Source: Plantactinospora endophytica
GTDB lineage: Bacteria > Actinomycetota > Actinomycetes > Mycobacteriales > Micromonosporaceae
Reading direction: 5' to 3'
DNA length: 64,000 nt
NCBI RefSeq assembly: GCF_016862915.1
Contig: NZ_BONW01000028.1
Span: forward strand, 434,001-498,000
In this document: piece after piece, positions 1 to 64,000 of the stretch
Layout: each line of letters opens with the position of its first letter
Position numbering within the stretch: position 1 is the first letter of the stretch
The notes under the pieces: generated by a model
Seen by the model: only the letters and a program-made list of their open reading frames with translations
Told to the model about the DNA's origin: nothing
Database searches by the model: none
Program-made: the position numbers and the translations under genes

Positions 1-1214
1 GTGGCGAGCATGGCGATCGCCCGGTAGGTGTCGAACGCGCCGAGCTGGTGGGAGATGCCGGCGTTGCAGAAGATCGCGGCGGGTCGGGCGGCAGCGTACT
101 CCTCCGCGATCTGTTCGATGACCGCCGCCGGCACGCCCGTGATCTCGGCAGCCCACGACGGCCGGTAGCCACGGCCGTGCAGGTGGCGGACCAGTTCGTC
201 GAATCCGACCGTCCACCGGCCGACGAACTCGTGGTCGTAGCGGCCGGTGGCCACGATGTGGCCGAGCATGCCGAGGATCAGCGCGAGGTCGGTGTGCGGC
301 TTCGGCGCGACCCACGTGTCGGCGAGCGCAGCGGTCGGCGTGCGACGCGGGTCGACCACGACCAGTCGGGCGCCGGTGCGTTCCCGGCTGCGCAGCAGGT
401 GGGCGAAGGTGACCGGATGCGTCTCGGCCTGGTTGGTGCCGAGCATCAGCAGGTAGCGGGTGGAGCCGAGGTCCTCCTGTCCGGTCGCCGGGTCGACGCC
501 GTAGCCGTTGGTGAAGTTCGGCAGCCCGAACGTCATCGCCAGGGCGTCGCCGCCGGCGTCGTTGCAGACCGGGCCGACGTCGGTGTCGTTGGGGCTGCCC
601 AGCATCGCGAACAGCCGAGCGACCAGCGAGCCGACGCCGCGGGGCAGCCGGCCGCTCGTGCGGTTGGCGATGGCTCTGGCCTCACCGTCGTCGCGCAGCC
701 GCAGCAGCCGCTTGGCGATCAGGTCGAGGGCCTCGTCCCAGGAGACCGGTGCGAAGACCGACGTCGAACTGCCTTTGGTACCCGACACCCGGCGCAGGGG
801 AGTGGTCAGCCGATGCCTGTTGTAGACGAGTTCGGTCATGGCCGGCCCTTTGACGCACAGGTTGCCGGCCTGGACCGGGTCGTCCGGCTCGCCGCGGACC
901 TCGATGATCCGGCCGACTTTCAGGCCGATCCGCAGCCGGCAGTTGCTGTTGCAGAACTGGCAGGCCGAGGCGACCACCCGGTCCGGATCGAGGGCTGCGG
1001 AGCCGCTGCTGAAGTCGGGCATGGGTGAGCAGTCGTCCGGTGTCGCGCTGCCGTCGGCTCCTGGTGAGGGTCTCGGACTGGCAGCGGCGGGCGTCGTCCC
1101 GACGACGAGGGTGCCTGCCGTGCCGACCGCCGCGGTCTGGATCAGCCCGCGGCGGGAGACGTGCCCGGCGGGCAGGTCGGAGGACTCCGATTCCGGATCA
1201 CCGGATCGCGACAT
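1..1214 (-). CDS. Tat-exported molybdopterin oxidoreductase, N-terminal part (arsenate/arsenite type?)
   Basis: The gene runs off the left edge, so only about 404 N-terminal residues are visible. It starts at ATG 1214 with a twin-arginine signal (S-RRGLIQTAAV, residues 20-30). A 4Fe-4S motif follows: C85-x2-C88-x3-C92 and C120. It then shows the usual molybdopterin-binding core of the DMSO-reductase superfamily. A cysteine at C217 (GPVCNDAGG) sits where the protein ligand to Mo is expected. That fits NapA/PsrA/ArrA-like enzymes better than AioA-type arsenite oxidase, which has no protein ligand. It would act outside the membrane as a catalytic subunit; its FeS or membrane partners would lie to the left. 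It is divergent from an arsenic operon, so arsenic is the likely substrate, but that is inferred from context. Confidence 0.8.
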   Translation of the reverse strand, partial: MSRSGDPESESSDLPAGHVSRRGLIQTAAVGTAGTLVVGTTPAAASPRPSPGADGSATPDDCSPMPDFSSGSAALDPDRVVASACQFCNSNCRLRIGLKVGRIIEVRGEPDDPVQAGNLCVKGPAMTELVYNRHRLTTPLRRVSGTKGSSTSVFAPVSWDEALDLIAKRLLRLRDDGEARAIANRTSGRLPRGVGSLVARLFAMLGSPNDTDVGPVCNDAGGDALAMTFGLPNFTNGYGVDPATGQEDLGSTRYLLMLGTNQAETHPVTFAHLLRSRERTGARLVVVDPRRTPTAALADTWVAPKPHTDLALILGMLGHIVATGRYDHEFVGRWTVGFDELVRHLHGRGYRPSWAAEITGVPAAVIEQIAEEYAAARPAAIFCNAGISHQLGAFDTYRAIAMLA

Positions 1215-1508
1215 GAGGCAGCTCCCGTTGTCGTTGGGCTCCACGGGCCGATGGCGGCTCCGGATCGCGGTGGAATCCGCTAATAGTCGGCTTTCGTTGC
1301 CGCAATCCGCTGCGTGATGCGACAGGACAGGGCACGGGCAGGCTCTTGGGCTGCTCCTCGATGGCGTCAGCGCGACGAGGAGCAGTTCTGGACCAGTGCG
1401 AGGCGAAAGGGTGATCGAGGCGGTTGGCCCGGCCTTGGTCGCCAAGTCTTCCCAATGTCAATCACCGGGGTCAATGGGGTGAGTGGCATGCGGCGGTGTG
1501 CTTGTTTG

Positions 1509-1521
1509 TTCACATCGTGAA
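1509..1521. promoter_or_regulatory. 13-bp palindrome TTCAC-ATC-GTGAA
   Basis: This is a perfect 5-bp inverted repeat with a 3-base centre in the AT-rich part of the divergent region. It could be a dimeric repressor site for the Mo-enzyme gene. The binding protein is unknown. Confidence 0.35.
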
Positions 1522-1666
1522 ACATCTTCATTGATCTTCTGCAACAAAACTTGATCCTGTCGGCTGTGGGGGAAGTGCCAGGTGGAGCGGGCCGCGCCGT
1601 CGTCGACTGGGCGTGTCGATCTTAGGTGTGGGCGGGCGGCCCCTCCTTGACAGCGGTGGGGGCTGG

Positions 1667-1698
1667 TTAGACGATGGCGAAAGTCGACGGACATCTAA
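1667..1698. promoter_or_regulatory. ArsR-type operator, TTAGA-N22-TCTAA
   Basis: Outer arms TTAGA (1667-1671) and TCTAA (1694-1698) are separated by 22 bases. This is exactly the geometry of the operator overlapping the arsR start at 19765-19796. The reverse complement of 1686-1702 matches 19761-19777 at 15 of 17 positions (CTGnTTAGATGTCnGTC). It lies about 94 bases before the first island gene, so that operon is probably controlled by the ArsR at 19789. Confidence 0.65.
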
Positions 1699-1791
1699 TC
1701 AGCTCTGCGGCCACCCCTTCGGCTGCGCCATTTTCCGACGGCATTCGGATACCCCGATCTCGCACGGCCATCATCGCCAGGAGGTATCGGC

Positions 1792-2850
1792 ATGGCCTTC
1801 CACGCCCCGACGGTCCAAGACGATCTTCGTCTGTTCACCGAGGCCGGTCTACTCGCTGCACAAGAGGCCGAGCAGGTTCTCGAGGTAATCAGCGACGCTT
1901 TCCCATTCGCCGAGGCGATGGACAACGCCGAGTCCATTCACGTACACGTGAACGCCGACGACGTGGCGAGCCTGCCGGTGGGAGCGCGGCTGACGGACGC
2001 ATGCCAGGAGACCTCGAACTCCGCCCAGGAGCGGAAGTTCTCCTTCCCGAGCGGCCTCAACGTCATCTTCGCCTCCGAGCCGACCGCCCAGGACGAGTTC
2101 ATCCCCGGCGCAGCCCCGCAGGCGAAGCCCTACGTCGACCACCTGGGTGTGGACCTGCGCGAGGAGAACACGGCGACGCAGCGGATCTTCGACGCGATCC
2201 CGGACGCCGCGACCCGGGCCGGGTGGCGGCACGTGTACCAGGCCGGACCGGTGCGCTGCTGCCACACGATGATGGGCCCCAAGCACTGGGTCTACCCGCC
2301 GGAAGGGGCCGAGGGATCCCGCCGGCCGATCGAGTTCGCGTTCGGGGACCTGCACTCGTCTGACGAGTACCTCGGCTGCGACTACCGACCGATCGACCCG
2401 GCGCACCCGCTGGCCGCCAGGGCGGGCGAGCTGGTTCCGGACTGTGCACCGTCGGCGGCGCCGGCCGTGACCGCCGTCGCGGGCCGCCCGGCGGTGTCGA
2501 CCCCGGCGAAGATCTACGTCTTCGAGGAGTGCTCCTGCAACACCACGCCCTCACAGCCGCTCCTCGACGCGTTGCAGGAACGGTACTCCTCAGCCGACGT
2601 CAAGGCGTTCGACATGGCCAAGCCGACCGGGATCGTCCCCCTGCCGCCGGCGTTGTTCCTGGCCTTGGAGGCCGAGGGTTCGCGGTGCCTGCCCGCGCTG
2701 GTGGTCGACGGGAAGGTGCGGACCCAGGGCTGGCTGCCCACGCCGGCCGCCGCCGTGGCCCTCGTCGACGACCCCGACCAGGCATCTGCACCACTGCGGC
2801 GCCCGGCGAACGCCGCCGACGCCTGCTGCACCACCGACGCCTGCTGCTGA
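1792..2850 (+). CDS. Cys-pair protein: unknown (VOC-like?) domain plus ArsD-like C-terminal domain
   Basis: The 352-residue protein has a strong AGGAGGT ribosome site. Residues 1-215 are a domain I cannot assign with confidence. DHLGVDLR (117-123), Cys-Cys 156-157 and the following KHWVY echo the NHLGV...CC...KVWV order of the ArsI enzyme encoded next, so a divergent glyoxalase (VOC) fold is possible. Residues 240-320 resemble the thioredoxin-fold arsenic chaperone ArsD (ECSC at 247-249, ..SRCLPALVVDGK..). The protein ends in CCTTDACC, with Cys pairs at 345-346 and 351-352 placed like the terminal pairs of classic ArsD. It probably binds As(III). A paralogue at 13733-14716 lacks the Cys pairs. 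It is the first gene of the island operon. Confidence 0.6.
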   Translation: MAFHAPTVQDDLRLFTEAGLLAAQEAEQVLEVISDAFPFAEAMDNAESIHVHVNADDVASLPVGARLTDACQETSNSAQERKFSFPSGLNVIFASEPTAQDEFIPGAAPQAKPYVDHLGVDLREENTATQRIFDAIPDAATRAGWRHVYQAGPVRCCHTMMGPKHWVYPPEGAEGSRRPIEFAFGDLHSSDEYLGCDYRPIDPAHPLAARAGELVPDCAPSAAPAVTAVAGRPAVSTPAKIYVFEECSCNTTPSQPLLDALQERYSSADVKAFDMAKPTGIVPLPPALFLALEAEGSRCLPALVVDGKVRTQGWLPTPAAAVALVDDPDQASAPLRRPANAADACCTTDACC

Positions 2851-2955
2851 CCACGCTCGCCCACCGATCCCACTGCGGCGGCCTTCCGTAGCCGTCACGT
2901 TCGCCGTCCGTACCCGGTTCGGCGCCGCACGGCACCACTGATGACAGGAGCAGCC

Positions 2956-3747
2956 ATGAAGATCGACGTATTCGTCAGCAGCGACGACGACCAGGTCGCC
3001 GCCCAGCGGATCCTGGACGCCGTACCGAACGTGCCCGACACCGTGACACTCGTCGCCACGAACCTCTACGGCTCGACCCTCGACGGGGTTCCGGCGGTCG
3101 TCCTGCAGGTGATGCGGATCAAGCGGTCCGGCACCATGCCGCTGACCGTCGTCGACGACAAGCCCGTGCTCTCCGGCGAGTTGCCGACCGTCGAGCAGCT
3201 CACCGACTACATCACCAACGGCGTCGAGGCCGCCGCCGGCCTCGTCGACCGCGCCGACTCGGCGGTCGAGTTCGCCACCGCCAGCCGGATGCACATCAGC
3301 ATGTTCGTCAACAGCCTCGCGGAGAGCGTCAAGTTCTACGAGGTGTTCTTCGGCCAGCCCCCGACGAAGCACCTCGACGACTACGCCAAGTTCGAGGTCG
3401 CCGAGCCGCCCCTGGTGATCTCGTTCAACCCGGACCGCAAACCCACCTCCGGCGGCGCCGTCAACCACCTCGGCGTGCAGGTCAAGAGCACCGACATCGT
3501 CATGGCGATGAAGGAGCGGTTCGCCGCCGCCGGATTCCTCACCGACGAGGAGGTCGCCACCCCCTGCTGCTACGCCGTGCAGACCAAGGTGTGGGTCGGC
3601 GACCCCGACGGCAACCGGTGGGAGGTCTACGTCGTCACCGAGGCCGACGCCGACGAGGGCTGCGGACCGGACTGCGCCTGCTACGCCGAGATCGCCCCGA
3701 ACAGGGTGAGCAGCGACGTGTCGTCGAAGATGCCGGTCTCGGCGTGA
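2956..3747 (+). CDS. arsI: ArsI-type C-As lyase with ArsD-like N-terminal domain
   Basis: The 263-residue protein starts at ATG 2956, chosen over 2941 because AGGAG lies 6 bases upstream. Residues 1-90 are a thioredoxin-fold domain resembling ArsD (start MKIDVFVSSDDD, then PLTVVDDKPVLSGELP) without its Cys pairs. Residues 110-230 form a VOC/glyoxalase domain with the ArsI/CadI signature: His113, His171 (NHLGV), the vicinal pair Cys204-205 (TPCCYAV) and Glu223 (WEVYVV). These would bind Fe(II) and a trivalent organoarsenical. ArsI enzymes demethylate methylarsenite to As(III) using O2. A Cys-rich tail (GCGPDCAC) follows. The fused ArsD-like head is unusual and could deliver As(III). It sits between the Cys-pair protein and arsM. 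Confidence 0.85.
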   Translation: MKIDVFVSSDDDQVAAQRILDAVPNVPDTVTLVATNLYGSTLDGVPAVVLQVMRIKRSGTMPLTVVDDKPVLSGELPTVEQLTDYITNGVEAAAGLVDRADSAVEFATASRMHISMFVNSLAESVKFYEVFFGQPPTKHLDDYAKFEVAEPPLVISFNPDRKPTSGGAVNHLGVQVKSTDIVMAMKERFAAAGFLTDEEVATPCCYAVQTKVWVGDPDGNRWEVYVVTEADADEGCGPDCACYAEIAPNRVSSDVSSKMPVSA

Positions 3748-3775
3748 ACCGGGCCACAGAAGCGGGGAACTGCCG

Positions 3776-4660
3776 ATGACCAGCACCACGCCGCACAGCG
3801 CGGACGCGATCCAGGAGACGATCCGGCAACGGTACGGCGGCCGTGCCGCCGCACAGGTGAACCTTGGCGTCACCGCCGCCGCCTCCTGCTGCGGCACCGA
3901 CTCCAGTTGCTGCGGAGACACCCCGACCGTCGGCGTCAACGAGTTCTCCGCCGACATCTACGCCCTCGACGAGATGGACGAGGTGCCACTACGCGCGGCG
4001 CTGGCCCGGCTCGGCTGCGCGAACCCGACCGCCGTCGCGGCGCTGCGCCCCGGCGACGTCGTACTCGACCTCGGCTCCGGCGGCGGCCTCGACGCGATCC
4101 TCGCCGCCCGGCGGGTCGGCGCGGCCGGCCAGGTCTACGGCATCGACATGACCGACGAGATGCTCGGACTCGCCTGGCAGAACGCCGCCGACGCCGGAAT
4201 CGGCAACGTGTCGTTCCTCAAGGGCGACATCGCGAACCTGCCACTGCCGGACGCCAGCGTCGACGTGGTCATCTCCAACTGCGTGATCAACCTCGCGGTC
4301 GACAAGCGGCAGGTCGTCGCCGAGACGTGGCGGGTGCTGCGACCTGGCGGCCGGCTCGCCGTCGCCGATGTCGTGATCCAGGGCGGACTGCCGGCCGGAT
4401 CCGCGTTCGCCGAGGCGCTGCGCGCCGACCTGTACGCCTGGGGCAGCTGCGTCGGCGGCGCACTCAGCGACGACGAGTACCTGGCGCTGCTGCGCGAGCA
4501 GGGCTTCACCGACGCGCGGATCGACATCCTGCGGCAACACGACGCCACCGAACTGTTCCCGAGCGGACTGCCGGAGTACGCCGCCCTGGAACCCGCGCAC
4601 GTCGTCGAGGCGATCCTGGCCCGCTTCGCCAGCGCGATCGTCCGCGCCGAAAGGTCCTGA
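3776..4660 (+). CDS. arsM: arsenite S-adenosylmethionine methyltransferase ArsM
   Basis: The 294-residue class I methyltransferase has its SAM site at DLGSGGGLD (97-105) and acidic GID at 121-123. Cysteines expected for As(III) binding are present: Cys81 (LGCANP), Cys168 (SNCVIN) and Cys224 (SCVGGAL). Two further Cys pairs lie near the N-terminus at 38-39 and 45-46. It would methylate As(III) in the cytoplasm. Next to an ArsI-type lyase, which removes methyl groups, it suggests an organoarsenical cycle rather than simple efflux. The start follows the ArsI stop by 28 bases, consistent with one operon. Confidence 0.93.
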   Translation: MTSTTPHSADAIQETIRQRYGGRAAAQVNLGVTAAASCCGTDSSCCGDTPTVGVNEFSADIYALDEMDEVPLRAALARLGCANPTAVAALRPGDVVLDLGSGGGLDAILAARRVGAAGQVYGIDMTDEMLGLAWQNAADAGIGNVSFLKGDIANLPLPDASVDVVISNCVINLAVDKRQVVAETWRVLRPGGRLAVADVVIQGGLPAGSAFAEALRADLYAWGSCVGGALSDDEYLALLREQGFTDARIDILRQHDATELFPSGLPEYAALEPAHVVEAILARFASAIVRAERS

Positions 4661-4687
4661 CCACGCCCGCAACCGGGGGAGAAGTCG

Positions 4688-5806
4688 ATGAGTACCAGAT
4701 TCGTTGTGCTGAGCGGGTTCCTCGGCGCGGGCAAGACGACGACGATGACCGCAGCGGCGGACCAACTGCGTACCGCAGGTCAACGCGTCGCCGTGGTCAC
4801 CAACGACCAGGGCGTCGACCTGGTCGACACCGCTTTCGCCGCCAAGGGGTCCGGCAACGTCGGCGAGGTCACCGGCGGCTGCTTCTGCTGCCGGTTCGAG
4901 GACCTGCTCACCGTCATGTCACAGCTGATCCGCCGTACCAGCCCGGACGTCATCATCGCCGAGTCCGTCGGTAGCTGCACCGACCTCACCGCCACCGTCG
5001 TGCGTCCCCTGACCGCGCTGTACGGCGACGAGTTCGTCACCGCCCCGATGACGACCGTCGTCGACCCGATCCGGTACCTGCGCCTGCTGCCCGACCTCGA
5101 CCGGGGCGAGCACGGCACCGACATCGCCTACCTGTACCGCAAGCAGCTCGAGGACGCCGCCGTGATCGCGGTCAACAAGACCGACCTACTGGCACCCGAC
5201 GAGATCCACACCGTCGTCGAGTCGCTCACCCACCGGTTCCCGCACGCCGAGGTCGTCACCTACTCGGCCGCCACCGGGCAGCTCACCCCGCTGCTCGACA
5301 CCTGGACCCGCCAGCACACCGCCGACGACGCCGACCTCGACATCGACTACCAGCGGTACGGGACGGCCGAGGCCCGGCTCGCCTGGCTCGACCGGACCCT
5401 CGATCTGCAGGCCGCGCACCGCCCGTTCGATCCGACCGCGTGGATCCGGACGTTCCTGGCGGCGATGGCCCGTGGTAGCCGCGAGGAAGGTCACCTCGTC
5501 GGTCACGTCAAACTGATGTTCCAGGACGCGACCTCCGGCGCAATGACGAAAGCGAGCCTCATCGACAGCGGCCAACCCTGTGCCGTCGACCTCGCCGGTA
5601 CCCCGACCAGCAGCGGCGGGCGGGCGGTCCTCAACGCCCGCGTCGCCTGCGAACCGGAACAGCTCGAACGGCTCGCCGACACGGCGGCGCAGGAGGCGGA
5701 CCAGGACCAGGGCGTACGGTCCCGGCCGGCCAGCCAACGCTCGTTCAAGCCGGGTCAGCCACGCCCGACGCACCGCATGCTCGTCGGCAACGCCACCGGC
5801 CAGTAG
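4688..5806 (+). CDS. G3E-family (CobW-like) GTPase
   Basis: The 372-residue P-loop GTPase has Walker A GFLGAGKTT (10-18), a CFCC motif at Cys65/67/68 matching the G3E metal site CxCC, an ESVGSCTDL switch region and an NKTD specificity motif. G3E proteins deliver metals or cofactors to enzymes, usually Zn, Co or Ni. Between two ArsM-type genes, it may metallate an island enzyme or handle As(III) through the thiol site. The usual CobW C-terminal domain is hard to recognise here. It starts at ATG 4688 after a GGGGAGAAG ribosome site, 27 bases past arsM. Confidence 0.85.
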   Translation: MSTRFVVLSGFLGAGKTTTMTAAADQLRTAGQRVAVVTNDQGVDLVDTAFAAKGSGNVGEVTGGCFCCRFEDLLTVMSQLIRRTSPDVIIAESVGSCTDLTATVVRPLTALYGDEFVTAPMTTVVDPIRYLRLLPDLDRGEHGTDIAYLYRKQLEDAAVIAVNKTDLLAPDEIHTVVESLTHRFPHAEVVTYSAATGQLTPLLDTWTRQHTADDADLDIDYQRYGTAEARLAWLDRTLDLQAAHRPFDPTAWIRTFLAAMARGSREEGHLVGHVKLMFQDATSGAMTKASLIDSGQPCAVDLAGTPTSSGGRAVLNARVACEPEQLERLADTAAQEADQDQGVRSRPASQRSFKPGQPRPTHRMLVGNATGQ

Positions 5807-5869
5807 CACCCTCCTGGCCCTCCACCGTCGTATCGGCCGTCACGGGCCGGGAAAAGGTCGGGTAGCACC

Positions 5870-7030
5870 GTGAGCATCGATCGTGCCGTCCAGCAGAGAT
5901 ACAGCGCCGCCTCCGAGGTGGCCGAACCGGGCCTGTGCTGCCCGGTCGACTACGACCCCCAATATCTCAAGGTCATCCCCGCCGACGTGCTGGAGAAGGA
6001 CTACGGGTGCGGGGATCCGGTCAGCTACCTACAACCCGGAGAGCGAGCCCTGGACCTCGGCAGCGGCGCCGGCAAGGTCTGTTTCATCGCCGCGCAGATC
6101 GTCGGCCCCTCCGGTACGGTCATCGGCGTCGACCTCAACGACGACATGCTGGCCGTGGCCAGGCGCGCGCAACCCGAGGTGACCCGGCGCCTCGGCTACG
6201 GCAACGTCTCCTTCGCCAAGGCTCGGATCGAGGACCTCGCGCTCGACCTCGAGTTCCTCGACCGTCACCTGGACCGGCACCCGGTCCGCTGCCACGACGA
6301 CCTCGTACGTCTCGACGAGCTGGCCGACCGGCTGCGCCGCGACTCGCCGCTCATTCCCGACGGCAGCGTAGACGTCGTCATCTCCAACTGCGTCCTCAAC
6401 CTGGTGGCGCCGCAACGTAAGCAGGACATGTTCGCCGAGATCGCCCGCGTGCTGCGGCCGGGCGGCCGGGCGGTGATCAGCGACATCGTCAGCGATATCG
6501 ACGTGCCGACCGCCATGCAGGCCGACCCGCACCTCTGGTCGGGCTGCTACAGCGGCGCCCTGCAGGAGGAGCGGTTCCTCGACGGATTCACCCGCGCCGG
6601 CCTGACCGGCCTGACCATCCTCAAGCGCGAGGCCCGTCCCTGGGAAACCGTCGGCGACGTCGAGTTCCGCAGCGTCACCGTCGCCGCCTACAAACCACCG
6701 ACCCGCGAGGACACGCCGACGCGGCACGCGGTCGTGTACCGGGGACCCTTCGCCGCAGTCACCATCGACACCGGCCTGCAGATGATCCGGGGCCGGGTCG
6801 TACCGATCAGTCCAGACGATCTCCGGGCAATCCTCGCCGGCCCGTACGTGGAACACACCTACATCCTCGAGGCCGAACTCGCCGACCCCGAGCCGCAGCA
6901 GCCGTCCAGCACACTACCGTTCGGCCTGTCCGCACTGTCGGTGCGGGCCAGTACGCCTGGGCGGATCCGTTACCGGCCGTCGACCGAATCGGCGGCCTGC
7001 GTCCAACCAAGCGGAACGTGCGGCTGCTGA
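5870..7030 (+). CDS. ArsM-like methyltransferase with C-terminal extension
   Basis: The 386-residue SAM-dependent methyltransferase has an N-terminal Cys pair (23-24), YGCGDP (Cys47), SAM site DLGSGAGKV, SNCVLNL and SGCYSGAL, so all ArsM-type cysteines are present. It has an insert of roughly 35 residues between the SAM site and SNCVLNL (around RHLDRHPVRCHDD), and an extra domain of about 110 residues ending in CGC. These set it apart from the ArsM at 3776 and suggest a different substrate, possibly already methylated or carbon-bound arsenic. GTG start at 5870; last gene of the island operon. Confidence 0.8.
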   Translation: MSIDRAVQQRYSAASEVAEPGLCCPVDYDPQYLKVIPADVLEKDYGCGDPVSYLQPGERALDLGSGAGKVCFIAAQIVGPSGTVIGVDLNDDMLAVARRAQPEVTRRLGYGNVSFAKARIEDLALDLEFLDRHLDRHPVRCHDDLVRLDELADRLRRDSPLIPDGSVDVVISNCVLNLVAPQRKQDMFAEIARVLRPGGRAVISDIVSDIDVPTAMQADPHLWSGCYSGALQEERFLDGFTRAGLTGLTILKREARPWETVGDVEFRSVTVAAYKPPTREDTPTRHAVVYRGPFAAVTIDTGLQMIRGRVVPISPDDLRAILAGPYVEHTYILEAELADPEPQQPSSTLPFGLSALSVRASTPGRIRYRPSTESAACVQPSGTCGC

Positions 7031-7216
7031 CGCATGCCGGCAGCACCGAGGTGCACGTGTGGTCCTTGGTGGACGCAGAACCCCAGCTGAAGGTGATCTT
7101 CGAAAGGACGACCTTCATCCGGGGTCCCGCGTCTCTGCCGCGCCACACCGATGCGGTGCGGCGCCGCACTTCCAACGGTCAGCTACCCAGTGTCACCCGC
7201 CCCTACCCGGGACGGT

Positions 7217-7675
7217 TCAGTGGGCGACCTGACCGTAGGTGTATCCGTCGCTGGTGAACTCCACGAAGAACGTCGTGTTGTCCCGCACGTCGGTGGCGAT
7301 GACCCGCCAGGTGCCGAGAGAACCTGGCACGTTGATGTCGAACGTCTTCCAGCCGTTGCACCAGCCGCCACCGGAGGAGGGCCGGAAACAGACGCGCGCC
7401 GACATGACGGAGCCACTGATGTGGGTCACCTTCAGGTTGATATCGGCGCATCGCGTCGAACTGCGGTAATAGGGGCGCGCGCCCCACCAGTCGTACGTGT
7501 CATCAACATCCGGTATGTACAAGGTGTCGCCGTCGTCGCCCACCCCGGCGTCCCAGTTGTACGCTCCTCCGTAGCAGCTGGTCGCGGCGCTCGCGGCGGT
7601 GGCGGGAACGAAGATGAGCGTGGCTGCACCGAGGACGACGAGCACGATCGCGGTCTTTGCGATCCTTCCCAACAT
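7217..7675 (-). CDS. small secreted protein, unknown
   Basis: The 152-residue protein has a clear signal peptide (IAKTAIVLVVLGAATLIF...ASAA). The mature part of about 120 residues is rich in aromatic residues and Gly/Asp, with four cysteines (SCYGGAY, RCADIN, VCFRP, WCNGW) that could form two disulfides. I do not recognise the family. It is convergent with the arsenic operon and divergent from the regulator at 7826. Nothing in it suggests arsenic chemistry. Confidence 0.7.
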   Translation of the reverse strand: MLGRIAKTAIVLVVLGAATLIFVPATAASAATSCYGGAYNWDAGVGDDGDTLYIPDVDDTYDWWGARPYYRSSTRCADINLKVTHISGSVMSARVCFRPSSGGGWCNGWKTFDINVPGSLGTWRVIATDVRDNTTFFVEFTSDGYTYGQVAH

Positions 7676-7825
7676 GACGATTCCTCCCTCGAAAGGCGTT
7701 GCTTGTTACGCCAGAGAGTCGGTCCGCCGACCGGGGGAGGCTACGTGTTTCGGGCACCGTCGAATATTCGGGCTACGCGTGTACCTTTGTCGTACCTACG
7801 GCTTGGCGATTTCGGGGGGATGGCC

Positions 7826-8887
7826 ATGCTCAGGATCTATTTCACCAGTGACGACATCGCCCGCACCCGTGTCGCGTCGGGGCCAGATCCGCTGTGGGAG
7901 TTGGTGCTGGCGCTACAGATGCTCCGGCCCCAGCGCGGCGATCTGTTGTTCACGAGCTGGCGGCAGGAGGCCACCGCGGCGCTGCGCCGCGCCGCCCTGG
8001 GCCCACCCCTGCGGCTCCTGCTCACGCTCACGCCGAACGTCGGCTACTTTCCCGACTTCCTCAACCCGGTCGAGGCGGCCCACGGGCTCGCGTACGGCCT
8101 GGAGGCGATCCGTCGTACGCCGAAGCACCTGCTGACCAGGGACGTACGCCGGCTGGCCCGCTCCCGGCCGCTGCCACCTCCCGTCCACGAGGTGGCGGCC
8201 GGGAGCCCGCAGATGCTCGTGGAGCTGACCGACACGATGCGCGCGTGCCACGAGATGATGGTGGAGCCGTACCGACGTCAGGTGGAGACGGCGGTCGACC
8301 GGGACCGTACGGTCCGCGTCAACGCCTTCCTCCGCGGGGGCGTCGAGGGCCTGCTGCAGAGCCTCTGGCCGTTCGCCCTGTGGTCTGCTGGCGAGCTACG
8401 GGTGCCGACCCACCGCCACCAGGAGATCCACCTGGGCGGCCGAGGGCTGCTGCTGATTCCGTCGTACTTCTGCGTCAGCGGACCGCTGACCTTGCTCGAC
8501 CCCGCGCTGCCGCCGGTGCTCAGCTATCCCGTCGAGCGTCACCCGGACGTCCTGCCGAGGCGGCAGCCCTTCAGACCTGAGGCTCTCAGCGCGCTCGTCG
8601 GCAACACCCGCGCCGCCGTCCTGGAGGCCATCGGCGCGAACCCCCGGACCACCGAGGAACTCGCCCGCCGGGTCGGCATCTCGCCCGGCTCCGCGAGCGA
8701 GCACGCTGGCGTCCTTCGCCGCGCCGGGCTGGTTCTCAGCCACCGCGACCGCCATCGGATGCAGCATCACCTCACCCCGTTGGGCCGTGCCCTGTTCGAG
8801 CACGGCACCGGCGGACCGTCCGCGACGTCGAAACATCCTCCTCCGGCAGCCACGCCGCCCGATCAGCGGAGCCGTGCCAGCCCGTGA
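7826..8887 (+). CDS. ArsR-type HTH regulator with long N-terminal domain (DUF5937-like)
   Basis: The 353-residue protein carries its winged helix at the C-terminus (about 255-325: AVLEAIGANPRTTEELARRVGIS...GLVLSHRD). This follows a long domain of the kind seen in actinobacterial DUF5937/ArsR-type regulators. ATG 7826 is preferred over 7820 because GGGGGG at 7814-7819 gives a better spacing. No metal-binding Cys motif is seen, so despite the location it is not an obvious arsenic sensor. It is convergent with the phnD-like gene at 8958. Confidence 0.7.
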   Translation: MLRIYFTSDDIARTRVASGPDPLWELVLALQMLRPQRGDLLFTSWRQEATAALRRAALGPPLRLLLTLTPNVGYFPDFLNPVEAAHGLAYGLEAIRRTPKHLLTRDVRRLARSRPLPPPVHEVAAGSPQMLVELTDTMRACHEMMVEPYRRQVETAVDRDRTVRVNAFLRGGVEGLLQSLWPFALWSAGELRVPTHRHQEIHLGGRGLLLIPSYFCVSGPLTLLDPALPPVLSYPVERHPDVLPRRQPFRPEALSALVGNTRAAVLEAIGANPRTTEELARRVGISPGSASEHAGVLRRAGLVLSHRDRHRMQHHLTPLGRALFEHGTGGPSATSKHPPPAATPPDQRSRASP

Positions 8888-8957
8888 TCGGGTCCGTCGA
8901 GCTTGGCCGACAACCGCCGGCCGACGCAGCACGGTCGAGGATCGACGTGGCGTCGGT

Positions 8958-9896
8958 TCAACTGCCGATCGGTCCGCACGCCTCGATCCGGGTGGCCTTA
9001 CAGGCGTCCCAGATGACCTGGTAGTAGGAGTGCTCGACCGGGAGATAGCCGTAGTCACGGTTGGAACTGACCAGGCAGGCGTCGCCCTTGCACCAGCCGC
9101 GCCCCTCCAGGTACTCGGAATTGATCTTCAAGGTGGCGGCGCGGATCTTGGTTCGTAGGTCGTCGGGCAGCGCGGACCGGGTGACCACGGGGGAGTGCGG
9201 TGCCCGGACCTGCCAGATCGACTTGAGTTCCCCCTCGGCGACGTCACCGGTCCGGATCGCGTTCTCCAGTTGAGCGTCCGCGACCAGCCCGATCTCGCAG
9301 TCGCCTCGCTTGACCGCACGCGGGATGGTGTTGCCGGCGGGGACGACGAGCCGCTTGAAGTCCTTGTCGGGGGCCAGGTTGGCCTTGGAGAACTCGAACA
9401 GCGGCAGCAGGGTGGAGGTCGAGGCGGGGTCGGGGAAGCAGACGGTCCTGCCCCGGAAGTCGTCCAGTGACGACAGCGTGCCCGACGCCTTGGTCACTCC
9501 GAGGACCACGTAGCCGGGCTGGTCGCCCTTGCGGTGCTGGAGCAGTCCGGTCGGCTCGATCTTCGCCCCGTTCTGCACGGCGAGGGCGTAGGAGAACGCG
9601 CCGAGTTGCGCCATGTCGACGGTCCCGGCGATGAGGGCCTCGATGACTCCCGCGTAGTCGGCGGCCTGGAACGTCTCCACCTTGACGCCGACCTCCTCGG
9701 ACAGGGCCTTGATGAACAGCCCGTAGTGGTCCTGGAAGGTGCTCGCCTCACCGGCGGGTACGGCCGCGAACACGATCTTGTCGGGCCAGCCGGTCTGCGA
9801 TTGACCCGACTCGTCATCGCCGCCGCCGCAGCCGCTGGTGGCGGTTACCAGCAGGACCGCCATCGCGGCCGTCACGATCCGACAAATTCGTGTCAT
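8958..9896 (-). CDS. PhnD-like substrate-binding lipoprotein (copy 1)
   Basis: The 312-residue periplasmic binding protein of the phosphate/phosphite/phosphonate (PhnD) type has lipobox TSGC near residue 23. The fold signature VETFQAADYAGVIEALIAGT and QLGAFSYALA is clear. Six mature cysteines are shared with copy 2 at 12596: VCFPDPAS, GDC, WC-KGDAC, DAC, EACGPIGS. The Cys in VCFPDP is notable because AioX, an arsenite sensor of the PhnD family, binds arsenite through a Cys; whether the position corresponds needs alignment. It sits last in its operon, 92 bases after phnC. Start ATG 9896 was chosen over GTG 9899 because of GAGGAG upstream. Confidence 0.85.
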   Translation of the reverse strand: MTRICRIVTAAMAVLLVTATSGCGGGDDESGQSQTGWPDKIVFAAVPAGEASTFQDHYGLFIKALSEEVGVKVETFQAADYAGVIEALIAGTVDMAQLGAFSYALAVQNGAKIEPTGLLQHRKGDQPGYVVLGVTKASGTLSSLDDFRGRTVCFPDPASTSTLLPLFEFSKANLAPDKDFKRLVVPAGNTIPRAVKRGDCEIGLVADAQLENAIRTGDVAEGELKSIWQVRAPHSPVVTRSALPDDLRTKIRAATLKINSEYLEGRGWCKGDACLVSSNRDYGYLPVEHSYYQVIWDACKATRIEACGPIGS

Positions 9897-9988
9897 CACT
9901 GCTCCTCACACAAGGCATGGTCAATCGGTCTGCGATCGCGCCGAGATCGCGGTGACGCGGCGCCTGGATAGGTCGGTCGTGCGGTGAC

Positions 9989-10861
9989 CTATTGGATGAG
10001 CTGTTGCGGGGTCGGGGACAGTGCGGCGAGGCCGTGGTCGTCCGGCTCGTCGGGCTGTGGGGTCTCGGGTGCGACGGGCACACCGTCGCGTTGGTAGACC
10101 TGCATCAGCTGCGGTCTGGTCAGGTCCCCGGTCGGCCGGTCCAGTACGGTGCGGCCCGCGCGCAGGCCGATGACCCGGTGCGCCCAGCCGAGCGCCATGT
10201 CGACCTGGTGGAGGCTGCAGATGACGGTGAGGTGTTCCTCGACGCAGATGCGGCGCAGGACGTCCATCACCTGGCCGGACGACTCCGGGTCGAGGGAGGC
10301 GACGGGTTCGTCGGCAAGTAGCAGCTGCGGTTGCTGCATGAGACTTCGCGCGATCGCGACCCGCTGCTGTTCGCCGCCGGAGAGGGTGTCGGCGCGTTGG
10401 AACGCCTTGTGGCCGAGGCCGACGCGGTCGAGGTGGTCGAGCGCGGTCTGGCGCAGGGTCTTGGAGTAGGTCGACACGCCGAGGCGGGGACCACGCAGCC
10501 GGCCGAGCGCGCCCGACAGGACGTTCTCCATGCAGCTGAGCCGGCCGACGAGGTTGAACTGCTGGAAGATGAAGCCGACCTGGCAGCGCAGGTGCCGGAT
10601 CGCGCGGGCGCGGGCGTGCACGACGTCGACGCCGAGTACCTCGACCGCGCCGTCGCTGGGCGTGTGCAGTCCGTTGAGCAACCTGAGCAGGGTCGACTTA
10701 CCCGACCCGGACAGTCCGATGACGGCGAGGAACTGGCCACGAGGCAGGTCGAAGGACACGTCGTCGAGTGCGGTGTGGTCGCCGAATCGTTTGGTGAGGT
10801 GCGCGACCCGGACGACAGGCACCGCCGTGCCGTCCGGTTGCGCGGCTGTCGGCCGGGTCAC
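9989..10861 (-). CDS. phnC: PhnC-like ABC transporter ATPase
   Basis: The 290-residue ABC ATPase has Walker A GLSGSGKST, a Q-loop in FIFQQFNLVGRLS, signature LSGGEQQRVAIARSL and Walker B LLLADEP. The NLVGRLSCMENVL stretch is typical of PhnC. It has a short Pro/Asp-rich C-terminal tail. It would energise the fused permease at 10858, whose stop overlaps its GTG start (GTGA at 10858-10861). Substrate is phosphonate-like oxyanions by family; arsenate, arsonate or organoarsenical is inferred from the location. Confidence 0.88.
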   Translation of the reverse strand: MTRPTAAQPDGTAVPVVRVAHLTKRFGDHTALDDVSFDLPRGQFLAVIGLSGSGKSTLLRLLNGLHTPSDGAVEVLGVDVVHARARAIRHLRCQVGFIFQQFNLVGRLSCMENVLSGALGRLRGPRLGVSTYSKTLRQTALDHLDRVGLGHKAFQRADTLSGGEQQRVAIARSLMQQPQLLLADEPVASLDPESSGQVMDVLRRICVEEHLTVICSLHQVDMALGWAHRVIGLRAGRTVLDRPTGDLTRPQLMQVYQRDGVPVAPETPQPDEPDDHGLAALSPTPQQLIQ

Positions 10862-12582
10862 AGGATCCTCTTCCTGATCATGTCGGAGAAGCGTTCGACG
10901 ACGAAGACGGTGACGAAGATGACGATGAGTACCGCGGCGGTGGTGTGGAACTGCAGCGTGTGCACGGACTGGTAGGTGATGAAGCCGATCCCGCCGGCAC
11001 CGACGATCCCGACGATCGTCGACGAGCGGATGGTGCTGTCGAGGGTGAACAGCGTGGTGGCCACGAACGACGGCGCGACCTGCGGTACGACGCCGGTGGT
11101 CGCTTGTTGGACGCGGGTCGCGCCGACCGACCGGAGTGCGGCCCGGGGCCCTGGGTCGAGGTGCTCGATCGCGTCGGCCATCAGTTTCGCGGTAAGCCCG
11201 ATCGACCCGAGGCCGAGCGCGATCACGCCGGCGAACGGTCCGAGACCGAACGCGGAGACGAAGATCAGCGCGAGAACCAGTGGTGGCAGCCCTCGGGACA
11301 GGACGATGACCAGCCGGGCCGCGTGGTAGACGACCGGGTGCGGGGCGACGGGGCGGGCGGCGAGGAACGCGATCGGCAGGCTCAGCGCGGTCGCCAGCGC
11401 GGTGGCGCAGACGGCGATGGTGAGTGTCTCGACGATTGCCGGTCCCAGGTCGTCGCGGACGGAGGCGAAGTCCGGCGGCAGGAATGTCCCGATGCTGGCG
11501 ACGAGTTCGGGGATGGCCCGGAGCAGAGCGCCTGGGCTGATGCCGAGACCGGCGAAGCTGACCAGGGCCAGCCCGGCGGCCGACAGGACGGCGATCTGCC
11601 GGGTCAGCCGGGCCCGGGTCCACGGGGGACTGAGCCGGGGACGCCCGGTCGCTGGCGGTCGGTCGCGGGCTGGCCGGCGGGAGCGACGTCGTTCCCGGGC
11701 GGAGTGCTCGTGGGCGAGGATGCTGGCCCGGATCGCGGCGGAGATCCGTTCGACGATCACGACCAGGGCGATGATGATCAGTGCGAGGCCGAGGCCGCGC
11801 TGGTACTGGAGGGTGCGCAGGGTGTTGTAGAGCTCGAAGCCGATCCCGCCGGCGCCGACGAAGCCGAGCACGGCGGAGGCGGCGACGTTCATGTCCAGCC
11901 GGTACAGGGTGGTGGACACGAACGACGGCAGCACCTGGGGGACGACGCCGGTCATGATCGCCTGGAGGCGGGTCGCACCGACGGTCGCCACGGCGTGGTG
12001 GACGTCGTCGTCGACCTCCTCGATGGCGTCGGCGAACAGTTTGCCGATCATGCCGGTGGAGTAGATGGCGACGGCGAGTACGCCGGGCAGCACGCCGACA
12101 CCGAGGACCCGGACGAAGATCAGGGCATATACGAGATCGGGGATCGACCGGGCGCCGAGGATGATCGCCCGGGCGACGGCCCGTACGGCGGGGGACGGGG
12201 CCGTGTTGGCGGCGGCGAGGAACGACAGCGGCAGGGACAGCAGCAGCGCGAGGGCGGTCCCGGCGACCGCCATCATCAGCGTGTCGAGGATCGGGCCGAC
12301 GACGCGGGACGGCTGCGGCATCTCGACCGGCAGCATTCGGCCGAGCAGGTTGCCCAGGTCCGCCCAGCCGTCGATCAGACGCTGCGGGTCGACACCCACC
12401 TGACGGGTGCTGACCACGATCGCGAGTACGGCTCCGGCAGCAGCGGCGAGGCCCACGATCCGGTTGCGGGTCCACGGCGGTCGTAGCGCACGTTTGTCGG
12501 TCGCCGCGCCTGCCGGTGTCGGCTCGGCTTGGGCGGTGGTGGCGAGGTCGGGGCGTTCGGCGCTGTTCGTCGGTGTGGTCAT
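10858..12582 (-). CDS. phnE: fused PhnE-PhnE permease
   Basis: The 574-residue protein is two complete PhnE permease units in one chain. Each has about six membrane segments and an ABC-coupling loop with VVPQV-PSFV-TTL, near residues 205-225 and 485-505. Phosphonate permeases usually work as homodimers or as separate phnE1/phnE2 genes, so this fusion encodes both halves of the channel. The linker is Arg/Pro-rich. ATG start at 12582, 14 bases after the phnD copy-2 stop, and GTGA overlap with phnC. Confidence 0.88.
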   Translation of the reverse strand: MTTPTNSAERPDLATTAQAEPTPAGAATDKRALRPPWTRNRIVGLAAAAGAVLAIVVSTRQVGVDPQRLIDGWADLGNLLGRMLPVEMPQPSRVVGPILDTLMMAVAGTALALLLSLPLSFLAAANTAPSPAVRAVARAIILGARSIPDLVYALIFVRVLGVGVLPGVLAVAIYSTGMIGKLFADAIEEVDDDVHHAVATVGATRLQAIMTGVVPQVLPSFVSTTLYRLDMNVAASAVLGFVGAGGIGFELYNTLRTLQYQRGLGLALIIIALVVIVERISAAIRASILAHEHSARERRRSRRPARDRPPATGRPRLSPPWTRARLTRQIAVLSAAGLALVSFAGLGISPGALLRAIPELVASIGTFLPPDFASVRDDLGPAIVETLTIAVCATALATALSLPIAFLAARPVAPHPVVYHAARLVIVLSRGLPPLVLALIFVSAFGLGPFAGVIALGLGSIGLTAKLMADAIEHLDPGPRAALRSVGATRVQQATTGVVPQVAPSFVATTLFTLDSTIRSSTIVGIVGAGGIGFITYQSVHTLQFHTTAAVLIVIFVTVFVVERFSDMIRKRIL

Positions 12583-12595
12583 CGAACAGGTTCGC

Positions 12596-13546
12596 CTAGC
12601 TGCCGATCGGGCCGCAGGCATCGATCCGGGTGGCCTCGCACGCGTCCCAGATGACCTGGTAATAGGTGCCGTCGATCGGGATGAAGCCATAGTCGCCGCT
12701 GGCGCTGATCAGACAGGCGTCCCCGGTGCAGAAGCCCTGCTGCTCGAGGTATTCGGCGTTGATCCGGTTGGTCGCTTCTCGGACCTTGTTCCGCAGGTCC
12801 TGCGGAAGTTCGGTCCGGGTCGCCAGCGGGGATCCCGGGGCCCGGACCTCCCAGACGACCTTGAGGTCGTTCTGCTTGACGTCACCCTGGCGGATCGCGG
12901 ACTCGAGTTGGGCCTGTGAGGCGAGGCCGACCTGACAGTCGCCGCGCTTGACGGTGCGGGGGATGGTGGCGCCGGCCGGCACGGTCAGCCGTTTGAAGTC
13001 CTTGTCGACGGTCATGCCCGCCTTGTGGAACTCGAACAGCGGAATGAGGGTGGTGGTGGAGGCCGGGTCGGGGAAGCAGACGGTCTTGCCGCGGAAGTCG
13101 GCGAAACCCTTGATGGCGCTCGAGGTCGGCACCATGCCGTAGATGACGTAGCCGGCCTGGTCACCCTTGGCATGGATACGGACACCAGACGGTTCGATCT
13201 TCGCCCCGTTCTGCACCGCGAGGGCGTACGAGAACGCGCCGAGCTGTGCGACGTCAACGGTTCCGGCGATCATCCCCTCGATGACGCCGGCGTAGTCCGC
13301 GGCCTGGAACGTCTCGATCTTGATGCCGACGTCCCGGGACAGCGCCTTGACGAAGGGCCCGTAGTCGTCGTCGAAGGTGCGGGCCTCACCGCTCGGCGTC
13401 GCCGCGAAGACGATCTTGTCGGGCCAGTCGTTCGCGTTCGTGCCGTTGGCCGGCTCCTCGGAGTCTCCGCCGCAGCCGGCAGTGGCGAGCGCTATCGCGG
13501 TCATGACGGCCAGCAGTCGCAGTTTCCTGGTGCGCGGTGTCGTCAC
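12596..13546 (-). CDS. phnD: PhnD-like substrate-binding lipoprotein (copy 2)
   Basis: This 316-residue paralogue of the protein at 8958 has lipobox TAGC. The same ligand-pocket motifs (ETFQAADYAGVIEG, QLGAFSYALAVQNGAKIEP) and the same six mature cysteines are present. GTG start at 13546 follows a GGGGG ribosome site. It is directly before the fused permease, as in standard phnD-E-C order. Two binding proteins for one channel suggest a broadened substrate range. Confidence 0.88.
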   Translation of the reverse strand: MTTPRTRKLRLLAVMTAIALATAGCGGDSEEPANGTNANDWPDKIVFAATPSGEARTFDDDYGPFVKALSRDVGIKIETFQAADYAGVIEGMIAGTVDVAQLGAFSYALAVQNGAKIEPSGVRIHAKGDQAGYVIYGMVPTSSAIKGFADFRGKTVCFPDPASTTTLIPLFEFHKAGMTVDKDFKRLTVPAGATIPRTVKRGDCQVGLASQAQLESAIRQGDVKQNDLKVVWEVRAPGSPLATRTELPQDLRNKVREATNRINAEYLEQQGFCTGDACLISASGDYGFIPIDGTYYQVIWDACEATRIDACGPIGS

Positions 13547-13732
13547 TGTGGAACCCCCTGTGTCGTGGCGACGCCGGGCCGTGGCCGGGCAGCGCGCTGC
13601 TCTGGTCGATCAATGCGATGGTGCGCCGGGCCACGGCGACGGCCGATCCGATCCTGGACCGCAGGTGCCGACCCGATCGGACCCAGCGATCGGGTGGTGC
13701 CTCCCCGGCGCGGCGGGCGCCTGGTCCGCGAT

Positions 13733-14716
13733 CTACTGGAAGACGCCGGGCGCTGGCGCGATGGTTTCCTCGGTCGTGATCCGGACGGCTTCGGCCCTCG
13801 TCGGCGCCCGCTGGGTGACGACCGGATAGCCGTCGACCACCGTCAACGGCAGCGGGCAGGACTCCTTGAGTCGCCACAGGGCCACGACGACGTCCGGGAA
13901 CTCGTCCGGACGGTCGTTGGACAGCACGCGGATCTGAAGCCGGTCCTGCGGTGGCTCGTCGAGTTCGTCGAAGACCGCCCGGGCCGCCCGCGCCTCGTCG
14001 TCGGACTTGACGTAGACGACGATGCCCTTCATGTCGTCGCCGAGACTGGCGCGGCGACTCTCCTCCCACGGCAGCGCCATCGTCGCCATCGGATGGGCGG
14101 GGTCGATGGGCCGGTGATCGCAGCCCAGGTACTGCTCGTCGATGAGCAGTTGGCCGTAGGCGAACTCGGTCGGTCGCAGCCAGTCGTCGGCCCCACCCGG
14201 CCCGTACACCCAGTACTTCTCGGCCACCTGCGTGTGCGCCCCGTAGACAGGTCGTCCGGGTCCGCCCTGCCGGACGCTGCGCCACTGGGCGTGTGCGGCG
14301 ATCGTGGGTATCTCGTCGAAGCTGCGCCGGGTCCGGGTGTCCTCAGTGCGCATGTCGACCCCGAAGTGGTCGACGAAGGGCCTCGGTAGGGTGGCCGCGC
14401 CCTTGATCAGGTCGTCCTGGGCGATGGGGAACGACGAGAAGATGACGTTCAGATCACCAGGCAGTCGGTACTTGACGTAGCCGGGGGCCTTCCACCGTTC
14501 CAACTGTCCCCGGGTGCGCAGTTCCTGATGCGGCAGGTCGGACAGGTCGTCGAGCTTGACGTGGATGTGGACGGACTCGGCGCTGGACACGGCACCGGTG
14601 AACTCGAAGTCGTCGCCGACGAGCATCAGCAACTGCTCGGGTTCACGGCGGGAGAGGAGTTGACGGCGTACGAGGTACTCCAACTCCGGTTCGAGAACCG
14701 CCTGGTCGAAAGGCAT
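13733..14716 (-). CDS. paralogue of the island Cys-pair protein, without Cys pairs
   Basis: The 327-residue protein resembles that at 1792-2850 along its N-terminal domain (DHFGVDMR, KYWVY, PTEFAYGQL...YLGCDHRPIDPAHP). The CC pair is replaced by GRPVYG. The C-terminal thioredoxin-like domain (KGIVVYVKSDDEARAAR... PLPLTVVDGYPVV) is closest in sequence to the ArsD-like head of the ArsI enzyme at 2956, and it lacks the CC tail. ATG 14716 follows GGGGAGG. As first gene of the phn-like operon, it ties that operon to the arsenic operon. Its function is unknown. Confidence 0.6.
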   Translation of the reverse strand: MPFDQAVLEPELEYLVRRQLLSRREPEQLLMLVGDDFEFTGAVSSAESVHIHVKLDDLSDLPHQELRTRGQLERWKAPGYVKYRLPGDLNVIFSSFPIAQDDLIKGAATLPRPFVDHFGVDMRTEDTRTRRSFDEIPTIAAHAQWRSVRQGGPGRPVYGAHTQVAEKYWVYGPGGADDWLRPTEFAYGQLLIDEQYLGCDHRPIDPAHPMATMALPWEESRRASLGDDMKGIVVYVKSDDEARAARAVFDELDEPPQDRLQIRVLSNDRPDEFPDVVVALWRLKESCPLPLTVVDGYPVVTQRAPTRAEAVRITTEETIAPAPGVFQ

Positions 14717-15120
14717 GGCCCGACCTCCCCGTCTCCATCGCCCACAACACACTGACGATCACCACCTTCATCAAAAGTTACTGATGTTAATGGCGTCTGC
14801 GATGCTATCGGTGGGCGTGAGGCCGGGCAAGGGGCCGTCAATCGACGGTCTGCTCCGTCGGCTGCCGCGCGGTGCGGATGTGAAGGTCCGACCTGGCGGA
14901 AGCCGATTCACCGCCCGGTTTTGTTCTGACATATCGGTCGGTCGACGGCATGAATCTCGGCAGTCGTTCCGCGACACCGACGCGCCTGGGCCGACAGTCA
15001 CGCATCCGACATGATTGCGCCTACCTCATGCGATGCTGGGCCTCCCCAGGGTCGTGATCGGTGGCCAAGGTGGCGACATGGCACCCCCTGGGCCATCGCT
15101 CACACACCGCTATAGCTACC
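14717..15120. other. intergenic region upstream of the phn-like operon
   Basis: No gene is recognised here. The first 70 bases hold the operator at 14769-14786 and presumably the promoter of the minus-strand operon. The rest borders a decayed DUF4365 fragment. Confidence 0.5.
14769..14786. promoter_or_regulatory. inverted repeat CATCA-N8-TGATG, probable ArsR-type operator
   Basis: A perfect 5-bp inverted repeat spaced by 8 AT-rich bases lies about 53 bases upstream of the phn-like operon start. It resembles ArsR/SmtB operators in size and composition but differs from the TTAGA-N22-TCTAA sites. It may be bound by one of the other ArsR-family proteins in the window. Confidence 0.45.
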
Positions 15121-15412
15121 TCGAGCTCGAACGGCGCGAAAGCCCGATTCGGCATTGACTACCTGAAATCAATGTGCAGTCAGGCGGGCGTCGGGTTCAA
15201 CGAAAGCTCGGTCGACGAGGACGTGCTCGTGGTCGACGGCACCGTCGAGTTCGACGACGCGCTGTGCGTGTGCAGGTCAAATGCACCGGCAAGTTCCGCA
15301 TCCGAGGCGCCTCGACCGTCAGTTGGCCGGCGGAGACCCGGTGATGGCGCAAATGGCCCCGCTCGCAGGTTCCGGTGTATTTCGTCCTGCTGGTCGTCGA
15401 CCCCGAACCCGA
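15121..15412 (+). pseudogene. decayed DUF4365 domain gene fragment
   Basis: Three pieces read as one DUF4365-like domain. GIDYLKSMCSQAGVGF to VDGTVEFDDALC (to about 15268) is followed, after a frameshift, by VQVKCTGKFRIRG...SWPAETR (15270-15341). Past an in-frame TGA comes WRKWPRSQVPVYFVLLVVD (to about 15405). DUF4365 domains occur in proteins thought to act on nucleic acids or in defence. The end abuts the 3' end of an MFS gene remnant on the other strand, so a recombination joint lies near 15405-15415. Confidence 0.6.
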
Positions 15413-16051
15413 TGACGGCACCGACTGCCACCGCGGTGACGCCACCGGTGATGGGCAGCAGCGATGCCGCCGCGGTCCGCACTGCGAAGACGACGGCGAC
15501 GACGACGGGCGTGCGGAGGTGCCGTTGCAGCCCGGTGACGACGATCCGGCCGGCTACCGACAGGACACCGAGCAGCCCGGCCATCGTGGCGGCGACGCCG
15601 GCGGATGGCCCCAGGAGACGAGGGCGGCGACAAGGTGCACGGTCAGGGCGCTGATCGCGGCCGTGTGCGCGGTGAACCCGGCGGCGAGGAGCCAGAAGCC
15701 GCGGTCGGCGAGGACCGCCCGAACGACCGGCCGGAACCGGTCGACTGCCTGCGGACTGCCGTCCGGGCCGACGGTCGGCGGCGCGGGCCGGCGGACGAGG
15801 GCAGCGTGCATCGGCACGGTCGCCGCCTGCACGGCGGCCAGCACCAGCAGAGCGGCCCGCCACCCGTGCTGACCGACGAGCCAGCCGGTCAGCGGCATGA
15901 AGGTCGTGCTGGCGAACCCCGCGACGACGGTGATGGCGAGCAGGGTGACCGCGAGAGCGGCGATCATGCCTGTGCCCTGCCGTCGGCGGCGCTGGTCCCC
16001 GCCGGCCACTGCGGCGGCGGGGACCAGCGGACGAGTGCCGCTCAACCGCAA
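15405..16051 (-). pseudogene. truncated, frameshifted MFS transporter remnant
   Basis: The 16051-15600 part encodes membrane segments typical of the middle of an MFS permease (ALAVTLLAITVVAGF, FMPLTGWLVGQHGWRAALLVLAAV). After a frameshift near 15600 the reading continues as GVAATMAGLLGVLSVAGRIV and AVAVGAVIGFG. The first four or so helices and the C-terminus are missing. It overlaps the end of the ArsO-like gene, so it was probably the exporter of that operon. It cannot make a full transporter now. Confidence 0.7.
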
Positions 16052-17574
16052 CAGCCGCCCCCGGAACCACCGACGGCGACCAGATTCAGCCCACTATGCG
16101 CACTGCCCGCAGCCTGGACGTCGTCGGTGTCATCGAACCGGTCCCCGGCCAGGGCGGCCAACTGCACCGCGACGTCCGGGTCGATGCCGAGTTCTTCGGC
16201 GGCGGCTCGGGTGGCGGCGGCGACGCTGCCGGCGGCCGGCAGATGCCGCAGCGCCGCCGACACCAGGCGTGCCGGGACGTCGGGGGCGAGACCGTAGCGG
16301 GCCGCCGTGTCGTCGAGCATCGCCTGCGCCCCGGCGCTCGATGAGCAGACCCCGGTCTCGGGCAGGTACAGCTGGACGTCCCGGGCCGCGGCCCAGTCCC
16401 CGGCCAGCGCGGCGGCGACGGACCGCACCTGCTCGTAGCCGGTGGCCATCAGGAACGTCGGCGCGCGGCCGTAGGACTTCATCCCGACCGCGTAGTAGCC
16501 CGGCTCGGGCTGCGTGAGCTCGTCGACGCCGTGTGGACGCACCGAACCGCACGAGTGGTGGTTGGGGTCGATCAGCGGAGCGAGCGCCCGGGTGCAGCCG
16601 AGGGCCGGATCGAGGTCGAGGCGCAGTTCGTCGCCGATGGTGTGGTCCGGCCGGAAGCCGGTGGCCGAGACGATCCGGTCGCCGGACAGGGTACGACCGT
16701 CGACCGCCACCAGCCGCGGACGGCCGTCGACGATCTCGACCTGCCGGACGGCGAAGCCGGTGACGAGGTCGACGCGGCCGGTGTCGACAAGGAGTCTGAT
16801 GCCGGTGCCCAGCGCTCCGCGCCCGGGAAGCGCGTCGGCGTCGCCGCCGCCGACGGCCCGGTCGATGGAGCGGCCCCGGGTGGCCCAGGTGATCCGGGTG
16901 CCCGGTTCCCGCTCGGCGAGTTCGGCGAGCGACAGCAGGGTGTTGGCGGCGGAGTGACCCGCGCCGACGACGATGGTGTGCTGGCCGGCGTGGTCGGCGC
17001 GGTCGACGCCGAGGACGTCCGGCATCGCCGGGCTGACCAGAGCGGCGGCCTGCTGCTCGCCGTGCGCCGGTAGGCCGTTGGCGCCGAGTACGTTCGGGGT
17101 GGCCCAGGTGCCGGAGGCGTCGATCACGGCCGAGGCGAGTATCTCCGTACCGGTGTGCAACCGGACCACGAACGGCTGGTCCTGCCGGCCGGCGGTGGTG
17201 ACCCGGTCGACGCCGACGCGTCCCAGCGCGGTGACCCGGGCGTCGTAGCGGACGTGCGGGGACAGGTCGGGTAGCCCGGCCAGCGGTACCAGGTACTTCT
17301 CGACGAGTTCGCCGCCGGTGGGCAGTACCTCGGGGTCGGGTTCGGTCCAGCCGGTGGCCCGGAGCAGCCGGGCGGCGGCGTGGTCGATGTTGTACCGCCA
17401 AGGCGAGAACAGCCGGACATGCGCCCACCCGGCGACGGCGGCGCCGGGGCCGGCACCGGCTTCCACGACCGTGAACGCCAGGCCACGTTCGTGCAGATGG
17501 GCGGCGGCTGCCAGGCCGACCGGACCGGCTCCGATCACGACCACAGGCAGGTCTGTCAGACGATCGTTCACCAC
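16042..17574 (-). CDS. arsO: ArsO-like flavin-dependent monooxygenase
   Basis: The 510-residue flavoprotein has an N-terminal FAD-binding GAGPVGLAAAAHL motif (about 17-29), a second dinucleotide motif VVGAGHSAANTLL and an ATGFRPDH motif typical of class B monooxygenases. It ends in GGCCG. ArsO-type enzymes are common in actinobacterial ars operons, but their chemistry is poorly defined; oxidation of an As(III) species is plausible. Downstream is the MFS remnant; upstream, 68 bases away, is the ArsN1-like acetyltransferase. A Cys-Cys tail is shared in style with several other proteins in this island. Confidence 0.75.
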   Translation of the reverse strand: MVNDRLTDLPVVVIGAGPVGLAAAAHLHERGLAFTVVEAGAGPGAAVAGWAHVRLFSPWRYNIDHAAARLLRATGWTEPDPEVLPTGGELVEKYLVPLAGLPDLSPHVRYDARVTALGRVGVDRVTTAGRQDQPFVVRLHTGTEILASAVIDASGTWATPNVLGANGLPAHGEQQAAALVSPAMPDVLGVDRADHAGQHTIVVGAGHSAANTLLSLAELAEREPGTRITWATRGRSIDRAVGGGDADALPGRGALGTGIRLLVDTGRVDLVTGFAVRQVEIVDGRPRLVAVDGRTLSGDRIVSATGFRPDHTIGDELRLDLDPALGCTRALAPLIDPNHHSCGSVRPHGVDELTQPEPGYYAVGMKSYGRAPTFLMATGYEQVRSVAAALAGDWAAARDVQLYLPETGVCSSSAGAQAMLDDTAARYGLAPDVPARLVSAALRHLPAAGSVAAATRAAAEELGIDPDVAVQLAALAGDRFDDTDDVQAAGSAHSGLNLVAVGGSGGGCCG

Positions 17575-17642
17575 AAGCTCCCTATCTTCAAAATTCTCGA
17601 AACAGAAGGCCGTGTACGACCCCCGGGGTGCCGGGGGTGGTT

Positions 17643-18131
17643 TCAGCGGATGATGGGGCTTCGCCGTTCGATCAGGACGACGTCGCGCCAGGTGTGATGG
17701 TGGCGGCCGACCCGCTCGCGGGTCCCGATGACCCGGAATCCGGCACGCCGGTGCAGCGCCAGGCTGGCCACGTTCTCGGGGAAGACACCGGACTGGATCG
17801 TCCAGATGCCCGCCGCCTCGGTCGACCGGATCAGCGCGTCGAGCAGTGCCGTCGCCGCGCCGTGACCCCGCGCGGCGGAATCGACGTAGACGGAGTGTTC
17901 GACGACGCCGGCGTAGACGGGCCGGGCCGACACCGGTGAGACGGCGACCCAGCCCAGTACCCGGTCGGTGGGGTCGACGGCGACAAGGCGGTGCGCGGAG
18001 AGCTTGCCGGCGTCGAACGCCGCCCAGGTCGGGGCGATCGTTTCGAAACTGGCGTGACCGCCGTCGAGGCCGGCCTGGTAGATGGCCAGCACGGCGTCGG
18101 CGTCCCCGGGCCGCATCTGACGGATCCGCAT
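17643..18131 (-). CDS. arsN1: GNAT N-acetyltransferase, ArsN1/phosphinothricin-acetyltransferase type
   Basis: The 162-residue GNAT shows the family's RPGDADAVLAIYQAG start, SFETIAPTW, SVYVDSAARGHGAATALL (acetyl-CoA site, R-x-x-G-x-A form) and VFPENVASLALHRRAGFRVIG. ArsN1 acetylates arsinothricin, an arsenic analogue of phosphinothricin, and this family is found in ars operons. Here it sits between an ArsO-like gene and an M28 peptidase. Its presence argues that the organism meets arsinothricin or a related antibiotic. Phosphinothricin is the main alternative substrate. Confidence 0.8.
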   Translation of the reverse strand: MRIRQMRPGDADAVLAIYQAGLDGGHASFETIAPTWAAFDAGKLSAHRLVAVDPTDRVLGWVAVSPVSARPVYAGVVEHSVYVDSAARGHGAATALLDALIRSTEAAGIWTIQSGVFPENVASLALHRRAGFRVIGTRERVGRHHHTWRDVVLIERRSPIIR

Positions 18132-18162
18132 CAGCGGCCCGCCTGCACTCGCGGGCCTGGGT

Positions 18163-19464
18163 CTACCCATCTGCACGTCGGTTCCACTCTCGTCCACCTG
18201 CATCGTCAATCGGCGATCGAACGGTAGTCGGGGTGCCGGCGGCGATCCACACGGCCGCGACGACCAGCCTGGTGATTGCGGCCAGGGTGGCCGGCTCCAC
18301 CCGCTGCGGTGTGTCGCCCGGGCTGTGGTACCCGGCCATCCCCGCGCCGATTCCGACGGCCGCGAACCCGGCGCCTGCGTAACGGCGGTTGTCGGAGGCG
18401 ACCGGGCCCGCCGCCAGCGGCACACCGGTGTGCCGCCCGGCCTGGTCCAGCGCGGCGAGCAGACGGTGCGCGGGACCGCCTGCTTCCACTGCGGCGGCCT
18501 CGTGCAGCCGACCGGCCCCGTCCACGTTGATCACGACCGGGTTCGCGCCGGTCTGGACGAGTCGGGCCGCGTGGTGGGCGGAGCCGAGCGCGCCCATCTC
18601 CTCGCCGTCGAGCAACGCCACCGACAGGCCCACACGGCGGGGCAGGGACGCGGCGAGGACGCGGGCCGCCTCCACGACCACCGCGACCCCGCTGGCGTTG
18701 TCGGCCGCGCCCGGCTGCCGCAGCCCAGGATGGTCGCCGACGCCGTCGAAGTGCGCGGTCAGCAGCATCTCGGCGTGCCCAGCCGTCGCGTGACGCAGCC
18801 GGGCGTGCAGGTTGGCGCCCGAGACGTCCACGCGGCGGATCGGAGTGTTCGCCGACATCCAGCCGTCGCCGGTCCGCGCGGCGTCGCTGACCCGGCCGTG
18901 GGCGGCGGGGGACAGCGTGAGGATCGGCAGCGGCCCGGCGTTCGGACCGGCCAGCATGGTGAACTGCCACCCGTCCGCGTCGACGTTGCGGGCCACGAGC
19001 AGGCCGGCAGCCCGGTCCGCGTGGCCGTAGGCGTCGAACAGGCTCATCCCGGCGGGCACCAGGAGCCAGCGTCCGGTCGGGTCGCCCGCGCCCGCGAATG
19101 CCAAAGGCGCGCGCCGAGGCGTCCCGAGGTCGGTCGAGGCGAGGTGCAGCGACACCTCGCTGCCGAACGACAGACTCGCCGCCGAGGCCCCGGTGCCGAA
19201 CCGTGCGGTCGGCGCGGCGTGGATGTCCGGCACCGCCCGGACCGGGAACGGGTCCGTGTGCACCGCCGTGCCGCTGTCCGCGAGCCGGGCGGCGAGCCAA
19301 CCGCGGGCGGCGTCGTTGCCCGGCGTGCCGACGCGCCGTCCGGCGAACGCGTCGCCGGCCAGCATGGTGACGCTCGATGTCAGCCGGTCGGCTGACACGC
19401 CCGCCAGCGCCTGGTCGAGCGCGCCGGCGGTGACGGGGCCAAGTGCCCGGCGGTGGGTGCTCAT
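18163..19464 (-). CDS. M28-family metallopeptidase, cytoplasmic
   Basis: The 433-residue protein has the complete M28 zinc aminopeptidase site: AHFDG (His), GAADNASG (Asp), LDGEEMGALGS (Glu-Glu), VINVDGAG (Asp) and YHSPGDT (His). No signal peptide is visible, unlike most secreted M28 enzymes. Its start overlaps the stop of the small Cys-pair gene (ATGA, 19461-19464), and ArsN1 follows by 31 bases. In an arsenic operon it might trim a peptide-linked arsenical, as bialaphos peptides are trimmed to phosphinothricin, or degrade damaged peptides. This role is inference only. Confidence 0.85.
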   Translation of the reverse strand: MSTHRRALGPVTAGALDQALAGVSADRLTSSVTMLAGDAFAGRRVGTPGNDAARGWLAARLADSGTAVHTDPFPVRAVPDIHAAPTARFGTGASAASLSFGSEVSLHLASTDLGTPRRAPLAFAGAGDPTGRWLLVPAGMSLFDAYGHADRAAGLLVARNVDADGWQFTMLAGPNAGPLPILTLSPAAHGRVSDAARTGDGWMSANTPIRRVDVSGANLHARLRHATAGHAEMLLTAHFDGVGDHPGLRQPGAADNASGVAVVVEAARVLAASLPRRVGLSVALLDGEEMGALGSAHHAARLVQTGANPVVINVDGAGRLHEAAAVEAGGPAHRLLAALDQAGRHTGVPLAAGPVASDNRRYAGAGFAAVGIGAGMAGYHSPGDTPQRVEPATLAAITRLVVAAVWIAAGTPTTVRSPIDDAGGREWNRRADG

Positions 19465-19706
19465 CCGCAGCAGCCGGACGAGGTCGCGGCGGCGTCGGCC
19501 CCGGCCTCCGGCCGTGGGGAGGTGGTGGCGCTGTCGGCCTCCGCTGCGGGCGCGCCGCAGCAGGTGCCGCCGGCGCGCTCGGTGGGATCGGGCAGTCGGA
19601 TGTTCGTGGCCCGGGCGGGGTTGCCGCAGCAGCTGGCGGAGCCGACAACGGTCAGGGCGGCGTGCGGATCCCCGGCGAACCCGCCGTGGCTGCCGTTGGT
19701 GGTCAT
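19461..19706 (-). CDS. small protein with three Cys-Cys pairs, likely As(III)-binding
   Basis: The 81-residue protein has no recognised domain. Three vicinal pairs stand out: Cys26-27 (SCCGNP), Cys49-50 (TCCGAP) and Cys79-80 (GCCG at the very end). The rest is low-complexity Ala/Ser/Thr/Pro. Vicinal thiols are the classic As(III) ligand. It leads the minus-strand operon, translated from the shared divergent region with arsR, and is coupled to the M28 gene. A metallothionein-like sink or chaperone is plausible but unproven. Confidence 0.75.
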   Translation of the reverse strand: MTTNGSHGGFAGDPHAALTVVGSASCCGNPARATNIRLPDPTERAGGTCCGAPAAEADSATTSPRPEAGADAAATSSGCCG

Positions 19707-19763
19707 GGCAACGGTCCTTCCATCACTATCTAGATATCTGTCAAATCAGAGATTTGCACACTG

Positions 19764-19797
19764 CTTAGATGTCTGTCAACCTAGACGCATGTCTAAG
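19764..19797. promoter_or_regulatory. ArsR operator overlapping the arsR start codon
   Basis: An imperfect 34-bp palindrome has ends CTTAGA and TCTAAG and inner arms AGATGTC and GCATGTC. The core TTAGA (19765) to TCTAA (19796) spans 32 bases, as at 1667-1698. It covers the arsR ATG at 19789, so ArsR would block its own gene and the divergent operon. A further palindromic ATCTAGAT lies at 19728-19735. Confidence 0.7.
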
Positions 19798-20166
19798 CAG
19801 ACGGTGGGGCTCAGCCTGATCGACATCGACGCGGGAGCGTCCTGCTGTGTGCCGATGAGCGAGCAATCGATACCGGCCGAGACCGCCGCAGTGCTCGCGC
19901 CGGCGTTCAAGGCGCTCGGTGATCCCGTACGGCTGCAGCTGATGTCGATGATCGCCTCGGCGCCCGGCGGCGAGATCTGCGTCTGCGACCTCACCCCGGC
20001 GTTCGACCTGTCCGGGCCGACGATCTCCCATCACCTCAAGACCCTGCGCGAGGCCGGTCTCGTCGACGCCGAGCGCCGACGTACCTGGGTGTACTACCGG
20101 GCCCGGCCGGGAGTCATGCGCCAGCTCGCGACCCTGCTCAACATTCAGCCCACGACCGACGTGTAA
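19789..20166 (+). CDS. arsR: ArsR-family arsenite-responsive repressor
   Basis: The 125-residue winged-helix repressor has an As(III) site EICVCDL (Cys64 and Cys66), the classic ArsR ELCVCDL type. A further Cys pair lies at 19-20 (ASCCVP). DNA-recognition helix LSGPTISHHLKTLREAGLV follows. Start ATG 19789 lies inside its own operator. It is divergent from the small Cys-pair/M28/ArsN1/ArsO operon and is the best candidate for controlling both TTAGA-N22-TCTAA sites. Confidence 0.92.
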   Translation: MSKQTVGLSLIDIDAGASCCVPMSEQSIPAETAAVLAPAFKALGDPVRLQLMSMIASAPGGEICVCDLTPAFDLSGPTISHHLKTLREAGLVDAERRRTWVYYRARPGVMRQLATLLNIQPTTDV

Positions 20167-20340
20167 GGCCCGCAGCGATCCGCATGGCCGACGGTCGCCC
20201 GAACTGCGGCCTCCTGGCCTTCCTGCGGGGGTGCCATAACCGCCGGGACTCGCCGGCGTTGGGTGGCGGTCCGGCTCGGTGCGGTCCCTGATGGGCGCTG
20301 GGCTGGCGAGGGCGAGTGCACTTGACGGGCATGCGATGCT

Positions 20341-20360
20341 TCAATCATCATTGACTCAAT
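20341..20360. promoter_or_regulatory. ArsR-type operator over the arsR-arsC fusion start
   Basis: This short AT-rich stretch holds overlapping inverted repeats: TCAAT-CATC-ATTGA at 20341-20354 and the perfect 11-bp ATTGA-C-TCAAT at 20350-20360. It overlaps the ATG at 20359, as in autoregulated ArsR systems. The sequence is distinct from the arsR operator at 19764, so the fusion protein probably binds here itself. Confidence 0.6.
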
Positions 20361-21048
20361 GAAACTTGAACAATCCGCGTTGCGTCGGCGGGCCCGCATC
20401 CACGCCGCGCTCGGCGACCCGGCGCGGTTGGCGATCGTCGACGCCCTCACCGTCGGGGACGCCTCACCCGGTGAACTCGCGCGTGCCCTGGACCTGCCCA
20501 GCAACCTCCTCGCCCACCACCTCAAGACGCTGCAGGGTGCGGGACTCGTTACCCGAACCCGGTCTGAGGGAGACGGCCGCCGCACCTACCTGCGCCTGGA
20601 AGCCGATGTGCTTGCGACCCTGGTCTCGCCGCAGTTGCCGGACGCGGGCCGGATCCTGTTCGTCTGTACGCACAACTCGGCCCGATCACAGCTCGCCGCC
20701 GCCCTGTGGGCCCGGCGCGCCCGCATTCCCGCCGCGTCCGCCGGCACCATACCGGCGCCCCGGGTCCATCCCCGGGCGATCAGAGTGGCCCGCCGTCACG
20801 GCCTGACCATCCCGCCGACCGCAACAGCGCACATCGACGACGTCATCACCAAAGGGGATCTTGTCGTGGCGGTCTGCGACAGAGCGCACGAGGAACTCGC
20901 CGACACGCCCGGCCCCCGACTGCACTGGTCCGTACCTGACCCGTCCACCGCCGACAGCGACTCCGCCTTCGAGGCCGCGTACACCGACCTGGCCGACCGC
21001 ATCGACCGGCTCGCTCCCGCGCTACGGCAGGAAACCCGCGATGCCTGA
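20359..21048 (+). CDS. ArsR-ArsC fusion: HTH repressor plus low-MW phosphatase-type domain
   Basis: The 229-residue protein has an ArsR-type winged helix at 1-88 (LPSNLLAHHLKTLQGAGLV). This is fused to a low-molecular-weight tyrosine-phosphatase/arsenate-reductase domain at 97-225 with C103-THNSARS. No ArsR Cys sensor motif is seen in the HTH, so the phosphatase-like domain may sense arsenate or phosphate state. Such fusions occur in actinobacterial ars operons. The gene overlaps the aquaporin start by 8 bases. Confidence 0.85.
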   Translation: MKLEQSALRRRARIHAALGDPARLAIVDALTVGDASPGELARALDLPSNLLAHHLKTLQGAGLVTRTRSEGDGRRTYLRLEADVLATLVSPQLPDAGRILFVCTHNSARSQLAAALWARRARIPAASAGTIPAPRVHPRAIRVARRHGLTIPPTATAHIDDVITKGDLVVAVCDRAHEELADTPGPRLHWSVPDPSTADSDSAFEAAYTDLADRIDRLAPALRQETRDA

Positions 21049-21799
21049 CCGCCGGTCCGACCTGGCCTGGCGGCCCGTCCTCGCCGAGTACACCGGCACG
21101 ATGCTGCTGGTCGCCGCCGTGGTCGGCTCCGGCGTGATGGCCGCCACCCTCTCGCCCGACGACGTCGGTCTGCAACTGCTGGAGAACTCGGTCGCGACCA
21201 CCTTCGCGCTCGGAGCCCTGATCCTGATCTTCGGGCCCGTCTCCGGCGCCCACCTCAACCCCGTCGTCTCCATCGCGGACTGGTTCCTCGGCCGACGAAC
21301 CCGCACCGGCCTGACCGCCCGTGCTCTGGCCGGCTACGTCGTCGCGCAGACCGCCGGGGCGATCACCGGGTCGATCCTGGCCAACCTGATGTTCGCGCTG
21401 CCCGCCGTGGAGATGTCCCGCACCGACCGGGCGGCCGGGCACCTCTGGCTGGGGGAGACCGTCGCGACCGCCGGCCTGGTCCTGCTCATCTTCGCCCTGG
21501 TCCGCTCCGGTCGACCCGGCATCGCGCCCGCCGCCGTCGGCGCCTACATCGGCGCCGCCTACTGGTTCACCTCCTCGACCTCCTTCGCCAACCCTGCGGT
21601 CACGATCGGCCGCGCGTTCACCGACACCTTCGCGGGAATCACCCCCGCGTCCGTGCCCGGGTTCGTCCTCGCCCAACTCGGCGGCCTCCTCGTCGGCGTC
21701 GCCCTGATCCACGCCCTGTACCCCGCCCCGCATCCCGCCGCGCTGATCACGGTCAGGACGCCGACGACCGGCACCGACAGGCGGACCAGCGTGTCCTGA
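21041..21799 (+). CDS. aqpS: aquaglyceroporin (ars-operon AqpS type)
   Basis: The 252-residue MIP-family channel has six hydrophobic segments and two half-helix motifs: NPV (SGAHLNPVVS) and NPA (SFANPAVTIGRAF). The first NPA motif is altered to NPV. AqpS-type channels in ars operons let neutral As(OH)3 leave down its gradient after ArsC reduces arsenate. It sits between the ArsR-ArsC fusion (8-base overlap) and arsC, fitting that route. ATG 21041 was chosen for overlap coupling. Confidence 0.9.
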   Translation: MPDRRSDLAWRPVLAEYTGTMLLVAAVVGSGVMAATLSPDDVGLQLLENSVATTFALGALILIFGPVSGAHLNPVVSIADWFLGRRTRTGLTARALAGYVVAQTAGAITGSILANLMFALPAVEMSRTDRAAGHLWLGETVATAGLVLLIFALVRSGRPGIAPAAVGAYIGAAYWFTSSTSFANPAVTIGRAFTDTFAGITPASVPGFVLAQLGGLLVGVALIHALYPAPHPAALITVRTPTTGTDRRTSVS

Positions 21800-21817
21800 C
21801 ACCGGATGGAGAGGAAC

Positions 21818-22258
21818 ATGACCAGACCCAGCGTGTTGTTCGTCTGCGTACACAACGCCGGCCGTTCCCAGATGGCCGCCGGCTGGCTGCGCCACCTCGC
21901 AGGCGAGGCCGTCGAGGTCCGTTCCGCAGGCAGTGAGCCGGCCGAGCAGGTCAACCCGGTCGCCGTCGCCGCGATGCGGGAGGTCGGGATCGACATCACC
22001 ACCAACACCCCACGACTACTCGATTACGCGACCGCGGAATCCTCCGACGTCCTCGTCACCATGGGCTGCGGCGATGTCTGCCCCGTCTTTCCCGGCAAGC
22101 GGTACCTCGACTGGCAGCTCGACGATCCTGCGGGCCGGGACATCGAGTCGGTGCGCAGGATCCGCGACGAGATCCGGAGGCGTGTCGAGCAGCTCCTGGC
22201 GGAGCTGCCGTTCCAGCCTCGGTCAGGCGAGGGGACGCCGACGCAGGCCGCCGGATAG
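21818..22258 (+). CDS. arsC: thioredoxin-coupled arsenate reductase ArsC
   Basis: The 146-residue low-MW phosphatase-fold reductase has C10-VHNAGRS as its P-loop. Cys83 and Cys88 (TMGCGDVCPVF) are the resolving pair of the pI258-type, thioredoxin-linked enzymes. It reduces arsenate to arsenite in the cytoplasm, feeding AqpS. Start 21818 is preferred over 21806 because GGAGAGG immediately precedes it. Confidence 0.93.
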   Translation: MTRPSVLFVCVHNAGRSQMAAGWLRHLAGEAVEVRSAGSEPAEQVNPVAVAAMREVGIDITTNTPRLLDYATAESSDVLVTMGCGDVCPVFPGKRYLDWQLDDPAGRDIESVRRIRDEIRRRVEQLLAELPFQPRSGEGTPTQAAG

Positions 22259-22425
22259 TCGACCATCTCTTCCAGTACCGGCGAACGCCCACGGCGCGGG
22301 GCGGGCCTGCGTCGCCGGCGGACAGGACCTCGGGGTGCCTTCCGGGTGTGCCTGCCGGCACGGGTGACGGCAGGGCGGGCTGAGGAGGGATGGTGCCCAG
22401 TTGCGGGGATGACTCGGTGGGTGAT

Positions 22426-22458
22426 CCGGTAGGCGGCCCGGGTGGGGCCGCCTACCGG
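22426..22458. terminator. bidirectional hairpin terminator
   Basis: A perfect 13-bp stem (CCGGTAGGCGGCC with its complement) encloses a 7-base loop, with no U-tract. It lies 10 bases past the stop of the peptide gene on the minus strand and between that operon and arsC on the plus strand, so it can end both. Confidence 0.7.
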
Positions 22459-22467
22459 GGGGCTGCC

Positions 22468-22590
22468 TCAGACGTCGCAGGCGCCGACGCACGCGCACGG
22501 CGGCTCGATGAGGCCGCCGGCGACGGTCTCGAGCTCGTCGTCGCTGACCTCGAGGACCTCCACGTCAATCTCGACGTTGGTCTTCTCCAT
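22468..22590 (-). CDS. double-glycine-leader peptide precursor (bacteriocin/RiPP-like)
   Basis: This 40-codon gene has an excellent ribosome site: AAGGAGGTG at 22605-22597, 6 bases before ATG 22590. The acidic leader ends in ELETVAGG (residues 19-26), matching the C39-peptidase recognition motif ELxxVxGG. Cleavage after Gly26 would release a 14-residue core, LIEPPCACVGACDV, with three cysteines. It starts 5 bases after the stop of a C39-peptidase exporter and is followed at once by a hairpin terminator. No modifying enzyme is adjacent. The core might be disulfide-linked, modified elsewhere, or bind metal or As(III) through Cys-x-Cys. I do not recognise a known family for the core. Confidence 0.85.
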   Translation of the reverse strand: MEKTNVEIDVEVLEVSDDELETVAGGLIEPPCACVGACDV

Positions 22591-22595
22591 GGTTG

Positions 22596-24836
22596 TCACC
22601 TCCTTCCCGCTGCTCGTGGGCGGATCTCCGCCGTCGCGCCGCCGGCGTCTGGGGACGACGGGGCGGCGGTGACGGCGGATGGTGGCTCTCCCAGTTGCGC
22701 GGCGACCAGATCGGCGTAGCGGCCGGCGCGGTCGAGTAGTTCGCTGTGGGTGCCGTGCTCGCTGACCTGGCCCTGGTGCAGGACGACAATGAGATCGGCG
22801 TCGCGGACCGTACTGAGCCGGTGCGCGATGATGATCTGGGTACAGTCCAGGACGGCGAGGTTGCGGTGGATGGCGGCCTCGGTGACGGCGTCGAGGTGAC
22901 TGGTGGCCTCGTCGAGCAGCAGCAGCCGGGGCCGGTGTACCAGCGCGCGGGCGATGGCCATTCGCTGGCGTTGCCCGCCGGACAGACCGCCGCCGCGTTC
23001 GGTGAGGCGGGTGCGATAGCCCAGCGGCATCGCGATGATCTCGTCGTGCAGGCAGGCCAGCGAGGCGGCGTGCTCGATCTCGGCCTGACCGACGGCGGCG
23101 TCGTGGAAGGCGATGTTCTCGCTGATGGTGCCGGCGAACAGGGCCGGCTCCTGCAGGACCGTGCCGACCTGCCGGCGCAGCGCGCGCAGGTCGAGTGCGG
23201 TCAGGTCGGTGCCGTCGACGGTGACGCGGCCGGCAGTCGGCTGGTGCAGACCGAGGAACAGCAGCGCCAGTGTGGATTTTCCGGTGCCGGACGGGCCGAC
23301 GATCGCGGTGCGGGTGCCGGGCGTGATGGCCAGGTTGATGTCGTGCAGGACCGGTGGGCTGTTGGTGTCGTAGCGGAAGGCGACGTCGTGCAGTTCGATA
23401 CGGCCGGCGGCATTGGGGATGGTGGCGGTGGAGGTGTTGTTGGCCGGTTCCGGTGGTGTGTCGAAGACGTCGGCGAGCCGTTGCAGTTGCGCGCCCGCGT
23501 GTTGCAGGCGTTGCCCGTTCGCGGCCAGGACCGCGAGCGGGACGACGACCGCGGCGGCCAGCCAGGTGAGGGCGATCGCGGTACCGGCGGAGAGCTGTCC
23601 CGAGGCGAGGCGGGTGGCGCCGAGCCAGAGGACCAGCAGCGGTGTCAGGGTCCGCAGTGCGGTGGAGGCGGTGTCGAGGACCGCGGTGAGGTGGTTGCGG
23701 GAGATGACCGCCCGGATCCAGGTCAGGAACAGCACCGACCAGCGGGCCTGGGCGCGGTCCTCAGCCGCTGCGGCCTTGATGGTGGTCATGCCCTCGACCG
23801 TTTCGGTCATCCGGCCGTACGCCTGGGCCTGGGCGGACAGTTCGGTGGACATCCGGTCCCGGGCCAGCGGCAGGGTGATGGCCAGCAGCGCGACCTGGGC
23901 GGCGATGACGACCGTGACCACGATGGTGACCGGCAGGTCGATGGTGGCCATGACGGCCAGGTAGATCCCGATCACGGCGAGGTCGAGCGCGGCCGTCAGC
24001 GTCTGGGCGGTGAGGACGTCGCGCAGGATGCCGATGCTGGAGGCCCGCAACATGATGTCGGCGGCGCTGCGACGCTGGAAGTAGGCCAGCGGCAGGGCCA
24101 GCAGATGGGCGCTGAAGCTGACCATCGCATGGGTGTCGAGGCGCCCCTGCAAATAGATGATCAACGCGGACCGCAGGTAGCTGCTGACGAGATGGGCGGC
24201 GAAGACGACGGCCACGCCGATGCCGAGCAGGGTGAGTACCGACGTGGTCGGCGTCGGGGCGAGCCGGTCGACGACGATTCCCGCCAGCAGTGGCAACGCC
24301 AGGCCCAGCAGTTGCAGCACCGCGCTGACCGCGACGAGTTGTACGGCGGCGAGTCGGCTGCCGGGCAGCCGGAACAGCGCTTGTAGGTAGCGTCGCCAGA
24401 ACGGTGCGGTCGACGGCGGCCGGCTGATGAAGTCGGGGCCGGGACGTGCGGCGAGCAGGACCTGGCCGCTGCCGGCATCGAACTCGTCCATGCTGATCCG
24501 GCGACGGCCGCGGGCGGGGTCGGCCAGGTGTACTCGGCCCCGGTGCACGCGGTCGACGACGACGAAGTGGTCGCTGCCCCAGTGCGCCACCACAGGTAGC
24601 GGCAGCTTGGCGAGCAGACCCGGCGCGGCGCGGTAGGCCTTGACGGTCAGGCCCACGCTACGGGCGGCGCGGGCGAGGGCGGCGGCGGTCGCGCCGTCAC
24701 GTCCGGCGGGGCACAGCTGTGCGGCCTCCCGCAGGGACAGGTGGTGACCGTGGCCGGTGGCGATCATGGCCAGGCAGGCGGGGGCGCACTCGGTGTCGCT
24801 GCCCTGCAGCACCAGCGGTACCCGGACCCGGGTCAC
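22596..24836 (-). CDS. peptidase-containing ABC exporter (C39 peptidase-TMD-NBD)
   Basis: The 746-residue protein begins with a C39 peptidase (1-130). Gln11 and Cys17 (QGSDTEC-APACLAMI), a His in HWGSDHFVVVDRV and Asp in LADPARG form the expected catalytic set. A six-helix exporter domain (about 165-430) follows, then an ABC ATPase with VGPSGTGKSTL, LSGGQRQRMAIARAL and LLLLDEATSHLD. Such PCATs cut double-glycine leaders and export the core; the matching substrate is encoded 5 bases downstream. GTG start at 24836 overlaps the upstream gene's stop (GTGA). Confidence 0.92.
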   Translation of the reverse strand: MTRVRVPLVLQGSDTECAPACLAMIATGHGHHLSLREAAQLCPAGRDGATAAALARAARSVGLTVKAYRAAPGLLAKLPLPVVAHWGSDHFVVVDRVHRGRVHLADPARGRRRISMDEFDAGSGQVLLAARPGPDFISRPPSTAPFWRRYLQALFRLPGSRLAAVQLVAVSAVLQLLGLALPLLAGIVVDRLAPTPTTSVLTLLGIGVAVVFAAHLVSSYLRSALIIYLQGRLDTHAMVSFSAHLLALPLAYFQRRSAADIMLRASSIGILRDVLTAQTLTAALDLAVIGIYLAVMATIDLPVTIVVTVVIAAQVALLAITLPLARDRMSTELSAQAQAYGRMTETVEGMTTIKAAAAEDRAQARWSVLFLTWIRAVISRNHLTAVLDTASTALRTLTPLLVLWLGATRLASGQLSAGTAIALTWLAAAVVVPLAVLAANGQRLQHAGAQLQRLADVFDTPPEPANNTSTATIPNAAGRIELHDVAFRYDTNSPPVLHDINLAITPGTRTAIVGPSGTGKSTLALLFLGLHQPTAGRVTVDGTDLTALDLRALRRQVGTVLQEPALFAGTISENIAFHDAAVGQAEIEHAASLACLHDEIIAMPLGYRTRLTERGGGLSGGQRQRMAIARALVHRPRLLLLDEATSHLDAVTEAAIHRNLAVLDCTQIIIAHRLSTVRDADLIVVLHQGQVSEHGTHSELLDRAGRYADLVAAQLGEPPSAVTAAPSSPDAGGATAEIRPRAAGRR

Positions 24837-25000
24837 GGCAGCCGTCCGGTGATCGCGGTGAGCAGGACGGTGGCCACGGCGGCGAGCACGACCAGCATGG
24901 TCCACAGCAGGCCGAGGAACCGGGGTCGTACGGTGCGTGGAAACAGGTCCGCCTGCGGGTCGTCGAGCACGCGCTGACCGTGGTCACCGAACATCGGCAT
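24833..25000 (-). CDS. small membrane protein coupled to the peptide exporter
   Basis: A reading frame of 55 residues (from ATG 25000; up to 88 if started at 25099) ends in one hydrophobic helix, FLGLLWTMLVVLAAVATVLLTAITG. Before it is FGDHGQRVLDDPQADLFPRTVRPR, resembling the N-terminal anchor of HlyD-type secretion proteins of peptide exporters. If so, the periplasmic part has been lost. Its stop overlaps the exporter start. The exact start is unclear, as no candidate has a convincing ribosome site. Confidence 0.55.
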   Translation of the reverse strand: MPMFGDHGQRVLDDPQADLFPRTVRPRFLGLLWTMLVVLAAVATVLLTAITGRLP

Positions 25001-25233
25001 ACCGCCATCACCGTCGCCGAACCAACCTGGCCGGAGACAGAAACGTCCTTTGTGGTTCTGTGGCGTCGCCAACCCGCTCATGCCTGCCTTCCGCCGCACC
25101 GGCGATCAGTCGGTGGCAGCACTGTCACCTATCGGTCACGACCGAACCGTGACGTGGGCGTGACGTCGCCATAACGAACCGCAGGCTTTGTCCGGGAAAG
25201 ACCGGAAATAGATGTGAAAAAATATCAGGCTAT

Positions 25234-25250
25234 CCTGTTGTATCGACAGG
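25234..25250. promoter_or_regulatory. inverted repeat CCTGT-N7-ACAGG before the SARP gene
   Basis: A 5-bp inverted repeat sits in the AT-rich 80 bases between the divergent exporter operon and the SARP/CmtR-like pair. A TATCCT element at 25231 could serve as a -10. It is a reasonable operator for the CmtR-like repressor or the SARP; no binding is shown. Confidence 0.4.
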
Positions 25251-25278
25251 GGTGACAAACGCACAGCGGAGGTCGCGG

Positions 25279-26064
25279 ATGACGGTCACGGCACCGCACG
25301 ATCACTTCCTACCGTCGGGCGAGGGCAGCACACTGACACTGCGGCTGCTGGGCCGCTTCGACGTGACCGGAGTGTCCGCCACCGCGCTGGGCGCGGCCGG
25401 GCAGCGGCTGCTGGCGCTCGTCGCCGTCAACGGGGGAGTCCTGGCACGTTGGCAGGCGGCCCAGGCGCTGTACCCGACGGCGACCGACGCGAACGCCGCG
25501 TCGAACCTGCGCGCCCTGCTCTGGCGGCTGCAACGACACTGCCCCGCGCTGCTGCGGACCTCCGCCACCGACCTGAGACTCGCACCCCAGGTACGGGTCG
25601 ACTACCTGATCGCCGTCACCACCGCCCGCCGCCTGCTGACCCCACCCGCCACCACCACCGCACAACCCATCCTCGACGTCGCCGCACAACTGCGCGAAGA
25701 CCTGCTGCCGGGCTGGCCGGAGCCGTGGCTGGTCCACGAACGCGAACGCTTCCACCAGCTACGCCTGCACGCACTCGAAGCACTGTGCACCCAGCTCAGC
25801 TTCGCCGGCCGGCACGGCGACGCGGTCGACGCGGGACTGGAAGCCGTACGGGCCGATCCGCTGCGCGAGTCCGCCCGCCGGGTCCTCATCGACGCCTACC
25901 TGGACGAGGGCAACGTCAGCGAGGCGCTACGCCAGTACCAGGCGTTCGCCGCCGTCCTGCACGCCGAACTCGGTTTGCAGCCCACCCCGGCACTGCAACG
26001 ACGGCTACGGCCCCGCACGCCGATCGGCCCCACCGACGCCACCGTGACGGAGTCCGGATCATGA
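25279..26064 (+). CDS. SARP-type transcriptional activator (winged helix plus BTAD)
   Basis: The 261-residue protein has an N-terminal OmpR-like winged helix (about 18-105) followed by a bacterial transcriptional activation domain (about 110-250: RERFHQLRLHALEAL..., DPLRESARRVLIDAYLDEGNVSEALRQYQAF). SARPs switch on natural-product operons in actinomycetes. It is divergent from the peptide exporter, supporting a specialised-metabolite role. ATG 25279 follows GGAGG (25268-25272). Its stop overlaps the next gene (ATGA), so the pair is co-translated. Confidence 0.88.
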   Translation: MTVTAPHDHFLPSGEGSTLTLRLLGRFDVTGVSATALGAAGQRLLALVAVNGGVLARWQAAQALYPTATDANAASNLRALLWRLQRHCPALLRTSATDLRLAPQVRVDYLIAVTTARRLLTPPATTTAQPILDVAAQLREDLLPGWPEPWLVHERERFHQLRLHALEALCTQLSFAGRHGDAVDAGLEAVRADPLRESARRVLIDAYLDEGNVSEALRQYQAFAAVLHAELGLQPTPALQRRLRPRTPIGPTDATVTESGS

Positions 26065-26447
26065 CGGCACCCGTCGTTCCGCAGGTCGAGGCCATGCCGG
26101 TCTGCGGACCGGCCGACTGCGGGCCGCCGGGCCAGAGCGCCCGCACCCGCTGGTTCCAGATGCTGGCCGACCCCACCCGCATGGCCATACTGACGCTGCT
26201 GCTCACCGGTCCGCACCACGTCGGACAGATCGTCGCCGCGACCGGGCTGCCGCAGAGCCGGATCTCCAACCACCTGGCCTGCCTGCGCACCTGCCGCCTG
26301 GTCGTAGCCGAACGGCAGGGGCGACGCGTGCTCTACCGCATCGTCGATCCCCGACTCCGCCTGCTGCTCGACCTCGCCGACGCCCTCGCCGCCGCCAGCA
26401 CCGACCTGGCCGACTGCGGCGCCGTCGACCCCGACACCTGGACCTGA
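26061..26447 (+). CDS. CmtR-like ArsR-family metalloregulator
   Basis: The 128-residue winged-helix protein has recognition region SRISNHLACLRTCRLV with Cys74 and Cys78, and Cys119 near the C-terminus. That is the Cys57/Cys61/Cys102 pattern of mycobacterial CmtR, which senses Cd(II)/Pb(II). Two extra cysteines (CGPADC, 15 and 20) lie near the start. It overlaps the SARP stop by ATGA, so a metal or metalloid signal may set expression of the peptide system and the Mo enzyme that follows. Confidence 0.82.
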   Translation: MTAPVVPQVEAMPVCGPADCGPPGQSARTRWFQMLADPTRMAILTLLLTGPHHVGQIVAATGLPQSRISNHLACLRTCRLVVAERQGRRVLYRIVDPRLRLLLDLADALAAASTDLADCGAVDPDTWT

Positions 26448-26522
26448 TCACGACACACGCCACCACCAGACGGCGATGCGACCGCCGCCCAGCCAGCAGG
26501 ACAACAGAACGGGGGACCTGTC

Positions 26523-28568
26523 TTGGCGACCAGAAGGGTACGTGGAGCCTGCCCGCACGACTGCCCCGACCGGTGCAGCTGGATCGTCACCGTCGACGAC
26601 ACCGGCACCGCCGTGGCCCTCAACGGCAACCCCGATCATCCACTCACCGCCGGCCGGCTGTGCACCAAGGTCAACGGCTACCTCCACGACCGCGTCTACA
26701 GCCCACACCGCATCACCCGTCCACTGCGCCGAACCGGCCCCAAAGGATCCGGAGAGTTCGCCCCGATCGGCCTGGACGAAGCCCTCGACGAGATCGCCAC
26801 CCGGCTGACCGGCATCGCCGCCGCCGACGGACCCGCGGCGATCATCCCGTTCAGCTACGAAGGCACCCAGGGCCTGCTCCAGTCCAAGTCGATGAGCGAA
26901 CGGTTCTTCGCCCGCCTCGGCGCCGCCGAAGTCGGCCACACCATCTGCGGCCCGACCGGCGGAGCCGGACTGTCGGCGGTCAACGGCTTCACCGTCGGCG
27001 TGCTGCCCGAAGACGCCGTCCACGCCAACCTGATCATCGTCTGGGGGGCGAACCCACTGGTGACCAACCAGCACCTGTGGGCGGCGATGCTCTCCGCCCG
27101 CTCCCGCGGGGCGCGCATCGTGGTCATCGACCCGGTCGCCACCCGCACCGCCCACGCCGCCGACCGACATCTGATGCCCCGGCCCGGCACCGACGCCGCC
27201 CTCGCCCTCGGCATCGCCCACCTCCTCATCACCGACGACCTCGTCGACCACGAGTTCATCGCCGCGCACACCACCGGGTTCGACGAACTCGCCACCGCTG
27301 CGGCGGACTTCACCCCCGACCGCACCGCCGACATCACCGGCATCGCCGAGTCCGACATCCGCACCCTCGCCGCCGACTATGCCGCGGCCCGGCCGGCGCT
27401 GATCCGCCTCATGGTCGGCATGGAACACCACACCAACGGCGCCGCCCTCTACGCCGCCATCGCCGCCCTACCCGCGCTGACCGGTATGTGGCGCCACCAC
27501 GGCGGCGGGATCGCCTACCACACCTCGCCACTGTTCAACCGGTCCCTCAACCTCGACGGTCTGCGGATGGCACACCTGGCACCCGGACCGCGCCGACGCA
27601 TCAACATGGTGCAGCTCGGTCAGGCCCTCACCGACCCGCACAGCGACCCGCCCGCACGGGCCCTGATCGTGCACGGCAGCAACCCGGCGGTCATCGTGCC
27701 CCGCCAGCCCCTCGTCCGCCAGGGTTTGGCCCGCGACGACCTGTTCACCGTCGTGCACGAGCACGTCCTCACCGACACCGCCCGCTACGCCGACATCGTC
27801 CTGCCCGCCACCACCCAACTCGAACACCTCGACCTGATGAAGTCCTGGGGCCACACCGACCTCATGCTCAACCTGCCCGCCATCGCCCCGCCCGGCGACG
27901 CGATCAGCGTCACCGACCTGTTCCGCGACCTCGCCACCCGCATGGGCTTCACCGAACCCTGCTTCACCGACACCGACGACGACCTGCTCGCCACCGCCCT
28001 GAACTCCGCCCACCCGTACCTGCACGGCATCACCCTCGACCACCTGCGCGAAAACGGCTGGCAACGCCTCAACCTCCGCACCCCACACACCCCGTACGCG
28101 GCCGGGTTTCCCACCCCCGACAACCGGGCCCGCCTGCACACCGCCGCCCGCGCCGCCGCGACCGCGCTTCCACCCCCGGCAGACCCCCGCTGGCCGCTGC
28201 AACTACTCAGCGTCAAAGGCCTACGGTCGATGAACTCCACCTACGCCGACACCACACAGTGCGCCCGCGACGGCGGCCCCTGGCTCGACCTGCACCCCGA
28301 CGACGCGGCCGCCCGCGCGATCAACGACGGCGACCCGATCGAGGTCCACAACCAGCACGCCACCATCACCCTGCACGCCCGCGTCAGCACGCGGGTCCGG
28401 CCGGGAGTGGTGGCGATCATGTTCGGCACCTGGAGCGGCACCCGTGCGGGCGACCGGGGTGCAGCGGCGAACCTGCTCACCCCGGACACCCTCACCGACG
28501 GCGGCGGGTCCGCGTTTCACGACACCTATGTCGACGTAAGACGGTGCGAGCTGTCGATGCAGGTGTGA
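26523..28568 (+). CDS. molybdopterin oxidoreductase, cytoplasmic
   Basis: The 681-residue DMSO-reductase-superfamily enzyme has a 4Fe-4S motif ACPHDCPDRC plus a fourth Cys (LCTKVNGY). A Cys in VGHTICGPTGG is at the expected Mo-ligand position. The C-terminal molybdopterin-dinucleotide-binding domain (about 565-681) is complete. There is no Tat signal, unlike the enzyme at 1-1214. TTG start at 26523 follows GGGGGA. It lies 75 bases after the CmtR-like gene. The substrate is unknown; sulfur or metalloid oxyanions and formate-like substrates are possible. It differs from the Tat enzyme by lacking an export signal and extended N-terminus. Confidence 0.88.
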   Translation: MATRRVRGACPHDCPDRCSWIVTVDDTGTAVALNGNPDHPLTAGRLCTKVNGYLHDRVYSPHRITRPLRRTGPKGSGEFAPIGLDEALDEIATRLTGIAAADGPAAIIPFSYEGTQGLLQSKSMSERFFARLGAAEVGHTICGPTGGAGLSAVNGFTVGVLPEDAVHANLIIVWGANPLVTNQHLWAAMLSARSRGARIVVIDPVATRTAHAADRHLMPRPGTDAALALGIAHLLITDDLVDHEFIAAHTTGFDELATAAADFTPDRTADITGIAESDIRTLAADYAAARPALIRLMVGMEHHTNGAALYAAIAALPALTGMWRHHGGGIAYHTSPLFNRSLNLDGLRMAHLAPGPRRRINMVQLGQALTDPHSDPPARALIVHGSNPAVIVPRQPLVRQGLARDDLFTVVHEHVLTDTARYADIVLPATTQLEHLDLMKSWGHTDLMLNLPAIAPPGDAISVTDLFRDLATRMGFTEPCFTDTDDDLLATALNSAHPYLHGITLDHLRENGWQRLNLRTPHTPYAAGFPTPDNRARLHTAARAAATALPPPADPRWPLQLLSVKGLRSMNSTYADTTQCARDGGPWLDLHPDDAAARAINDGDPIEVHNQHATITLHARVSTRVRPGVVAIMFGTWSGTRAGDRGAAANLLTPDTLTDGGGSAFHDTYVDVRRCELSMQV

Positions 28569-28878
28569 GTGGACGTACGGCGAGGGGCGGTCGTAGCGAG
28601 CACGACCACTCGCGTCCGTCCGGGACACCGCGAGGATCACCAGCCTCCGTCCCCCCATCGCGAGTTCCCCTCAGGGAACGCCGACCGGTTCCCGCCGTAT
28701 CGAGCCAGGGCGCGTTGATGCCCGGTCTGGTCAACGCGGCGGTGAGCGCGTTACCTAGGGCGTTGTCCTGTCGCCAATGATCGACAGGACAACGCCCTAG
28801 GTATCGGGTGCGAGGAGAGGCCCCTGTTGACGCTCCTCATGCAGGAGGGAGCCCCTGTTGACAATCGACGCACACCAC
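28569..28878. other. convergent intergenic region with a large inverted repeat
   Basis: No gene is seen between the Mo-enzyme stop and the end of the SnoaL-like gene. The notable content is the perfect 22-bp inverted repeat at 28752-28803. Confidence 0.6.
28752..28803. repeat. perfect 22-bp inverted repeat, 8-base loop
   Basis: Arms 28752-28773 and 28782-28803 are exact complements, beginning TACCTAGGGCGTTGTCC, around the loop CCAATGAT. It lies between convergent genes, so it could be a bidirectional terminator, though there is no U-tract. The stem is longer than most terminators, and its CTAG-bounded GCGTTGTCCTGTCG arm looks like a transposon end. Two abutting IS ends or a minimal MITE are alternatives. 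Confidence 0.85.
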
Positions 28879-29319
28879 TCAGCGCTCGGGTGCCTTGCCG
28901 TGCAGTGGGCTCGTGTCGACGTACCTGAGCTCGTAGCTGCGCTCGGTGAACTTCCAGCCGTCCGGCGTACGCCGGAAGCGGTCGTGGTAGATCGCGAAGT
29001 TGAGGTGCGAGCTACCGTCGCGGAAACGGCCGATCTCGTTGACGTACGCGCGGCCGATTGCGGTGTCGCCGTCGACCTGGACGATCCCGGGATGCGTGTT
29101 CTGCACGAAGAACTCCCAGTTGCCCTGCAACCGCTCGATCCCGGCCCGGAGCGCCGCGCGCCCGACGAGCTCGACGCCCGCGTCCGGGATCCGCCACACT
29201 CCGTCCTCCGCGAACAGGTCTGCCCACCGGTCGAAGTCGCGCATCATGCCCGCGTCGGTGAACTCGCCGCGCAGCGAGTCGATCTCGAAGCGGTCGGCGA
29301 TCGCCTGAAGGTCGGTCAT
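28879..29319 (-). CDS. SnoaL-like (NTF2 fold) protein
   Basis: The 146-residue alpha+beta cone protein of the SnoaL_4 kind shows RGEFTDAGMMRDFDRWADLFAEDGVW, NTHPGIVQVDGDTAIGRAYV and FRRTPDGWKFTERSYELRYV. Such proteins are small-molecule isomerases, hydrolases or binding modules; the role here is unknown. It is downstream of the DoxX gene on the minus strand, and both are probably driven by the ECF41-like promoter at 29795-29821. Confidence 0.8.
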   Translation of the reverse strand: MTDLQAIADRFEIDSLRGEFTDAGMMRDFDRWADLFAEDGVWRIPDAGVELVGRAALRAGIERLQGNWEFFVQNTHPGIVQVDGDTAIGRAYVNEIGRFRDGSSHLNFAIYHDRFRRTPDGWKFTERSYELRYVDTSPLHGKAPER

Positions 29320-29367
29320 CGGCTGTCTCCTTTCGGGTACGTGCTCTGCCGCTGGTCCTCGTCCGGC

Positions 29368-29748
29368 TCAGCCAGTGAAGGACTCGGGGCCGAACCGGCC
29401 CCACACCACGACGAGGGCGAGGACGAACAGGACCCCACCTACGACGATGCCTTGCGTCTCGCGACGGCGTACGTGCGTGACGATCGCGCCGCCCATCAGC
29501 ACCACGAGCCCCACGGCCGCCAGCGGTACCAGGACCGGAGCCACGTCGAGCGCTGCGGGCAGGATCAGGCCCACCGCGGCGAGGATCTCGAGTACGCCGA
29601 TCGCCTTGATCGCGCCCTCGCTGTAGTCGTCGACCCATGTCAGGCCGGCGGCGGCAAGCTTCTGCCTGGACTGGGCCAGCTTCGTCATCCCACTACCCAG
29701 GAAGACAGTGGCCAGCACTGCCGCGATGATCCACAAGGCGATGTCCAT
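29368..29748 (-). CDS. DoxX-family membrane protein
   Basis: The 126-residue protein has four predicted helices (IALWIIAAVLATVFLGSGMTKLA, IGVLEILAAVGLILPAA, LVPLAAVGLVVLMGGAIVTHV, IVVGGVLFVLALVVVW). DoxX proteins are tied to redox stress and thiosulfate or thiol chemistry in some bacteria. It is the first gene of the minus-strand pair opposite the ECF41 sigma factor, a position often held by ECF41 targets. Confidence 0.85.
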   Translation of the reverse strand: MDIALWIIAAVLATVFLGSGMTKLAQSRQKLAAAGLTWVDDYSEGAIKAIGVLEILAAVGLILPAALDVAPVLVPLAAVGLVVLMGGAIVTHVRRRETQGIVVGGVLFVLALVVVWGRFGPESFTG

Positions 29749-29794
29749 GTTCGTGGGCTTTCCGTTCGCTCGATCGTGCTCGTCTGTGAGGTAT

Positions 29795-29821
29795 GACGGC
29801 GCAGGGTGCTGAAGTGTGAGG
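29795..29821 (-). promoter_or_regulatory. ECF41-type promoter for the doxX operon
   Basis: On the minus strand it reads CCTCACA, 16 bases, CGTC. The published ECF41 promoter, as I recall it, is TGTCACA-N16-CGTC. It ends 47 bases before the doxX start and mirrors the promoter at 29840-29866. Confidence 0.7.
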
Positions 29822-29839
29822 CCGGGGCGGACCGCGTGG

Positions 29840-29866
29840 CCTCACAGTTGCGCTCGTTGTTCCGTC
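29840..29866 (+). promoter_or_regulatory. ECF41-type promoter for the sigma-factor gene
   Basis: On the plus strand it reads CCTCACA, 16 bases, CGTC, identical in form to the minus-strand site at 29795-29821. It points to autoregulation. It also favours the sigma start at 29899, because the ATG at 29872 would fall at or near the transcription start. Confidence 0.72.
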
Positions 29867-29898
29867 GGACCATGGGAGGCAGAAGGGAGTCGGCGACG

Positions 29899-30843
29899 AT
29901 GAACGGCCCACCGAACCCGAGCGGCCCACCGAACCCGAGCGGCCAGCCCGACCTGGGCGCGGTCATGAGCGAGCGGCGCCAGCTGATCAACCTTGCGTAC
30001 CGCCTGCTCGGCTCGCTGGCCGACGCCGAGGACGTCGTGCAGGAGACGTACGCCCGCTGGTATGCCCTGTCCCCGGACCAGCGCGAGGCGATCGAGGCGC
30101 CCGCCGCCTGGCTCACGACGGTGGCCAGCCGAGTCTGCCTCGACCATCTCCGCTCGGCGCGGGTACGGCGGGAGCGCTACGTCGGCGAGTGGCTGCCCGA
30201 GCCGCTGCCCGACCGTTCGGAGTGGCTCGGCGCCGGTTCCGGCGCCGCCCCGGTCGACCCGGTCGACCGGGTCACCCTCGACGAGTCGGTGAACATGGCG
30301 TTCCTCGTCGTGCTCGACTCGATGACGCCCGCCGAGCGCGTGGTGTTCATCCTCCACGACGTCTTCCGCTACTCGTTTCCGGAGGTGGGCGAGATCGTCG
30401 GCCGTACCCCGGCCGCCTGTCGACAGCTCGCCACCTCGGCCCGCCGCCGCACGCGCGCGGCGCACGTGCCTGCGGCCTCTTCCGTGCGGCGGGCCGAGAT
30501 CGTGCGAGACTTCAAGCGGGCGTGGGAGGCCAAGGACATCGAGGCGCTCGTGGCCCTGCTCGACCCGGACGTCACCGCGACCGGCGACGGTGGCGGCCTC
30601 GCCAGCGCCGAACCGCACCCCGTCGAGGGCGGCGAGCGCGTGGCGCGCTTCCTGGTCGGCCTCGCGGCGCGCGCGACGGGCGTGACCCTGTTGGAGCGCA
30701 CGGTCAACGGCCAGCCCGGCCTGGTCGCCGAACAAGGGGGCACCATCGTGATGGTGATGTCGTTCGATCTCGCGGGAGATCGGATCAAACACCTGTGGGC
30801 GGTACGCAACCCCGAGAAGCTCCGTCCCTGGACGACGGGCTGA
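29899..30843 (+). CDS. ECF41-family sigma factor with SnoaL-like C-terminal domain
   Basis: The 314-residue protein has sigma region 2 (MSERRQLINLAYRLLGSLADAEDVVQETYARW) and region 4 (MTPAERVVFILHDVFRYSFPEVGEIVGRTPAACRQ). A SnoaL-like domain follows. ECF41 landmarks are present: WLPEP linker, DGGG and NPEKLRPW near the end. ECF41 factors have no separate anti-sigma; the C-terminal domain itself tunes activity. A repeated PPNPSG leader (residues 4-15) precedes region 2. Start 29899 has AAGGGAG upstream and fits the promoter. A carboxymuconolactone decarboxylase partner is not seen; DoxX/SnoaL-like genes take that place. Confidence 0.9.
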   Translation: MNGPPNPSGPPNPSGQPDLGAVMSERRQLINLAYRLLGSLADAEDVVQETYARWYALSPDQREAIEAPAAWLTTVASRVCLDHLRSARVRRERYVGEWLPEPLPDRSEWLGAGSGAAPVDPVDRVTLDESVNMAFLVVLDSMTPAERVVFILHDVFRYSFPEVGEIVGRTPAACRQLATSARRRTRAAHVPAASSVRRAEIVRDFKRAWEAKDIEALVALLDPDVTATGDGGGLASAEPHPVEGGERVARFLVGLAARATGVTLLERTVNGQPGLVAEQGGTIVMVMSFDLAGDRIKHLWAVRNPEKLRPWTTG

Positions 30844-30846
30844 GCG

Positions 30847-31899
30847 CTACTCGCCGTCGGCTTGGGGCACGACCGGGCCCCAGCCGTCCTGACTGGTGCA
30901 ACTGCCGATCGTGGCCTCCCCGACCAGCCGCTCAAGATCCGCGAAGCTGGTCGGGCCGGTGACCTGGATATTGATTCCGCAGTCGCCGGCCGTGACTACC
31001 AGGATGGCGTGTGGAGCCCCGTCACGGCTGAGCGGAAGCTTCCGGTACCACGCCTGGTAACCAGCGATGGTGTGCGTCGGGGGCGTCCCCTCGGTCCAGC
31101 GAGTGAGCCAGCCGGGCGACGCGGACTCCGCGCGCACCGAGATGCCGTTGTTCTCCGGAGATTTCTTCACGGGCGGAGACAGCAGGATGCTCTCGGTCTT
31201 CCTGTCGTTGAAGACCTCGACGGACGTCAGGACCAGCCCGTCCGGCACCCAGCCCAGTTGCAGTGGACCATTCGGCGGGGCGGGCCGGACGAACCGGATC
31301 GCCTGCGCGGTGGCGAGCAGGTCCGCCTTGCCGGACACGCTGCTGAAGGTCACCCCGAATCCGTCCCGCGTCTCCCAGGTCAGGAGGTGCTCCGTGGTGG
31401 GCTTCGAGTACATCCAGCGTGGCGCCGGCCGGGCCAGGTACCACCCGTCCCGGTCACCCACGCGGACCCGCACCGATCCCTTGATCGGGTCGCGGCCGAA
31501 AGTCCCGGGGTTGGCGACGTCCAGGTTGTACTTCATTCCGTCGTCCCGGACGGCCGTCAGGTACTGGCTGCTGGTGCCGAGGAGGTACGCCGAGACCGTC
31601 AGTCCGTTGCCCGGGGCGAGACCCACGGTCAGGTCCGATCCCCGGCGCGGGCCGGCCGGGGTGGCTGATGCCGACGGTGCCGCCGGTGCGATCGGTGGCG
31701 CGGACTCGTAACTTACGGCGAACGGCACGACCAGGGCCGACCCCAGGACTGCGGCGGCGGTACCGGCCGCTGCGGTCATCCGGCGCCGCCTGCGGATCCG
31801 GGCCGCTCCGGCACGGGCCTCCTCGATCAGTCCGCGCTCGTCCGGCGCCCGGCCGGCCTGGTCCTCCAGCGTCCGGCGCAGATCATCAACGGTGTTCAC
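30847..31899 (-). CDS. membrane-anchored protein partnered with SigE-type sigma (CU044_5270-like)
   Basis: The 350-residue protein has an N-terminal cytoplasmic stretch of about 40 residues, one membrane helix (MTAAAGTAAAVLGSALVVPFAV), a Pro/Ala linker and an extracellular domain of about 270 residues. Its GTG start overlaps the sigma-factor stop (GTGA). Such partners of SigE-family factors are probable anti-sigma or sensor proteins. A zinc anti-sigma motif (HxxxCxxC) is not visible, so regulation by another mechanism is likely. Confidence 0.75.
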   Translation of the reverse strand: MNTVDDLRRTLEDQAGRAPDERGLIEEARAGAARIRRRRRMTAAAGTAAAVLGSALVVPFAVSYESAPPIAPAAPSASATPAGPRRGSDLTVGLAPGNGLTVSAYLLGTSSQYLTAVRDDGMKYNLDVANPGTFGRDPIKGSVRVRVGDRDGWYLARPAPRWMYSKPTTEHLLTWETRDGFGVTFSSVSGKADLLATAQAIRFVRPAPPNGPLQLGWVPDGLVLTSVEVFNDRKTESILLSPPVKKSPENNGISVRAESASPGWLTRWTEGTPPTHTIAGYQAWYRKLPLSRDGAPHAILVVTAGDCGINIQVTGPTSFADLERLVGEATIGSCTSQDGWGPVVPQADGE

Positions 31900-32387
31900 A
31901 GCTGTGCCTCCTGGTAGTTCCGGATCGTTTCGGTGGTGATCTCCACGCGCAAAGTGGCCAGGGCGCGGCTGGCGTACGCGCGGACCGTCGACGCCCGGCA
32001 GCGCATCACGTCGGCGATCTCGTTGTCGGTCAGCCCCTCGTAGTAGCGGAGCACCAGCACCACTCGCTGCTGGCGAGGTAGCTCGGCCAGCAGGTTCCAC
32101 AGGTCGTCCCCGGGGTTGGCCCGTTGCTCGACGGCCCGTTCGTGGGCGCCGGTGAGCGGCACGGTCGCCACCCGCCGCCGGCGACGCCAGGACAGGTACT
32201 CGTTGGTGAGCATGCGGCGCACGTACGCGTACGGCTCGTCCACCCGCTCGATGCGTCTCCACTTGACCAGGGCCCGGGTCAGTACCTCCTGGACGAGGTC
32301 CCGGGCCAGTTCCGGATCGTGGCTGAGCAGAGTGGCGTACCGCAGCAGGGCGGGTGACCGCGCCGTCGCGAACTCCTCGAAATGCAT
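31896..32387 (-). CDS. SigE-family ECF sigma factor
   Basis: The 163-residue protein has region 2 (FEEFATARSPALLRYATLLSHDPELARDLVQEVL) and region 4 (LAELPRQQRVVLVLRYYEGLTDNEIADVMRCRASTVRAYASRAL). Length and motifs fit the actinobacterial SigE family. ATG 32387 with upstream GGAGG was chosen over the longer frame. It is co-translated with its membrane partner. Confidence 0.9.
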   Translation of the reverse strand: MHFEEFATARSPALLRYATLLSHDPELARDLVQEVLTRALVKWRRIERVDEPYAYVRRMLTNEYLSWRRRRRVATVPLTGAHERAVEQRANPGDDLWNLLAELPRQQRVVLVLRYYEGLTDNEIADVMRCRASTVRAYASRALATLRVEITTETIRNYQEAQL

Positions 32388-33087
32388 CCGGCCTCCTGTG
32401 CGAAACGGTCTCTGTCTCCTTGACGCGGGCACGACCGGATCCGCTGCCTCGACCACTTCGGAGGGCGGTCCCGGACCGGCTGGCACCGCCACGTCACCCC
32501 GGTCATCGCCACGTACCTGTTCATCACCGAACTGCGTCCGGACCCAAAAGCGGCTGCGCCGGCCAGACCTTCTACAGAGCCATCCTGGTGGCTCCAAGGC
32601 TGGTGGCCGCGTCGCCGCCGGCAGCCGACCCTCACCGGCGCGGTACGGAGGGCGCGAGAACCCGGCCGACAGCGGCGGAAGAACGACGGAAGTCACGTTC
32701 GTGCGATCCAGTCGTCGCGATGAGTAGTGACGTCGGTGAATTGTGGTGACCCAAGGCATCGTGTCGCATCTCGGCCGCAGGATGCTCGACCACAATGAAT
32801 AACATCGATACCCAGATGTTGCTTCGCTTCCCTAGGCGTCACTTTCCGGGCTGGGTAAGGTGAGCGCACCGCCGGGCAGGCAGACGTGCCGTGGCCGGCG
32901 GCGCGCGTGTCTCGGAGCGGGTCGGGGGAGGGCCTGCCGTGCACCGGGCGACTTCCCGATGAATGCGCGGCAGCGACGGGCTGCGACCCACCCGCTCGGG
33001 TGATCTGTCTTCGTGTGCGGTCCGCCGGTGTCAACAGGGGGCGGGGCTCCTTCGGCGTGCGGCGGTGGGGGAAGAGAAGGGAGACGA
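32388..33087. other. intergenic region holding a transposase remnant
   Basis: About 700 bases lie between the sigma gene and the sugar-binding lipoprotein. The first 200 contain an IS701-like transposase scrap. I recognise nothing coding in 32600-33087, which must hold the promoter of the sugar-transport genes. Confidence 0.5.
32439..32590 (+). pseudogene. IS701-type transposase C-terminal remnant
   Basis: An open frame of about 50 codons reads CLDHFGGRSRTGWHRHVTPV followed by TYLFITELRPDPKAAAPA. This matches the C-terminal GRSWRGWHRHVT...FLTELR block of IS701-family transposases. No N-terminus, ends or catalytic triad are present. It marks an old insertion between the stress-sigma and polysaccharide regions. 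Confidence 0.65.
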
Positions 33088-33093
33088 GTGGCC

Positions 33094-34524
33094 ATGGAGG
33101 ACAACCCGTTGTGGTCCCGGCGCGGCTTTCTGGGGATGGGGGTGGGGGTGCTCGGCGCGGCCGGTCTGGCCGCGTGCGGGGGCGGCTCGGAGTCGCCCCC
33201 GAGGGCGCAGGCGGAGGTTCCGAAGGAGTTGCTCGACGCCGCCGCGTCGTTGAAGGGCTCTTCGATGGGGATGCTGTCGCAGAAGCTGTATTCGACAGCG
33301 GCGAACGAGATGCTCGACAGCTCGGTCAGGAAATTCGCCGACACCACGGGGACCAAGATCGAGAACAGCCTGGTCCAGGCCGACGCCGGTGACGTGGTAG
33401 CCAAAATCGACGCCGAGGTCAAGGGTGGCGTGGCGCGTGACCTGGCGTTCATGACCGACTCGCGGTTCGTCGCGCAGTTCCAGGCGCTGGGTGACCTGGA
33501 GGAGGTGACGGACGTCGTCGAGGCGCTGACGGCCAAGTACGGCGAGCCCTGCGCGGAGGCCAAGCACTTCTGCGTCTTCGACGGCAAGTGGTTCGCGATC
33601 CCGTACCACTTCATCGGGATCGGATCGTTCCTGCGCAAGGACTGGATGCAGGAGAAGGGCATCGCACCCAAGGACGTCTACTCCTGGGAGGAGCTGCGGG
33701 ACCTGTGCCTGGCGATCTCGGATCCGACCAAGCGCCGGTTTGGCTGGGGCATGACCGTCAATCGGTCCGGTGACGGCAACGGCATGATCGAGGCATTGAT
33801 CAACTCGTACGGCGGTGCGATCGCCTCCAACGACGGCCGGAAGGTCACGTTCGACTCGCCCGAGACGGTGCAGGCGGTCACCTTCCTGGGCGACCTCTAC
33901 ACCAACCCCAAGTACAAGCCGATGCTGCCGCCCGGGGTGGCCAGCTGGACCGACACCAGCAACAACGAGAACTGGCTTGCCGGAGTCACCGGCTACACCC
34001 GCAACAGCTTCAGCGTCTACGCGGACTCCAAGACCAAGAAGAACCCGGTCTACGGCAACACGCACGTGTTCTCCGACTGCATCGGGCCGGCGACCGACAA
34101 GTCGCTGCTGTTCGGCCAGTCCCAGGCCTTCGTCGTCTTCAAGGGCGCCAAGAACGCCCCGCTTGCCAAGCTCCTGGCGCAGTACCTGGTCAGCGCGCCG
34201 GCGCTGGTCGGGGTGGCCAAGGAGGCGCCCGGCCTGGCGATGCCCGCCTGGGAGAAGGTCTGGGATGCTGACCCGTTCTTCACCGGCGGTGACCCGGCGT
34301 TCTCCATGCTGCGCAACATGTCCCAGCAGCCGCTGCCGCTGTCCACAAAGAACGGTCTGGCCTTTCCGCAGAAGGCCAGCGCCGGCCAGCAGGCCGTCAT
34401 CGCGGCCTACGTCCTCACCGACATGATGCAGCAGGTCATCCAGGGGACGGCGCCCGCGCAGGCCGTGACGGCCGCGCACGCCAAGATGGTGCGAATCTTC
34501 ACCCAGCAGGGGCTGCCGCAGTGA
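33094..34524 (+). CDS. extracellular sugar-binding lipoprotein of an ABC importer
   Basis: The 476-residue family 1 solute-binding protein has SRRGFLGMG Tat-like twin Arg, a hydrophobic stretch and lipobox LAAC near residue 26. Domain features include FADTTGTKIE, TDSRFVAQF and SWEELRDLCLA, typical of carbohydrate-binding proteins. ATG 33094 is used; GTG 33088 is also possible with AAGGGAG 4 bases upstream. Its stop overlaps the fused permease start (GTGA). Being next to xylan-degrading enzymes, it probably binds xylo- or arabino-oligosaccharides. Confidence 0.85.
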   Translation: MEDNPLWSRRGFLGMGVGVLGAAGLAACGGGSESPPRAQAEVPKELLDAAASLKGSSMGMLSQKLYSTAANEMLDSSVRKFADTTGTKIENSLVQADAGDVVAKIDAEVKGGVARDLAFMTDSRFVAQFQALGDLEEVTDVVEALTAKYGEPCAEAKHFCVFDGKWFAIPYHFIGIGSFLRKDWMQEKGIAPKDVYSWEELRDLCLAISDPTKRRFGWGMTVNRSGDGNGMIEALINSYGGAIASNDGRKVTFDSPETVQAVTFLGDLYTNPKYKPMLPPGVASWTDTSNNENWLAGVTGYTRNSFSVYADSKTKKNPVYGNTHVFSDCIGPATDKSLLFGQSQAFVVFKGAKNAPLAKLLAQYLVSAPALVGVAKEAPGLAMPAWEKVWDADPFFTGGDPAFSMLRNMSQQPLPLSTKNGLAFPQKASAGQQAVIAAYVLTDMMQQVIQGTAPAQAVTAAHAKMVRIFTQQGLPQ

Positions 34525-36542
34525 GGTCGGTTCGTCGAGCGCCGGCCCCGACGACGAGGACATCCTCGCGGTCGGGGCCCGGCTCCCTCACTACGACCCA
34601 GCGGCGGCTGGGGCGTGACTGGCGGCTGGCACTGCTGTTCCTGGCGCCCACGGCCGTGCTGGTCGGAGTGCTCGTACTCGTGCCGATCGCCCGGTCGATC
34701 ATCACCAGCACCACGGAACGGCACGGCCCGGACAGCGTCTTCGTCGGCCTGGGCAACTATCTCGCTCTCGTCGGTGACGAGCAGTTCCACACAGGAGTCG
34801 CGAACTCGTTCGTCTTCACCGCGTACGCCGAGGTGTTCAAGGTGGTGCTGGGGCTGGCCGCAGCTCTGCTGCTGCACCATCGGCGTCGTGGCCGGGCCCT
34901 GCTGACGGGGCTGCTGCTGGTGCCGTGGGTGGTGCCGACGGTGGTGACGGCGTTCAGTTGGCGCTCCCTGCTCGACCCGATCTTCGGCAGTGTCAACACA
35001 CTGCTCACCGCCTCCGGGATCGGGCCGCTGCTGGCCTCCGCGCAGTTGGTCGACAGCTGGCCCGCGGGCTGGCTGTCCGACGACTCGCTGGCCATGCCAT
35101 CCGTGATCCTGGTCAACGTGTGGAAGGGCGTGCCGTTCTTCACTGTCTGCTTCCTCGCCGGCTTGAAGGCGATCCCGGCGGAGGAGTACGAGGCGGCGAC
35201 CATCGACGGCGCCTCGGCGTGGCAGCGGTTCGTCCACGTGACGCTGCCCGGACTGCGTCACGTGATCACGGTAACGGTGACCCTGTCGTCGATCTGGACG
35301 TTCAACAACTTCGACCTCATCTGGTTGCTGACGCAGGGCGGTCCGGGCGACGTCACGGCACCGTACGTGCTGGTCGCCTATTCGAAGGCGATCCTGCAAC
35401 TGCAGTACGGGGCGGGGGCGGCGGTCACGCTCGTCATGCTGCCGATCATCGGCGGGCTGGTGTTCGTACTGGTCCGACTGCTGCGCCAGGACACCGGTGC
35501 CAGGAAGCCACCCCGGCGTCTGCGGACGGCGCGGTGGGCCGGGACGGTGCGGAAGGCGCTGCCGTGGGTCGTCAGCGCGGCGGTCGCCGGCCTGTTGCTC
35601 TGGGCTTCGCCGCAGATCTTCTGGAAGGCGGCGGTGGTCCTCGGGGTGATCCTGCTGATCGCGGCCGCGGTCGGCCGGGTGACCTCGACGCTCCAGCTCC
35701 GGGGCGGTCGCCGTGCGTCGTCGCTCGTGTCGGGCCTGGGCTCCGGTGTCGCGCTGGCCAGCCTGCTCGCCTTCGTGCTCGGCCCGATGTACTGGATCGC
35801 CGTCACGGCCTTCAAGTCCGAGGGCCAGGTCGTCATGCGCGAGAACGACCTGTGGCCGACGCCGTGGACCCTGGACCAGTTCGGTGCCCTCTTCACCAAC
35901 CAGCCATTCGGCCGCTGGTACCTCAACACGGTACTGGTGTCTGCGGCGTCCACCGTGGTAGCGCTGCTCTGCGCCGTCCTGGCCGGTTACGCGCTGGCCC
36001 GGCTGCGGTTCCGCGGAGCGCAGGGTTTCACCGTCACGGTGCTGATCACCTACGTGATGCCGGGTGCGCTGCTGTTCATCCCGCTGTACCAGCTACTCAT
36101 CGGGGCGCGGCTCACCGACTCGCTGTGGTCCCTGGTGGTGACGTACCCGACCTTCACGCTTCCGTTCGCCACCTGGCTGCTGGCGGGATACTTCTCGTCG
36201 ATCCCGGTCGAGCTGGAGGAGGCCGCGCTGGTCGACGGCTGCACCCGGCTCCAGGCGTTCGGCCGGGTGGTGCTGCCTCTCGCCAAGCCGGGACTGCTGG
36301 CGGTGGCGCTGTTCACCCTGACCAATGCCTGGAACGAGTTCCTCTTCGCCTTCGTGTTCATCACCAAGGACGAGTACAAGACGCTTCCGGTGGGGATGCA
36401 GTCGATGATCAGCGGGGACGTCGTGCCGCAGGGGCAGCTCGCCGCAGCGTCGCTGCTCGTCAGCATCCCCGTGGTGGTCATGTACGCCTTCGGGCAGCGC
36501 TTCCTGACCGAGGGGCTCACTGCCGGCGCGGTGAAGGGCTGA
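34521..36542 (+). CDS. fused MalF-MalG type sugar permease
   Basis: The 673-residue protein carries two ABC permease units. The first (about 35-310) has coupling loop EEYEAATIDGASAWQRF. The second (about 400-673) has EEAALVDGCTRLQAF. They are joined by two extra membrane segments. Sugar importers normally encode these as separate genes, so this is a natural fusion. No ATPase gene follows, and a shared MsiK-type ATPase elsewhere is likely. GTG start at 34521 overlaps the binding-protein stop. Confidence 0.9.
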   Translation: MRSVRRAPAPTTRTSSRSGPGSLTTTQRRLGRDWRLALLFLAPTAVLVGVLVLVPIARSIITSTTERHGPDSVFVGLGNYLALVGDEQFHTGVANSFVFTAYAEVFKVVLGLAAALLLHHRRRGRALLTGLLLVPWVVPTVVTAFSWRSLLDPIFGSVNTLLTASGIGPLLASAQLVDSWPAGWLSDDSLAMPSVILVNVWKGVPFFTVCFLAGLKAIPAEEYEAATIDGASAWQRFVHVTLPGLRHVITVTVTLSSIWTFNNFDLIWLLTQGGPGDVTAPYVLVAYSKAILQLQYGAGAAVTLVMLPIIGGLVFVLVRLLRQDTGARKPPRRLRTARWAGTVRKALPWVVSAAVAGLLLWASPQIFWKAAVVLGVILLIAAAVGRVTSTLQLRGGRRASSLVSGLGSGVALASLLAFVLGPMYWIAVTAFKSEGQVVMRENDLWPTPWTLDQFGALFTNQPFGRWYLNTVLVSAASTVVALLCAVLAGYALARLRFRGAQGFTVTVLITYVMPGALLFIPLYQLLIGARLTDSLWSLVVTYPTFTLPFATWLLAGYFSSIPVELEEAALVDGCTRLQAFGRVVLPLAKPGLLAVALFTLTNAWNEFLFAFVFITKDEYKTLPVGMQSMISGDVVPQGQLAAASLLVSIPVVVMYAFGQRFLTEGLTAGAVKG

Positions 36543-36829
36543 TCGCGAACGACCTGCATCCTGGTGACCGTCCGGTTGCTGTCGCCGGACGGCAGCCAGG
36601 CGGTGATGCCGCGTTCCTCGTTGCGGTGTGGCGAAGGCGAGCAGCCGCGTCACGCCGCCGCCGCGAGCATCCTGCGCTCGGCGACGTCATCGGGCCGTCC
36701 GGCCAGCATCTCCGCCGCCCGCACGATGGCGGCTTCGGCACCGGCGCGTTCCGCGTTCCGTAGCGAGATCCGCACCTGTCGGAGATCCACTCACTGACGC
36801 TACCCGGCAGGTAGGTGGGGCTGCCACCC

Positions 36830-36860
36830 CGAAACTATCGCCGATCGGCCGAAACTTTCG
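36830..36860. promoter_or_regulatory. pair of CGAAA-N-TTTCG type boxes
   Basis: CGAAACTTTCG at 36850-36860 is a perfect inverted repeat, and CGAAACTATCG at 36830-36840 differs by one base. The two start 20 bases apart, about two helical turns. The same motif has been reported upstream of Streptomyces xylanase genes, where a sugar-responsive repressor binds. Confidence 0.65.
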
Positions 36861-36906
36861 CTTGAAAATCTTGCAGCTTTCTGTAAGCCTGATAGGCATC
36901 GATGAA

Positions 36907-41030
<4,124 letters not shown>

Positions 41031-41031
41031 A

Positions 41032-41068
41032 AACGGGCGGGCTCGGCATTACGTCGAGCCCGCCCGTT
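41032..41068 (+). terminator. strong hairpin terminator
   Basis: A perfect 14-bp stem (AACGGGCGGGCTCG with its complement) encloses a 9-base loop directly after the GH62 scrap. It ends the cutinase transcript. Confidence 0.85.
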
Positions 41069-41478
41069 GGGTACGTACGGGCCTTCCCTGGCCAGCAGCT
41101 TGATCAGTTGACCCGCTGGTGGGATCGGCGGCAAGCAGAACCCGGTCCCCGGCGGCGAGTCGGCACCGAACTGGCACTGGAACAGCAGCAGGTGCTGGCC
41201 GCCTGGCGGACCGTGCAGGAGATGCTGGCCAGGTACGCGGGGCCGATCCCCGGGTAGCCGATCCGCACCCGGCCGGCAGCGGTGGGGTACCGCCCGCCGG
41301 TCGGGTCGGTCGCCGGCCGAGAGCTTCCCCGGTGCCGTCCTGCCGTGAAACTGTGTCGGGACACGGATGTGGGCGTTCCGCTTCCAGGCGGACGGCTCAC
41401 GTCTGTCGTGCCGTGGAACGATGGACAGCAGCCTGGGACGGTTGTGGTGGCGGCCGCCCAGCAGCGTGGAGGAGAGCG
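41069..41478. other. intergenic region, nothing recognised
   Basis: About 410 bases lie between the terminator and the secreted protein gene. A plus-strand frame ending in LEQQQVLAAWRTVQEMLARY at about 41257 looks protein-like but has no start or family I recognise. It may be another decayed fragment. Confidence 0.4.
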
Positions 41479-42165
41479 ATGAGCAACCGTACGAAGCTGC
41501 GCCCACAGTCACGCGGAGCCGCCCAGGCCGCCACGGGGCCCGGCCGGCGCCGACTGTCGACCCTGGCCCTGGCGTTCGCCCTCGGAGCCCTGCTCGCCGG
41601 TCCGATCGGCGCCGTCGTAGCCTCCGACGACTCGTCCACGAACGACCAGGTGGCGCAGTTGCGCGCCGAGGAGGCCCGCCGGGACGCCGCCCAGATCGTC
41701 GACCTCACCACCCAGGCCAGGCAGGTGCAGGAAAGTCTCGTACCCGTTCTCGACGGGCTGGCGGCGGCGGTGCCGGTCAATGCGGCGGCCGGACCGCTCG
41801 CGGCCCCGGCCGACGTGACCGGTTGGCAGGCGACCACGGCCAAGGCCGTGGAAGGCTTCGCCGACCCGCCCTCGGCCGGTACCGGGGTCAACATCGCCCG
41901 CTCGGGTCTGGCCGCCGCCGTACGGGCGCTCGACCTCGCCGTCGACACGTACGCCGCCGCGCTCGCCGTGCCGCCGGCCAACCGTGCACAGGTGCTCGAA
42001 CTGGCCGGGCGCCAGCGGGACGTCGCGGTCGCCGCCTGGTCCACCGCCGCCACCCAGCTCGACGTGCTCAACGTCGACGCGGGAAACGGTCACGCGCACG
42101 TCTTCCTCCCCGCCGTGCCGGGACAGGGCGCGTTGACCGCCGACGGCGCAGCCGAGGGCAAGTGA
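41479..42165 (+). CDS. membrane-anchored or secreted helical protein, unknown
   Basis: The 228-residue protein has a signal or anchor (LSTLALAFALGALLAGPIGAVVA) and an Ala-rich, helical, coiled-coil-prone remainder (VAQLRAEEARRDAAQIVDLTTQARQVQESLVP). There are no cysteines and no known domain. ATG 41479 has GGAGGA upstream. It does not look like a carbohydrate-active enzyme. Confidence 0.7.
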   Translation: MSNRTKLRPQSRGAAQAATGPGRRRLSTLALAFALGALLAGPIGAVVASDDSSTNDQVAQLRAEEARRDAAQIVDLTTQARQVQESLVPVLDGLAAAVPVNAAAGPLAAPADVTGWQATTAKAVEGFADPPSAGTGVNIARSGLAAAVRALDLAVDTYAAALAVPPANRAQVLELAGRQRDVAVAAWSTAATQLDVLNVDAGNGHAHVFLPAVPGQGALTADGAAEGK

Positions 42166-42274
42166 CCTCCGCACAGCCGCCGGGCGCACCGTCGCGCGAC
42201 CGCGCAGCCGCCGGAGTTCCTGAGCCGGCGTCGCCCCGCAACCGCGCCGACGTGGACCCTCTTCGGTCCGGCGC

Positions 42275-43768
42275 CTACTGGTTGGTGACAGCGACGTTGT
42301 CGAAGGCGGCGGCCGCGTTGTAGACGCGGACGCCGGACCTGCCGGACGGGTAGGTGGCGTCGGTGACCGAGATCCTGGGAGAGGTCAGGTCACCGACGTA
42401 CACCTTGATCGAGGAGCCGACGGCCACCACGCGCAGGTGGTAGCGCTGGCCGGCGACGACCGGTAGCGGCGCCGAGCCGAGCGGCGTCCAGTTGTTGTTG
42501 GCGCGGCCGAGCACCACCCGGCCGGCCGGGGTGATCCCGGCGTAATAGCCGCGGTAGGCGTCGGTTCCGGTTCCCGCGTCGGAGGCCCGGAACACCAGCC
42601 CGGCGTCGCCGGTGCCTGACGTGACCGTCACGTCGAGGTCGTAGGTCGCGTTCACGTGGTTGTCGTCGAGCAGTGACTTGCCGCCGTAGGAGGCGGTCGT
42701 CCGGTACTGGCCGGTGCCGACCGACCAGGCTCCGCCGTACGTCTTCCAGCCGAGCGCGTTGCCGTCGGCGAAGTTGTCCTTCACCAGCATCTTCACCCGC
42801 TGGATCGTGCCGTCGCCGTTGAACACCATCCGGTCGTACGCGATCTGCCGCGCGTTGCCGTCGGTCTCCGACAGTGGCCGGCGGTGGTAGAAGATGTACC
42901 AGGTGTCGGTGCCCGGGACGTTCAGCACCGAGTTGTGCCCGGCGCCCCGCGCCACCGCCGGATCCTGCGCCAGGACCCTGTCGAGGCGGGTGAAGGGACC
43001 GGTGGGCGAGTCGGCCATCGCGTACGCCACGGAGTAGTTGGGGCCGGTCCAGCCGCCCTCCGACCACATCAGGTAGTACCTGCCGTTGCGCTTGAACATC
43101 TGCGAGCCCTCGACGTACCCGCTCGGAGTGATCTCCTTGAACGTTGTGCCGTCGCCGAAGGTGCCCAGGCTCGTCATGTCGGCGTTCAGCTTGGCGACGT
43201 TGGCGTGCCCCCAGCCGCCGTAGTAGATGTACGCCTGCCCGTCGTCGTCGATGAAGACGTCCTGGTCGATCGGCTGGGCGCCGTTGACGAACCGCGCGAT
43301 CAACGGCCGTCCGATCGCGTCGGTGTAGGGTCCCTCCGGCCGGTCGGCCACGGCCACCCCGATACCGCCGAGCGCGCTGTCGCTCTGGATGTCGTTGGCC
43401 GCGAAGTACAGGTAGTACCTGCCGTTGCGGGCGATCGGGGCGGGCGCCCAGACGGCGTACCGCGCCCAGCTCACGTTCGCGGCGGTGAGCACGTTCGGGT
43501 GCCTGGTCCAGGTGACCAGGTCGGTCGAGGAGAAGGCGTCGAGATAGGTCTGGTCCGCGTACGCGCGGGAGGCGGTCGGGAAGACGTAGAAGCGGTTGTC
43601 GTAGATCGCGACGTCGGGATCGGCGTACCATCCGGCAACGATCGGGTTGCCCGCCTCGGCGGTGCTGTATTCCGGCAGCGCGGCCGACGCCGGAGCGGCT
43701 GCCGCGGTGACGGCGAGCACCCCCGCGACGGCGACGATCCTACTGAGGGCGCCTCCGAGCATCGACAT
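42275..43768 (-). CDS. secreted GH43 glycosidase with C-terminal beta-sandwich domain
   Basis: The 497-residue protein has a signal peptide (1-29) and a GH43 five-bladed propeller (40-315). Catalytic landmarks are GWYADPDVAIYDNRFYVF (Asp), PIDQDVFIDDDGQAYIYYG (Asp) and PSGYVEGSQMFKRNGRYYLMWS (Glu). A LamG-like or CBM66-like domain (about 325-497) follows. GH43 enzymes remove arabinose or xylose from hemicellulose. It acts with the GH10-GH62 enzyme on arabinoxylan or arabinan. Confidence 0.9.
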   Translation of the reverse strand: MSMLGGALSRIVAVAGVLAVTAAAAPASAALPEYSTAEAGNPIVAGWYADPDVAIYDNRFYVFPTASRAYADQTYLDAFSSTDLVTWTRHPNVLTAANVSWARYAVWAPAPIARNGRYYLYFAANDIQSDSALGGIGVAVADRPEGPYTDAIGRPLIARFVNGAQPIDQDVFIDDDGQAYIYYGGWGHANVAKLNADMTSLGTFGDGTTFKEITPSGYVEGSQMFKRNGRYYLMWSEGGWTGPNYSVAYAMADSPTGPFTRLDRVLAQDPAVARGAGHNSVLNVPGTDTWYIFYHRRPLSETDGNARQIAYDRMVFNGDGTIQRVKMLVKDNFADGNALGWKTYGGAWSVGTGQYRTTASYGGKSLLDDNHVNATYDLDVTVTSGTGDAGLVFRASDAGTGTDAYRGYYAGITPAGRVVLGRANNNWTPLGSAPLPVVAGQRYHLRVVAVGSSIKVYVGDLTSPRISVTDATYPSGRSGVRVYNAAAAFDNVAVTNQ

Positions 43769-44023
43769 TTAACAATGTTTCCTGATGTTGCCTTCCGGCG
43801 TCAAGGGTCGGGTCGTGGTGCCGCGAGGCCGGATCGGGTCCGGAGCGTACCGGCCCCGTAGCGTCCACACACGACAGTGCCCCTCCCGCAGGAGTCGGCG
43901 AGTCGCCGCCGTCGATCCCTCCTGCGGAAGGAGCACGTCACCTTGTCCGCACGTCGGTGCACCGGCTCGCCCGGCGGTCGTCGCGGCGGCCCGGCCACCA
44001 CGAAACAGAACGCTCCACCCGGC

Positions 44024-44998
44024 TCAGTACCCGTAGACCAGCTTGTAGGCCACCTCGGGGAGGAACTGCCCGGCGCTGGAGCCGCCGCCGACGCCGCAGT
44101 TGCCGTCGGACTCGCCCGGGGTCTTGAGCCACAGCAGCATCTCGGCACCGCCGCCGAGCTGGGTCGGTGTGCCGATCCTGCGGCCGGCCGGGTTGCACCA
44201 CTGACCGTTGGAGCCGTTGCGGTTACGGCTGGTGTCGATCACGAAGGGCTTGCTGTACCCGAACTCGTTGCGCAGTGTCGAGGCGACCTGGTTGCCGTAG
44301 TTGGTGTTCTCGCCGGTGGTGAAGTAGTTGGACACGTTGAGCGCGAAGCCGCGGGCGTTGCCGACGCCGGCCGTGTTGAGGCGTCGGGCCATCGTCCGGG
44401 CGTCGACCCAGCCGGGGTTGCCGGCGTCGAGGTAGGCCCAGGTGTGCTGGGCCCTGGACCGGAACTGGTTGACGGCGCGGGACAGCATGCCGACGCGGTC
44501 GTTGATCTGCTGCTGGGTCATGCAGTTGAAGTCGCCCAGCGAGTCCGGTTCGAGGACCACCACGGCGGGCCGGTTGCCGATGGCGCTGGCGAAGGCCGCG
44601 ATCCACGCGTCGTACGCGGCGACGCTGCCGGCGCCGCCACCGGAGTGTCCGCCGCAGGCGTCTCGGCCGGGAAGGTTGTAGGCCACGAGCAGGGGAAGCT
44701 TGTCGACGGCGTCCGCCGCCGCGACGTAGTTGCCGACGGCGGAGGTGATGTTGCCGCTCCAGTTGCCGAACCAGGAGGCCATCGGCTTCTGGGCGATCTC
44801 GGTCCTGATCGCGTTGGCGCGTCCGTCGCCGGGGTTGGCGGCGACCCAGGACGCCGGACTGGAGTACGGGTTGACGTAGAAGCCGCTGGTCTGGCTGACC
44901 GGGTCGGCGTGCGCGGCCGAGGAGTTGAACAGGATCGTCGGAACCGCCACTGCCAGCGTGGCGGCGAGCGCGAGCAGCGGACGGGCGGGTCGTTTCAT
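44024..44998 (-). CDS. secreted GH6 endoglucanase
   Basis: The 324-residue protein has a signal peptide (1-31). The GH6 barrel shows YNLPGRDACGGHSGGG (catalytic Asp), VVVLEPDSLGDF (Asp) and TPGESDGNCG near the end. No cellulose-binding domain is attached, so it is a single-domain cellulase. The perfect TGGAAGCGCTTCCA palindrome lies 219 bases upstream of ATG 44998. Confidence 0.93.
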   Translation of the reverse strand: MKRPARPLLALAATLAVAVPTILFNSSAAHADPVSQTSGFYVNPYSSPASWVAANPGDGRANAIRTEIAQKPMASWFGNWSGNITSAVGNYVAAADAVDKLPLLVAYNLPGRDACGGHSGGGAGSVAAYDAWIAAFASAIGNRPAVVVLEPDSLGDFNCMTQQQINDRVGMLSRAVNQFRSRAQHTWAYLDAGNPGWVDARTMARRLNTAGVGNARGFALNVSNYFTTGENTNYGNQVASTLRNEFGYSKPFVIDTSRNRNGSNGQWCNPAGRRIGTPTQLGGGAEMLLWLKTPGESDGNCGVGGGSSAGQFLPEVAYKLVYGY

Positions 44999-45216
44999 CG
45001 CGAGTCTCCTAGCGGTGGGGAAGTGCGTCGACATGAGCTGGTGTTGAAAGCCTGGACCTGCGGTTTCTTCAGCCTCGGGCGCCCGGCGCCGACGGTGCGG
45101 TCGCGGGTCGGCGCACCGTCGCCTCGACGGCTCCCTGCCGGATCGCCCTCGGGCGACCGGTGACGTCCCGCGTCGAGGCGCCCGTGAACTCCCACGGGCC
45201 CGAGTGTTCAAGATTT

Positions 45217-45230
45217 TGGAAGCGCTTCCA
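45217..45230. promoter_or_regulatory. perfect LacI-family palindrome TGGAAGCGCTTCCA
   Basis: This 14-bp perfect palindrome with GCGC centre resembles CebR sites (TGGGAGCGCTCCCA). It probably controls the GH6 gene and the divergent LacI regulator. Confidence 0.75.
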
Positions 45231-45338
45231 GTCAGCTCTATCTATACATGTCGATTTAATGTTGAGCATGTGACGAGTAAAAGTCAAGGTCCTCCTCAGG
45301 CCCGGGAGCTGGCGCATCGATCTCCGCCCGGACGATCC

Positions 45339-45352
45339 TGGAACCGCTTCCA
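45339..45352. promoter_or_regulatory. second LacI-type site TGGAACCGCTTCCA
   Basis: It matches the perfect palindrome at 45217 in 13 of 14 bases. The two start 122 bases apart, a distance suited to looping by a tetrameric LacI regulator. Confidence 0.65.
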
Positions 45353-45576
45353 GCCTGTCGGCGCGGGTCTGCCGGCGGCGGTGCTCCGCCAATCGGCGCC
45401 CGGTACCCGGCGTGACCGTGTCGACCTTGGTCGTCGGAGGCCGATACCATCTACCGGCGGCGTCGGCACCGCCGGTAGCCGGGACGGCGCCGACCGGGTT
45501 CCGCCGGCTGCCCGTCGCCCGGTCACCTCCGGCGTCGAGCTGTCTTCGGCGTCGGGCAGGAAGGACGCGGCTCACG

Positions 45577-46590
45577 ATGGGAACAGGCACGACCCGGCGC
45601 CAGCCCACGCTCGACGAGGTGGCCGCGCGCGCCGGTGTGTCACGCTCCGCCGCGTCCCGGGTCCTCAACAAGGCGCCGCACGTCAGTCGCGCCACCCGCG
45701 ACGCCGTCGAAAGGGCCATCAAGGAACTGGGGTACCTGCCCAACCGCACCGCCCGGGCCCTGGCCACCCGGCAGACCGGGATCGTCGCCCTGGCCATCTC
45801 GCACGACGATCCCGAACTGTTCGCCGACCCGTTCTTCGGCCAGGTCATCGTCGGTGTCTCCTCGGCGCTCGAGGAGACCGACCTGCACCTGTTGCTGTGT
45901 CTGGCCAGCTCCGGTCGGGGCCGGTCCCGGCTGACCAACCTGCTGAACACGCGGGGGGTCGACGGCATCATGCTGATGGCGCTGCACGGGGACGACCCGC
46001 TGACCCACATCGTGCGCCGAGCCGGCCTGCCGGCCGTGTACGGCGGCAAGCCGTTACATTTCAAGCCCCAGTGGTACGTCGACTCCGACAACCTCGGCGG
46101 GGCACGGCTCGCCACCGAACACCTTCTCGGCCTCGGGCGCACCCGGATCGTCACCATCACCGGCGAGCTGGGCACCGAGGCCGGTGCGGCCCGCTGCCGC
46201 GGCTACCGCGAAGCGATGATCATGGCGGGCCTGACTCCGTACGGCGTGGCGGAGGGTGACTTCACCGAGGCCAGTGGTGCCGCCGCGATGAGATCCCTGC
46301 TCGACGAGCACCCTGATCTCGATGCCGTCTTCGCCGCCAGCGACAACATGGCGGCCGGCGCTCTGCGGGTGCTGAGCGAGGCCGGTCGGTCCGTACCGGC
46401 GGACGTGGCGGTGGTGGGCTTCGACGATCTCGCAATAGCCGAACGGACCGATCCGCCGCTGACCACGGTCCACCAGTCGATCCAGTCCCTGGGCAAGGAG
46501 ATGACCCGGGTACTCCTGGAACTGATCGCCGGACGGGAGACCGCGTCCCTGATCCTTCCCACGAGACTGGTCCTGCGCGGCTCCGCCTGA
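45577..46590 (+). CDS. LacI-family regulator (cellulase/hemicellulase control)
   Basis: The 337-residue protein has an N-terminal LacI helix-turn-helix (PTLDEVAARAGVSRSAASRVLN) and a periplasmic-binding-protein-like effector domain (IVALAISHDDPELFADPFFGQVI... VVGFDDLAIAERTDPPLTTVHQ). ATG 45577 has AGGAAGGA upstream. It probably binds the two palindromes upstream and responds to a cello- or xylo-oligosaccharide. Confidence 0.92.
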   Translation: MGTGTTRRQPTLDEVAARAGVSRSAASRVLNKAPHVSRATRDAVERAIKELGYLPNRTARALATRQTGIVALAISHDDPELFADPFFGQVIVGVSSALEETDLHLLLCLASSGRGRSRLTNLLNTRGVDGIMLMALHGDDPLTHIVRRAGLPAVYGGKPLHFKPQWYVDSDNLGGARLATEHLLGLGRTRIVTITGELGTEAGAARCRGYREAMIMAGLTPYGVAEGDFTEASGAAAMRSLLDEHPDLDAVFAASDNMAAGALRVLSEAGRSVPADVAVVGFDDLAIAERTDPPLTTVHQSIQSLGKEMTRVLLELIAGRETASLILPTRLVLRGSA

Positions 46591-46599
46591 CCAGAACCC

Positions 46600-48345
46600 T
46601 CACCGGTCGGTGGTCGACCCGAGGTGGACGTTCCGGTCGTCCGCGTCGAGTATCAGGCTCGTCGGCCACCGGTCCCAGGTCCGACCCAGTCCACGGTGCT
46701 GCGGCGATCCCTCGTGGACGAAGTTGCGGATGCTGGCGATCATCAGATCCGACAACCTCAGCCGTCCGGGCCGGTTCTGCCGGCTGAAGGCGTACGAGAA
46801 GACGTTGCGGTCGAAGGTGCGGAACACGAAGGGCAGATCGATCGCGTGGACGGCGCCGTACACCTCGTCGAACGGGGCGGGCTGCTGATTCCAGTCGAAC
46901 CGGTAGTGGTAGAGCGATCGGTTCCCGCTGCTCGCCAACGCATCCAGCGAATTCCGGTTGATGCCCGTGAACACCGATTCGGTCAGTGCGGCGGCGGCGT
47001 CGTTCCAGCCGCCGGGCCGGTCGACCGGGAGGTATTCGTCGTTGAGCAGATCGGAGGTGGTCAGGGTGCCGGGACGCTCGGGATCGAACAGGTACTGCAT
47101 GGTGAACCGGTCGTAGTCGGTCGGCTTGTGCGCCCCGATCGCACTGCCGAAGAGTTTTCCTTCCTCGAGCGTGTTCCCGGCGAGTACGGGCACGTCGCGA
47201 CCGACCCCGGACGCGAGTACGCCGTACGGGTCCGACGGGATCACCGTGCCGTCGGCGATGACCGCCGGGGTCGCGTCGAGCTGGTGCTTGACGAGCACCC
47301 GTACCAGGTCGTCGGCGGGGAGGGAGCGGAGCAGCGCGATGTCGCTCAGATCCGGCGCGGGGTGCTCGCTTCGCACGGCCCGCAGGACGCGACCGGCGTA
47401 CGCCCGTGCGTCGGCCACACTTCGGGTGCTCAGGCCGCCGCTGAGCGGGATCGCCTTGTCGACCATTCCGCGTGCCAGTGGGGAGACGAGCAGGGACCAG
47501 ACGTTCACCGCGCCCGCCGACTGGCCCATGACGCTGATGTTGTCGGAGTCGCCGCCGAACTTCTCGGCGTTCCGGTCGACGAACCGGAGCGCCTCGACAA
47601 GGTCGAGGGTGCCGAAGTTGCCGGACGCCGACAGCGGGTCGCCGCCCCCCAGCCCTTCGGCGTCCAGCCAGCCGAAGACTCCCACCCGGTAGTTGGCGGT
47701 CACCACCACGGCCTGGGCGCGGTTGGCCAGTTCCCGCCCGTCGTACATCGGATCCGCCGAATAGCCGACGACATTGCTTCCGCCGTGGACGAAGAAGACG
47801 ACGGGCAGGTCCCGCCTCGACGTGGCCGGTCGGAAGACGTTCAGCGTCAGGCAGTCCTCTGCGCCGACGGGTTGCCGCAGGCCGTCGCGTACCGCCAGGT
47901 CGTAGAACGGCCCGTTCGGTGACGGGCTGAAGAAGCGCCCCGGCTGCGCGCATCCCGACCCGTAGCGCTGGGCGGGCCGGACACCCGTCCAGGGCCGGTG
48001 TGGTTTCGGTGGACGCCAGCGGAGATCGCCCACCGGCGGCTCGGCGTACGGGATCCCCAGCCACGAGTACGTCCCGTTCGACCGGCCCTCGTCCCGCCCG
48101 ACGATCGGTCCGAGCGTCGTCCGGACCAGGGTCCGGTCCTTTCCCGACCGCAGGATGTCAGCCCTCGACGACATGGTGTCGGCCGCCGGCCGTACGGGAT
48201 CGGCGGAGGCGTCGCCAGGCGGCGCGCTGGCCAGGAGCGCGGCCGTGAGGACGACGCCGAGGATCGGACGCCGCAGCGACGACGCGCTGCGACGACGCGC
48301 GGCCGGCTCGTGGACGGTGGCGGCTCCGGACGGCATTGCAGGCAT
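46600..48345 (-). CDS. secreted type-B carboxylesterase
   Basis: The 581-residue alpha/beta hydrolase has a signal-like N-terminus with a hydrophobic stretch at about 25-45. Family landmarks are EDCLTLNVFRP, FFVHGGSNVVG (oxyanion hole) and nucleophile Ser in VMGQSAGAVNVW. It hydrolyses carboxylic esters; next to a feruloyl-esterase-like gene it may help remove ester decorations from plant polymers. Start at ATG 48345 with GGAGG. The final His/Asp are expected in the C-terminal third (GAVHAIDLPFVF). Confidence 0.85.
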   Translation of the reverse strand: MPAMPSGAATVHEPAARRRSASSLRRPILGVVLTAALLASAPPGDASADPVRPAADTMSSRADILRSGKDRTLVRTTLGPIVGRDEGRSNGTYSWLGIPYAEPPVGDLRWRPPKPHRPWTGVRPAQRYGSGCAQPGRFFSPSPNGPFYDLAVRDGLRQPVGAEDCLTLNVFRPATSRRDLPVVFFVHGGSNVVGYSADPMYDGRELANRAQAVVVTANYRVGVFGWLDAEGLGGGDPLSASGNFGTLDLVEALRFVDRNAEKFGGDSDNISVMGQSAGAVNVWSLLVSPLARGMVDKAIPLSGGLSTRSVADARAYAGRVLRAVRSEHPAPDLSDIALLRSLPADDLVRVLVKHQLDATPAVIADGTVIPSDPYGVLASGVGRDVPVLAGNTLEEGKLFGSAIGAHKPTDYDRFTMQYLFDPERPGTLTTSDLLNDEYLPVDRPGGWNDAAAALTESVFTGINRNSLDALASSGNRSLYHYRFDWNQQPAPFDEVYGAVHAIDLPFVFRTFDRNVFSYAFSRQNRPGRLRLSDLMIASIRNFVHEGSPQHRGLGRTWDRWPTSLILDADDRNVHLGSTTDR

Positions 48346-48687
48346 CGGCCCGGCCTCCTCGATGTCGAGCGGAGCGCGGCGTCCAGCCTGGCACGCGGTG
48401 TCGCTGCCTCACGCCCTCGCTGCCACTGCGTGCCGCCACTGTGGCATGCGGTGCCGTGGCGGTGCAAGAGCCAGCCGCTCGGCCGGTCGCTCTGTCCTTC
48501 CTCGACGGAGCGCTCCTCCGACCGAGCGCTCCTTCGACCGAACGCTCCTTCGGCCGAACGCTCCTTCGACCGAACGCCCCTTCGGCCGAGCCCCTTGCGG
48601 GTGCCTGTGACGCATGGCACAGTGAGCGGCACTCAGTGCCGTCTGTGAGCGGACTGGCGGCACAGCGTGCGATCCAGGAGGTCCGCA
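48346..48687. other. divergent promoter region with 16-bp tandem repeats
   Basis: No gene is seen between the esterase and the tannase-like gene. The main feature is the tandem array at 48503-48596. Confidence 0.6.
48503..48596. repeat. six tandem 16-bp repeats (CGACCGAACGCTCCTT)
   Basis: Five full units and one 14-base unit, with 1-3 differences between units, are set head to tail at an exact 16-base period. Position between two divergent esterase genes suggests a binding array for a regulator, or a simple minisatellite. Confidence 0.8.
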
Positions 48688-50349
48688 ATGCGTAGAGTGC
48701 TGCGAGTTCGTGAAAGATCGAGGCGAGTCCTCGCCGGGCTGACGCTCGGCACCGCGCTGGTGAGCGCGACGGCGGTCCTCGGGCCCGGGCCCGCCACCGC
48801 CACGGTGGGCACGGTCCCGAACTGCGCCGGGCTGGCGGCGGAGAGGTTTCCGGCGTCGGCGATCAGCCTGCCGACCAGCGGCGGCCGGGTCGAGTCGGCA
48901 TCACCGGCGAACCAGGTCGTCGGTGCCGAGACCATCGAGTACTGCAACGTCCGCGCGGCGCTCTCTCCGGTCGACCCCTCCGCGCCGGAGATCAAACTGC
49001 AGGTCGGCATGCCTGTCGACTGGAACCGCGACACGATGATGTTCGGCGGCGGCGGATACAACGGAACGATCCCGAACATCGCCCAGAACGTGCCGTTCGG
49101 CCGTCCCGACCGACCGACGCCGCTGGCCCGGGGATACGTGACGTACGCCAGCGACTCCGGCCACCAGGCAGGCCCCGCCGGGTCCCTGGACGGGTCCTTC
49201 GGCGCCAACGACGAGGCACTTCGGAACTTCGCCGCCGGCGATGCGCTGAAGAAGACCCACGACGTGGCGATGTACCTCGTCCGGCGTGGCTACGGTACGA
49301 GGCCGGGCCGGACGTACTTCGCGGGCGGCTCGACGGGCGGCCGCGAGGCTCTCGTCGTCGCGCAACGGTGGCCGGACGCCTTCGACGGGGTCATCTCCGC
49401 CTACCCCGCCTGGAACAACACGGCCGAGGTCCTCTACCTGGGACACCTCGCCCGGATGATGGCCCGACCCGGCGCGTTTCCGGGGACCGACAAGCAGGGC
49501 CTGCTCTACGACAGCGTGATGGCGGCCTGCGACGGGCGGGACGGTCTCCAGGACAGGATCGTCTCGAACCTCGACGGCTGCGACTTCGACCCCCGCGTGC
49601 TGCGCTGCCCCCGAGGTGTCGACACCGGGCCGACCTGCCTCTCCGATCCGCAGATCACGTCGGTGGTCGCCGCGTCCACGCCGTTCGGCTGGCCGTACCG
49701 GCTCGCCAGTGGCGAGCGGTACTACCCTGGCTTCCCCTTCCTGTCCGGCGCCGACATGAGGACGCCGATCCTCGGCTTCGGCACCTCCGCGCCCGCCAAC
49801 CCCATGCCGGTGACGAGCGGGTACGGCGCCCAGTACTGGGACCAGTGGGTGAAGTACTTCCTGACCAGGGACCCGGGCCACAACTCCCTGGACGTCGACC
49901 CCCGGCGACCGGGGAAGTGGCTGCCCCGGATCAGCCACCTCTCCAGCATCCAGGATCGCAACGACGCGGATCTGCGTCCCTTCGCGCGGTCCGGCGGACG
50001 ACTGCTGCTGTTGCACGGCGCTGCGGACGAACTGGTCTCGCACCGCTCGACCAACGACTACTACCAGCGGGTGCGCGACACGGTGGGTCCCGGGAGGACG
50101 GTGGAGTTCCTGCGGTACTACCTGGTGCCGGGCGCGAACCACGCCAACTTCGGTGCCCCCGCGTTCGCCGCCACCTGGGACTCGCTCTCCGCCCTCGAAG
50201 ACTGGGTCGAGGAGGGACGGCCGCCGGTGGAGCCGTCGGTGCTGGACAGCAGGAACGGCAGAACCCGCCCGCTCTGCGAGTACCCGCGCTGGCCGAAGTA
50301 CCGCTCCGGTGATCCCGACAGCGCCCAGAGCTTCGAGTGTGCGCGTTGA
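48688..50349 (+). CDS. tannase/feruloyl-esterase family enzyme, secreted
   Basis: The 553-residue protein has a signal peptide (LAGLTLGTALVSATAVL...TATV). The family pattern is FAGGSTGGREALV with nucleophile Ser and LLLLHGAADELVSHRSTNDYY (Asp). The C-terminal His is in PGANHANFG. Multiple cysteines match the lid and CS-D-HC disulfide arrangement (EYCNVR, CDGRDGLQDRIVSNLDGCDFDP). It would release ferulic or gallic acid from plant esters. ATG 48688 follows AGGAGGT. The downstream Liv-type genes may import the freed aromatics. Confidence 0.9.
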   Translation: MRRVLRVRERSRRVLAGLTLGTALVSATAVLGPGPATATVGTVPNCAGLAAERFPASAISLPTSGGRVESASPANQVVGAETIEYCNVRAALSPVDPSAPEIKLQVGMPVDWNRDTMMFGGGGYNGTIPNIAQNVPFGRPDRPTPLARGYVTYASDSGHQAGPAGSLDGSFGANDEALRNFAAGDALKKTHDVAMYLVRRGYGTRPGRTYFAGGSTGGREALVVAQRWPDAFDGVISAYPAWNNTAEVLYLGHLARMMARPGAFPGTDKQGLLYDSVMAACDGRDGLQDRIVSNLDGCDFDPRVLRCPRGVDTGPTCLSDPQITSVVAASTPFGWPYRLASGERYYPGFPFLSGADMRTPILGFGTSAPANPMPVTSGYGAQYWDQWVKYFLTRDPGHNSLDVDPRRPGKWLPRISHLSSIQDRNDADLRPFARSGGRLLLLHGAADELVSHRSTNDYYQRVRDTVGPGRTVEFLRYYLVPGANHANFGAPAFAATWDSLSALEDWVEEGRPPVEPSVLDSRNGRTRPLCEYPRWPKYRSGDPDSAQSFECAR

Positions 50350-50373
50350 CGTCGGCCGACCAGGAGGAGAGAC

Positions 50374-50442
50374 ATGCCAGCGACGCTGCTCGCCCTGCGG
50401 AGCGCGGCGGCGCCGACGACGGGCCGGACGGCGGCGCCGTGA
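50374..50442 (+). CDS. 22-codon leader frame coupled to livG
   Basis: The AGGAGGAG site precedes ATG 50374. The frame MPATLLALRSAAAPTTGRTA... ends at TGA 50440-50442, overlapping the livG GTG (50439) as GTGA. It has a better ribosome site than livG itself, so translation coupling or attenuation is possible. It has no recognised domain, and an out-of-frame remnant of an extended livG start is the alternative. Confidence 0.4.
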   Translation: MPATLLALRSAAAPTTGRTAAP

Positions 50443-51203
50443 CGGCGGGCGGTCGGGTGGCGGTGCGGACGCGGGCCCTGACCAAGGTGTTCCGGGGCTT
50501 CCGCGCGGTCGACTCGGTGGACCTTGAGGTCCGGGAGGGCACCGTGCACGCGCTGGTGGGTCCCAACGGCGCGGGGAAGACCACGTTGTTCAACCTGCTG
50601 ACCGGTTTCGTCACCCCGACCTCCGGGACGATCACCGTGTTCGACGAGGACGTCACCGGTCAGCAGCCCGAGCAGGTCGCGCGGCGCGGCGTGGCCAGGT
50701 CGTTCCAGATCACCAGCCTCTTCGAGACCCTGACCAGCCGCGAGCACGTGGAACTCGCGCTCCAGGGGCTGACCAGCCAGGGGTTCCGGTTCTGGCGGTC
50801 GGAGAAGCTGCTCGGCAGGCACCGCGCCCGGGTGGACGAACTGCTCGGCCAGGTGGGGCTGACGCCGCTGGCGGAGAAGCCGGTCGGACTGCTCGCCTAC
50901 GGGCAGAAGCGTGCGCTGGAGATGGCACTGGTGCTGGCGCTGGACCCCCGCGTGATGCTCCTCGACGAGCCGACGGCCGGGATGGGGATCGAGGACGTCG
51001 ACCGCACCATCGAGCTGGTCCGGCGCATCGCGGCCGGCCGTACCGTGGTGTTCGTCGACCACAACATGCACGTGGTCGGCAGCCTGGCCGACCGGGTGAC
51101 GGTGCTACAGCAGGGCAGGGTCCTGGCCGAGGGCGCCTACGACGAGGTCCGCAACGACGAACGGGTGATCACCGCCTACCTGGGCGAGGCCGACCATGCT
51201 TGA
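50439..51203 (+). CDS. livG: branched-chain-type ABC transporter ATPase LivG
   Basis: The 254-residue ATPase has Walker A GPNGAGKTT, NLLTGFVTPTSG, signature LAYGQKRALEMAL and Walker B VMLLDEPTAGM. It belongs to the Liv/HAAT importer whose other parts follow. GTG 50439 is preferred because the longer upstream frame is not protein-like. LivF starts 8 bases before its stop. Confidence 0.9.
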   Translation: MTAGGRVAVRTRALTKVFRGFRAVDSVDLEVREGTVHALVGPNGAGKTTLFNLLTGFVTPTSGTITVFDEDVTGQQPEQVARRGVARSFQITSLFETLTSREHVELALQGLTSQGFRFWRSEKLLGRHRARVDELLGQVGLTPLAEKPVGLLAYGQKRALEMALVLALDPRVMLLDEPTAGMGIEDVDRTIELVRRIAAGRTVVFVDHNMHVVGSLADRVTVLQQGRVLAEGAYDEVRNDERVITAYLGEADHA

Positions 51204-51888
51204 AGTCACCGGCCTGCGGGCCTGGTACGGCGAGGCGCAGGCGCTGCACGGGGTGGACGTACGCGTGGCGGAGGGCGAGGTCGTCACCCTGGTCGGACGC
51301 AACGGCGCCGGCAAGACCACCCTGGTGCGGTGCCTGATCGGTCTGCACCGGCAGGCCGGCGGCACCGTCTCCTTCCTCGGCCGCGACGTCAGCCGGTTGC
51401 CGGCGCACCAGCGGGCGCGGGCCGGCATGGGATGGGTCCAGGACGACCGGGGCATCTACGCCAGCCTCACCGTCGAGGAGAACCTGCTCCTTCCGCCGAA
51501 GGTCTCCGACCGGGCCTGGACGCTGGAGCGGATCTACGAGGCGTTCCCGGTACTCGCCGAGCGCCGCAAGGCGTCGGGCAGCACGCTGTCGGGTGGGGAG
51601 CAGCAGATGCTCGCCATCGCCAGGGCGCTCGGGACCGGTGCCCGGCTGCTGCTGATGGACGAGCCCTCCGAGGGCCTGGCCCCGGTGGTGGTGGCCCGGA
51701 TCGGCGCGATCATCCGCGAGATCAAGGCCACCGGCGTCGGCGTGCTGCTCATCGAGCAGAACGTCAAGTTCGCCGCCACCGTGGCCGACCGGCACTACCT
51801 GCTCAGCCAGGGCCGCATCGTCGAGACCCTCGACAACGCCGACCTGCGGCGGCGCGAGGGCGAACTCCTCAAACACCTCGGCATCTGA
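51196..51888 (+). CDS. livF: branched-chain-type ABC transporter ATPase LivF
   Basis: The 230-residue ATPase has Walker A GRNGAGKTT, signature LSGGEQQMLAIARAL and Walker B LLLMDEPSEGLAPVV. The MGWVQDDRGIYASLTVEENLLLP stretch is typical of LivF. It pairs with LivG on the LivHM channel. Confidence 0.93.
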   Translation: MLEVTGLRAWYGEAQALHGVDVRVAEGEVVTLVGRNGAGKTTLVRCLIGLHRQAGGTVSFLGRDVSRLPAHQRARAGMGWVQDDRGIYASLTVEENLLLPPKVSDRAWTLERIYEAFPVLAERRKASGSTLSGGEQQMLAIARALGTGARLLLMDEPSEGLAPVVVARIGAIIREIKATGVGVLLIEQNVKFAATVADRHYLLSQGRIVETLDNADLRRREGELLKHLGI

Positions 51889-51937
51889 CCGCTCGATCAG
51901 ACGACGCGACACACCGACGGACATCAGGAGAGCCACC

Positions 51938-53182
51938 ATGAGAAGCAAGCGAATTGGGGCCGGTGCCTCGGCCATGACGGCCGTACTGCTCCTCGGCGCC
52001 TGTGGCGGCGGCGGACCCGGGGGATCGGACGGCGACTTCACGGAGGGCAAGCTGGTGCTGGCGGTGCTCAACGACCAGTCCGGCATCTACAAGGACGCGT
52101 CCGGACCCAACTCCGTGAAAGCGGTCCGGATGGCCGTGGCCGACTACCAGAAGAAGTACGGCGACAGGGCCGTCGTCGACGAGATCGAGGTGACGTCGAC
52201 CGACCACCAGAACAAGCCGGACATCGCCAACAGCAAGGCTTCGGAGCTGTACGAGCGCGGGGGAGCGGACGTCATCCTCGACGTGCCGACCTCGTCCGCC
52301 GCCCTGGCCGTCGCCAACCAGGCGAAGAAGCACAAGCGGGTGTTCCTCGACGTGAGCGCGGCGACCACCGAACTGACCGGCGGCCAGTGCAACAAGTACA
52401 CCTTCCAGTGGGCGTACAACACCTACATGCTCGCCAACGGCACGGGTACGACGGTCACCGAGAACGGCGGCAAGAACTGGCAGATCATCTATCCCGACTA
52501 CGAGTTCGGCCAGAACATGACCAGGTCCTTCACGGAGGCGATCAAGAAGGCCGGTGGCACGGTGCAGGGCACCATCCCGACGCCGTTCCCGAACGACAAC
52601 TTCGCGACCTTCCTCACCAAGGCCGGCAGCACCAACCCCGACGTGATCGGAACGATGCAGGCGGGCGGCGACCTGATCAACGTGGTCAAGCAGTTCAACG
52701 AGTCGGGCCTGAAGGAGAAGGGCATCGACCTGGCCGTCGGACTGATGCTCATCACCGACATCCACTCGTTGGGCGTGGACCAGTTCGCCGGCACGATGTT
52801 CACCGACGCCTGGTACTGGAACATGGACGCCGAGTCGCGCGCCTGGGCGGACCGGTTCCGGGACGAGACCGGCACCCGCCCGACCTTCGAACACGCCGGC
52901 AACTATTCCGCCGCGCTGCAATACCTGGAGGCGGTCCAGGAGGCCGGCACCGACGACGCCGACGCGGTCGTCGGCAAGCTCGAGGGCAAGAAGATCAACG
53001 ACGTGTTCCTGCGCAACGGCGAGATCCGCGCCAAGGACCACCTCGTCGTCCACGACGCGTACCTCGCCCGGGTCAAGAAGCCGTCGGAGGTGAAGGAGGA
53101 CTGGGACTACGAGGAGATCGTGACCACGATTCCCGCGGCGAAGGCGTTCCCTCCCGCCGAAGCGTCCAACTGCTCCCTGTGA
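51938..53182 (+). CDS. livK: Liv-type substrate-binding lipoprotein
   Basis: The 414-residue type-I binding protein has lipobox LGAC at residues 19-22 and features LVLAVLNDQSGIYKD and NWQIIYPDYEFGQNMTRSF. Substrates of this family include branched amino acids, amides and aromatic acids. Beside a tannase/feruloyl-esterase-like gene, aromatic acids are a reasonable guess. Confidence 0.88.
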   Translation: MRSKRIGAGASAMTAVLLLGACGGGGPGGSDGDFTEGKLVLAVLNDQSGIYKDASGPNSVKAVRMAVADYQKKYGDRAVVDEIEVTSTDHQNKPDIANSKASELYERGGADVILDVPTSSAALAVANQAKKHKRVFLDVSAATTELTGGQCNKYTFQWAYNTYMLANGTGTTVTENGGKNWQIIYPDYEFGQNMTRSFTEAIKKAGGTVQGTIPTPFPNDNFATFLTKAGSTNPDVIGTMQAGGDLINVVKQFNESGLKEKGIDLAVGLMLITDIHSLGVDQFAGTMFTDAWYWNMDAESRAWADRFRDETGTRPTFEHAGNYSAALQYLEAVQEAGTDDADAVVGKLEGKKINDVFLRNGEIRAKDHLVVHDAYLARVKKPSEVKEDWDYEEIVTTIPAAKAFPPAEASNCSL

Positions 53183-53251
53183 GCGGGTGATCCGGCTTCG
53201 TGAGCCCTGGGCGTCTCCGGGCGCCCAGGGTCGGCACCGGGAAGGAAACTC

Positions 53252-54124
53252 ATGAACGCAGTGCTGCAGTACGCCGTACAGGGCCTGGCGGCCGGCAGCT
53301 TCTACGCGCTGGCCGCCCTGGGGCTCGCGATCATCTTCGGGGTCCTGGGCGTGGTGAACTTCGCCCACGGCGCGTTCTACATGCTCGGCGCGGTCACCGC
53401 CGCCGTCCTGCTCGACACCCTGGCGCTTCCGCTGTGGTGGTCGCTGCTGGTGGTGCCGGTGCTGATGTTCGGCTTCGGCGTCGTGGTGGAGCGGCTGCTG
53501 GTGCAGTGGCTGCTCCGGCTCGACCCGCTCTACAACTTCCTGCTCACCTTCGGCCTCACCCTGGTCCTCGTCGAGTTGGTCAAGCAGCGGTACGGCGTCT
53601 CCGGGCTGCCGTACAAGCTTCCGGGTGCGCTCTCCGGACGCGTCGACCTGGCCGGTGTCGTGCTGCCGCGCTACCAGCTGTTCGTCTTCCTCTTCTCCGT
53701 GGCGATCTGCGTGCTCGTCTGGGTGGTGATGACGCGGACCAGGGTCGGCATGATCGTCCGGGCGTCGACCGAGAAGCCCGAACTCGCCCGCGCCCTGGGC
53801 ATCAACGTGGGCCGCTGGGTGACTCCGGTCTTCGGCTTCGGCGTCGCGCTCGCCGGCCTGGCCGGGGTGCTCGCCGCACCGTTCCGGGCGATCACGGCCG
53901 ACATGGGCAACAACTTCGCGATCATCCTGTTCGCGGTGGTGGTCATCGGGGGGCTCGGCTCGATCGTCGGCGCCGTGGTCGCGGGTTTCCTGGTCGGCCT
54001 GGTGGAGGCGTTCGGGCAGGCGTACGCCCCGACGTTCGCGCAGATCCTGATCTTCGTACTGATGGCCCTGATCATCCTGGTCCGTCCCGCCGGGTTGTTC
54101 GGACGCAAGGAGGCGACAGCATGA
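53252..54124 (+). CDS. livH: Liv-type permease LivH
   Basis: The 290-residue permease has about eight helices and LivH motifs NFAHGAFYMLGAV and RALGINVGRWVTPVFGFGVALAGLAGVLAAP. Stop overlaps the LivM start (ATGA). Confidence 0.92.
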   Translation: MNAVLQYAVQGLAAGSFYALAALGLAIIFGVLGVVNFAHGAFYMLGAVTAAVLLDTLALPLWWSLLVVPVLMFGFGVVVERLLVQWLLRLDPLYNFLLTFGLTLVLVELVKQRYGVSGLPYKLPGALSGRVDLAGVVLPRYQLFVFLFSVAICVLVWVVMTRTRVGMIVRASTEKPELARALGINVGRWVTPVFGFGVALAGLAGVLAAPFRAITADMGNNFAIILFAVVVIGGLGSIVGAVVAGFLVGLVEAFGQAYAPTFAQILIFVLMALIILVRPAGLFGRKEATA

Positions 54125-55173
54125 CCCGGTCGGTGGTTGACGAGGCACCGGTCACCGAGGCGCCCGCCCCGGTCGCCGGAAGCGACCCGAGGCTGCGCTG
54201 GGTGCTGCTCTCCGCCGGCCTGGTGGCGGCGCTGGCGCTGCCCTGGTTCGTCTATCCGCCGGTGGCGATGGACATCGTGGCGATGGCGCTGTTCGCGATC
54301 GCCCTGGACATCCTGCTCGGCTACACGGGCCTGCTCTCCTTCGGACACGCGGCGTTCTGGGGCAGCTCGGCGTACGTGACGGGGCTGATCGCGACGCACT
54401 ACGGCGTACCGTTTCCGCTGGCCGTCGTCGGCGGCGCGGTGTTCGCGATGATCCTCGCCCTTCCGGTCGGATATCCGTCGGTACGCCGGTCCGGAATCTA
54501 CTTCGCGATGGTGACCCTCGCCTTCGCGCAGATGGTCTACTTCATCGGTTACCAGTGGAGCGACCTGACGGGCGGCGAGAACGGGCTCCAGGGCGTGCCC
54601 CGGACGTTCTTCGGCATCGAGCTGGTGGAGACCGAGTCGTTCTATTTCTACTACGCGGCACTGCCGATCCTGCTGTTCGGCATGTGGGCGGCCTGGCGGA
54701 TCGTGCACTCGCCGTTCGGGCGCGTCCTCGTGTCGATCCGGGACAACACCCAGCGGGCCCGGGCACTCGGCTACGAGGTGGACAAATACAAGATCATCGC
54801 CTTCGTGCTCTCGGCCGGACTGACCGGCCTGGCCGGCGGCGTGTTCGCCATCAACCACGGTTTCGTCGCGCTGACCGAACTGCACTGGAGCACCTCGGGC
54901 GAGGTCGTGCTGATGACGGTACTGGGCGGAATCGGCACGCTCTGGGGCGGTATCCTGGGCGCCTTCCTGGCCGTGATGCTCGCCGACTACCTCGCCTCGT
55001 CCGGCTTCGACGGCATCGACCTGGTCACCGGCTCGGTCTTCGTCCTCGTGGTGCTGCTGTTCCGCCGGGGGATCTGGGGTACCGTTCGTCACCAATGGCT
55101 GGCCTGGCAGCAGCGCCGTACGTCGTCGCGGCGCACGTCGGCCGGTGCCGACCCGGCGGAGCGCGGGCCGTGA
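54121..55173 (+). CDS. livM: Liv-type permease LivM
   Basis: The 350-residue permease has GYTGLLSFGHAAFWGSSAYVTG, IRDNTQRARALGYEVDKYKI and GGIGTLWGGILGAFLAVML. ATG 54121 gives a 4-base overlap with livH. It completes a five-gene importer. Confidence 0.92.
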   Translation: MTRSVVDEAPVTEAPAPVAGSDPRLRWVLLSAGLVAALALPWFVYPPVAMDIVAMALFAIALDILLGYTGLLSFGHAAFWGSSAYVTGLIATHYGVPFPLAVVGGAVFAMILALPVGYPSVRRSGIYFAMVTLAFAQMVYFIGYQWSDLTGGENGLQGVPRTFFGIELVETESFYFYYAALPILLFGMWAAWRIVHSPFGRVLVSIRDNTQRARALGYEVDKYKIIAFVLSAGLTGLAGGVFAINHGFVALTELHWSTSGEVVLMTVLGGIGTLWGGILGAFLAVMLADYLASSGFDGIDLVTGSVFVLVVLLFRRGIWGTVRHQWLAWQQRRTSSRRTSAGADPAERGP

Positions 55174-55273
55174 GCCGCTGCGGGGGCAGCGCGGGGTCAC
55201 CGAGTTCGACAAACCTTACGATTTGCGGGAACCGAGCTTCGCGCCACATCACACCAGGAGAGGGCACCTGTCG

Positions 55274-55954
55274 GTGACTTCGCGGAAAATACTCGAGACC
55301 AAGTACCGGATCTCGGAAACGGCGATGGCCTTGTTCCTGAAGGAGGGGTACGCGAACGTCACCGTCGAGGCCGTCGCGGAGGCATCGAGCGTGTCCCGCC
55401 GTACCGTCTTCCGACACTTCGAGAGCAAGGACGAACTCGCGTTCCCGGATCACACCGAACGGCTGAGACTGGTCGAGCGGTGCCTCGTCGAATCCGCACC
55501 CGACACGGATCCGGTGGACGCGGTCATCGCGGCCACCGAGGAGTCACTGCGCGACTTCCTCAGTCGGCCCGAACTCGTCCTCCGGCGCTACAAACTGACC
55601 CGCGTCGTGCCCGAGTTACGCAAGCGCGAGGTCATCGAACACGAGCGGTACGTCGCGCTCACCCGTGCCTTTCTGCGGGACAACCTGCCACCCGACGCGC
55701 CGCCCTTCCAGGCGACCGCCCTCGCGGCCCTCATCGACGCGATCCACCGCTCCGCGCTCGGCAACTGGGTACGCGGCGGCGGCACGACCGACGCCGTCGC
55801 CGAGCTGGAGGCCGGCATGGAATGGGTTCGCCGCCTGATGGTCCACCAGTCGACCTTCGCCACCTCTCCACTGCTCCTCGCGTTGCTCCCTGACACGCCG
55901 CAGACCCGCCGAGTCCTGACCTCGCTGCGAGACGCGGCGGAGGAGTTGCGCTAG
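55274..55954 (+). CDS. TetR-family regulator
   Basis: The 226-residue protein has an N-terminal helix-turn-helix (VTVEAVAEASSVSRRTVFRHFESKDEL) and a variable ligand domain. GTG 55274 follows AGGAGAGGG. It lies between livM and an SDR gene and may control the importer or the SDR. Confidence 0.85.
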   Translation: MTSRKILETKYRISETAMALFLKEGYANVTVEAVAEASSVSRRTVFRHFESKDELAFPDHTERLRLVERCLVESAPDTDPVDAVIAATEESLRDFLSRPELVLRRYKLTRVVPELRKREVIEHERYVALTRAFLRDNLPPDAPPFQATALAALIDAIHRSALGNWVRGGGTTDAVAELEAGMEWVRRLMVHQSTFATSPLLLALLPDTPQTRRVLTSLRDAAEELR

Positions 55955-55990
55955 CCATGGCGGGTACGAACACGACGCAAGGAGCAGGAG

Positions 55991-56728
55991 TTGCCGAACC
56001 TGACGTTCGACTTCGCGGGAAGAACCGCGATCGTGACCGGAGCGGCCCGTGGGCTCGGCCTCGAGTTCGCCCGCCTCTTCCGCCGGTCCGGGGCGGAGGT
56101 GTTCCTGGTTGACGCCGACGCCGACGAGGTCGGGCTGGCGGCGGACGAGTTGGGCGCGACCGGCGTCGCCTGCGACGTCACCAGCACCGAGGCCGTCGAG
56201 GCCCTGGTGGACCGGGTGGTCACCGCGACCGGTCGGCTGGACGTCGTCGTCAACAACGCCGGCATACTCCGGGACCGTCGACTGTGGAAGCTGTCGGACC
56301 AGGACTGGGCCGAGGTGCTCGACGTGCACCTGGGCGGGACCTTCCGGCTGACCCGCGCCGCGGTACCGGTGTTCCGACAGCAGCGGTACGGCCGGGTCAT
56401 CAACGTGACGTCGTACACCGGGCTGCGCGGCAACATCGGGCAGGCGAACTACGGCGCCGCCAAGGCCGGCATCATCGGCTTCACCAAGACCGCGGCCAAG
56501 GAGCTCGCGGCGTTCGGGATCACCGTCAACGCCATCTCGCCGAACGCCGAGACGCGGATGATCGGCTCGATTCCCGAGGAGAAGCGTCTGGAACTCGCCG
56601 CTGCCATCCCACTCGGCCGGTTCGCGGCGCCCAGCGAGATAGCCGCGGCCACCGCCTTCCTCGCCTCCGAGGAGGCCGGCTACGTCACCGGAGTCGTCCT
56701 GCCCGTGGACGGAGGAATCTCGATCTGA
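55991..56728 (+). CDS. short-chain dehydrogenase (FabG-like)
   Basis: The 245-residue SDR has TGAARGLG (16-23), NNAG, INVTSYTG (catalytic Ser), YGAAK (Tyr-Lys) and VDGG near the end. TTG start at 55991 follows AAGGAGCAGG. It is an NAD(P)-dependent oxidoreductase of unknown substrate, co-oriented with the TetR gene 36 bases upstream. Confidence 0.9.
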   Translation: MPNLTFDFAGRTAIVTGAARGLGLEFARLFRRSGAEVFLVDADADEVGLAADELGATGVACDVTSTEAVEALVDRVVTATGRLDVVVNNAGILRDRRLWKLSDQDWAEVLDVHLGGTFRLTRAAVPVFRQQRYGRVINVTSYTGLRGNIGQANYGAAKAGIIGFTKTAAKELAAFGITVNAISPNAETRMIGSIPEEKRLELAAAIPLGRFAAPSEIAAATAFLASEEAGYVTGVVLPVDGGISI

Positions 56729-56941
56729 CCGGGCCGGAGCAGGGGACGGCCACCGGTGGCCCCGACCGTTACCACCGGCGCCGCCGGAGCCCTCCCGGCA
56801 CGTCGGGTCCACCGGATCGGTGCAGCTCGCGGTGCTGCTCGGAGCCGCTGAAGCAGGAATGAAACAGCCGCGTGTTCCGCTGTCGCGGCGGGTCGTCCGG
56901 AGAAGCGGGTCGGCTCGTGGCGACCAGGACGGGGGAGTGCT

Positions 56942-58258
56942 GTGGTAGCGAGGCGAGCGTTGTTCACGGGTACGGTCGCGGCGGGTGTGTCCGCGGCGGC
57001 CGGCGCGCTGTCGGCCAACGGTTCGGCCGGGCCGGCGTCGGCCGGCACCGGCGGCCGGGGAGGTGGATCGTGGCGGGCCGGGCTCGTCCGCCTGCACGAC
57101 GCCATGGCGGCGCGCGTCGCGCGGGGCGGACTCGCCGGGATCGTCTACCTCGTCGCCCAGCGGGACCGGGTGCACGTGGACACGATCGGCACGTTGTCGC
57201 TGGACGGGGGCGAGCCGATGCGGCGCGGTACGCCGTTCCGCATCGCGTCGATGACGAAGCCGGTCGTCGCGGCCGCCGCGATGATGCTGGTGGAGGAGGG
57301 CCGGCTCGGACTCCACGAGCCGGTCGACCGGCTCCTTCCCGAGTTGGCCGGGCGGCGCGTGCTCGTCCGGGTCGACGGGCCGCTCGACCAGACCGTCGCG
57401 GCGGCACGCCCGATCACGGTCGAGGACCTACTGACGTTCCGGCTCGGCCACGGCATAATCTTCGAGCCGAGCTTCCAGCCGCCGTACCCGGTGATCACCG
57501 CCGCGAACGACCTGCGACTCGTGCTGGCGGAGCCGGATCCCCGCACACCGCACGGCCCGGACGAGTGGACCAGGCTCTTCGGCACCCTGCCACTGATGTA
57601 CCAGCCGGGCGAGCGGTGGCGCTACAACACCGGTTCGCTCCTGCTCGGTGTGCTGATCGCCCGCGCCTCGGGGCTGCCGTTGCCGGACTTCCTGCGCCAG
57701 CGGGTGTTCCGGCCGTTGGGGATGAGCCAGACCGGGTTCGCGCTGTCGGCCGCCGACGCCCGTCGAATGCCCGGCCTCTACGCGGCGGATCCGCAGACCG
57801 GTCAGCTGCGGCCGCAGCCCGTCTCGACCCCGCAGGAGTGGACCCGGCCGCCCGCCTTCCCGTCCGGCGCCGCCGGACTGGTCTCGACCGTCGACGACTA
57901 TCTGGCCTTCAGCCGATTCCTGCTCGACCGGGGAGTCCGGCACGGTCGACGGCTGCTGTCGGCGGAGTCGGTCCGGCTACTGACGACCAACCACCTGACG
58001 CCGCAGCAGTTGGCCGACGCCGGGCCGTACCCGCTCGGCGGACGGGGCTGGGGGTACGGCATGGGCGTCAGCGTCGTCCCGGACGACATCTCGGAGCCGG
58101 GCCGGTACGGCTGGGAGGGCGGCTACGGCACCTCCTGGTTCACCGACCCGCACCGGGGCCTGATCGCGATCGCCCTGACCCAGACCGTGGACTTCCTGTT
58201 CGACGGCGGGTCCGACGAGTTCCAGCGCCTGGCGGCCGAAGCCTGCGTACCGTACTGA
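56942..58258 (+). CDS. serine beta-lactamase-fold hydrolase, exported
   Basis: The 438-residue protein has a twin-Arg-like start (RRALFTGTVAAG). Ser103-Met-Thr-Lys106 is the SxxK active site; YNTGS is the YxN motif. A late GGYGTSWF segment is in the KTG position. These class C-like enzymes hydrolyse esters, amides or D-amino-acid peptides. GTG 56942 follows GGGGGAG. No clear partner. Confidence 0.85.
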   Translation: MVARRALFTGTVAAGVSAAAGALSANGSAGPASAGTGGRGGGSWRAGLVRLHDAMAARVARGGLAGIVYLVAQRDRVHVDTIGTLSLDGGEPMRRGTPFRIASMTKPVVAAAAMMLVEEGRLGLHEPVDRLLPELAGRRVLVRVDGPLDQTVAAARPITVEDLLTFRLGHGIIFEPSFQPPYPVITAANDLRLVLAEPDPRTPHGPDEWTRLFGTLPLMYQPGERWRYNTGSLLLGVLIARASGLPLPDFLRQRVFRPLGMSQTGFALSAADARRMPGLYAADPQTGQLRPQPVSTPQEWTRPPAFPSGAAGLVSTVDDYLAFSRFLLDRGVRHGRRLLSAESVRLLTTNHLTPQQLADAGPYPLGGRGWGYGMGVSVVPDDISEPGRYGWEGGYGTSWFTDPHRGLIAIALTQTVDFLFDGGSDEFQRLAAEACVPY

Positions 58259-58411
58259 GCTGTTCTTCGACCTCGGCGACACCGGCCGGACATCCTGGGG
58301 ATCGTTCCCCTTCCTGCGGAAGCACGGGCAGCGGATCTTGCCGCCGCCTGCCGCGCTCGGACAGGGGGTGCACGTCTTCCGCTGTCAACACCGCTGTGCA
58401 ATCGTTGCCAC

Positions 58412-60223
58412 ATGCGTTTGACCGACCGCGTGTACCGCCACCAGGACACCTGCAACGTCTACCTGATCGTCGAGGGGTCCTCGGCGATCGCGATCGACTT
58501 CGGGTCCGGAACGGTGCTGGATCACCTGGCCGACTACGGCGTCGAGCGGATCACCGACGTGCTCATGACCCATCACCACCGCGACCAGGCTCAGGGCCTG
58601 GCCCGAGCGGTGAGTGCCGGGGCCCGGGTGTGGGTGCCGTCGTCGGAGCGGGACCTGTTCGCCGCCGTCGGCGAGCACTGGCGGACGCGGAACCTCGACA
58701 ACGACTACGACCTGCGACAGGACCGGTTCTCGCTGCTGGAGGACGTCCCGGTGCACGGCGTCGTACCGGACTACCGCAGCCGTCGGTTCGGCGGGATCGA
58801 CATCCTGACCGTCCCCCTGCCGGGGCACACCTTGGGCTCGGTCGGCTACCTGGCGGAACTGGACGGCAGGCGGATGGCCTTCACCGGCGACCTGCTGCAC
58901 GGACCCGGCACCGTCTGGTCGCTCTCGGCGTTGCAGTGGAGCTACAGCGGGCTGGAGGGCGCGGCGGCCTCGGTGCTGTCGCTGGACCTGCTGGCCGAGC
59001 GCACGCCCGATCTCGTCCTGCCCGCGCACGGCCGGCCGATCACCGAGCCTGCTCCGGCGCTCGCCGAGACGCGCCGCAACCTGCAGGCGCTGGTCGACTT
59101 CCGTCGCGACACCCCGTGGGACCTGGACGGTTGGCTGCGCCGGCCGTACGAGGAGCTCTCGCCGCACCTGCTGCGCAACCGCACGTCCTTCGCGACGAGC
59201 TACGCGTTGTTGTCCGAATCGGGCGCGGCCCTGTTGATCGACTACGGCTTCGACATGGTCACCGGGCTACCCGGCGCCAGTGACCGGTCGTCTCGGCGAC
59301 CCTGGTTGGCCTCCCTGGACGCGCTGAGACGCACGTACGGCGTCGAGCGGGTCGAGGTCGTCGTGCCGACCCACTACCACGACGACCATGTGGCGGGCTT
59401 CGACCTGCTGCACCAGGTGGAGGGGACCCGGGTCTGGGCGGCGGAGTCGATTGCCCCCATTCTGCGCGACCCGCGTCGGTACGACCTGCCCTGCCTCTGG
59501 TACGACCCACTGCCGGTGCACCGGGCGGTGCCGACCGGCGTGCCGGTGCGCTGGCACGAGTACGAGTTGACCATGTACCCGCTGCCCGGCCACACGTTGT
59601 ACGCGGTGGCGATCGGGTTCCAGGTCGACGGCCGGACAGTCGTGGCCACCGGGGACCAGCAGGACGGCGGGTGGATCGAGGGACAGCGTACCGAGGTGCT
59701 CAACTTCCAGTACCGCAACCGGTTCCGGTTCGACGACTTCATCGACTCGGCGCTGCTGTACCGGCAGCTCTCCCCGGACCTGCTGATCAGCGGGCACTGG
59801 GCGCCCCGCCGGGTGGATGCCGCCTACCTCGACATGCTGCTGGCCCGGGGCGAGGAGTTGGCCCGGCTGCACCGGGCACTGTTGCCGCTCGACGAGGTCG
59901 ACTTCGGCGCGGAGGGGTTCGGGGCCCGGATCCTGCCGTACCGTTCCCTGACCACCGCCGGGGAGCCGCTGACGCTGGAGGTGGAGGTCCGCAACCCGTT
60001 CCGGCATCGGTGCGGGCTACGCGTCGACCTGGTGGTGCCCGACGGCTGGCGGGCCACGCCCCGGCACCGCGAGGTCGAGGTCGACGGGCTCGGCGAGGGC
60101 TGCGTACGGTTCGAGGTGCTGCCCGCGCCCGGCGCACGGCGGCGGGCCCGGCTGGCGGCGAACCTGTCCGTCGGCGACCGTGACTTCGGCCAGCAGGCCG
60201 AGGCCCTGGTGGACGTGCGATGA
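58412..60223 (+). CDS. tandem metallo-beta-lactamase-fold protein with C-terminal sandwich domain
   Basis: The 603-residue protein has two MBL domains. The first (1-215) has THHHRDQ, PGHT, TGDLLHG and LPAHGRP. The second (240-480) has the canonical THYHDDHVAG, PGHT, TGDQQDG and ISGHWAPR. The first site has Gln in place of the last His of HxHxDH. A beta-sandwich (about 510-603, LTLEVEVRNPFRH...VPDGWRATP) follows. Its stop overlaps the next gene (ATGA). Two MBL units in one chain beside a glycosidase-like gene are unusual; substrate unknown. Confidence 0.82.
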   Translation: MRLTDRVYRHQDTCNVYLIVEGSSAIAIDFGSGTVLDHLADYGVERITDVLMTHHHRDQAQGLARAVSAGARVWVPSSERDLFAAVGEHWRTRNLDNDYDLRQDRFSLLEDVPVHGVVPDYRSRRFGGIDILTVPLPGHTLGSVGYLAELDGRRMAFTGDLLHGPGTVWSLSALQWSYSGLEGAAASVLSLDLLAERTPDLVLPAHGRPITEPAPALAETRRNLQALVDFRRDTPWDLDGWLRRPYEELSPHLLRNRTSFATSYALLSESGAALLIDYGFDMVTGLPGASDRSSRRPWLASLDALRRTYGVERVEVVVPTHYHDDHVAGFDLLHQVEGTRVWAAESIAPILRDPRRYDLPCLWYDPLPVHRAVPTGVPVRWHEYELTMYPLPGHTLYAVAIGFQVDGRTVVATGDQQDGGWIEGQRTEVLNFQYRNRFRFDDFIDSALLYRQLSPDLLISGHWAPRRVDAAYLDMLLARGEELARLHRALLPLDEVDFGAEGFGARILPYRSLTTAGEPLTLEVEVRNPFRHRCGLRVDLVVPDGWRATPRHREVEVDGLGEGCVRFEVLPAPGARRRARLAANLSVGDRDFGQQAEALVDVR

Positions 60224-62040
60224 CGGCCGGGGTCAGCGCCATCGAGGTCGCCGGGCACCTGGAGATCCGCACGCCGCACTACACCGCCCGGGTCGACCGA
60301 CGACGGTTGCTCGCCGACGTCGCCGGGTCCGACGGCGGCGCGTGGGGGCAGCTTCGGCTGCTGTGCTCCGTGCACGCGCTCGACGGGCCGGACGAGACGG
60401 TCCGGGTCGAGGAGGTGACGCACGAGGTCGGTGCCGACCTGGTCCGGCTCACCGTCCGCTGCCTCAGCACCCGGTGGGACACCCGCGTCCAGGTGGTCGA
60501 GTTCCGGCCCGGCCAGATCAGCCTCCGGGCGACGGTGCGTGGTGCCGGCCGGATCACCACCGTCCAACTGCTCGGCGGCATGCGCCTGCCGCAGGGCGTG
60601 CTGCCCAGCGGCGCCGCGCACCGTACGGTCTTCTCTCCCAATCCCGACCATCCGTGGCGGATCGCCAGGCCAGCCGTTGAACCGGCGGTGATCAGCGTGA
60701 ACGGCGAGGGCGGGGAGCCCGGGGTGGGCCGCTGGCTGTTCACCCCCGCGCCGACCTGCTTCGGGCTGTCCCGGGAGCCGGTCCCGCATGATCATGGGTT
60801 GCCGTCCGGCCCCTGGCTGATGCTCGGCCTGGCCGCGCGGCGGCGGACCTTCGTGGAGTTCGGGTACGACCCGGCCCCCGACGGGTTCACCCTGCGCTGC
60901 GAGTACCAGGGGCACACGGTCGTCGACGACGAGTTCGACACCCCCACCGTGTTGCTGCTGTTCGGTGCCGACGACCCGTACGACGGGCTGCGCCGGTACC
61001 GGGACGAGTTGGCCGCCCGTGGCCTGGTGGCGCCGGTCACGCCCCGGCCGCTGGCCGCGCACTGGCGTCAGCCGATCTTCTGCGGTTGGGGCGCACAGTG
61101 CGCCCTGGCCGCCGGCGGCGCGGCGACCGCGCCCGAACTGTCCCGGCAGGCGCTCTACGACGGGTTCCTGGCTACCCTGGCCGGCAACGGGCTGGTGCCG
61201 GGCACGGTCGTGGTGGACGACAAGTGGCAGGAGCGGTACGCGACCTGCCGACCCGACCCGGAGAAGTGGCCGGACCTGGCCGGCTTCGTCGCGCAGCGGC
61301 ACGCCGCCGGGCAGCGGGTGCTGCTGTGGTGGAAGGCATGGGACCCGGAGGGTGCTCCCGACGAGGCGTGCGTGCGTGACCCCGAGGGCAGGCCGGTGAC
61401 GCTAGACCCGGAGAGCCGGCTCGGCCGTCGGCTCATCGAGGAGGCCGTCGGCCACATGCTCGACCCGGCCGGACTGGACGCCGACGGGTTGAAGATCGAC
61501 TTCACCGGTCGGACGCCCTCGGGCACCGGGCTGCGGCACGCCGGCCCGTCCTGGGGCTTCGACCTGCTGCACGAACTGCTCGGCGTCGTCCATCGGACCG
61601 CGAAGCGGGTCAAGCCGGGCTCGCTGATCGTCACGCACACCCCGGATCCCGGCTTCCTGGACGTGACGGACATGCTCCGGCTCAACGACGTCCTGCACCT
61701 GGACCATCCGCTCGGGCGCACGCCGCCGCCCGGCATCGCCGGCTCGGCCGTGGTGGCGCAGATGACCTACCGGGCCCGGGTGGTCCGGTCGGCCTGCCCG
61801 GAACTTCCGGTGGACACCGACGGCTGGTGCCTGCCCGACCAGCGGGCGCTGGTCGCGTACGCCGAGGTCGCGCCGGCGCTGGGCGTGCCGGCGCTGTACT
61901 ACGCGGACCGCCTGGATTTCGACCCCGATCCGATCTCCCCGGCCGCGTGGTCGGCGCTCGAAAGGACGTGGGCGGCCTATCGCCGTACGCAGGGCCTCAC
62001 CCCTCCGCCTAGAATCGGGCCTCATGGCGAGGACACCTGA
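60220..62040 (+). CDS. glycosidase-like (GH36/GH31-type TIM barrel) protein
   Basis: The 606-residue protein has an N-terminal beta-rich part (1-270), then a barrel with VVDDKWQERYATCRPDPEKWPD and DADGLKIDFTG, typical of clan GH-D/GH31 nucleophile strands. The rest includes HTPDPGFLDVTDMLRLND and PELPVDTDGWCLPDQ. No signal peptide, so it is cytoplasmic. It overlaps the MBL gene, and a LacI gene begins 17 bases before its stop. Probably an alpha-glycosidase; the substrate is unknown. Confidence 0.7.
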   Translation: MTAGVSAIEVAGHLEIRTPHYTARVDRRRLLADVAGSDGGAWGQLRLLCSVHALDGPDETVRVEEVTHEVGADLVRLTVRCLSTRWDTRVQVVEFRPGQISLRATVRGAGRITTVQLLGGMRLPQGVLPSGAAHRTVFSPNPDHPWRIARPAVEPAVISVNGEGGEPGVGRWLFTPAPTCFGLSREPVPHDHGLPSGPWLMLGLAARRRTFVEFGYDPAPDGFTLRCEYQGHTVVDDEFDTPTVLLLFGADDPYDGLRRYRDELAARGLVAPVTPRPLAAHWRQPIFCGWGAQCALAAGGAATAPELSRQALYDGFLATLAGNGLVPGTVVVDDKWQERYATCRPDPEKWPDLAGFVAQRHAAGQRVLLWWKAWDPEGAPDEACVRDPEGRPVTLDPESRLGRRLIEEAVGHMLDPAGLDADGLKIDFTGRTPSGTGLRHAGPSWGFDLLHELLGVVHRTAKRVKPGSLIVTHTPDPGFLDVTDMLRLNDVLHLDHPLGRTPPPGIAGSAVVAQMTYRARVVRSACPELPVDTDGWCLPDQRALVAYAEVAPALGVPALYYADRLDFDPDPISPAAWSALERTWAAYRRTQGLTPPPRIGPHGEDT

Positions 62041-63175
62041 GCGGGACGGCGGGGCATCGGCCCGCCGTGCAGCCGCTCGACCACGCCGACGTCCCACGAT
62101 CCAGGACCTGGCCCAGGCCGCCGGGATCTCGCCGTCCACCGCGTCCCGGGCGCTCAGCGGCAACGGCTACGTCGCCGCCGAGGTCCGCGCCCGGGTGATC
62201 GCGGCCGCCGAGCAGATCGGGTACGTGCCCGACGGCAACGCCCGTTCGCTGCGTAGCCGCACCAGCCGTGCGGTCGGGGTGTTGATCTCCGACATCCGCA
62301 ACCCGTTCTACGCCAACCTCGCCGCAGGCATCGAGGAGCAGCTCCGGTCGGCCGGGTACCACGTCATCGTGGTCAACAACGACGGGCAGCCGGAGGCCGA
62401 GGTGGAGGGGGCGCGCACCTTCATGGCGGTACGCGTCTCCGCCGCGATCATCACGCCGGTCTCCAACCGCGCCGTGCGGATGCTGATGAACGACGGGGTC
62501 GCGGTGGTCCAGGCGGACCGGATGGTGGACGGGGCGACCTCGGACGGCGTCCTGGTCGACAACGTCCAGGGGGCGCAGGAGATCACCGGGCACCTGGTCG
62601 GCCTCGGTCACACCGCCATCGCACTGCTCATCGACGAAACCGACTGGACCACCGGCGCCGGCCGCCTCGCGGGATACCGGGCCGCGCTGCGGTCCGCCGG
62701 ACTGCCGATGGACCCGGCTCTGGTGGTGCCGACCAGGTTCCAGCCCGAGGCGGCCCGGAGCGCGGTCAACGCGTTGCTCGACCGCCGGCCCGACGTCACC
62801 GCGCTGTTCGCGGCCAACAACATGCTGGCCGAGGGCGCGTTCCAGGCGCTGCGGCTACGCGGCCTGCGGGTGCCCGAGGACCTGTCGCTGGTCGCCTTCG
62901 ACGACGTGCCGTGGATGTCGATGGTCTCCCCCGGGATCACCACCGTCGACCAGCACACCGACCAGCTCGGCCGGACCTGCGCCCAGTTGGTGGTCGACCG
63001 GCTGGAGGGGCCGGCCACCGAGGCGGCCACGGTCCGGTACATCGAGCCGTCGGTCGTCGTCCGGGGCTCGACCGGCCCGCCGCGAACGCTGCTCCCGGCA
63101 TCTGCGGAAGGTCCCGCGTCCACCGTGTCGCGACGCACGGTCACCCCTGGGCCACGGCGCCGACCCACCCGGTAA
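62024..63175 (+). CDS. LacI-family regulator
   Basis: The 383-residue protein has a helix-turn-helix PTIQDLAQAAGISPSTASRALSGNGYVAAEVRARV and a LacI effector domain (GVLISDIRNPFYANLAAGIEEQL, ALFAANNMLAEGAFQAL, VAFDDVPWMSMVSPGITTVDQ). It overlaps the glycosidase-like gene and precedes the binding-protein gene whose promoter has a matching operator. Confidence 0.92.
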   Translation: MARTPERDGGASARRAAARPRRRPTIQDLAQAAGISPSTASRALSGNGYVAAEVRARVIAAAEQIGYVPDGNARSLRSRTSRAVGVLISDIRNPFYANLAAGIEEQLRSAGYHVIVVNNDGQPEAEVEGARTFMAVRVSAAIITPVSNRAVRMLMNDGVAVVQADRMVDGATSDGVLVDNVQGAQEITGHLVGLGHTAIALLIDETDWTTGAGRLAGYRAALRSAGLPMDPALVVPTRFQPEAARSAVNALLDRRPDVTALFAANNMLAEGAFQALRLRGLRVPEDLSLVAFDDVPWMSMVSPGITTVDQHTDQLGRTCAQLVVDRLEGPATEAATVRYIEPSVVVRGSTGPPRTLLPASAEGPASTVSRRTVTPGPRRRPTR

Positions 63176-63192
63176 CACCCACGTAACGAGCC

Positions 63193-63221
63193 TTGACAGA
63201 CCTTGGGGTCACTCATATGTT
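63193..63221 (+). promoter_or_regulatory. strong promoter TTGACA-N17-TATGTT
   Basis: A consensus -35 (63193-63198) and a fair -10 (63216-63221) have the ideal 17-base spacing. The LacI-type operator at 63231-63248 overlaps or follows the start site, giving repression. It drives the binding-protein gene at 63372. Confidence 0.75.
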
Positions 63222-63230
63222 GCACATCAC

Positions 63231-63248
63231 TGTGGTAACGATGCCACA
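63231..63248. promoter_or_regulatory. LacI-type operator TGTGG-N8-CCACA
   Basis: An 18-bp inverted repeat with a central CG has seven of nine base pairs matching. It lies just downstream of the -10 element and next to the LacI gene. Confidence 0.6.
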
Positions 63249-63371
63249 TCCGATGTCCCCGGTACAAGCCCGTTGAGGTTGCATCGCCGCCGCCGATGAG
63301 GCGGACCGGCAGGTCACGGCGGGGTTGATGGGCTCCTGCCCCGGACATTCGCTGTTCGTGAGGAGTGACTA

Positions 63372-64000
63372 ATGACGATCACCCGACGGGGCCTAATCAC
63401 CGGCTCGCTGGGCACCCTCGCTGTGGGGGCGCTGAGCGCCTGCGGTGGCGTGGGAGACAGTGGGAACGATGCCAGCAAGGGTGGCGCCGGCAAGGGCGAC
63501 ACCGGTGCCCTGTCGACCCAGGGCTTCGGCAAGCCCGACGACGTCGGGCAGGCCCGGATCGACGCGTTCAAGAGCGCCTACCCGAACGTCCAGGTGAACC
63601 TCAACGAGGGCGACTTCGACCCCCAGCAGTTCCTCTCGGCGGTGGCCAGCGGAAACCCGCCCGACCTGGTGTATCTCGACCGTGGCCTGGTCGGCAGCTA
63701 CGCGTCCCGGGGCGCCATCCAACCGCTGGACGACCTCCTCGGCGGAGCCGGGATCAAGACCGGCGACTACCGCGAGGCGGCGATAAAGGAGGTGACGCTC
63801 GACGGCAAGGTCTACGGCGTCCCGGAGTTCTACAACACCCGCAACATCCTGGTGAACGGCAAGGCGATCGAGGAGGCCGGCCTGACGCTGGCCGACGTGA
63901 GTACCACCGACTGGAACCGGCTGCACACGGTGACCAGGCAGTTGTACCGGGCCGCCGGCGGACGGACCACCCGGATCGGGTTCGATCCGAAGCTCCCCGA
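63372..64000 (+). CDS. sugar-binding lipoprotein, N-terminal part
   Basis: The gene runs off the right edge after about 209 residues. It has a Tat signal (TRRGLITGSLGTLAVGALSAC) with lipobox LSAC at residues 20-23 and a family 1 solute-binding fold (ARIDAFKSAYPNVQVN, FLSAVASGNPPDLVYLD, KVYGVPEFYNTR). ATG 63372 follows AGGAG. With the glycosidase-like, MBL and LacI genes it forms a carbohydrate uptake locus; the permeases should lie to the right. Confidence 0.88.
   Translation, partial: MTITRRGLITGSLGTLAVGALSACGGVGDSGNDASKGGAGKGDTGALSTQGFGKPDDVGQARIDAFKSAYPNVQVNLNEGDFDPQQFLSAVASGNPPDLVYLDRGLVGSYASRGAIQPLDDLLGGAGIKTGDYREAAIKEVTLDGKVYGVPEFYNTRNILVNGKAIEEAGLTLADVSTTDWNRLHTVTRQLYRAAGGRTTRIGFDPKLP

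Follow-up and report, generated by a model that had tools for sequence, protein, structure and literature searches.

Does a reading frame of 40 codons beside a C39-peptidase exporter encode a genuine secreted peptide, and what would such a peptide do? The question was followed up in the window (the whole stretch of DNA that was analysed, 64 kb, genome G000). An earlier note had described the frame as a gene with the double-glycine leader ELETVAGG and a 14-residue, Cys-rich core. This description held, with an open reading frame at 22590-22468 and a frame conserved in a second genus (G350), and the frame very probably specifies a genuine exported GG peptide. For the operon as a whole, the preferred reading is that of an exported metal(loid)-linked thiol peptide inside an arsenic island, at a probability of roughly 0.4. 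The operon and its signals were delimited as follows.

22426..22458, minus strand: 3' hairpin with a 14-bp perfect stem and a 5-nt loop, a probable U-less terminator
22468..22590, minus strand: GG-leader precursor peptide gene, 40 aa plus stop, with homologues in G350, G213 and G370
22596..22605, minus strand: perfect Shine-Dalgarno sequence AAGGAGGTGA, ending 5 bases before the peptide ATG and kept in G350
22596..24836, minus strand: C39 peptidase-containing ABC exporter, its GTG start overlapping the stub stop (GTGA)
24833..25000, minus strand: stub, a protein of ~55 aa and the second small gene of the operon, with one hydrophobic stretch (by eye)
25001..25278, no strand: divergent control region with a weak candidate imperfect inverted repeat at 25124-25153 (GTCAC...GTGAC)

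The codons of the peptide gene (MEKTNVEIDVEVLEVSDDELETVAGG|LIEPPCACVGACDV) run from 22590 to 22471 on the minus strand, and the stop extends down to 22468. The leader occupies 22590-22513 and the core LIEPPCACVGACDV 22512-22471 (14 residues, minus strand). The core contains three Cys in total (Cys6, Cys8 and Cys12; CxCxxxC), and Ser, Thr and Lys are all absent from it. Its calculated [M+H]+ is 1389.6211 in the reduced form and 1387.6054 with one disulfide; an As(III) adduct would give 1461.5192 and a 114Cd adduct 1501.5088. Similarity below the respective cut-offs was found between the leader and the Pfam Type-A lantibiotic leader (E 0.0039, 17.5 bits, cut-off 21.7), and between the peptide, in the leader only, and the CTB family bacteriocins of NCBIfam (NF038167; E 0.00084, 19.5 bits, cut-off 32). 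As in GG-peptide export systems, the precursor with its GG-type leader is adjacent to the exporter.

The decamer AAGGAGGTGA occurs twice across both strands of the window. Its last three bases are the exporter stop codon TGA, which ends 5 bases before the ATG; the 5-base spacing given earlier for peptide gene and exporter is therefore correct. The hairpin that had been placed at the gene end was recovered with a folding energy of -33.9 kcal/mol (z -5.2 versus 200 shuffles), and the G350 stem carries a compensatory exchange of a G-C for an A-U pair. It lacks a U-tract and was not called in the scan for T-tailed terminators. In the control region, the promoter scan gave no sigma-70 match. Of the candidate repeat, G350 keeps the outer GTCAC/GTGAC and the inner arms only in part; it was rejected as an operator, being too weak for such a call.

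Synteny with G350 extends over peptide, exporter, stub, SARP, CmtR-like ArsR and molybdopterin oxidoreductase. The search for homologous short frames beside C39 exporters in relatives, which the earlier note had proposed, found the G350 peptide with 84% identity over 37 residues. It keeps the frame with one codon fewer. From ELETVAGG to the end of LIEPPCACVGACD every residue is the same, the DNA showing two silent changes; the core differs only at the C-terminus. A kept exporter with leader or core lost had been named as the observation that would speak against the peptide; G350 keeps exporter (90% identity), leader and core together. Given the 90% of the exporter, identity of the core is expected by chance about one time in nine. 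Of the 354 family genomes searched, just two have the three-Cys core, in a single syntenic block.

The exporter start was corrected to GTG 24836. Its Peptidase_C39, ABC_membrane and ABC_tran domains all score above the Pfam cut-off, the domain set of a PCAT. The best NCBIfam model is TIGR03796 (NHLP export) at 573.7 bits, below the equivalog cut-off of 853.3. Exporters of graspetide-type class-level loci are ~42-47% identical to it over the full length, and the best match among plasmid records is from Nonomuraea gerenzanensis (45%). A search of genome contigs returned 13 loci, mostly proteobacterial and 31-33% identical over the full length, and was uninformative. When the surroundings of 22 exporters, that of G350 among them, were scanned for GG motifs, the G350 peptide came up together with a small number of longer precursors belonging to other RiPP types. 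LanM-like genes (read by eye) adjoin several relatives of the exporter within the family.

For the stub no Pfam match was obtained, and for a longer 88-aa reading no NCBIfam match. Its matches stand at 78% in G350 and 40% over 30 aa in G213; in G370 it was detected by profile (E 1.8e-8). These searches covered the fetched stretches only. In 10 of the 20 fetched class-level loci a comparable small ORF runs up to the start of the exporter, and the stub profile finds 8 of these 10, weakly (E 0.17-4.4). Judged by sequence, the stub before the exporter is conserved together with exporter and GG peptide as their partner, which is new in this analysis.

The host of the peptide gene is a soil-type actinobacterium. 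A search of its own genome with the window peptide found only the peptide itself, as did one of 7 congeners (self included). Rows were returned for 18 of 61 relatives (self included; E <=10), for 9 of the 354 family genomes (E <=0.2) and for 6 of 397 order genomes, which partly overlap the other sets (E <=0.1). Besides self, only G350 and G213 were accepted. ORF context led to the dropping of the family-genome rows G028 (2), G155, G179, G184, G348, G372 and a second G350 row, and of eight rows among the 61 relatives, the remainder there being dropped on alignments only. Of the order-genome matches, G442 and G600 were dropped on their alignments; for G385 and G468 the profile scores were too weak. 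None of these searches detected the G370 peptide, which only a three-sequence profile found. Plasmid records gave no match to the window or G370 peptide, and viral contigs none to the G213 peptide.

Stub and GG-peptide pairs are present in G213 and G370 as well, each peptide preceded by GGAGGTGA, inside NRPS-type clusters with ArsR regulators. Their cores contain one Cys each, the three-Cys core being present in two of the four family members; three-thiol chelation is therefore not the shared function. The G370 exporter lies ~67 kb from the stub-peptide pair and the G213 exporter on a different contig, so that we infer the exporter-peptide pairing in these two genomes. The best four exporter genomes among the 354 searched are G000, G350, G213 and G370, and the same four are among the six genomes with matches to the ArsR clade. 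The hypergeometric value for this overlap is 2.3e-8 (1.4e-6 without G350), for a cut picked post hoc and genomes that are not independent. Divergent from the operon, and beyond it, the following genes were considered.

25279..26064, plus strand: SARP-type regulator (BTAD domain), 86% in G350
26061..26447, plus strand: CmtR-like ArsR, overlapping the SARP gene by ATGA, with CLxxC and a C-terminal Cys, 81% in G350
26523..28568, plus strand: molybdopterin oxidoreductase of the formate dehydrogenase/DMSO reductase superfamily, 86% in G350
19855..20166, plus strand: ArsR with a CVC motif, 90% in G350
13733..14716, minus strand: protein without family match, 88% in the G350 block
8958..13546, minus strand: PhnD, PhnC, PhnE and PhnD-type importer genes, conserved block, 88-91% in G350

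The opposite-strand regulators had been read as a SARP and a CmtR-like sensor, in agreement with the BTAD domain of the former and with CmtR Rv1994c as best solved relative of the latter. The CLRTC of the divergent ArsR aligns with CLRGC of 2jsc, and a C-terminal DCG follows; the corresponding Cys residues are those that we take to be the ligands of CmtR. The NCBIfam model of CmtR (NF047906) gave 77.2 bits, below its cut-off of 150. Among the aligned ArsRs, CLxxC is present in 9 of 9 and the C-terminal Cys in 8 of 9. The clade also occurs in NRPS-type clusters, where the ArsR may be a pathway regulator. In G377 a 4.2-kb contig carries both a 47% homologue of the SARP and an ArsR-clade gene.

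An arsenic island is present as had been reported, but the locus lies inside it and not beside it. The block common to the window and G350 comprises PhnD/E/C, the ArsI-like-fold protein, ArsRs and the molybdopterin oxidoreductase; in G350 the CVC-motif ArsR is the next recognised gene past the peptide hairpin. The predicted model of the protein at 13733..14716 resembles the ArsI C-As lyase. An ArsD-like tail was seen in this protein by eye. ArsI/CadI scored above cut-off in the window and G350, and ArsM in the window. An ArsR-LMWP/channel/ArsC cassette is missing at the corresponding spot of G350, the island being a mosaic. A CUAEP/CCAEP radical SAM enzyme related to ArsL adjoins the stub-peptide pair in both G213 and G370; the G213 protein scored 291.9 bits against ArsL (NF040542), below the cut-off of 450, and 625.5 against the CUAEP/CCAEP model NF040546 (cut-off 500). 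With the shared block and these radical SAM neighbours, the association with arsenic and metals is stronger than the earlier note had it. Searches for CUAEP proteins in G000 and G350 found none, and the 19 kb around the ArsR and CUAEP genes of G375 showed neither a recognisable GG peptide nor a stub. The few relatives found lie amid arsenic-handling or arsenic-chemistry-like genes, a placement that hints at a link between the secreted peptide and arsenic, or other thiol-loving metals.

No modification enzyme was recognised near the peptide, as had been stated, nor was one among the genes scanned in the conserved block; searches farther afield in G000 and G350 covered MNIO and CUAEP radical SAM genes. 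The absence of an enzyme nearby is compatible with a modified peptide and need not mean an unmodified one. The locus could encode a small RiPP, an antibiotic or metallophore that is modified at Cys, Glu or Pro before export, by an enzyme whose gene lies at another place in the genome. Exporter relatives do stand in modified-peptide clusters: the MvdD pre-ATP-grasp domain is above the Pfam cut-off in L130 and L148, TIGR04187 reached 238 and 230 bits in ATP-grasp loci (below the cut-off of 350), LanM-like loci are among the relatives (by eye), and a radical SAM enzyme adjoins the peptide in G213 and G370. A core without Ser, Thr and Lys, however, rules out lanthipeptide and graspetide bonds; the leader reaches 17.5 of the 21.7 bits of the lantibiotic model, and no ATP-grasp gene was seen among the scanned block genes. 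In G000 and G350 no CUAEP radical SAM was found, and no MNIO (PF05114) gene accompanies the precursor as in bufferin-type systems. An MNIO acting in trans was considered and rejected. The single PF05114 gene found in each genome is at a separate locus with alike gene order, on another contig in G000 and ~37 kb from the peptide in G350, both times following a TetR-type gene and one for a membrane protein that ends in a Gly/Cys tail (by eye); the neighbourhood being the same, its nearness to the G350 peptide is coincidental. Taken together, a RiPP modified in trans is rather unlikely.

An unmodified bacteriocin- or toxin-like peptide aimed at competitors, its production regulated by the SARP, would suit the dedicated C39 exporter, the sub-threshold leader similarity to Type-A lantibiotics and CTB family bacteriocins, and the regulator opposite, SARPs being typical of antibiotic clusters. 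It is nevertheless improbable: no immunity gene was recognised, 14 residues are very short for class II, and the core is identical in two genera while bacteriocin cores usually diversify. Conservation of the core and the regulator genes opposite would fit a signalling pheromone exported through the C39 transporter, and GG signal peptides are akin in size and leader. A Cys-rich core would be unusual for a signal, though, and no receptor kinase or Rgg-type receptor was recognised among the conserved genes, which leaves the pheromone highly improbable. The same low likelihood was given to an orphan remnant, a now non-functional operon left over from a RiPP system whose modification genes have been lost. 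The lack of an adjacent enzyme and the restriction of the core to 2 of the 354 family genomes are in line with it; the frame, the Shine-Dalgarno sequence and the hairpin with its compensatory change, all retained in two genera, argue against it.

The reading as an exported metal(loid)-linked thiol peptide starts from features that are evident from the sequence, namely coding, leader, exporter, conserved stub, synteny and the recurring ArsR/arsenic-type association. Stub, C39 exporter and GG precursor would make up the operon, with the genes for SARP, CmtR-like ArsR and molybdopterin oxidoreductase transcribed away from it. The C39 domain would cut after Gly26, and the 14-residue core would be exported. 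The stub would assist the exporter as a small partner protein and may be what is left of an HlyD-type adaptor, its N-terminal anchor in reduced form. Thiophilic metal(loid)s would be sensed by the ArsR, which would control the divergent promoters jointly with the SARP. The CxCxxxC thiols would bind trivalent arsenic or a similar thiophilic ion, or the core would act together with it, as an extracellular or co-exported chelator. The chances of a functional link of the peptide to metal(loid)s are about even, and thiol chelation as the actual mechanism is a tentative prediction with the odds somewhat against it. Very improbable is a broader proposal, a stub-GG peptide-C39 family serving arsenic chemistry with the peptide as exported carrier of trivalent arsenic. 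CxCxxxC of the window and G350 would then form a three-thiol As(III) site as in ArsRs, and the single Cys in G213 and G370 may carry an arsenical from the ArsL-related radical SAM enzyme, giving a secreted ribosomal arseno-peptide that would serve to detoxify or to attack.

Should the link hold, this would be the first known arsenic-tied ribosomal peptide with its own peptidase-exporter; a literature search found none. The combination of stub, GG peptide and ArsR, with or without the CUAEP radical SAM, would be a minable signature for arsenic-linked natural products, and the calculated core mass is a concrete target to seek.

Several known systems can be set beside the locus. The arsinothricin cluster arsQML shares an ArsM of the type found in the window (347 bits, cut-off 500) and an ArsL-related radical SAM such as that next to the G213 and G370 peptides, whereas no CUAEP/ArsL-type gene was found in the window genome; a GG peptide or C39 exporter is not described for arsQML in the available part of its account (PMC8552651). 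Bufferins and other MNIO-made metallophores are, according to the available part of the source, ribosomal peptides tied to metal stress (PMC12452194). The window block differs from them in having no MNIO gene and in using C39/GG export. From NHLP export (TIGR03796) it is set apart by the lack of a nitrile-hydratase-like leader, and no full HlyD partner was seen in it. Class II lanthipeptide LanM/LanT loci have a similar GG leader and a C39 exporter, but no LanM was recognised in the window, and without Ser/Thr in the core lanthionine is impossible. Actinobacterial graspetide-type loci with C39 exporters (L130 and L148 scanned; L131, L134, L140 and L141 by eye) share ~42-47% exporter identity, a small hydrophobic protein before the exporter (in 10 of the 20 fetched class-level loci) and similar GG leaders; the ATP-grasp ligase present there (above the Pfam cut-off in L130 and L148) was not seen in the window. 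With PCATs and double-glycine peptides in general, the locus has in common a C39 domain fused to an ABC exporter and an adjacent short precursor in the same operon with an acidic GG leader. It is distinguished from them by the 14-residue three-Cys core, the conserved stub, the CmtR-like ArsR and SARP opposite, and the arsenic setting.

The peptide gene belongs to a minus-strand operon with the following genes.

Genes of the peptide-export operon
22590-22471 (stop codon to 22468), minus strand: peptide with a double-glycine (GG) leader, 40 residues, MEKTNVEIDVEVLEVSDDELETVAGG-LIEPPCACVGACDV
22596-24836, minus strand: C39 exporter with Peptidase_C39, ABC_membrane and ABC_tran domains
24833-25000, minus strand: stub, a small protein (about 55 residues) in which a single hydrophobic stretch was recognised by eye

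The earlier note had described a 40-codon gene 5 bases from a C39 exporter, and the 22590-22471 frame bears this out. Five bases separate a perfect AAGGAGGTGA from the peptide ATG, and the exporter stop codon forms the last bases of this decamer, which occurs twice in the 64-kb window (both strands counted). Peptide and exporter stand as operon members; the stub, whose stop codon is overlapped by the GTG start of the exporter, had not been listed in the earlier note. The hairpin claimed at the gene's end was recovered as a perfect 14-bp stem 3' of the peptide gene, without a U-tract and without a call there by the terminator scan. No Pfam or NCBIfam model scored above its cut-off for the peptide or for the stub; the note had known of no described family with this core. 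Upstream of the stub, at 25001-25081 on the minus strand of the window, a Shine-Dalgarno-like stretch is conserved together with an ATG that opens a frame (MSGLATP...). In the window this frame runs into that of the stub, and in G350, a family genome of another genus, it has a separate end; it is possibly a leader ORF or an alternative start.

Three genes diverge from the operon: one for a BTAD-domain (SARP-type) regulator, one for an ArsR, with an ATGA overlap between the two, and one for a molybdopterin oxidoreductase. The proposed pair of a SARP and a CmtR-like sensor was confirmed, CmtR (Rv1994c) being by sequence the nearest solved relative of the ArsR. CLxxC was present in all nine ArsRs aligned from this and the related loci, and a C-terminal Cys in eight of the nine.

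A homologue of the short frame was found in G350, which keeps the peptide (84% over 37 residues), the exporter (90% identical) and the stub (78%). Among 354 genomes of the family, taken to be Micromonosporaceae, it is the only other one with this core. The DNA shared by window and G350 amounts to about 11.6 kb in four blocks (85-87% match). Six codons within leader positions 3 to 18 carry a replacement, and one codon is missing. Between ELETVAGG and ACD, both included, the 21 codons have two silent changes and no replacement; at the exporter's identity, 21 unchanged residues are expected about one time in nine, and the number is small. The C-terminal end of the core is not the same in both. 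The hairpin stem is supported because a G-C to A-U exchange in G350 affects both arms. Of seven same-genus genomes, only the window's own has the peptide, and the locus is therefore accessory.

An exporter match at 1e-10 was obtained in 91 of the 354 genomes, the top four being the window's own genome (G000), G350, G213 and G370. ArsRs of this clade (E 1e-22) occurred in six, namely these four, G375 and G377; in G377 the 4.2-kb contig with this ArsR also carries a SARP homologue (47%). The probability of this overlap by chance was 2.3e-8 (1.4e-6 without G350), with the top-four cut chosen afterwards and the significance inflated by shared ancestry.

The stub is a real partner of the peptide and exporter. 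In G213, near a weak peptide match (E 0.06 among the 354 genomes), a stub-like protein directly precedes a second GG peptide, MAQVEAELSALEMTDEELARVFGG-YVEPVDSECPPEIASVDYSTSESVVL. Profiles of three peptides and of three stubs then detected a pair in G370 (stub, E 1.8e-8; peptide MIETLEMSESELAAVFGG-EPTIGNDTIEEPPCEEAMEM, E 5e-4), the peptide lying 15 bases past the stub's stop codon with GGAGGTGA before its ATG. The exporter is about 67 kb away on the same contig in G370 and on a different contig in G213. An acidic residue, Pro and Cys are common to the cores (EPPC, EEPPC, ECPP; by eye); three Cys occur only in window and G350. In a class-level exporter search (394 genomes, 20 loci fetched), 10 of the 20 loci had a small hydrophobic ORF whose end falls where the exporter begins. 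The stub profile recovered eight of these ten among 21,998 frames, drawn from loci that partly overlap; their E values run from 0.17 to 4.4, and unrelated frames rank between them. The likeness to these ORFs is therefore weak by sequence, though the position is clearly alike.

The surroundings of the operon contain several arsenic-type genes.

Arsenic setting (window 1 to 22 kb unless coordinates are given)
ArsI/CadI: 140 bits, cut-off 116
ArsM: 284 bits, cut-off 263
5870-7030: arsinothricin-type ArsM relative, 347 bits, cut-off 500
Flavoprotein, weakly ArsO-like: 54 of 425 bits
arsR
ArsR-phosphatase fusion
MIP channel
ArsC-type protein: LMWPc domain above cut-off; arsenate reductase model, 102 of 215 bits

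G350 shares a block of PhnD/E/C, arsR and a protein without known family (window 13733-14716), and has ArsI/CadI (144 bits) about 10 kb from the peptide; the ArsR-LMWP/channel/ArsC cassette is absent between its arsR and peptide. The model of the 13733-14716 protein (pLDDT 71, pTM 0.63) matched ArsI C-As lyase best in the PDB (ranks 1 to 13, E 3e-6 to 1.5e-4, 17-19% identity), and further enzymes with this VOC-type fold came next. This family recurs at window 1792-2850 and in the fetched loci L033 (10726-11706) and L169 (2097-3152, 10349-11047), with no match in Pfam (one member tried) or NCBIfam (two members) and an ArsD-like or thioredoxin-like tail in four of five members (by eye; one member modelled); it appears to be an arsenic enzyme not yet described. 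An ArsD-like domain (by eye) precedes an ArsI/CadI enzyme in one chain at window 2956-3747 and L169 1213-2004, with a Cys-rich tail, CGPDCACYAE. Molybdopterin oxidoreductases repeatedly adjoin arsenic-type genes (window 26523-28568 and 6-980; L169 6007-8043, a 66% paralogue beside an ArsD-like protein) and are possibly unrecognised arsenic redox enzymes.

G213 and G370 share the order radical SAM protein with CUAEP/CCAEP tail, ankyrin-like gene on the opposite strand, stub, peptide, ArsR and NRPS-type gene (ankyrin-like and NRPS-type assigned by eye). G213 has one extra gene between peptide and ArsR, which we take to be DUF169 and for which NCBIfam gave zero matches. Against the CUAEP family, the G213 radical SAM protein scored 625 bits; for ArsL, the arsinothricin enzyme, it reached 292 of the 450 needed. 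As(III) is the acceptor to which ArsL adds the aminocarboxypropyl group of SAM (PMC8552651). Of six genomes tested, G213, G370 and G375 had a CUAEP protein and G000, G350 and G377 did not; in G000, the arsinothricin-type ArsM relative is present and a CUAEP/ArsL-type radical SAM protein was not found. NRPS-type clusters (by eye) with such radical SAM proteins and CmtR-type ArsRs at L034 (G213), L173 and L158 (G370) and L162 (G375) are candidate sources of arsenic-containing nonribosomal products.

Read most simply, the operon encodes a dedicated exporter for a small GG peptide that would work with thiophilic metal(loid)s, the system being controlled by the CmtR-like sensor and the SARP; we give this mechanism a probability of roughly 0.4. 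The main argument against it comes from G213 and G370, where the peptides have one Cys and sit within NRPS-type clusters; on account of these two more distant members, what unites the family could instead be the production of antibiotics with ArsR-type regulators. A modified RiPP is rated as less likely than the metal(loid) reading. The core holds no Ser, Thr or Lys, which makes lanthionines and graspetide bonds impossible. Other assignments were rejected. The leader scored under the cut-offs for type-A lantibiotics and for CTB bacteriocins (19.5 of 32 for the latter), the exporter reached 573.7 of 853.3 bits for the NHLP equivalog, and MNIO modification in trans was discarded, with a single MNIO gene at an unrelated locus in each of G000 and G350.

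GG peptides were also seen downstream of C39 exporters at L141, L147, L148 and L149, three of the four loci having them as tandem copies (example core, RPRILVIEVGGTQIDPPGVCVED), with an ATP-grasp gene confirmed in L148 only. On the minus strand of L143 (4167-4552), a C39 exporter is followed by a tandem pair of GG peptides in which NYDW motifs repeat; inspection by eye showed no gene for a modification enzyme in the vicinity.

Earlier work covers PCAT systems, GG peptides and the occurrence of C39 exporters in ATP-grasp loci (PMC8939145). None of the papers listed in the literature searches dealt with a GG peptide linked to arsenic. The arsenic site of E. coli ArsR is CxCxxC, and the CxCxxxC of the core resembles it.
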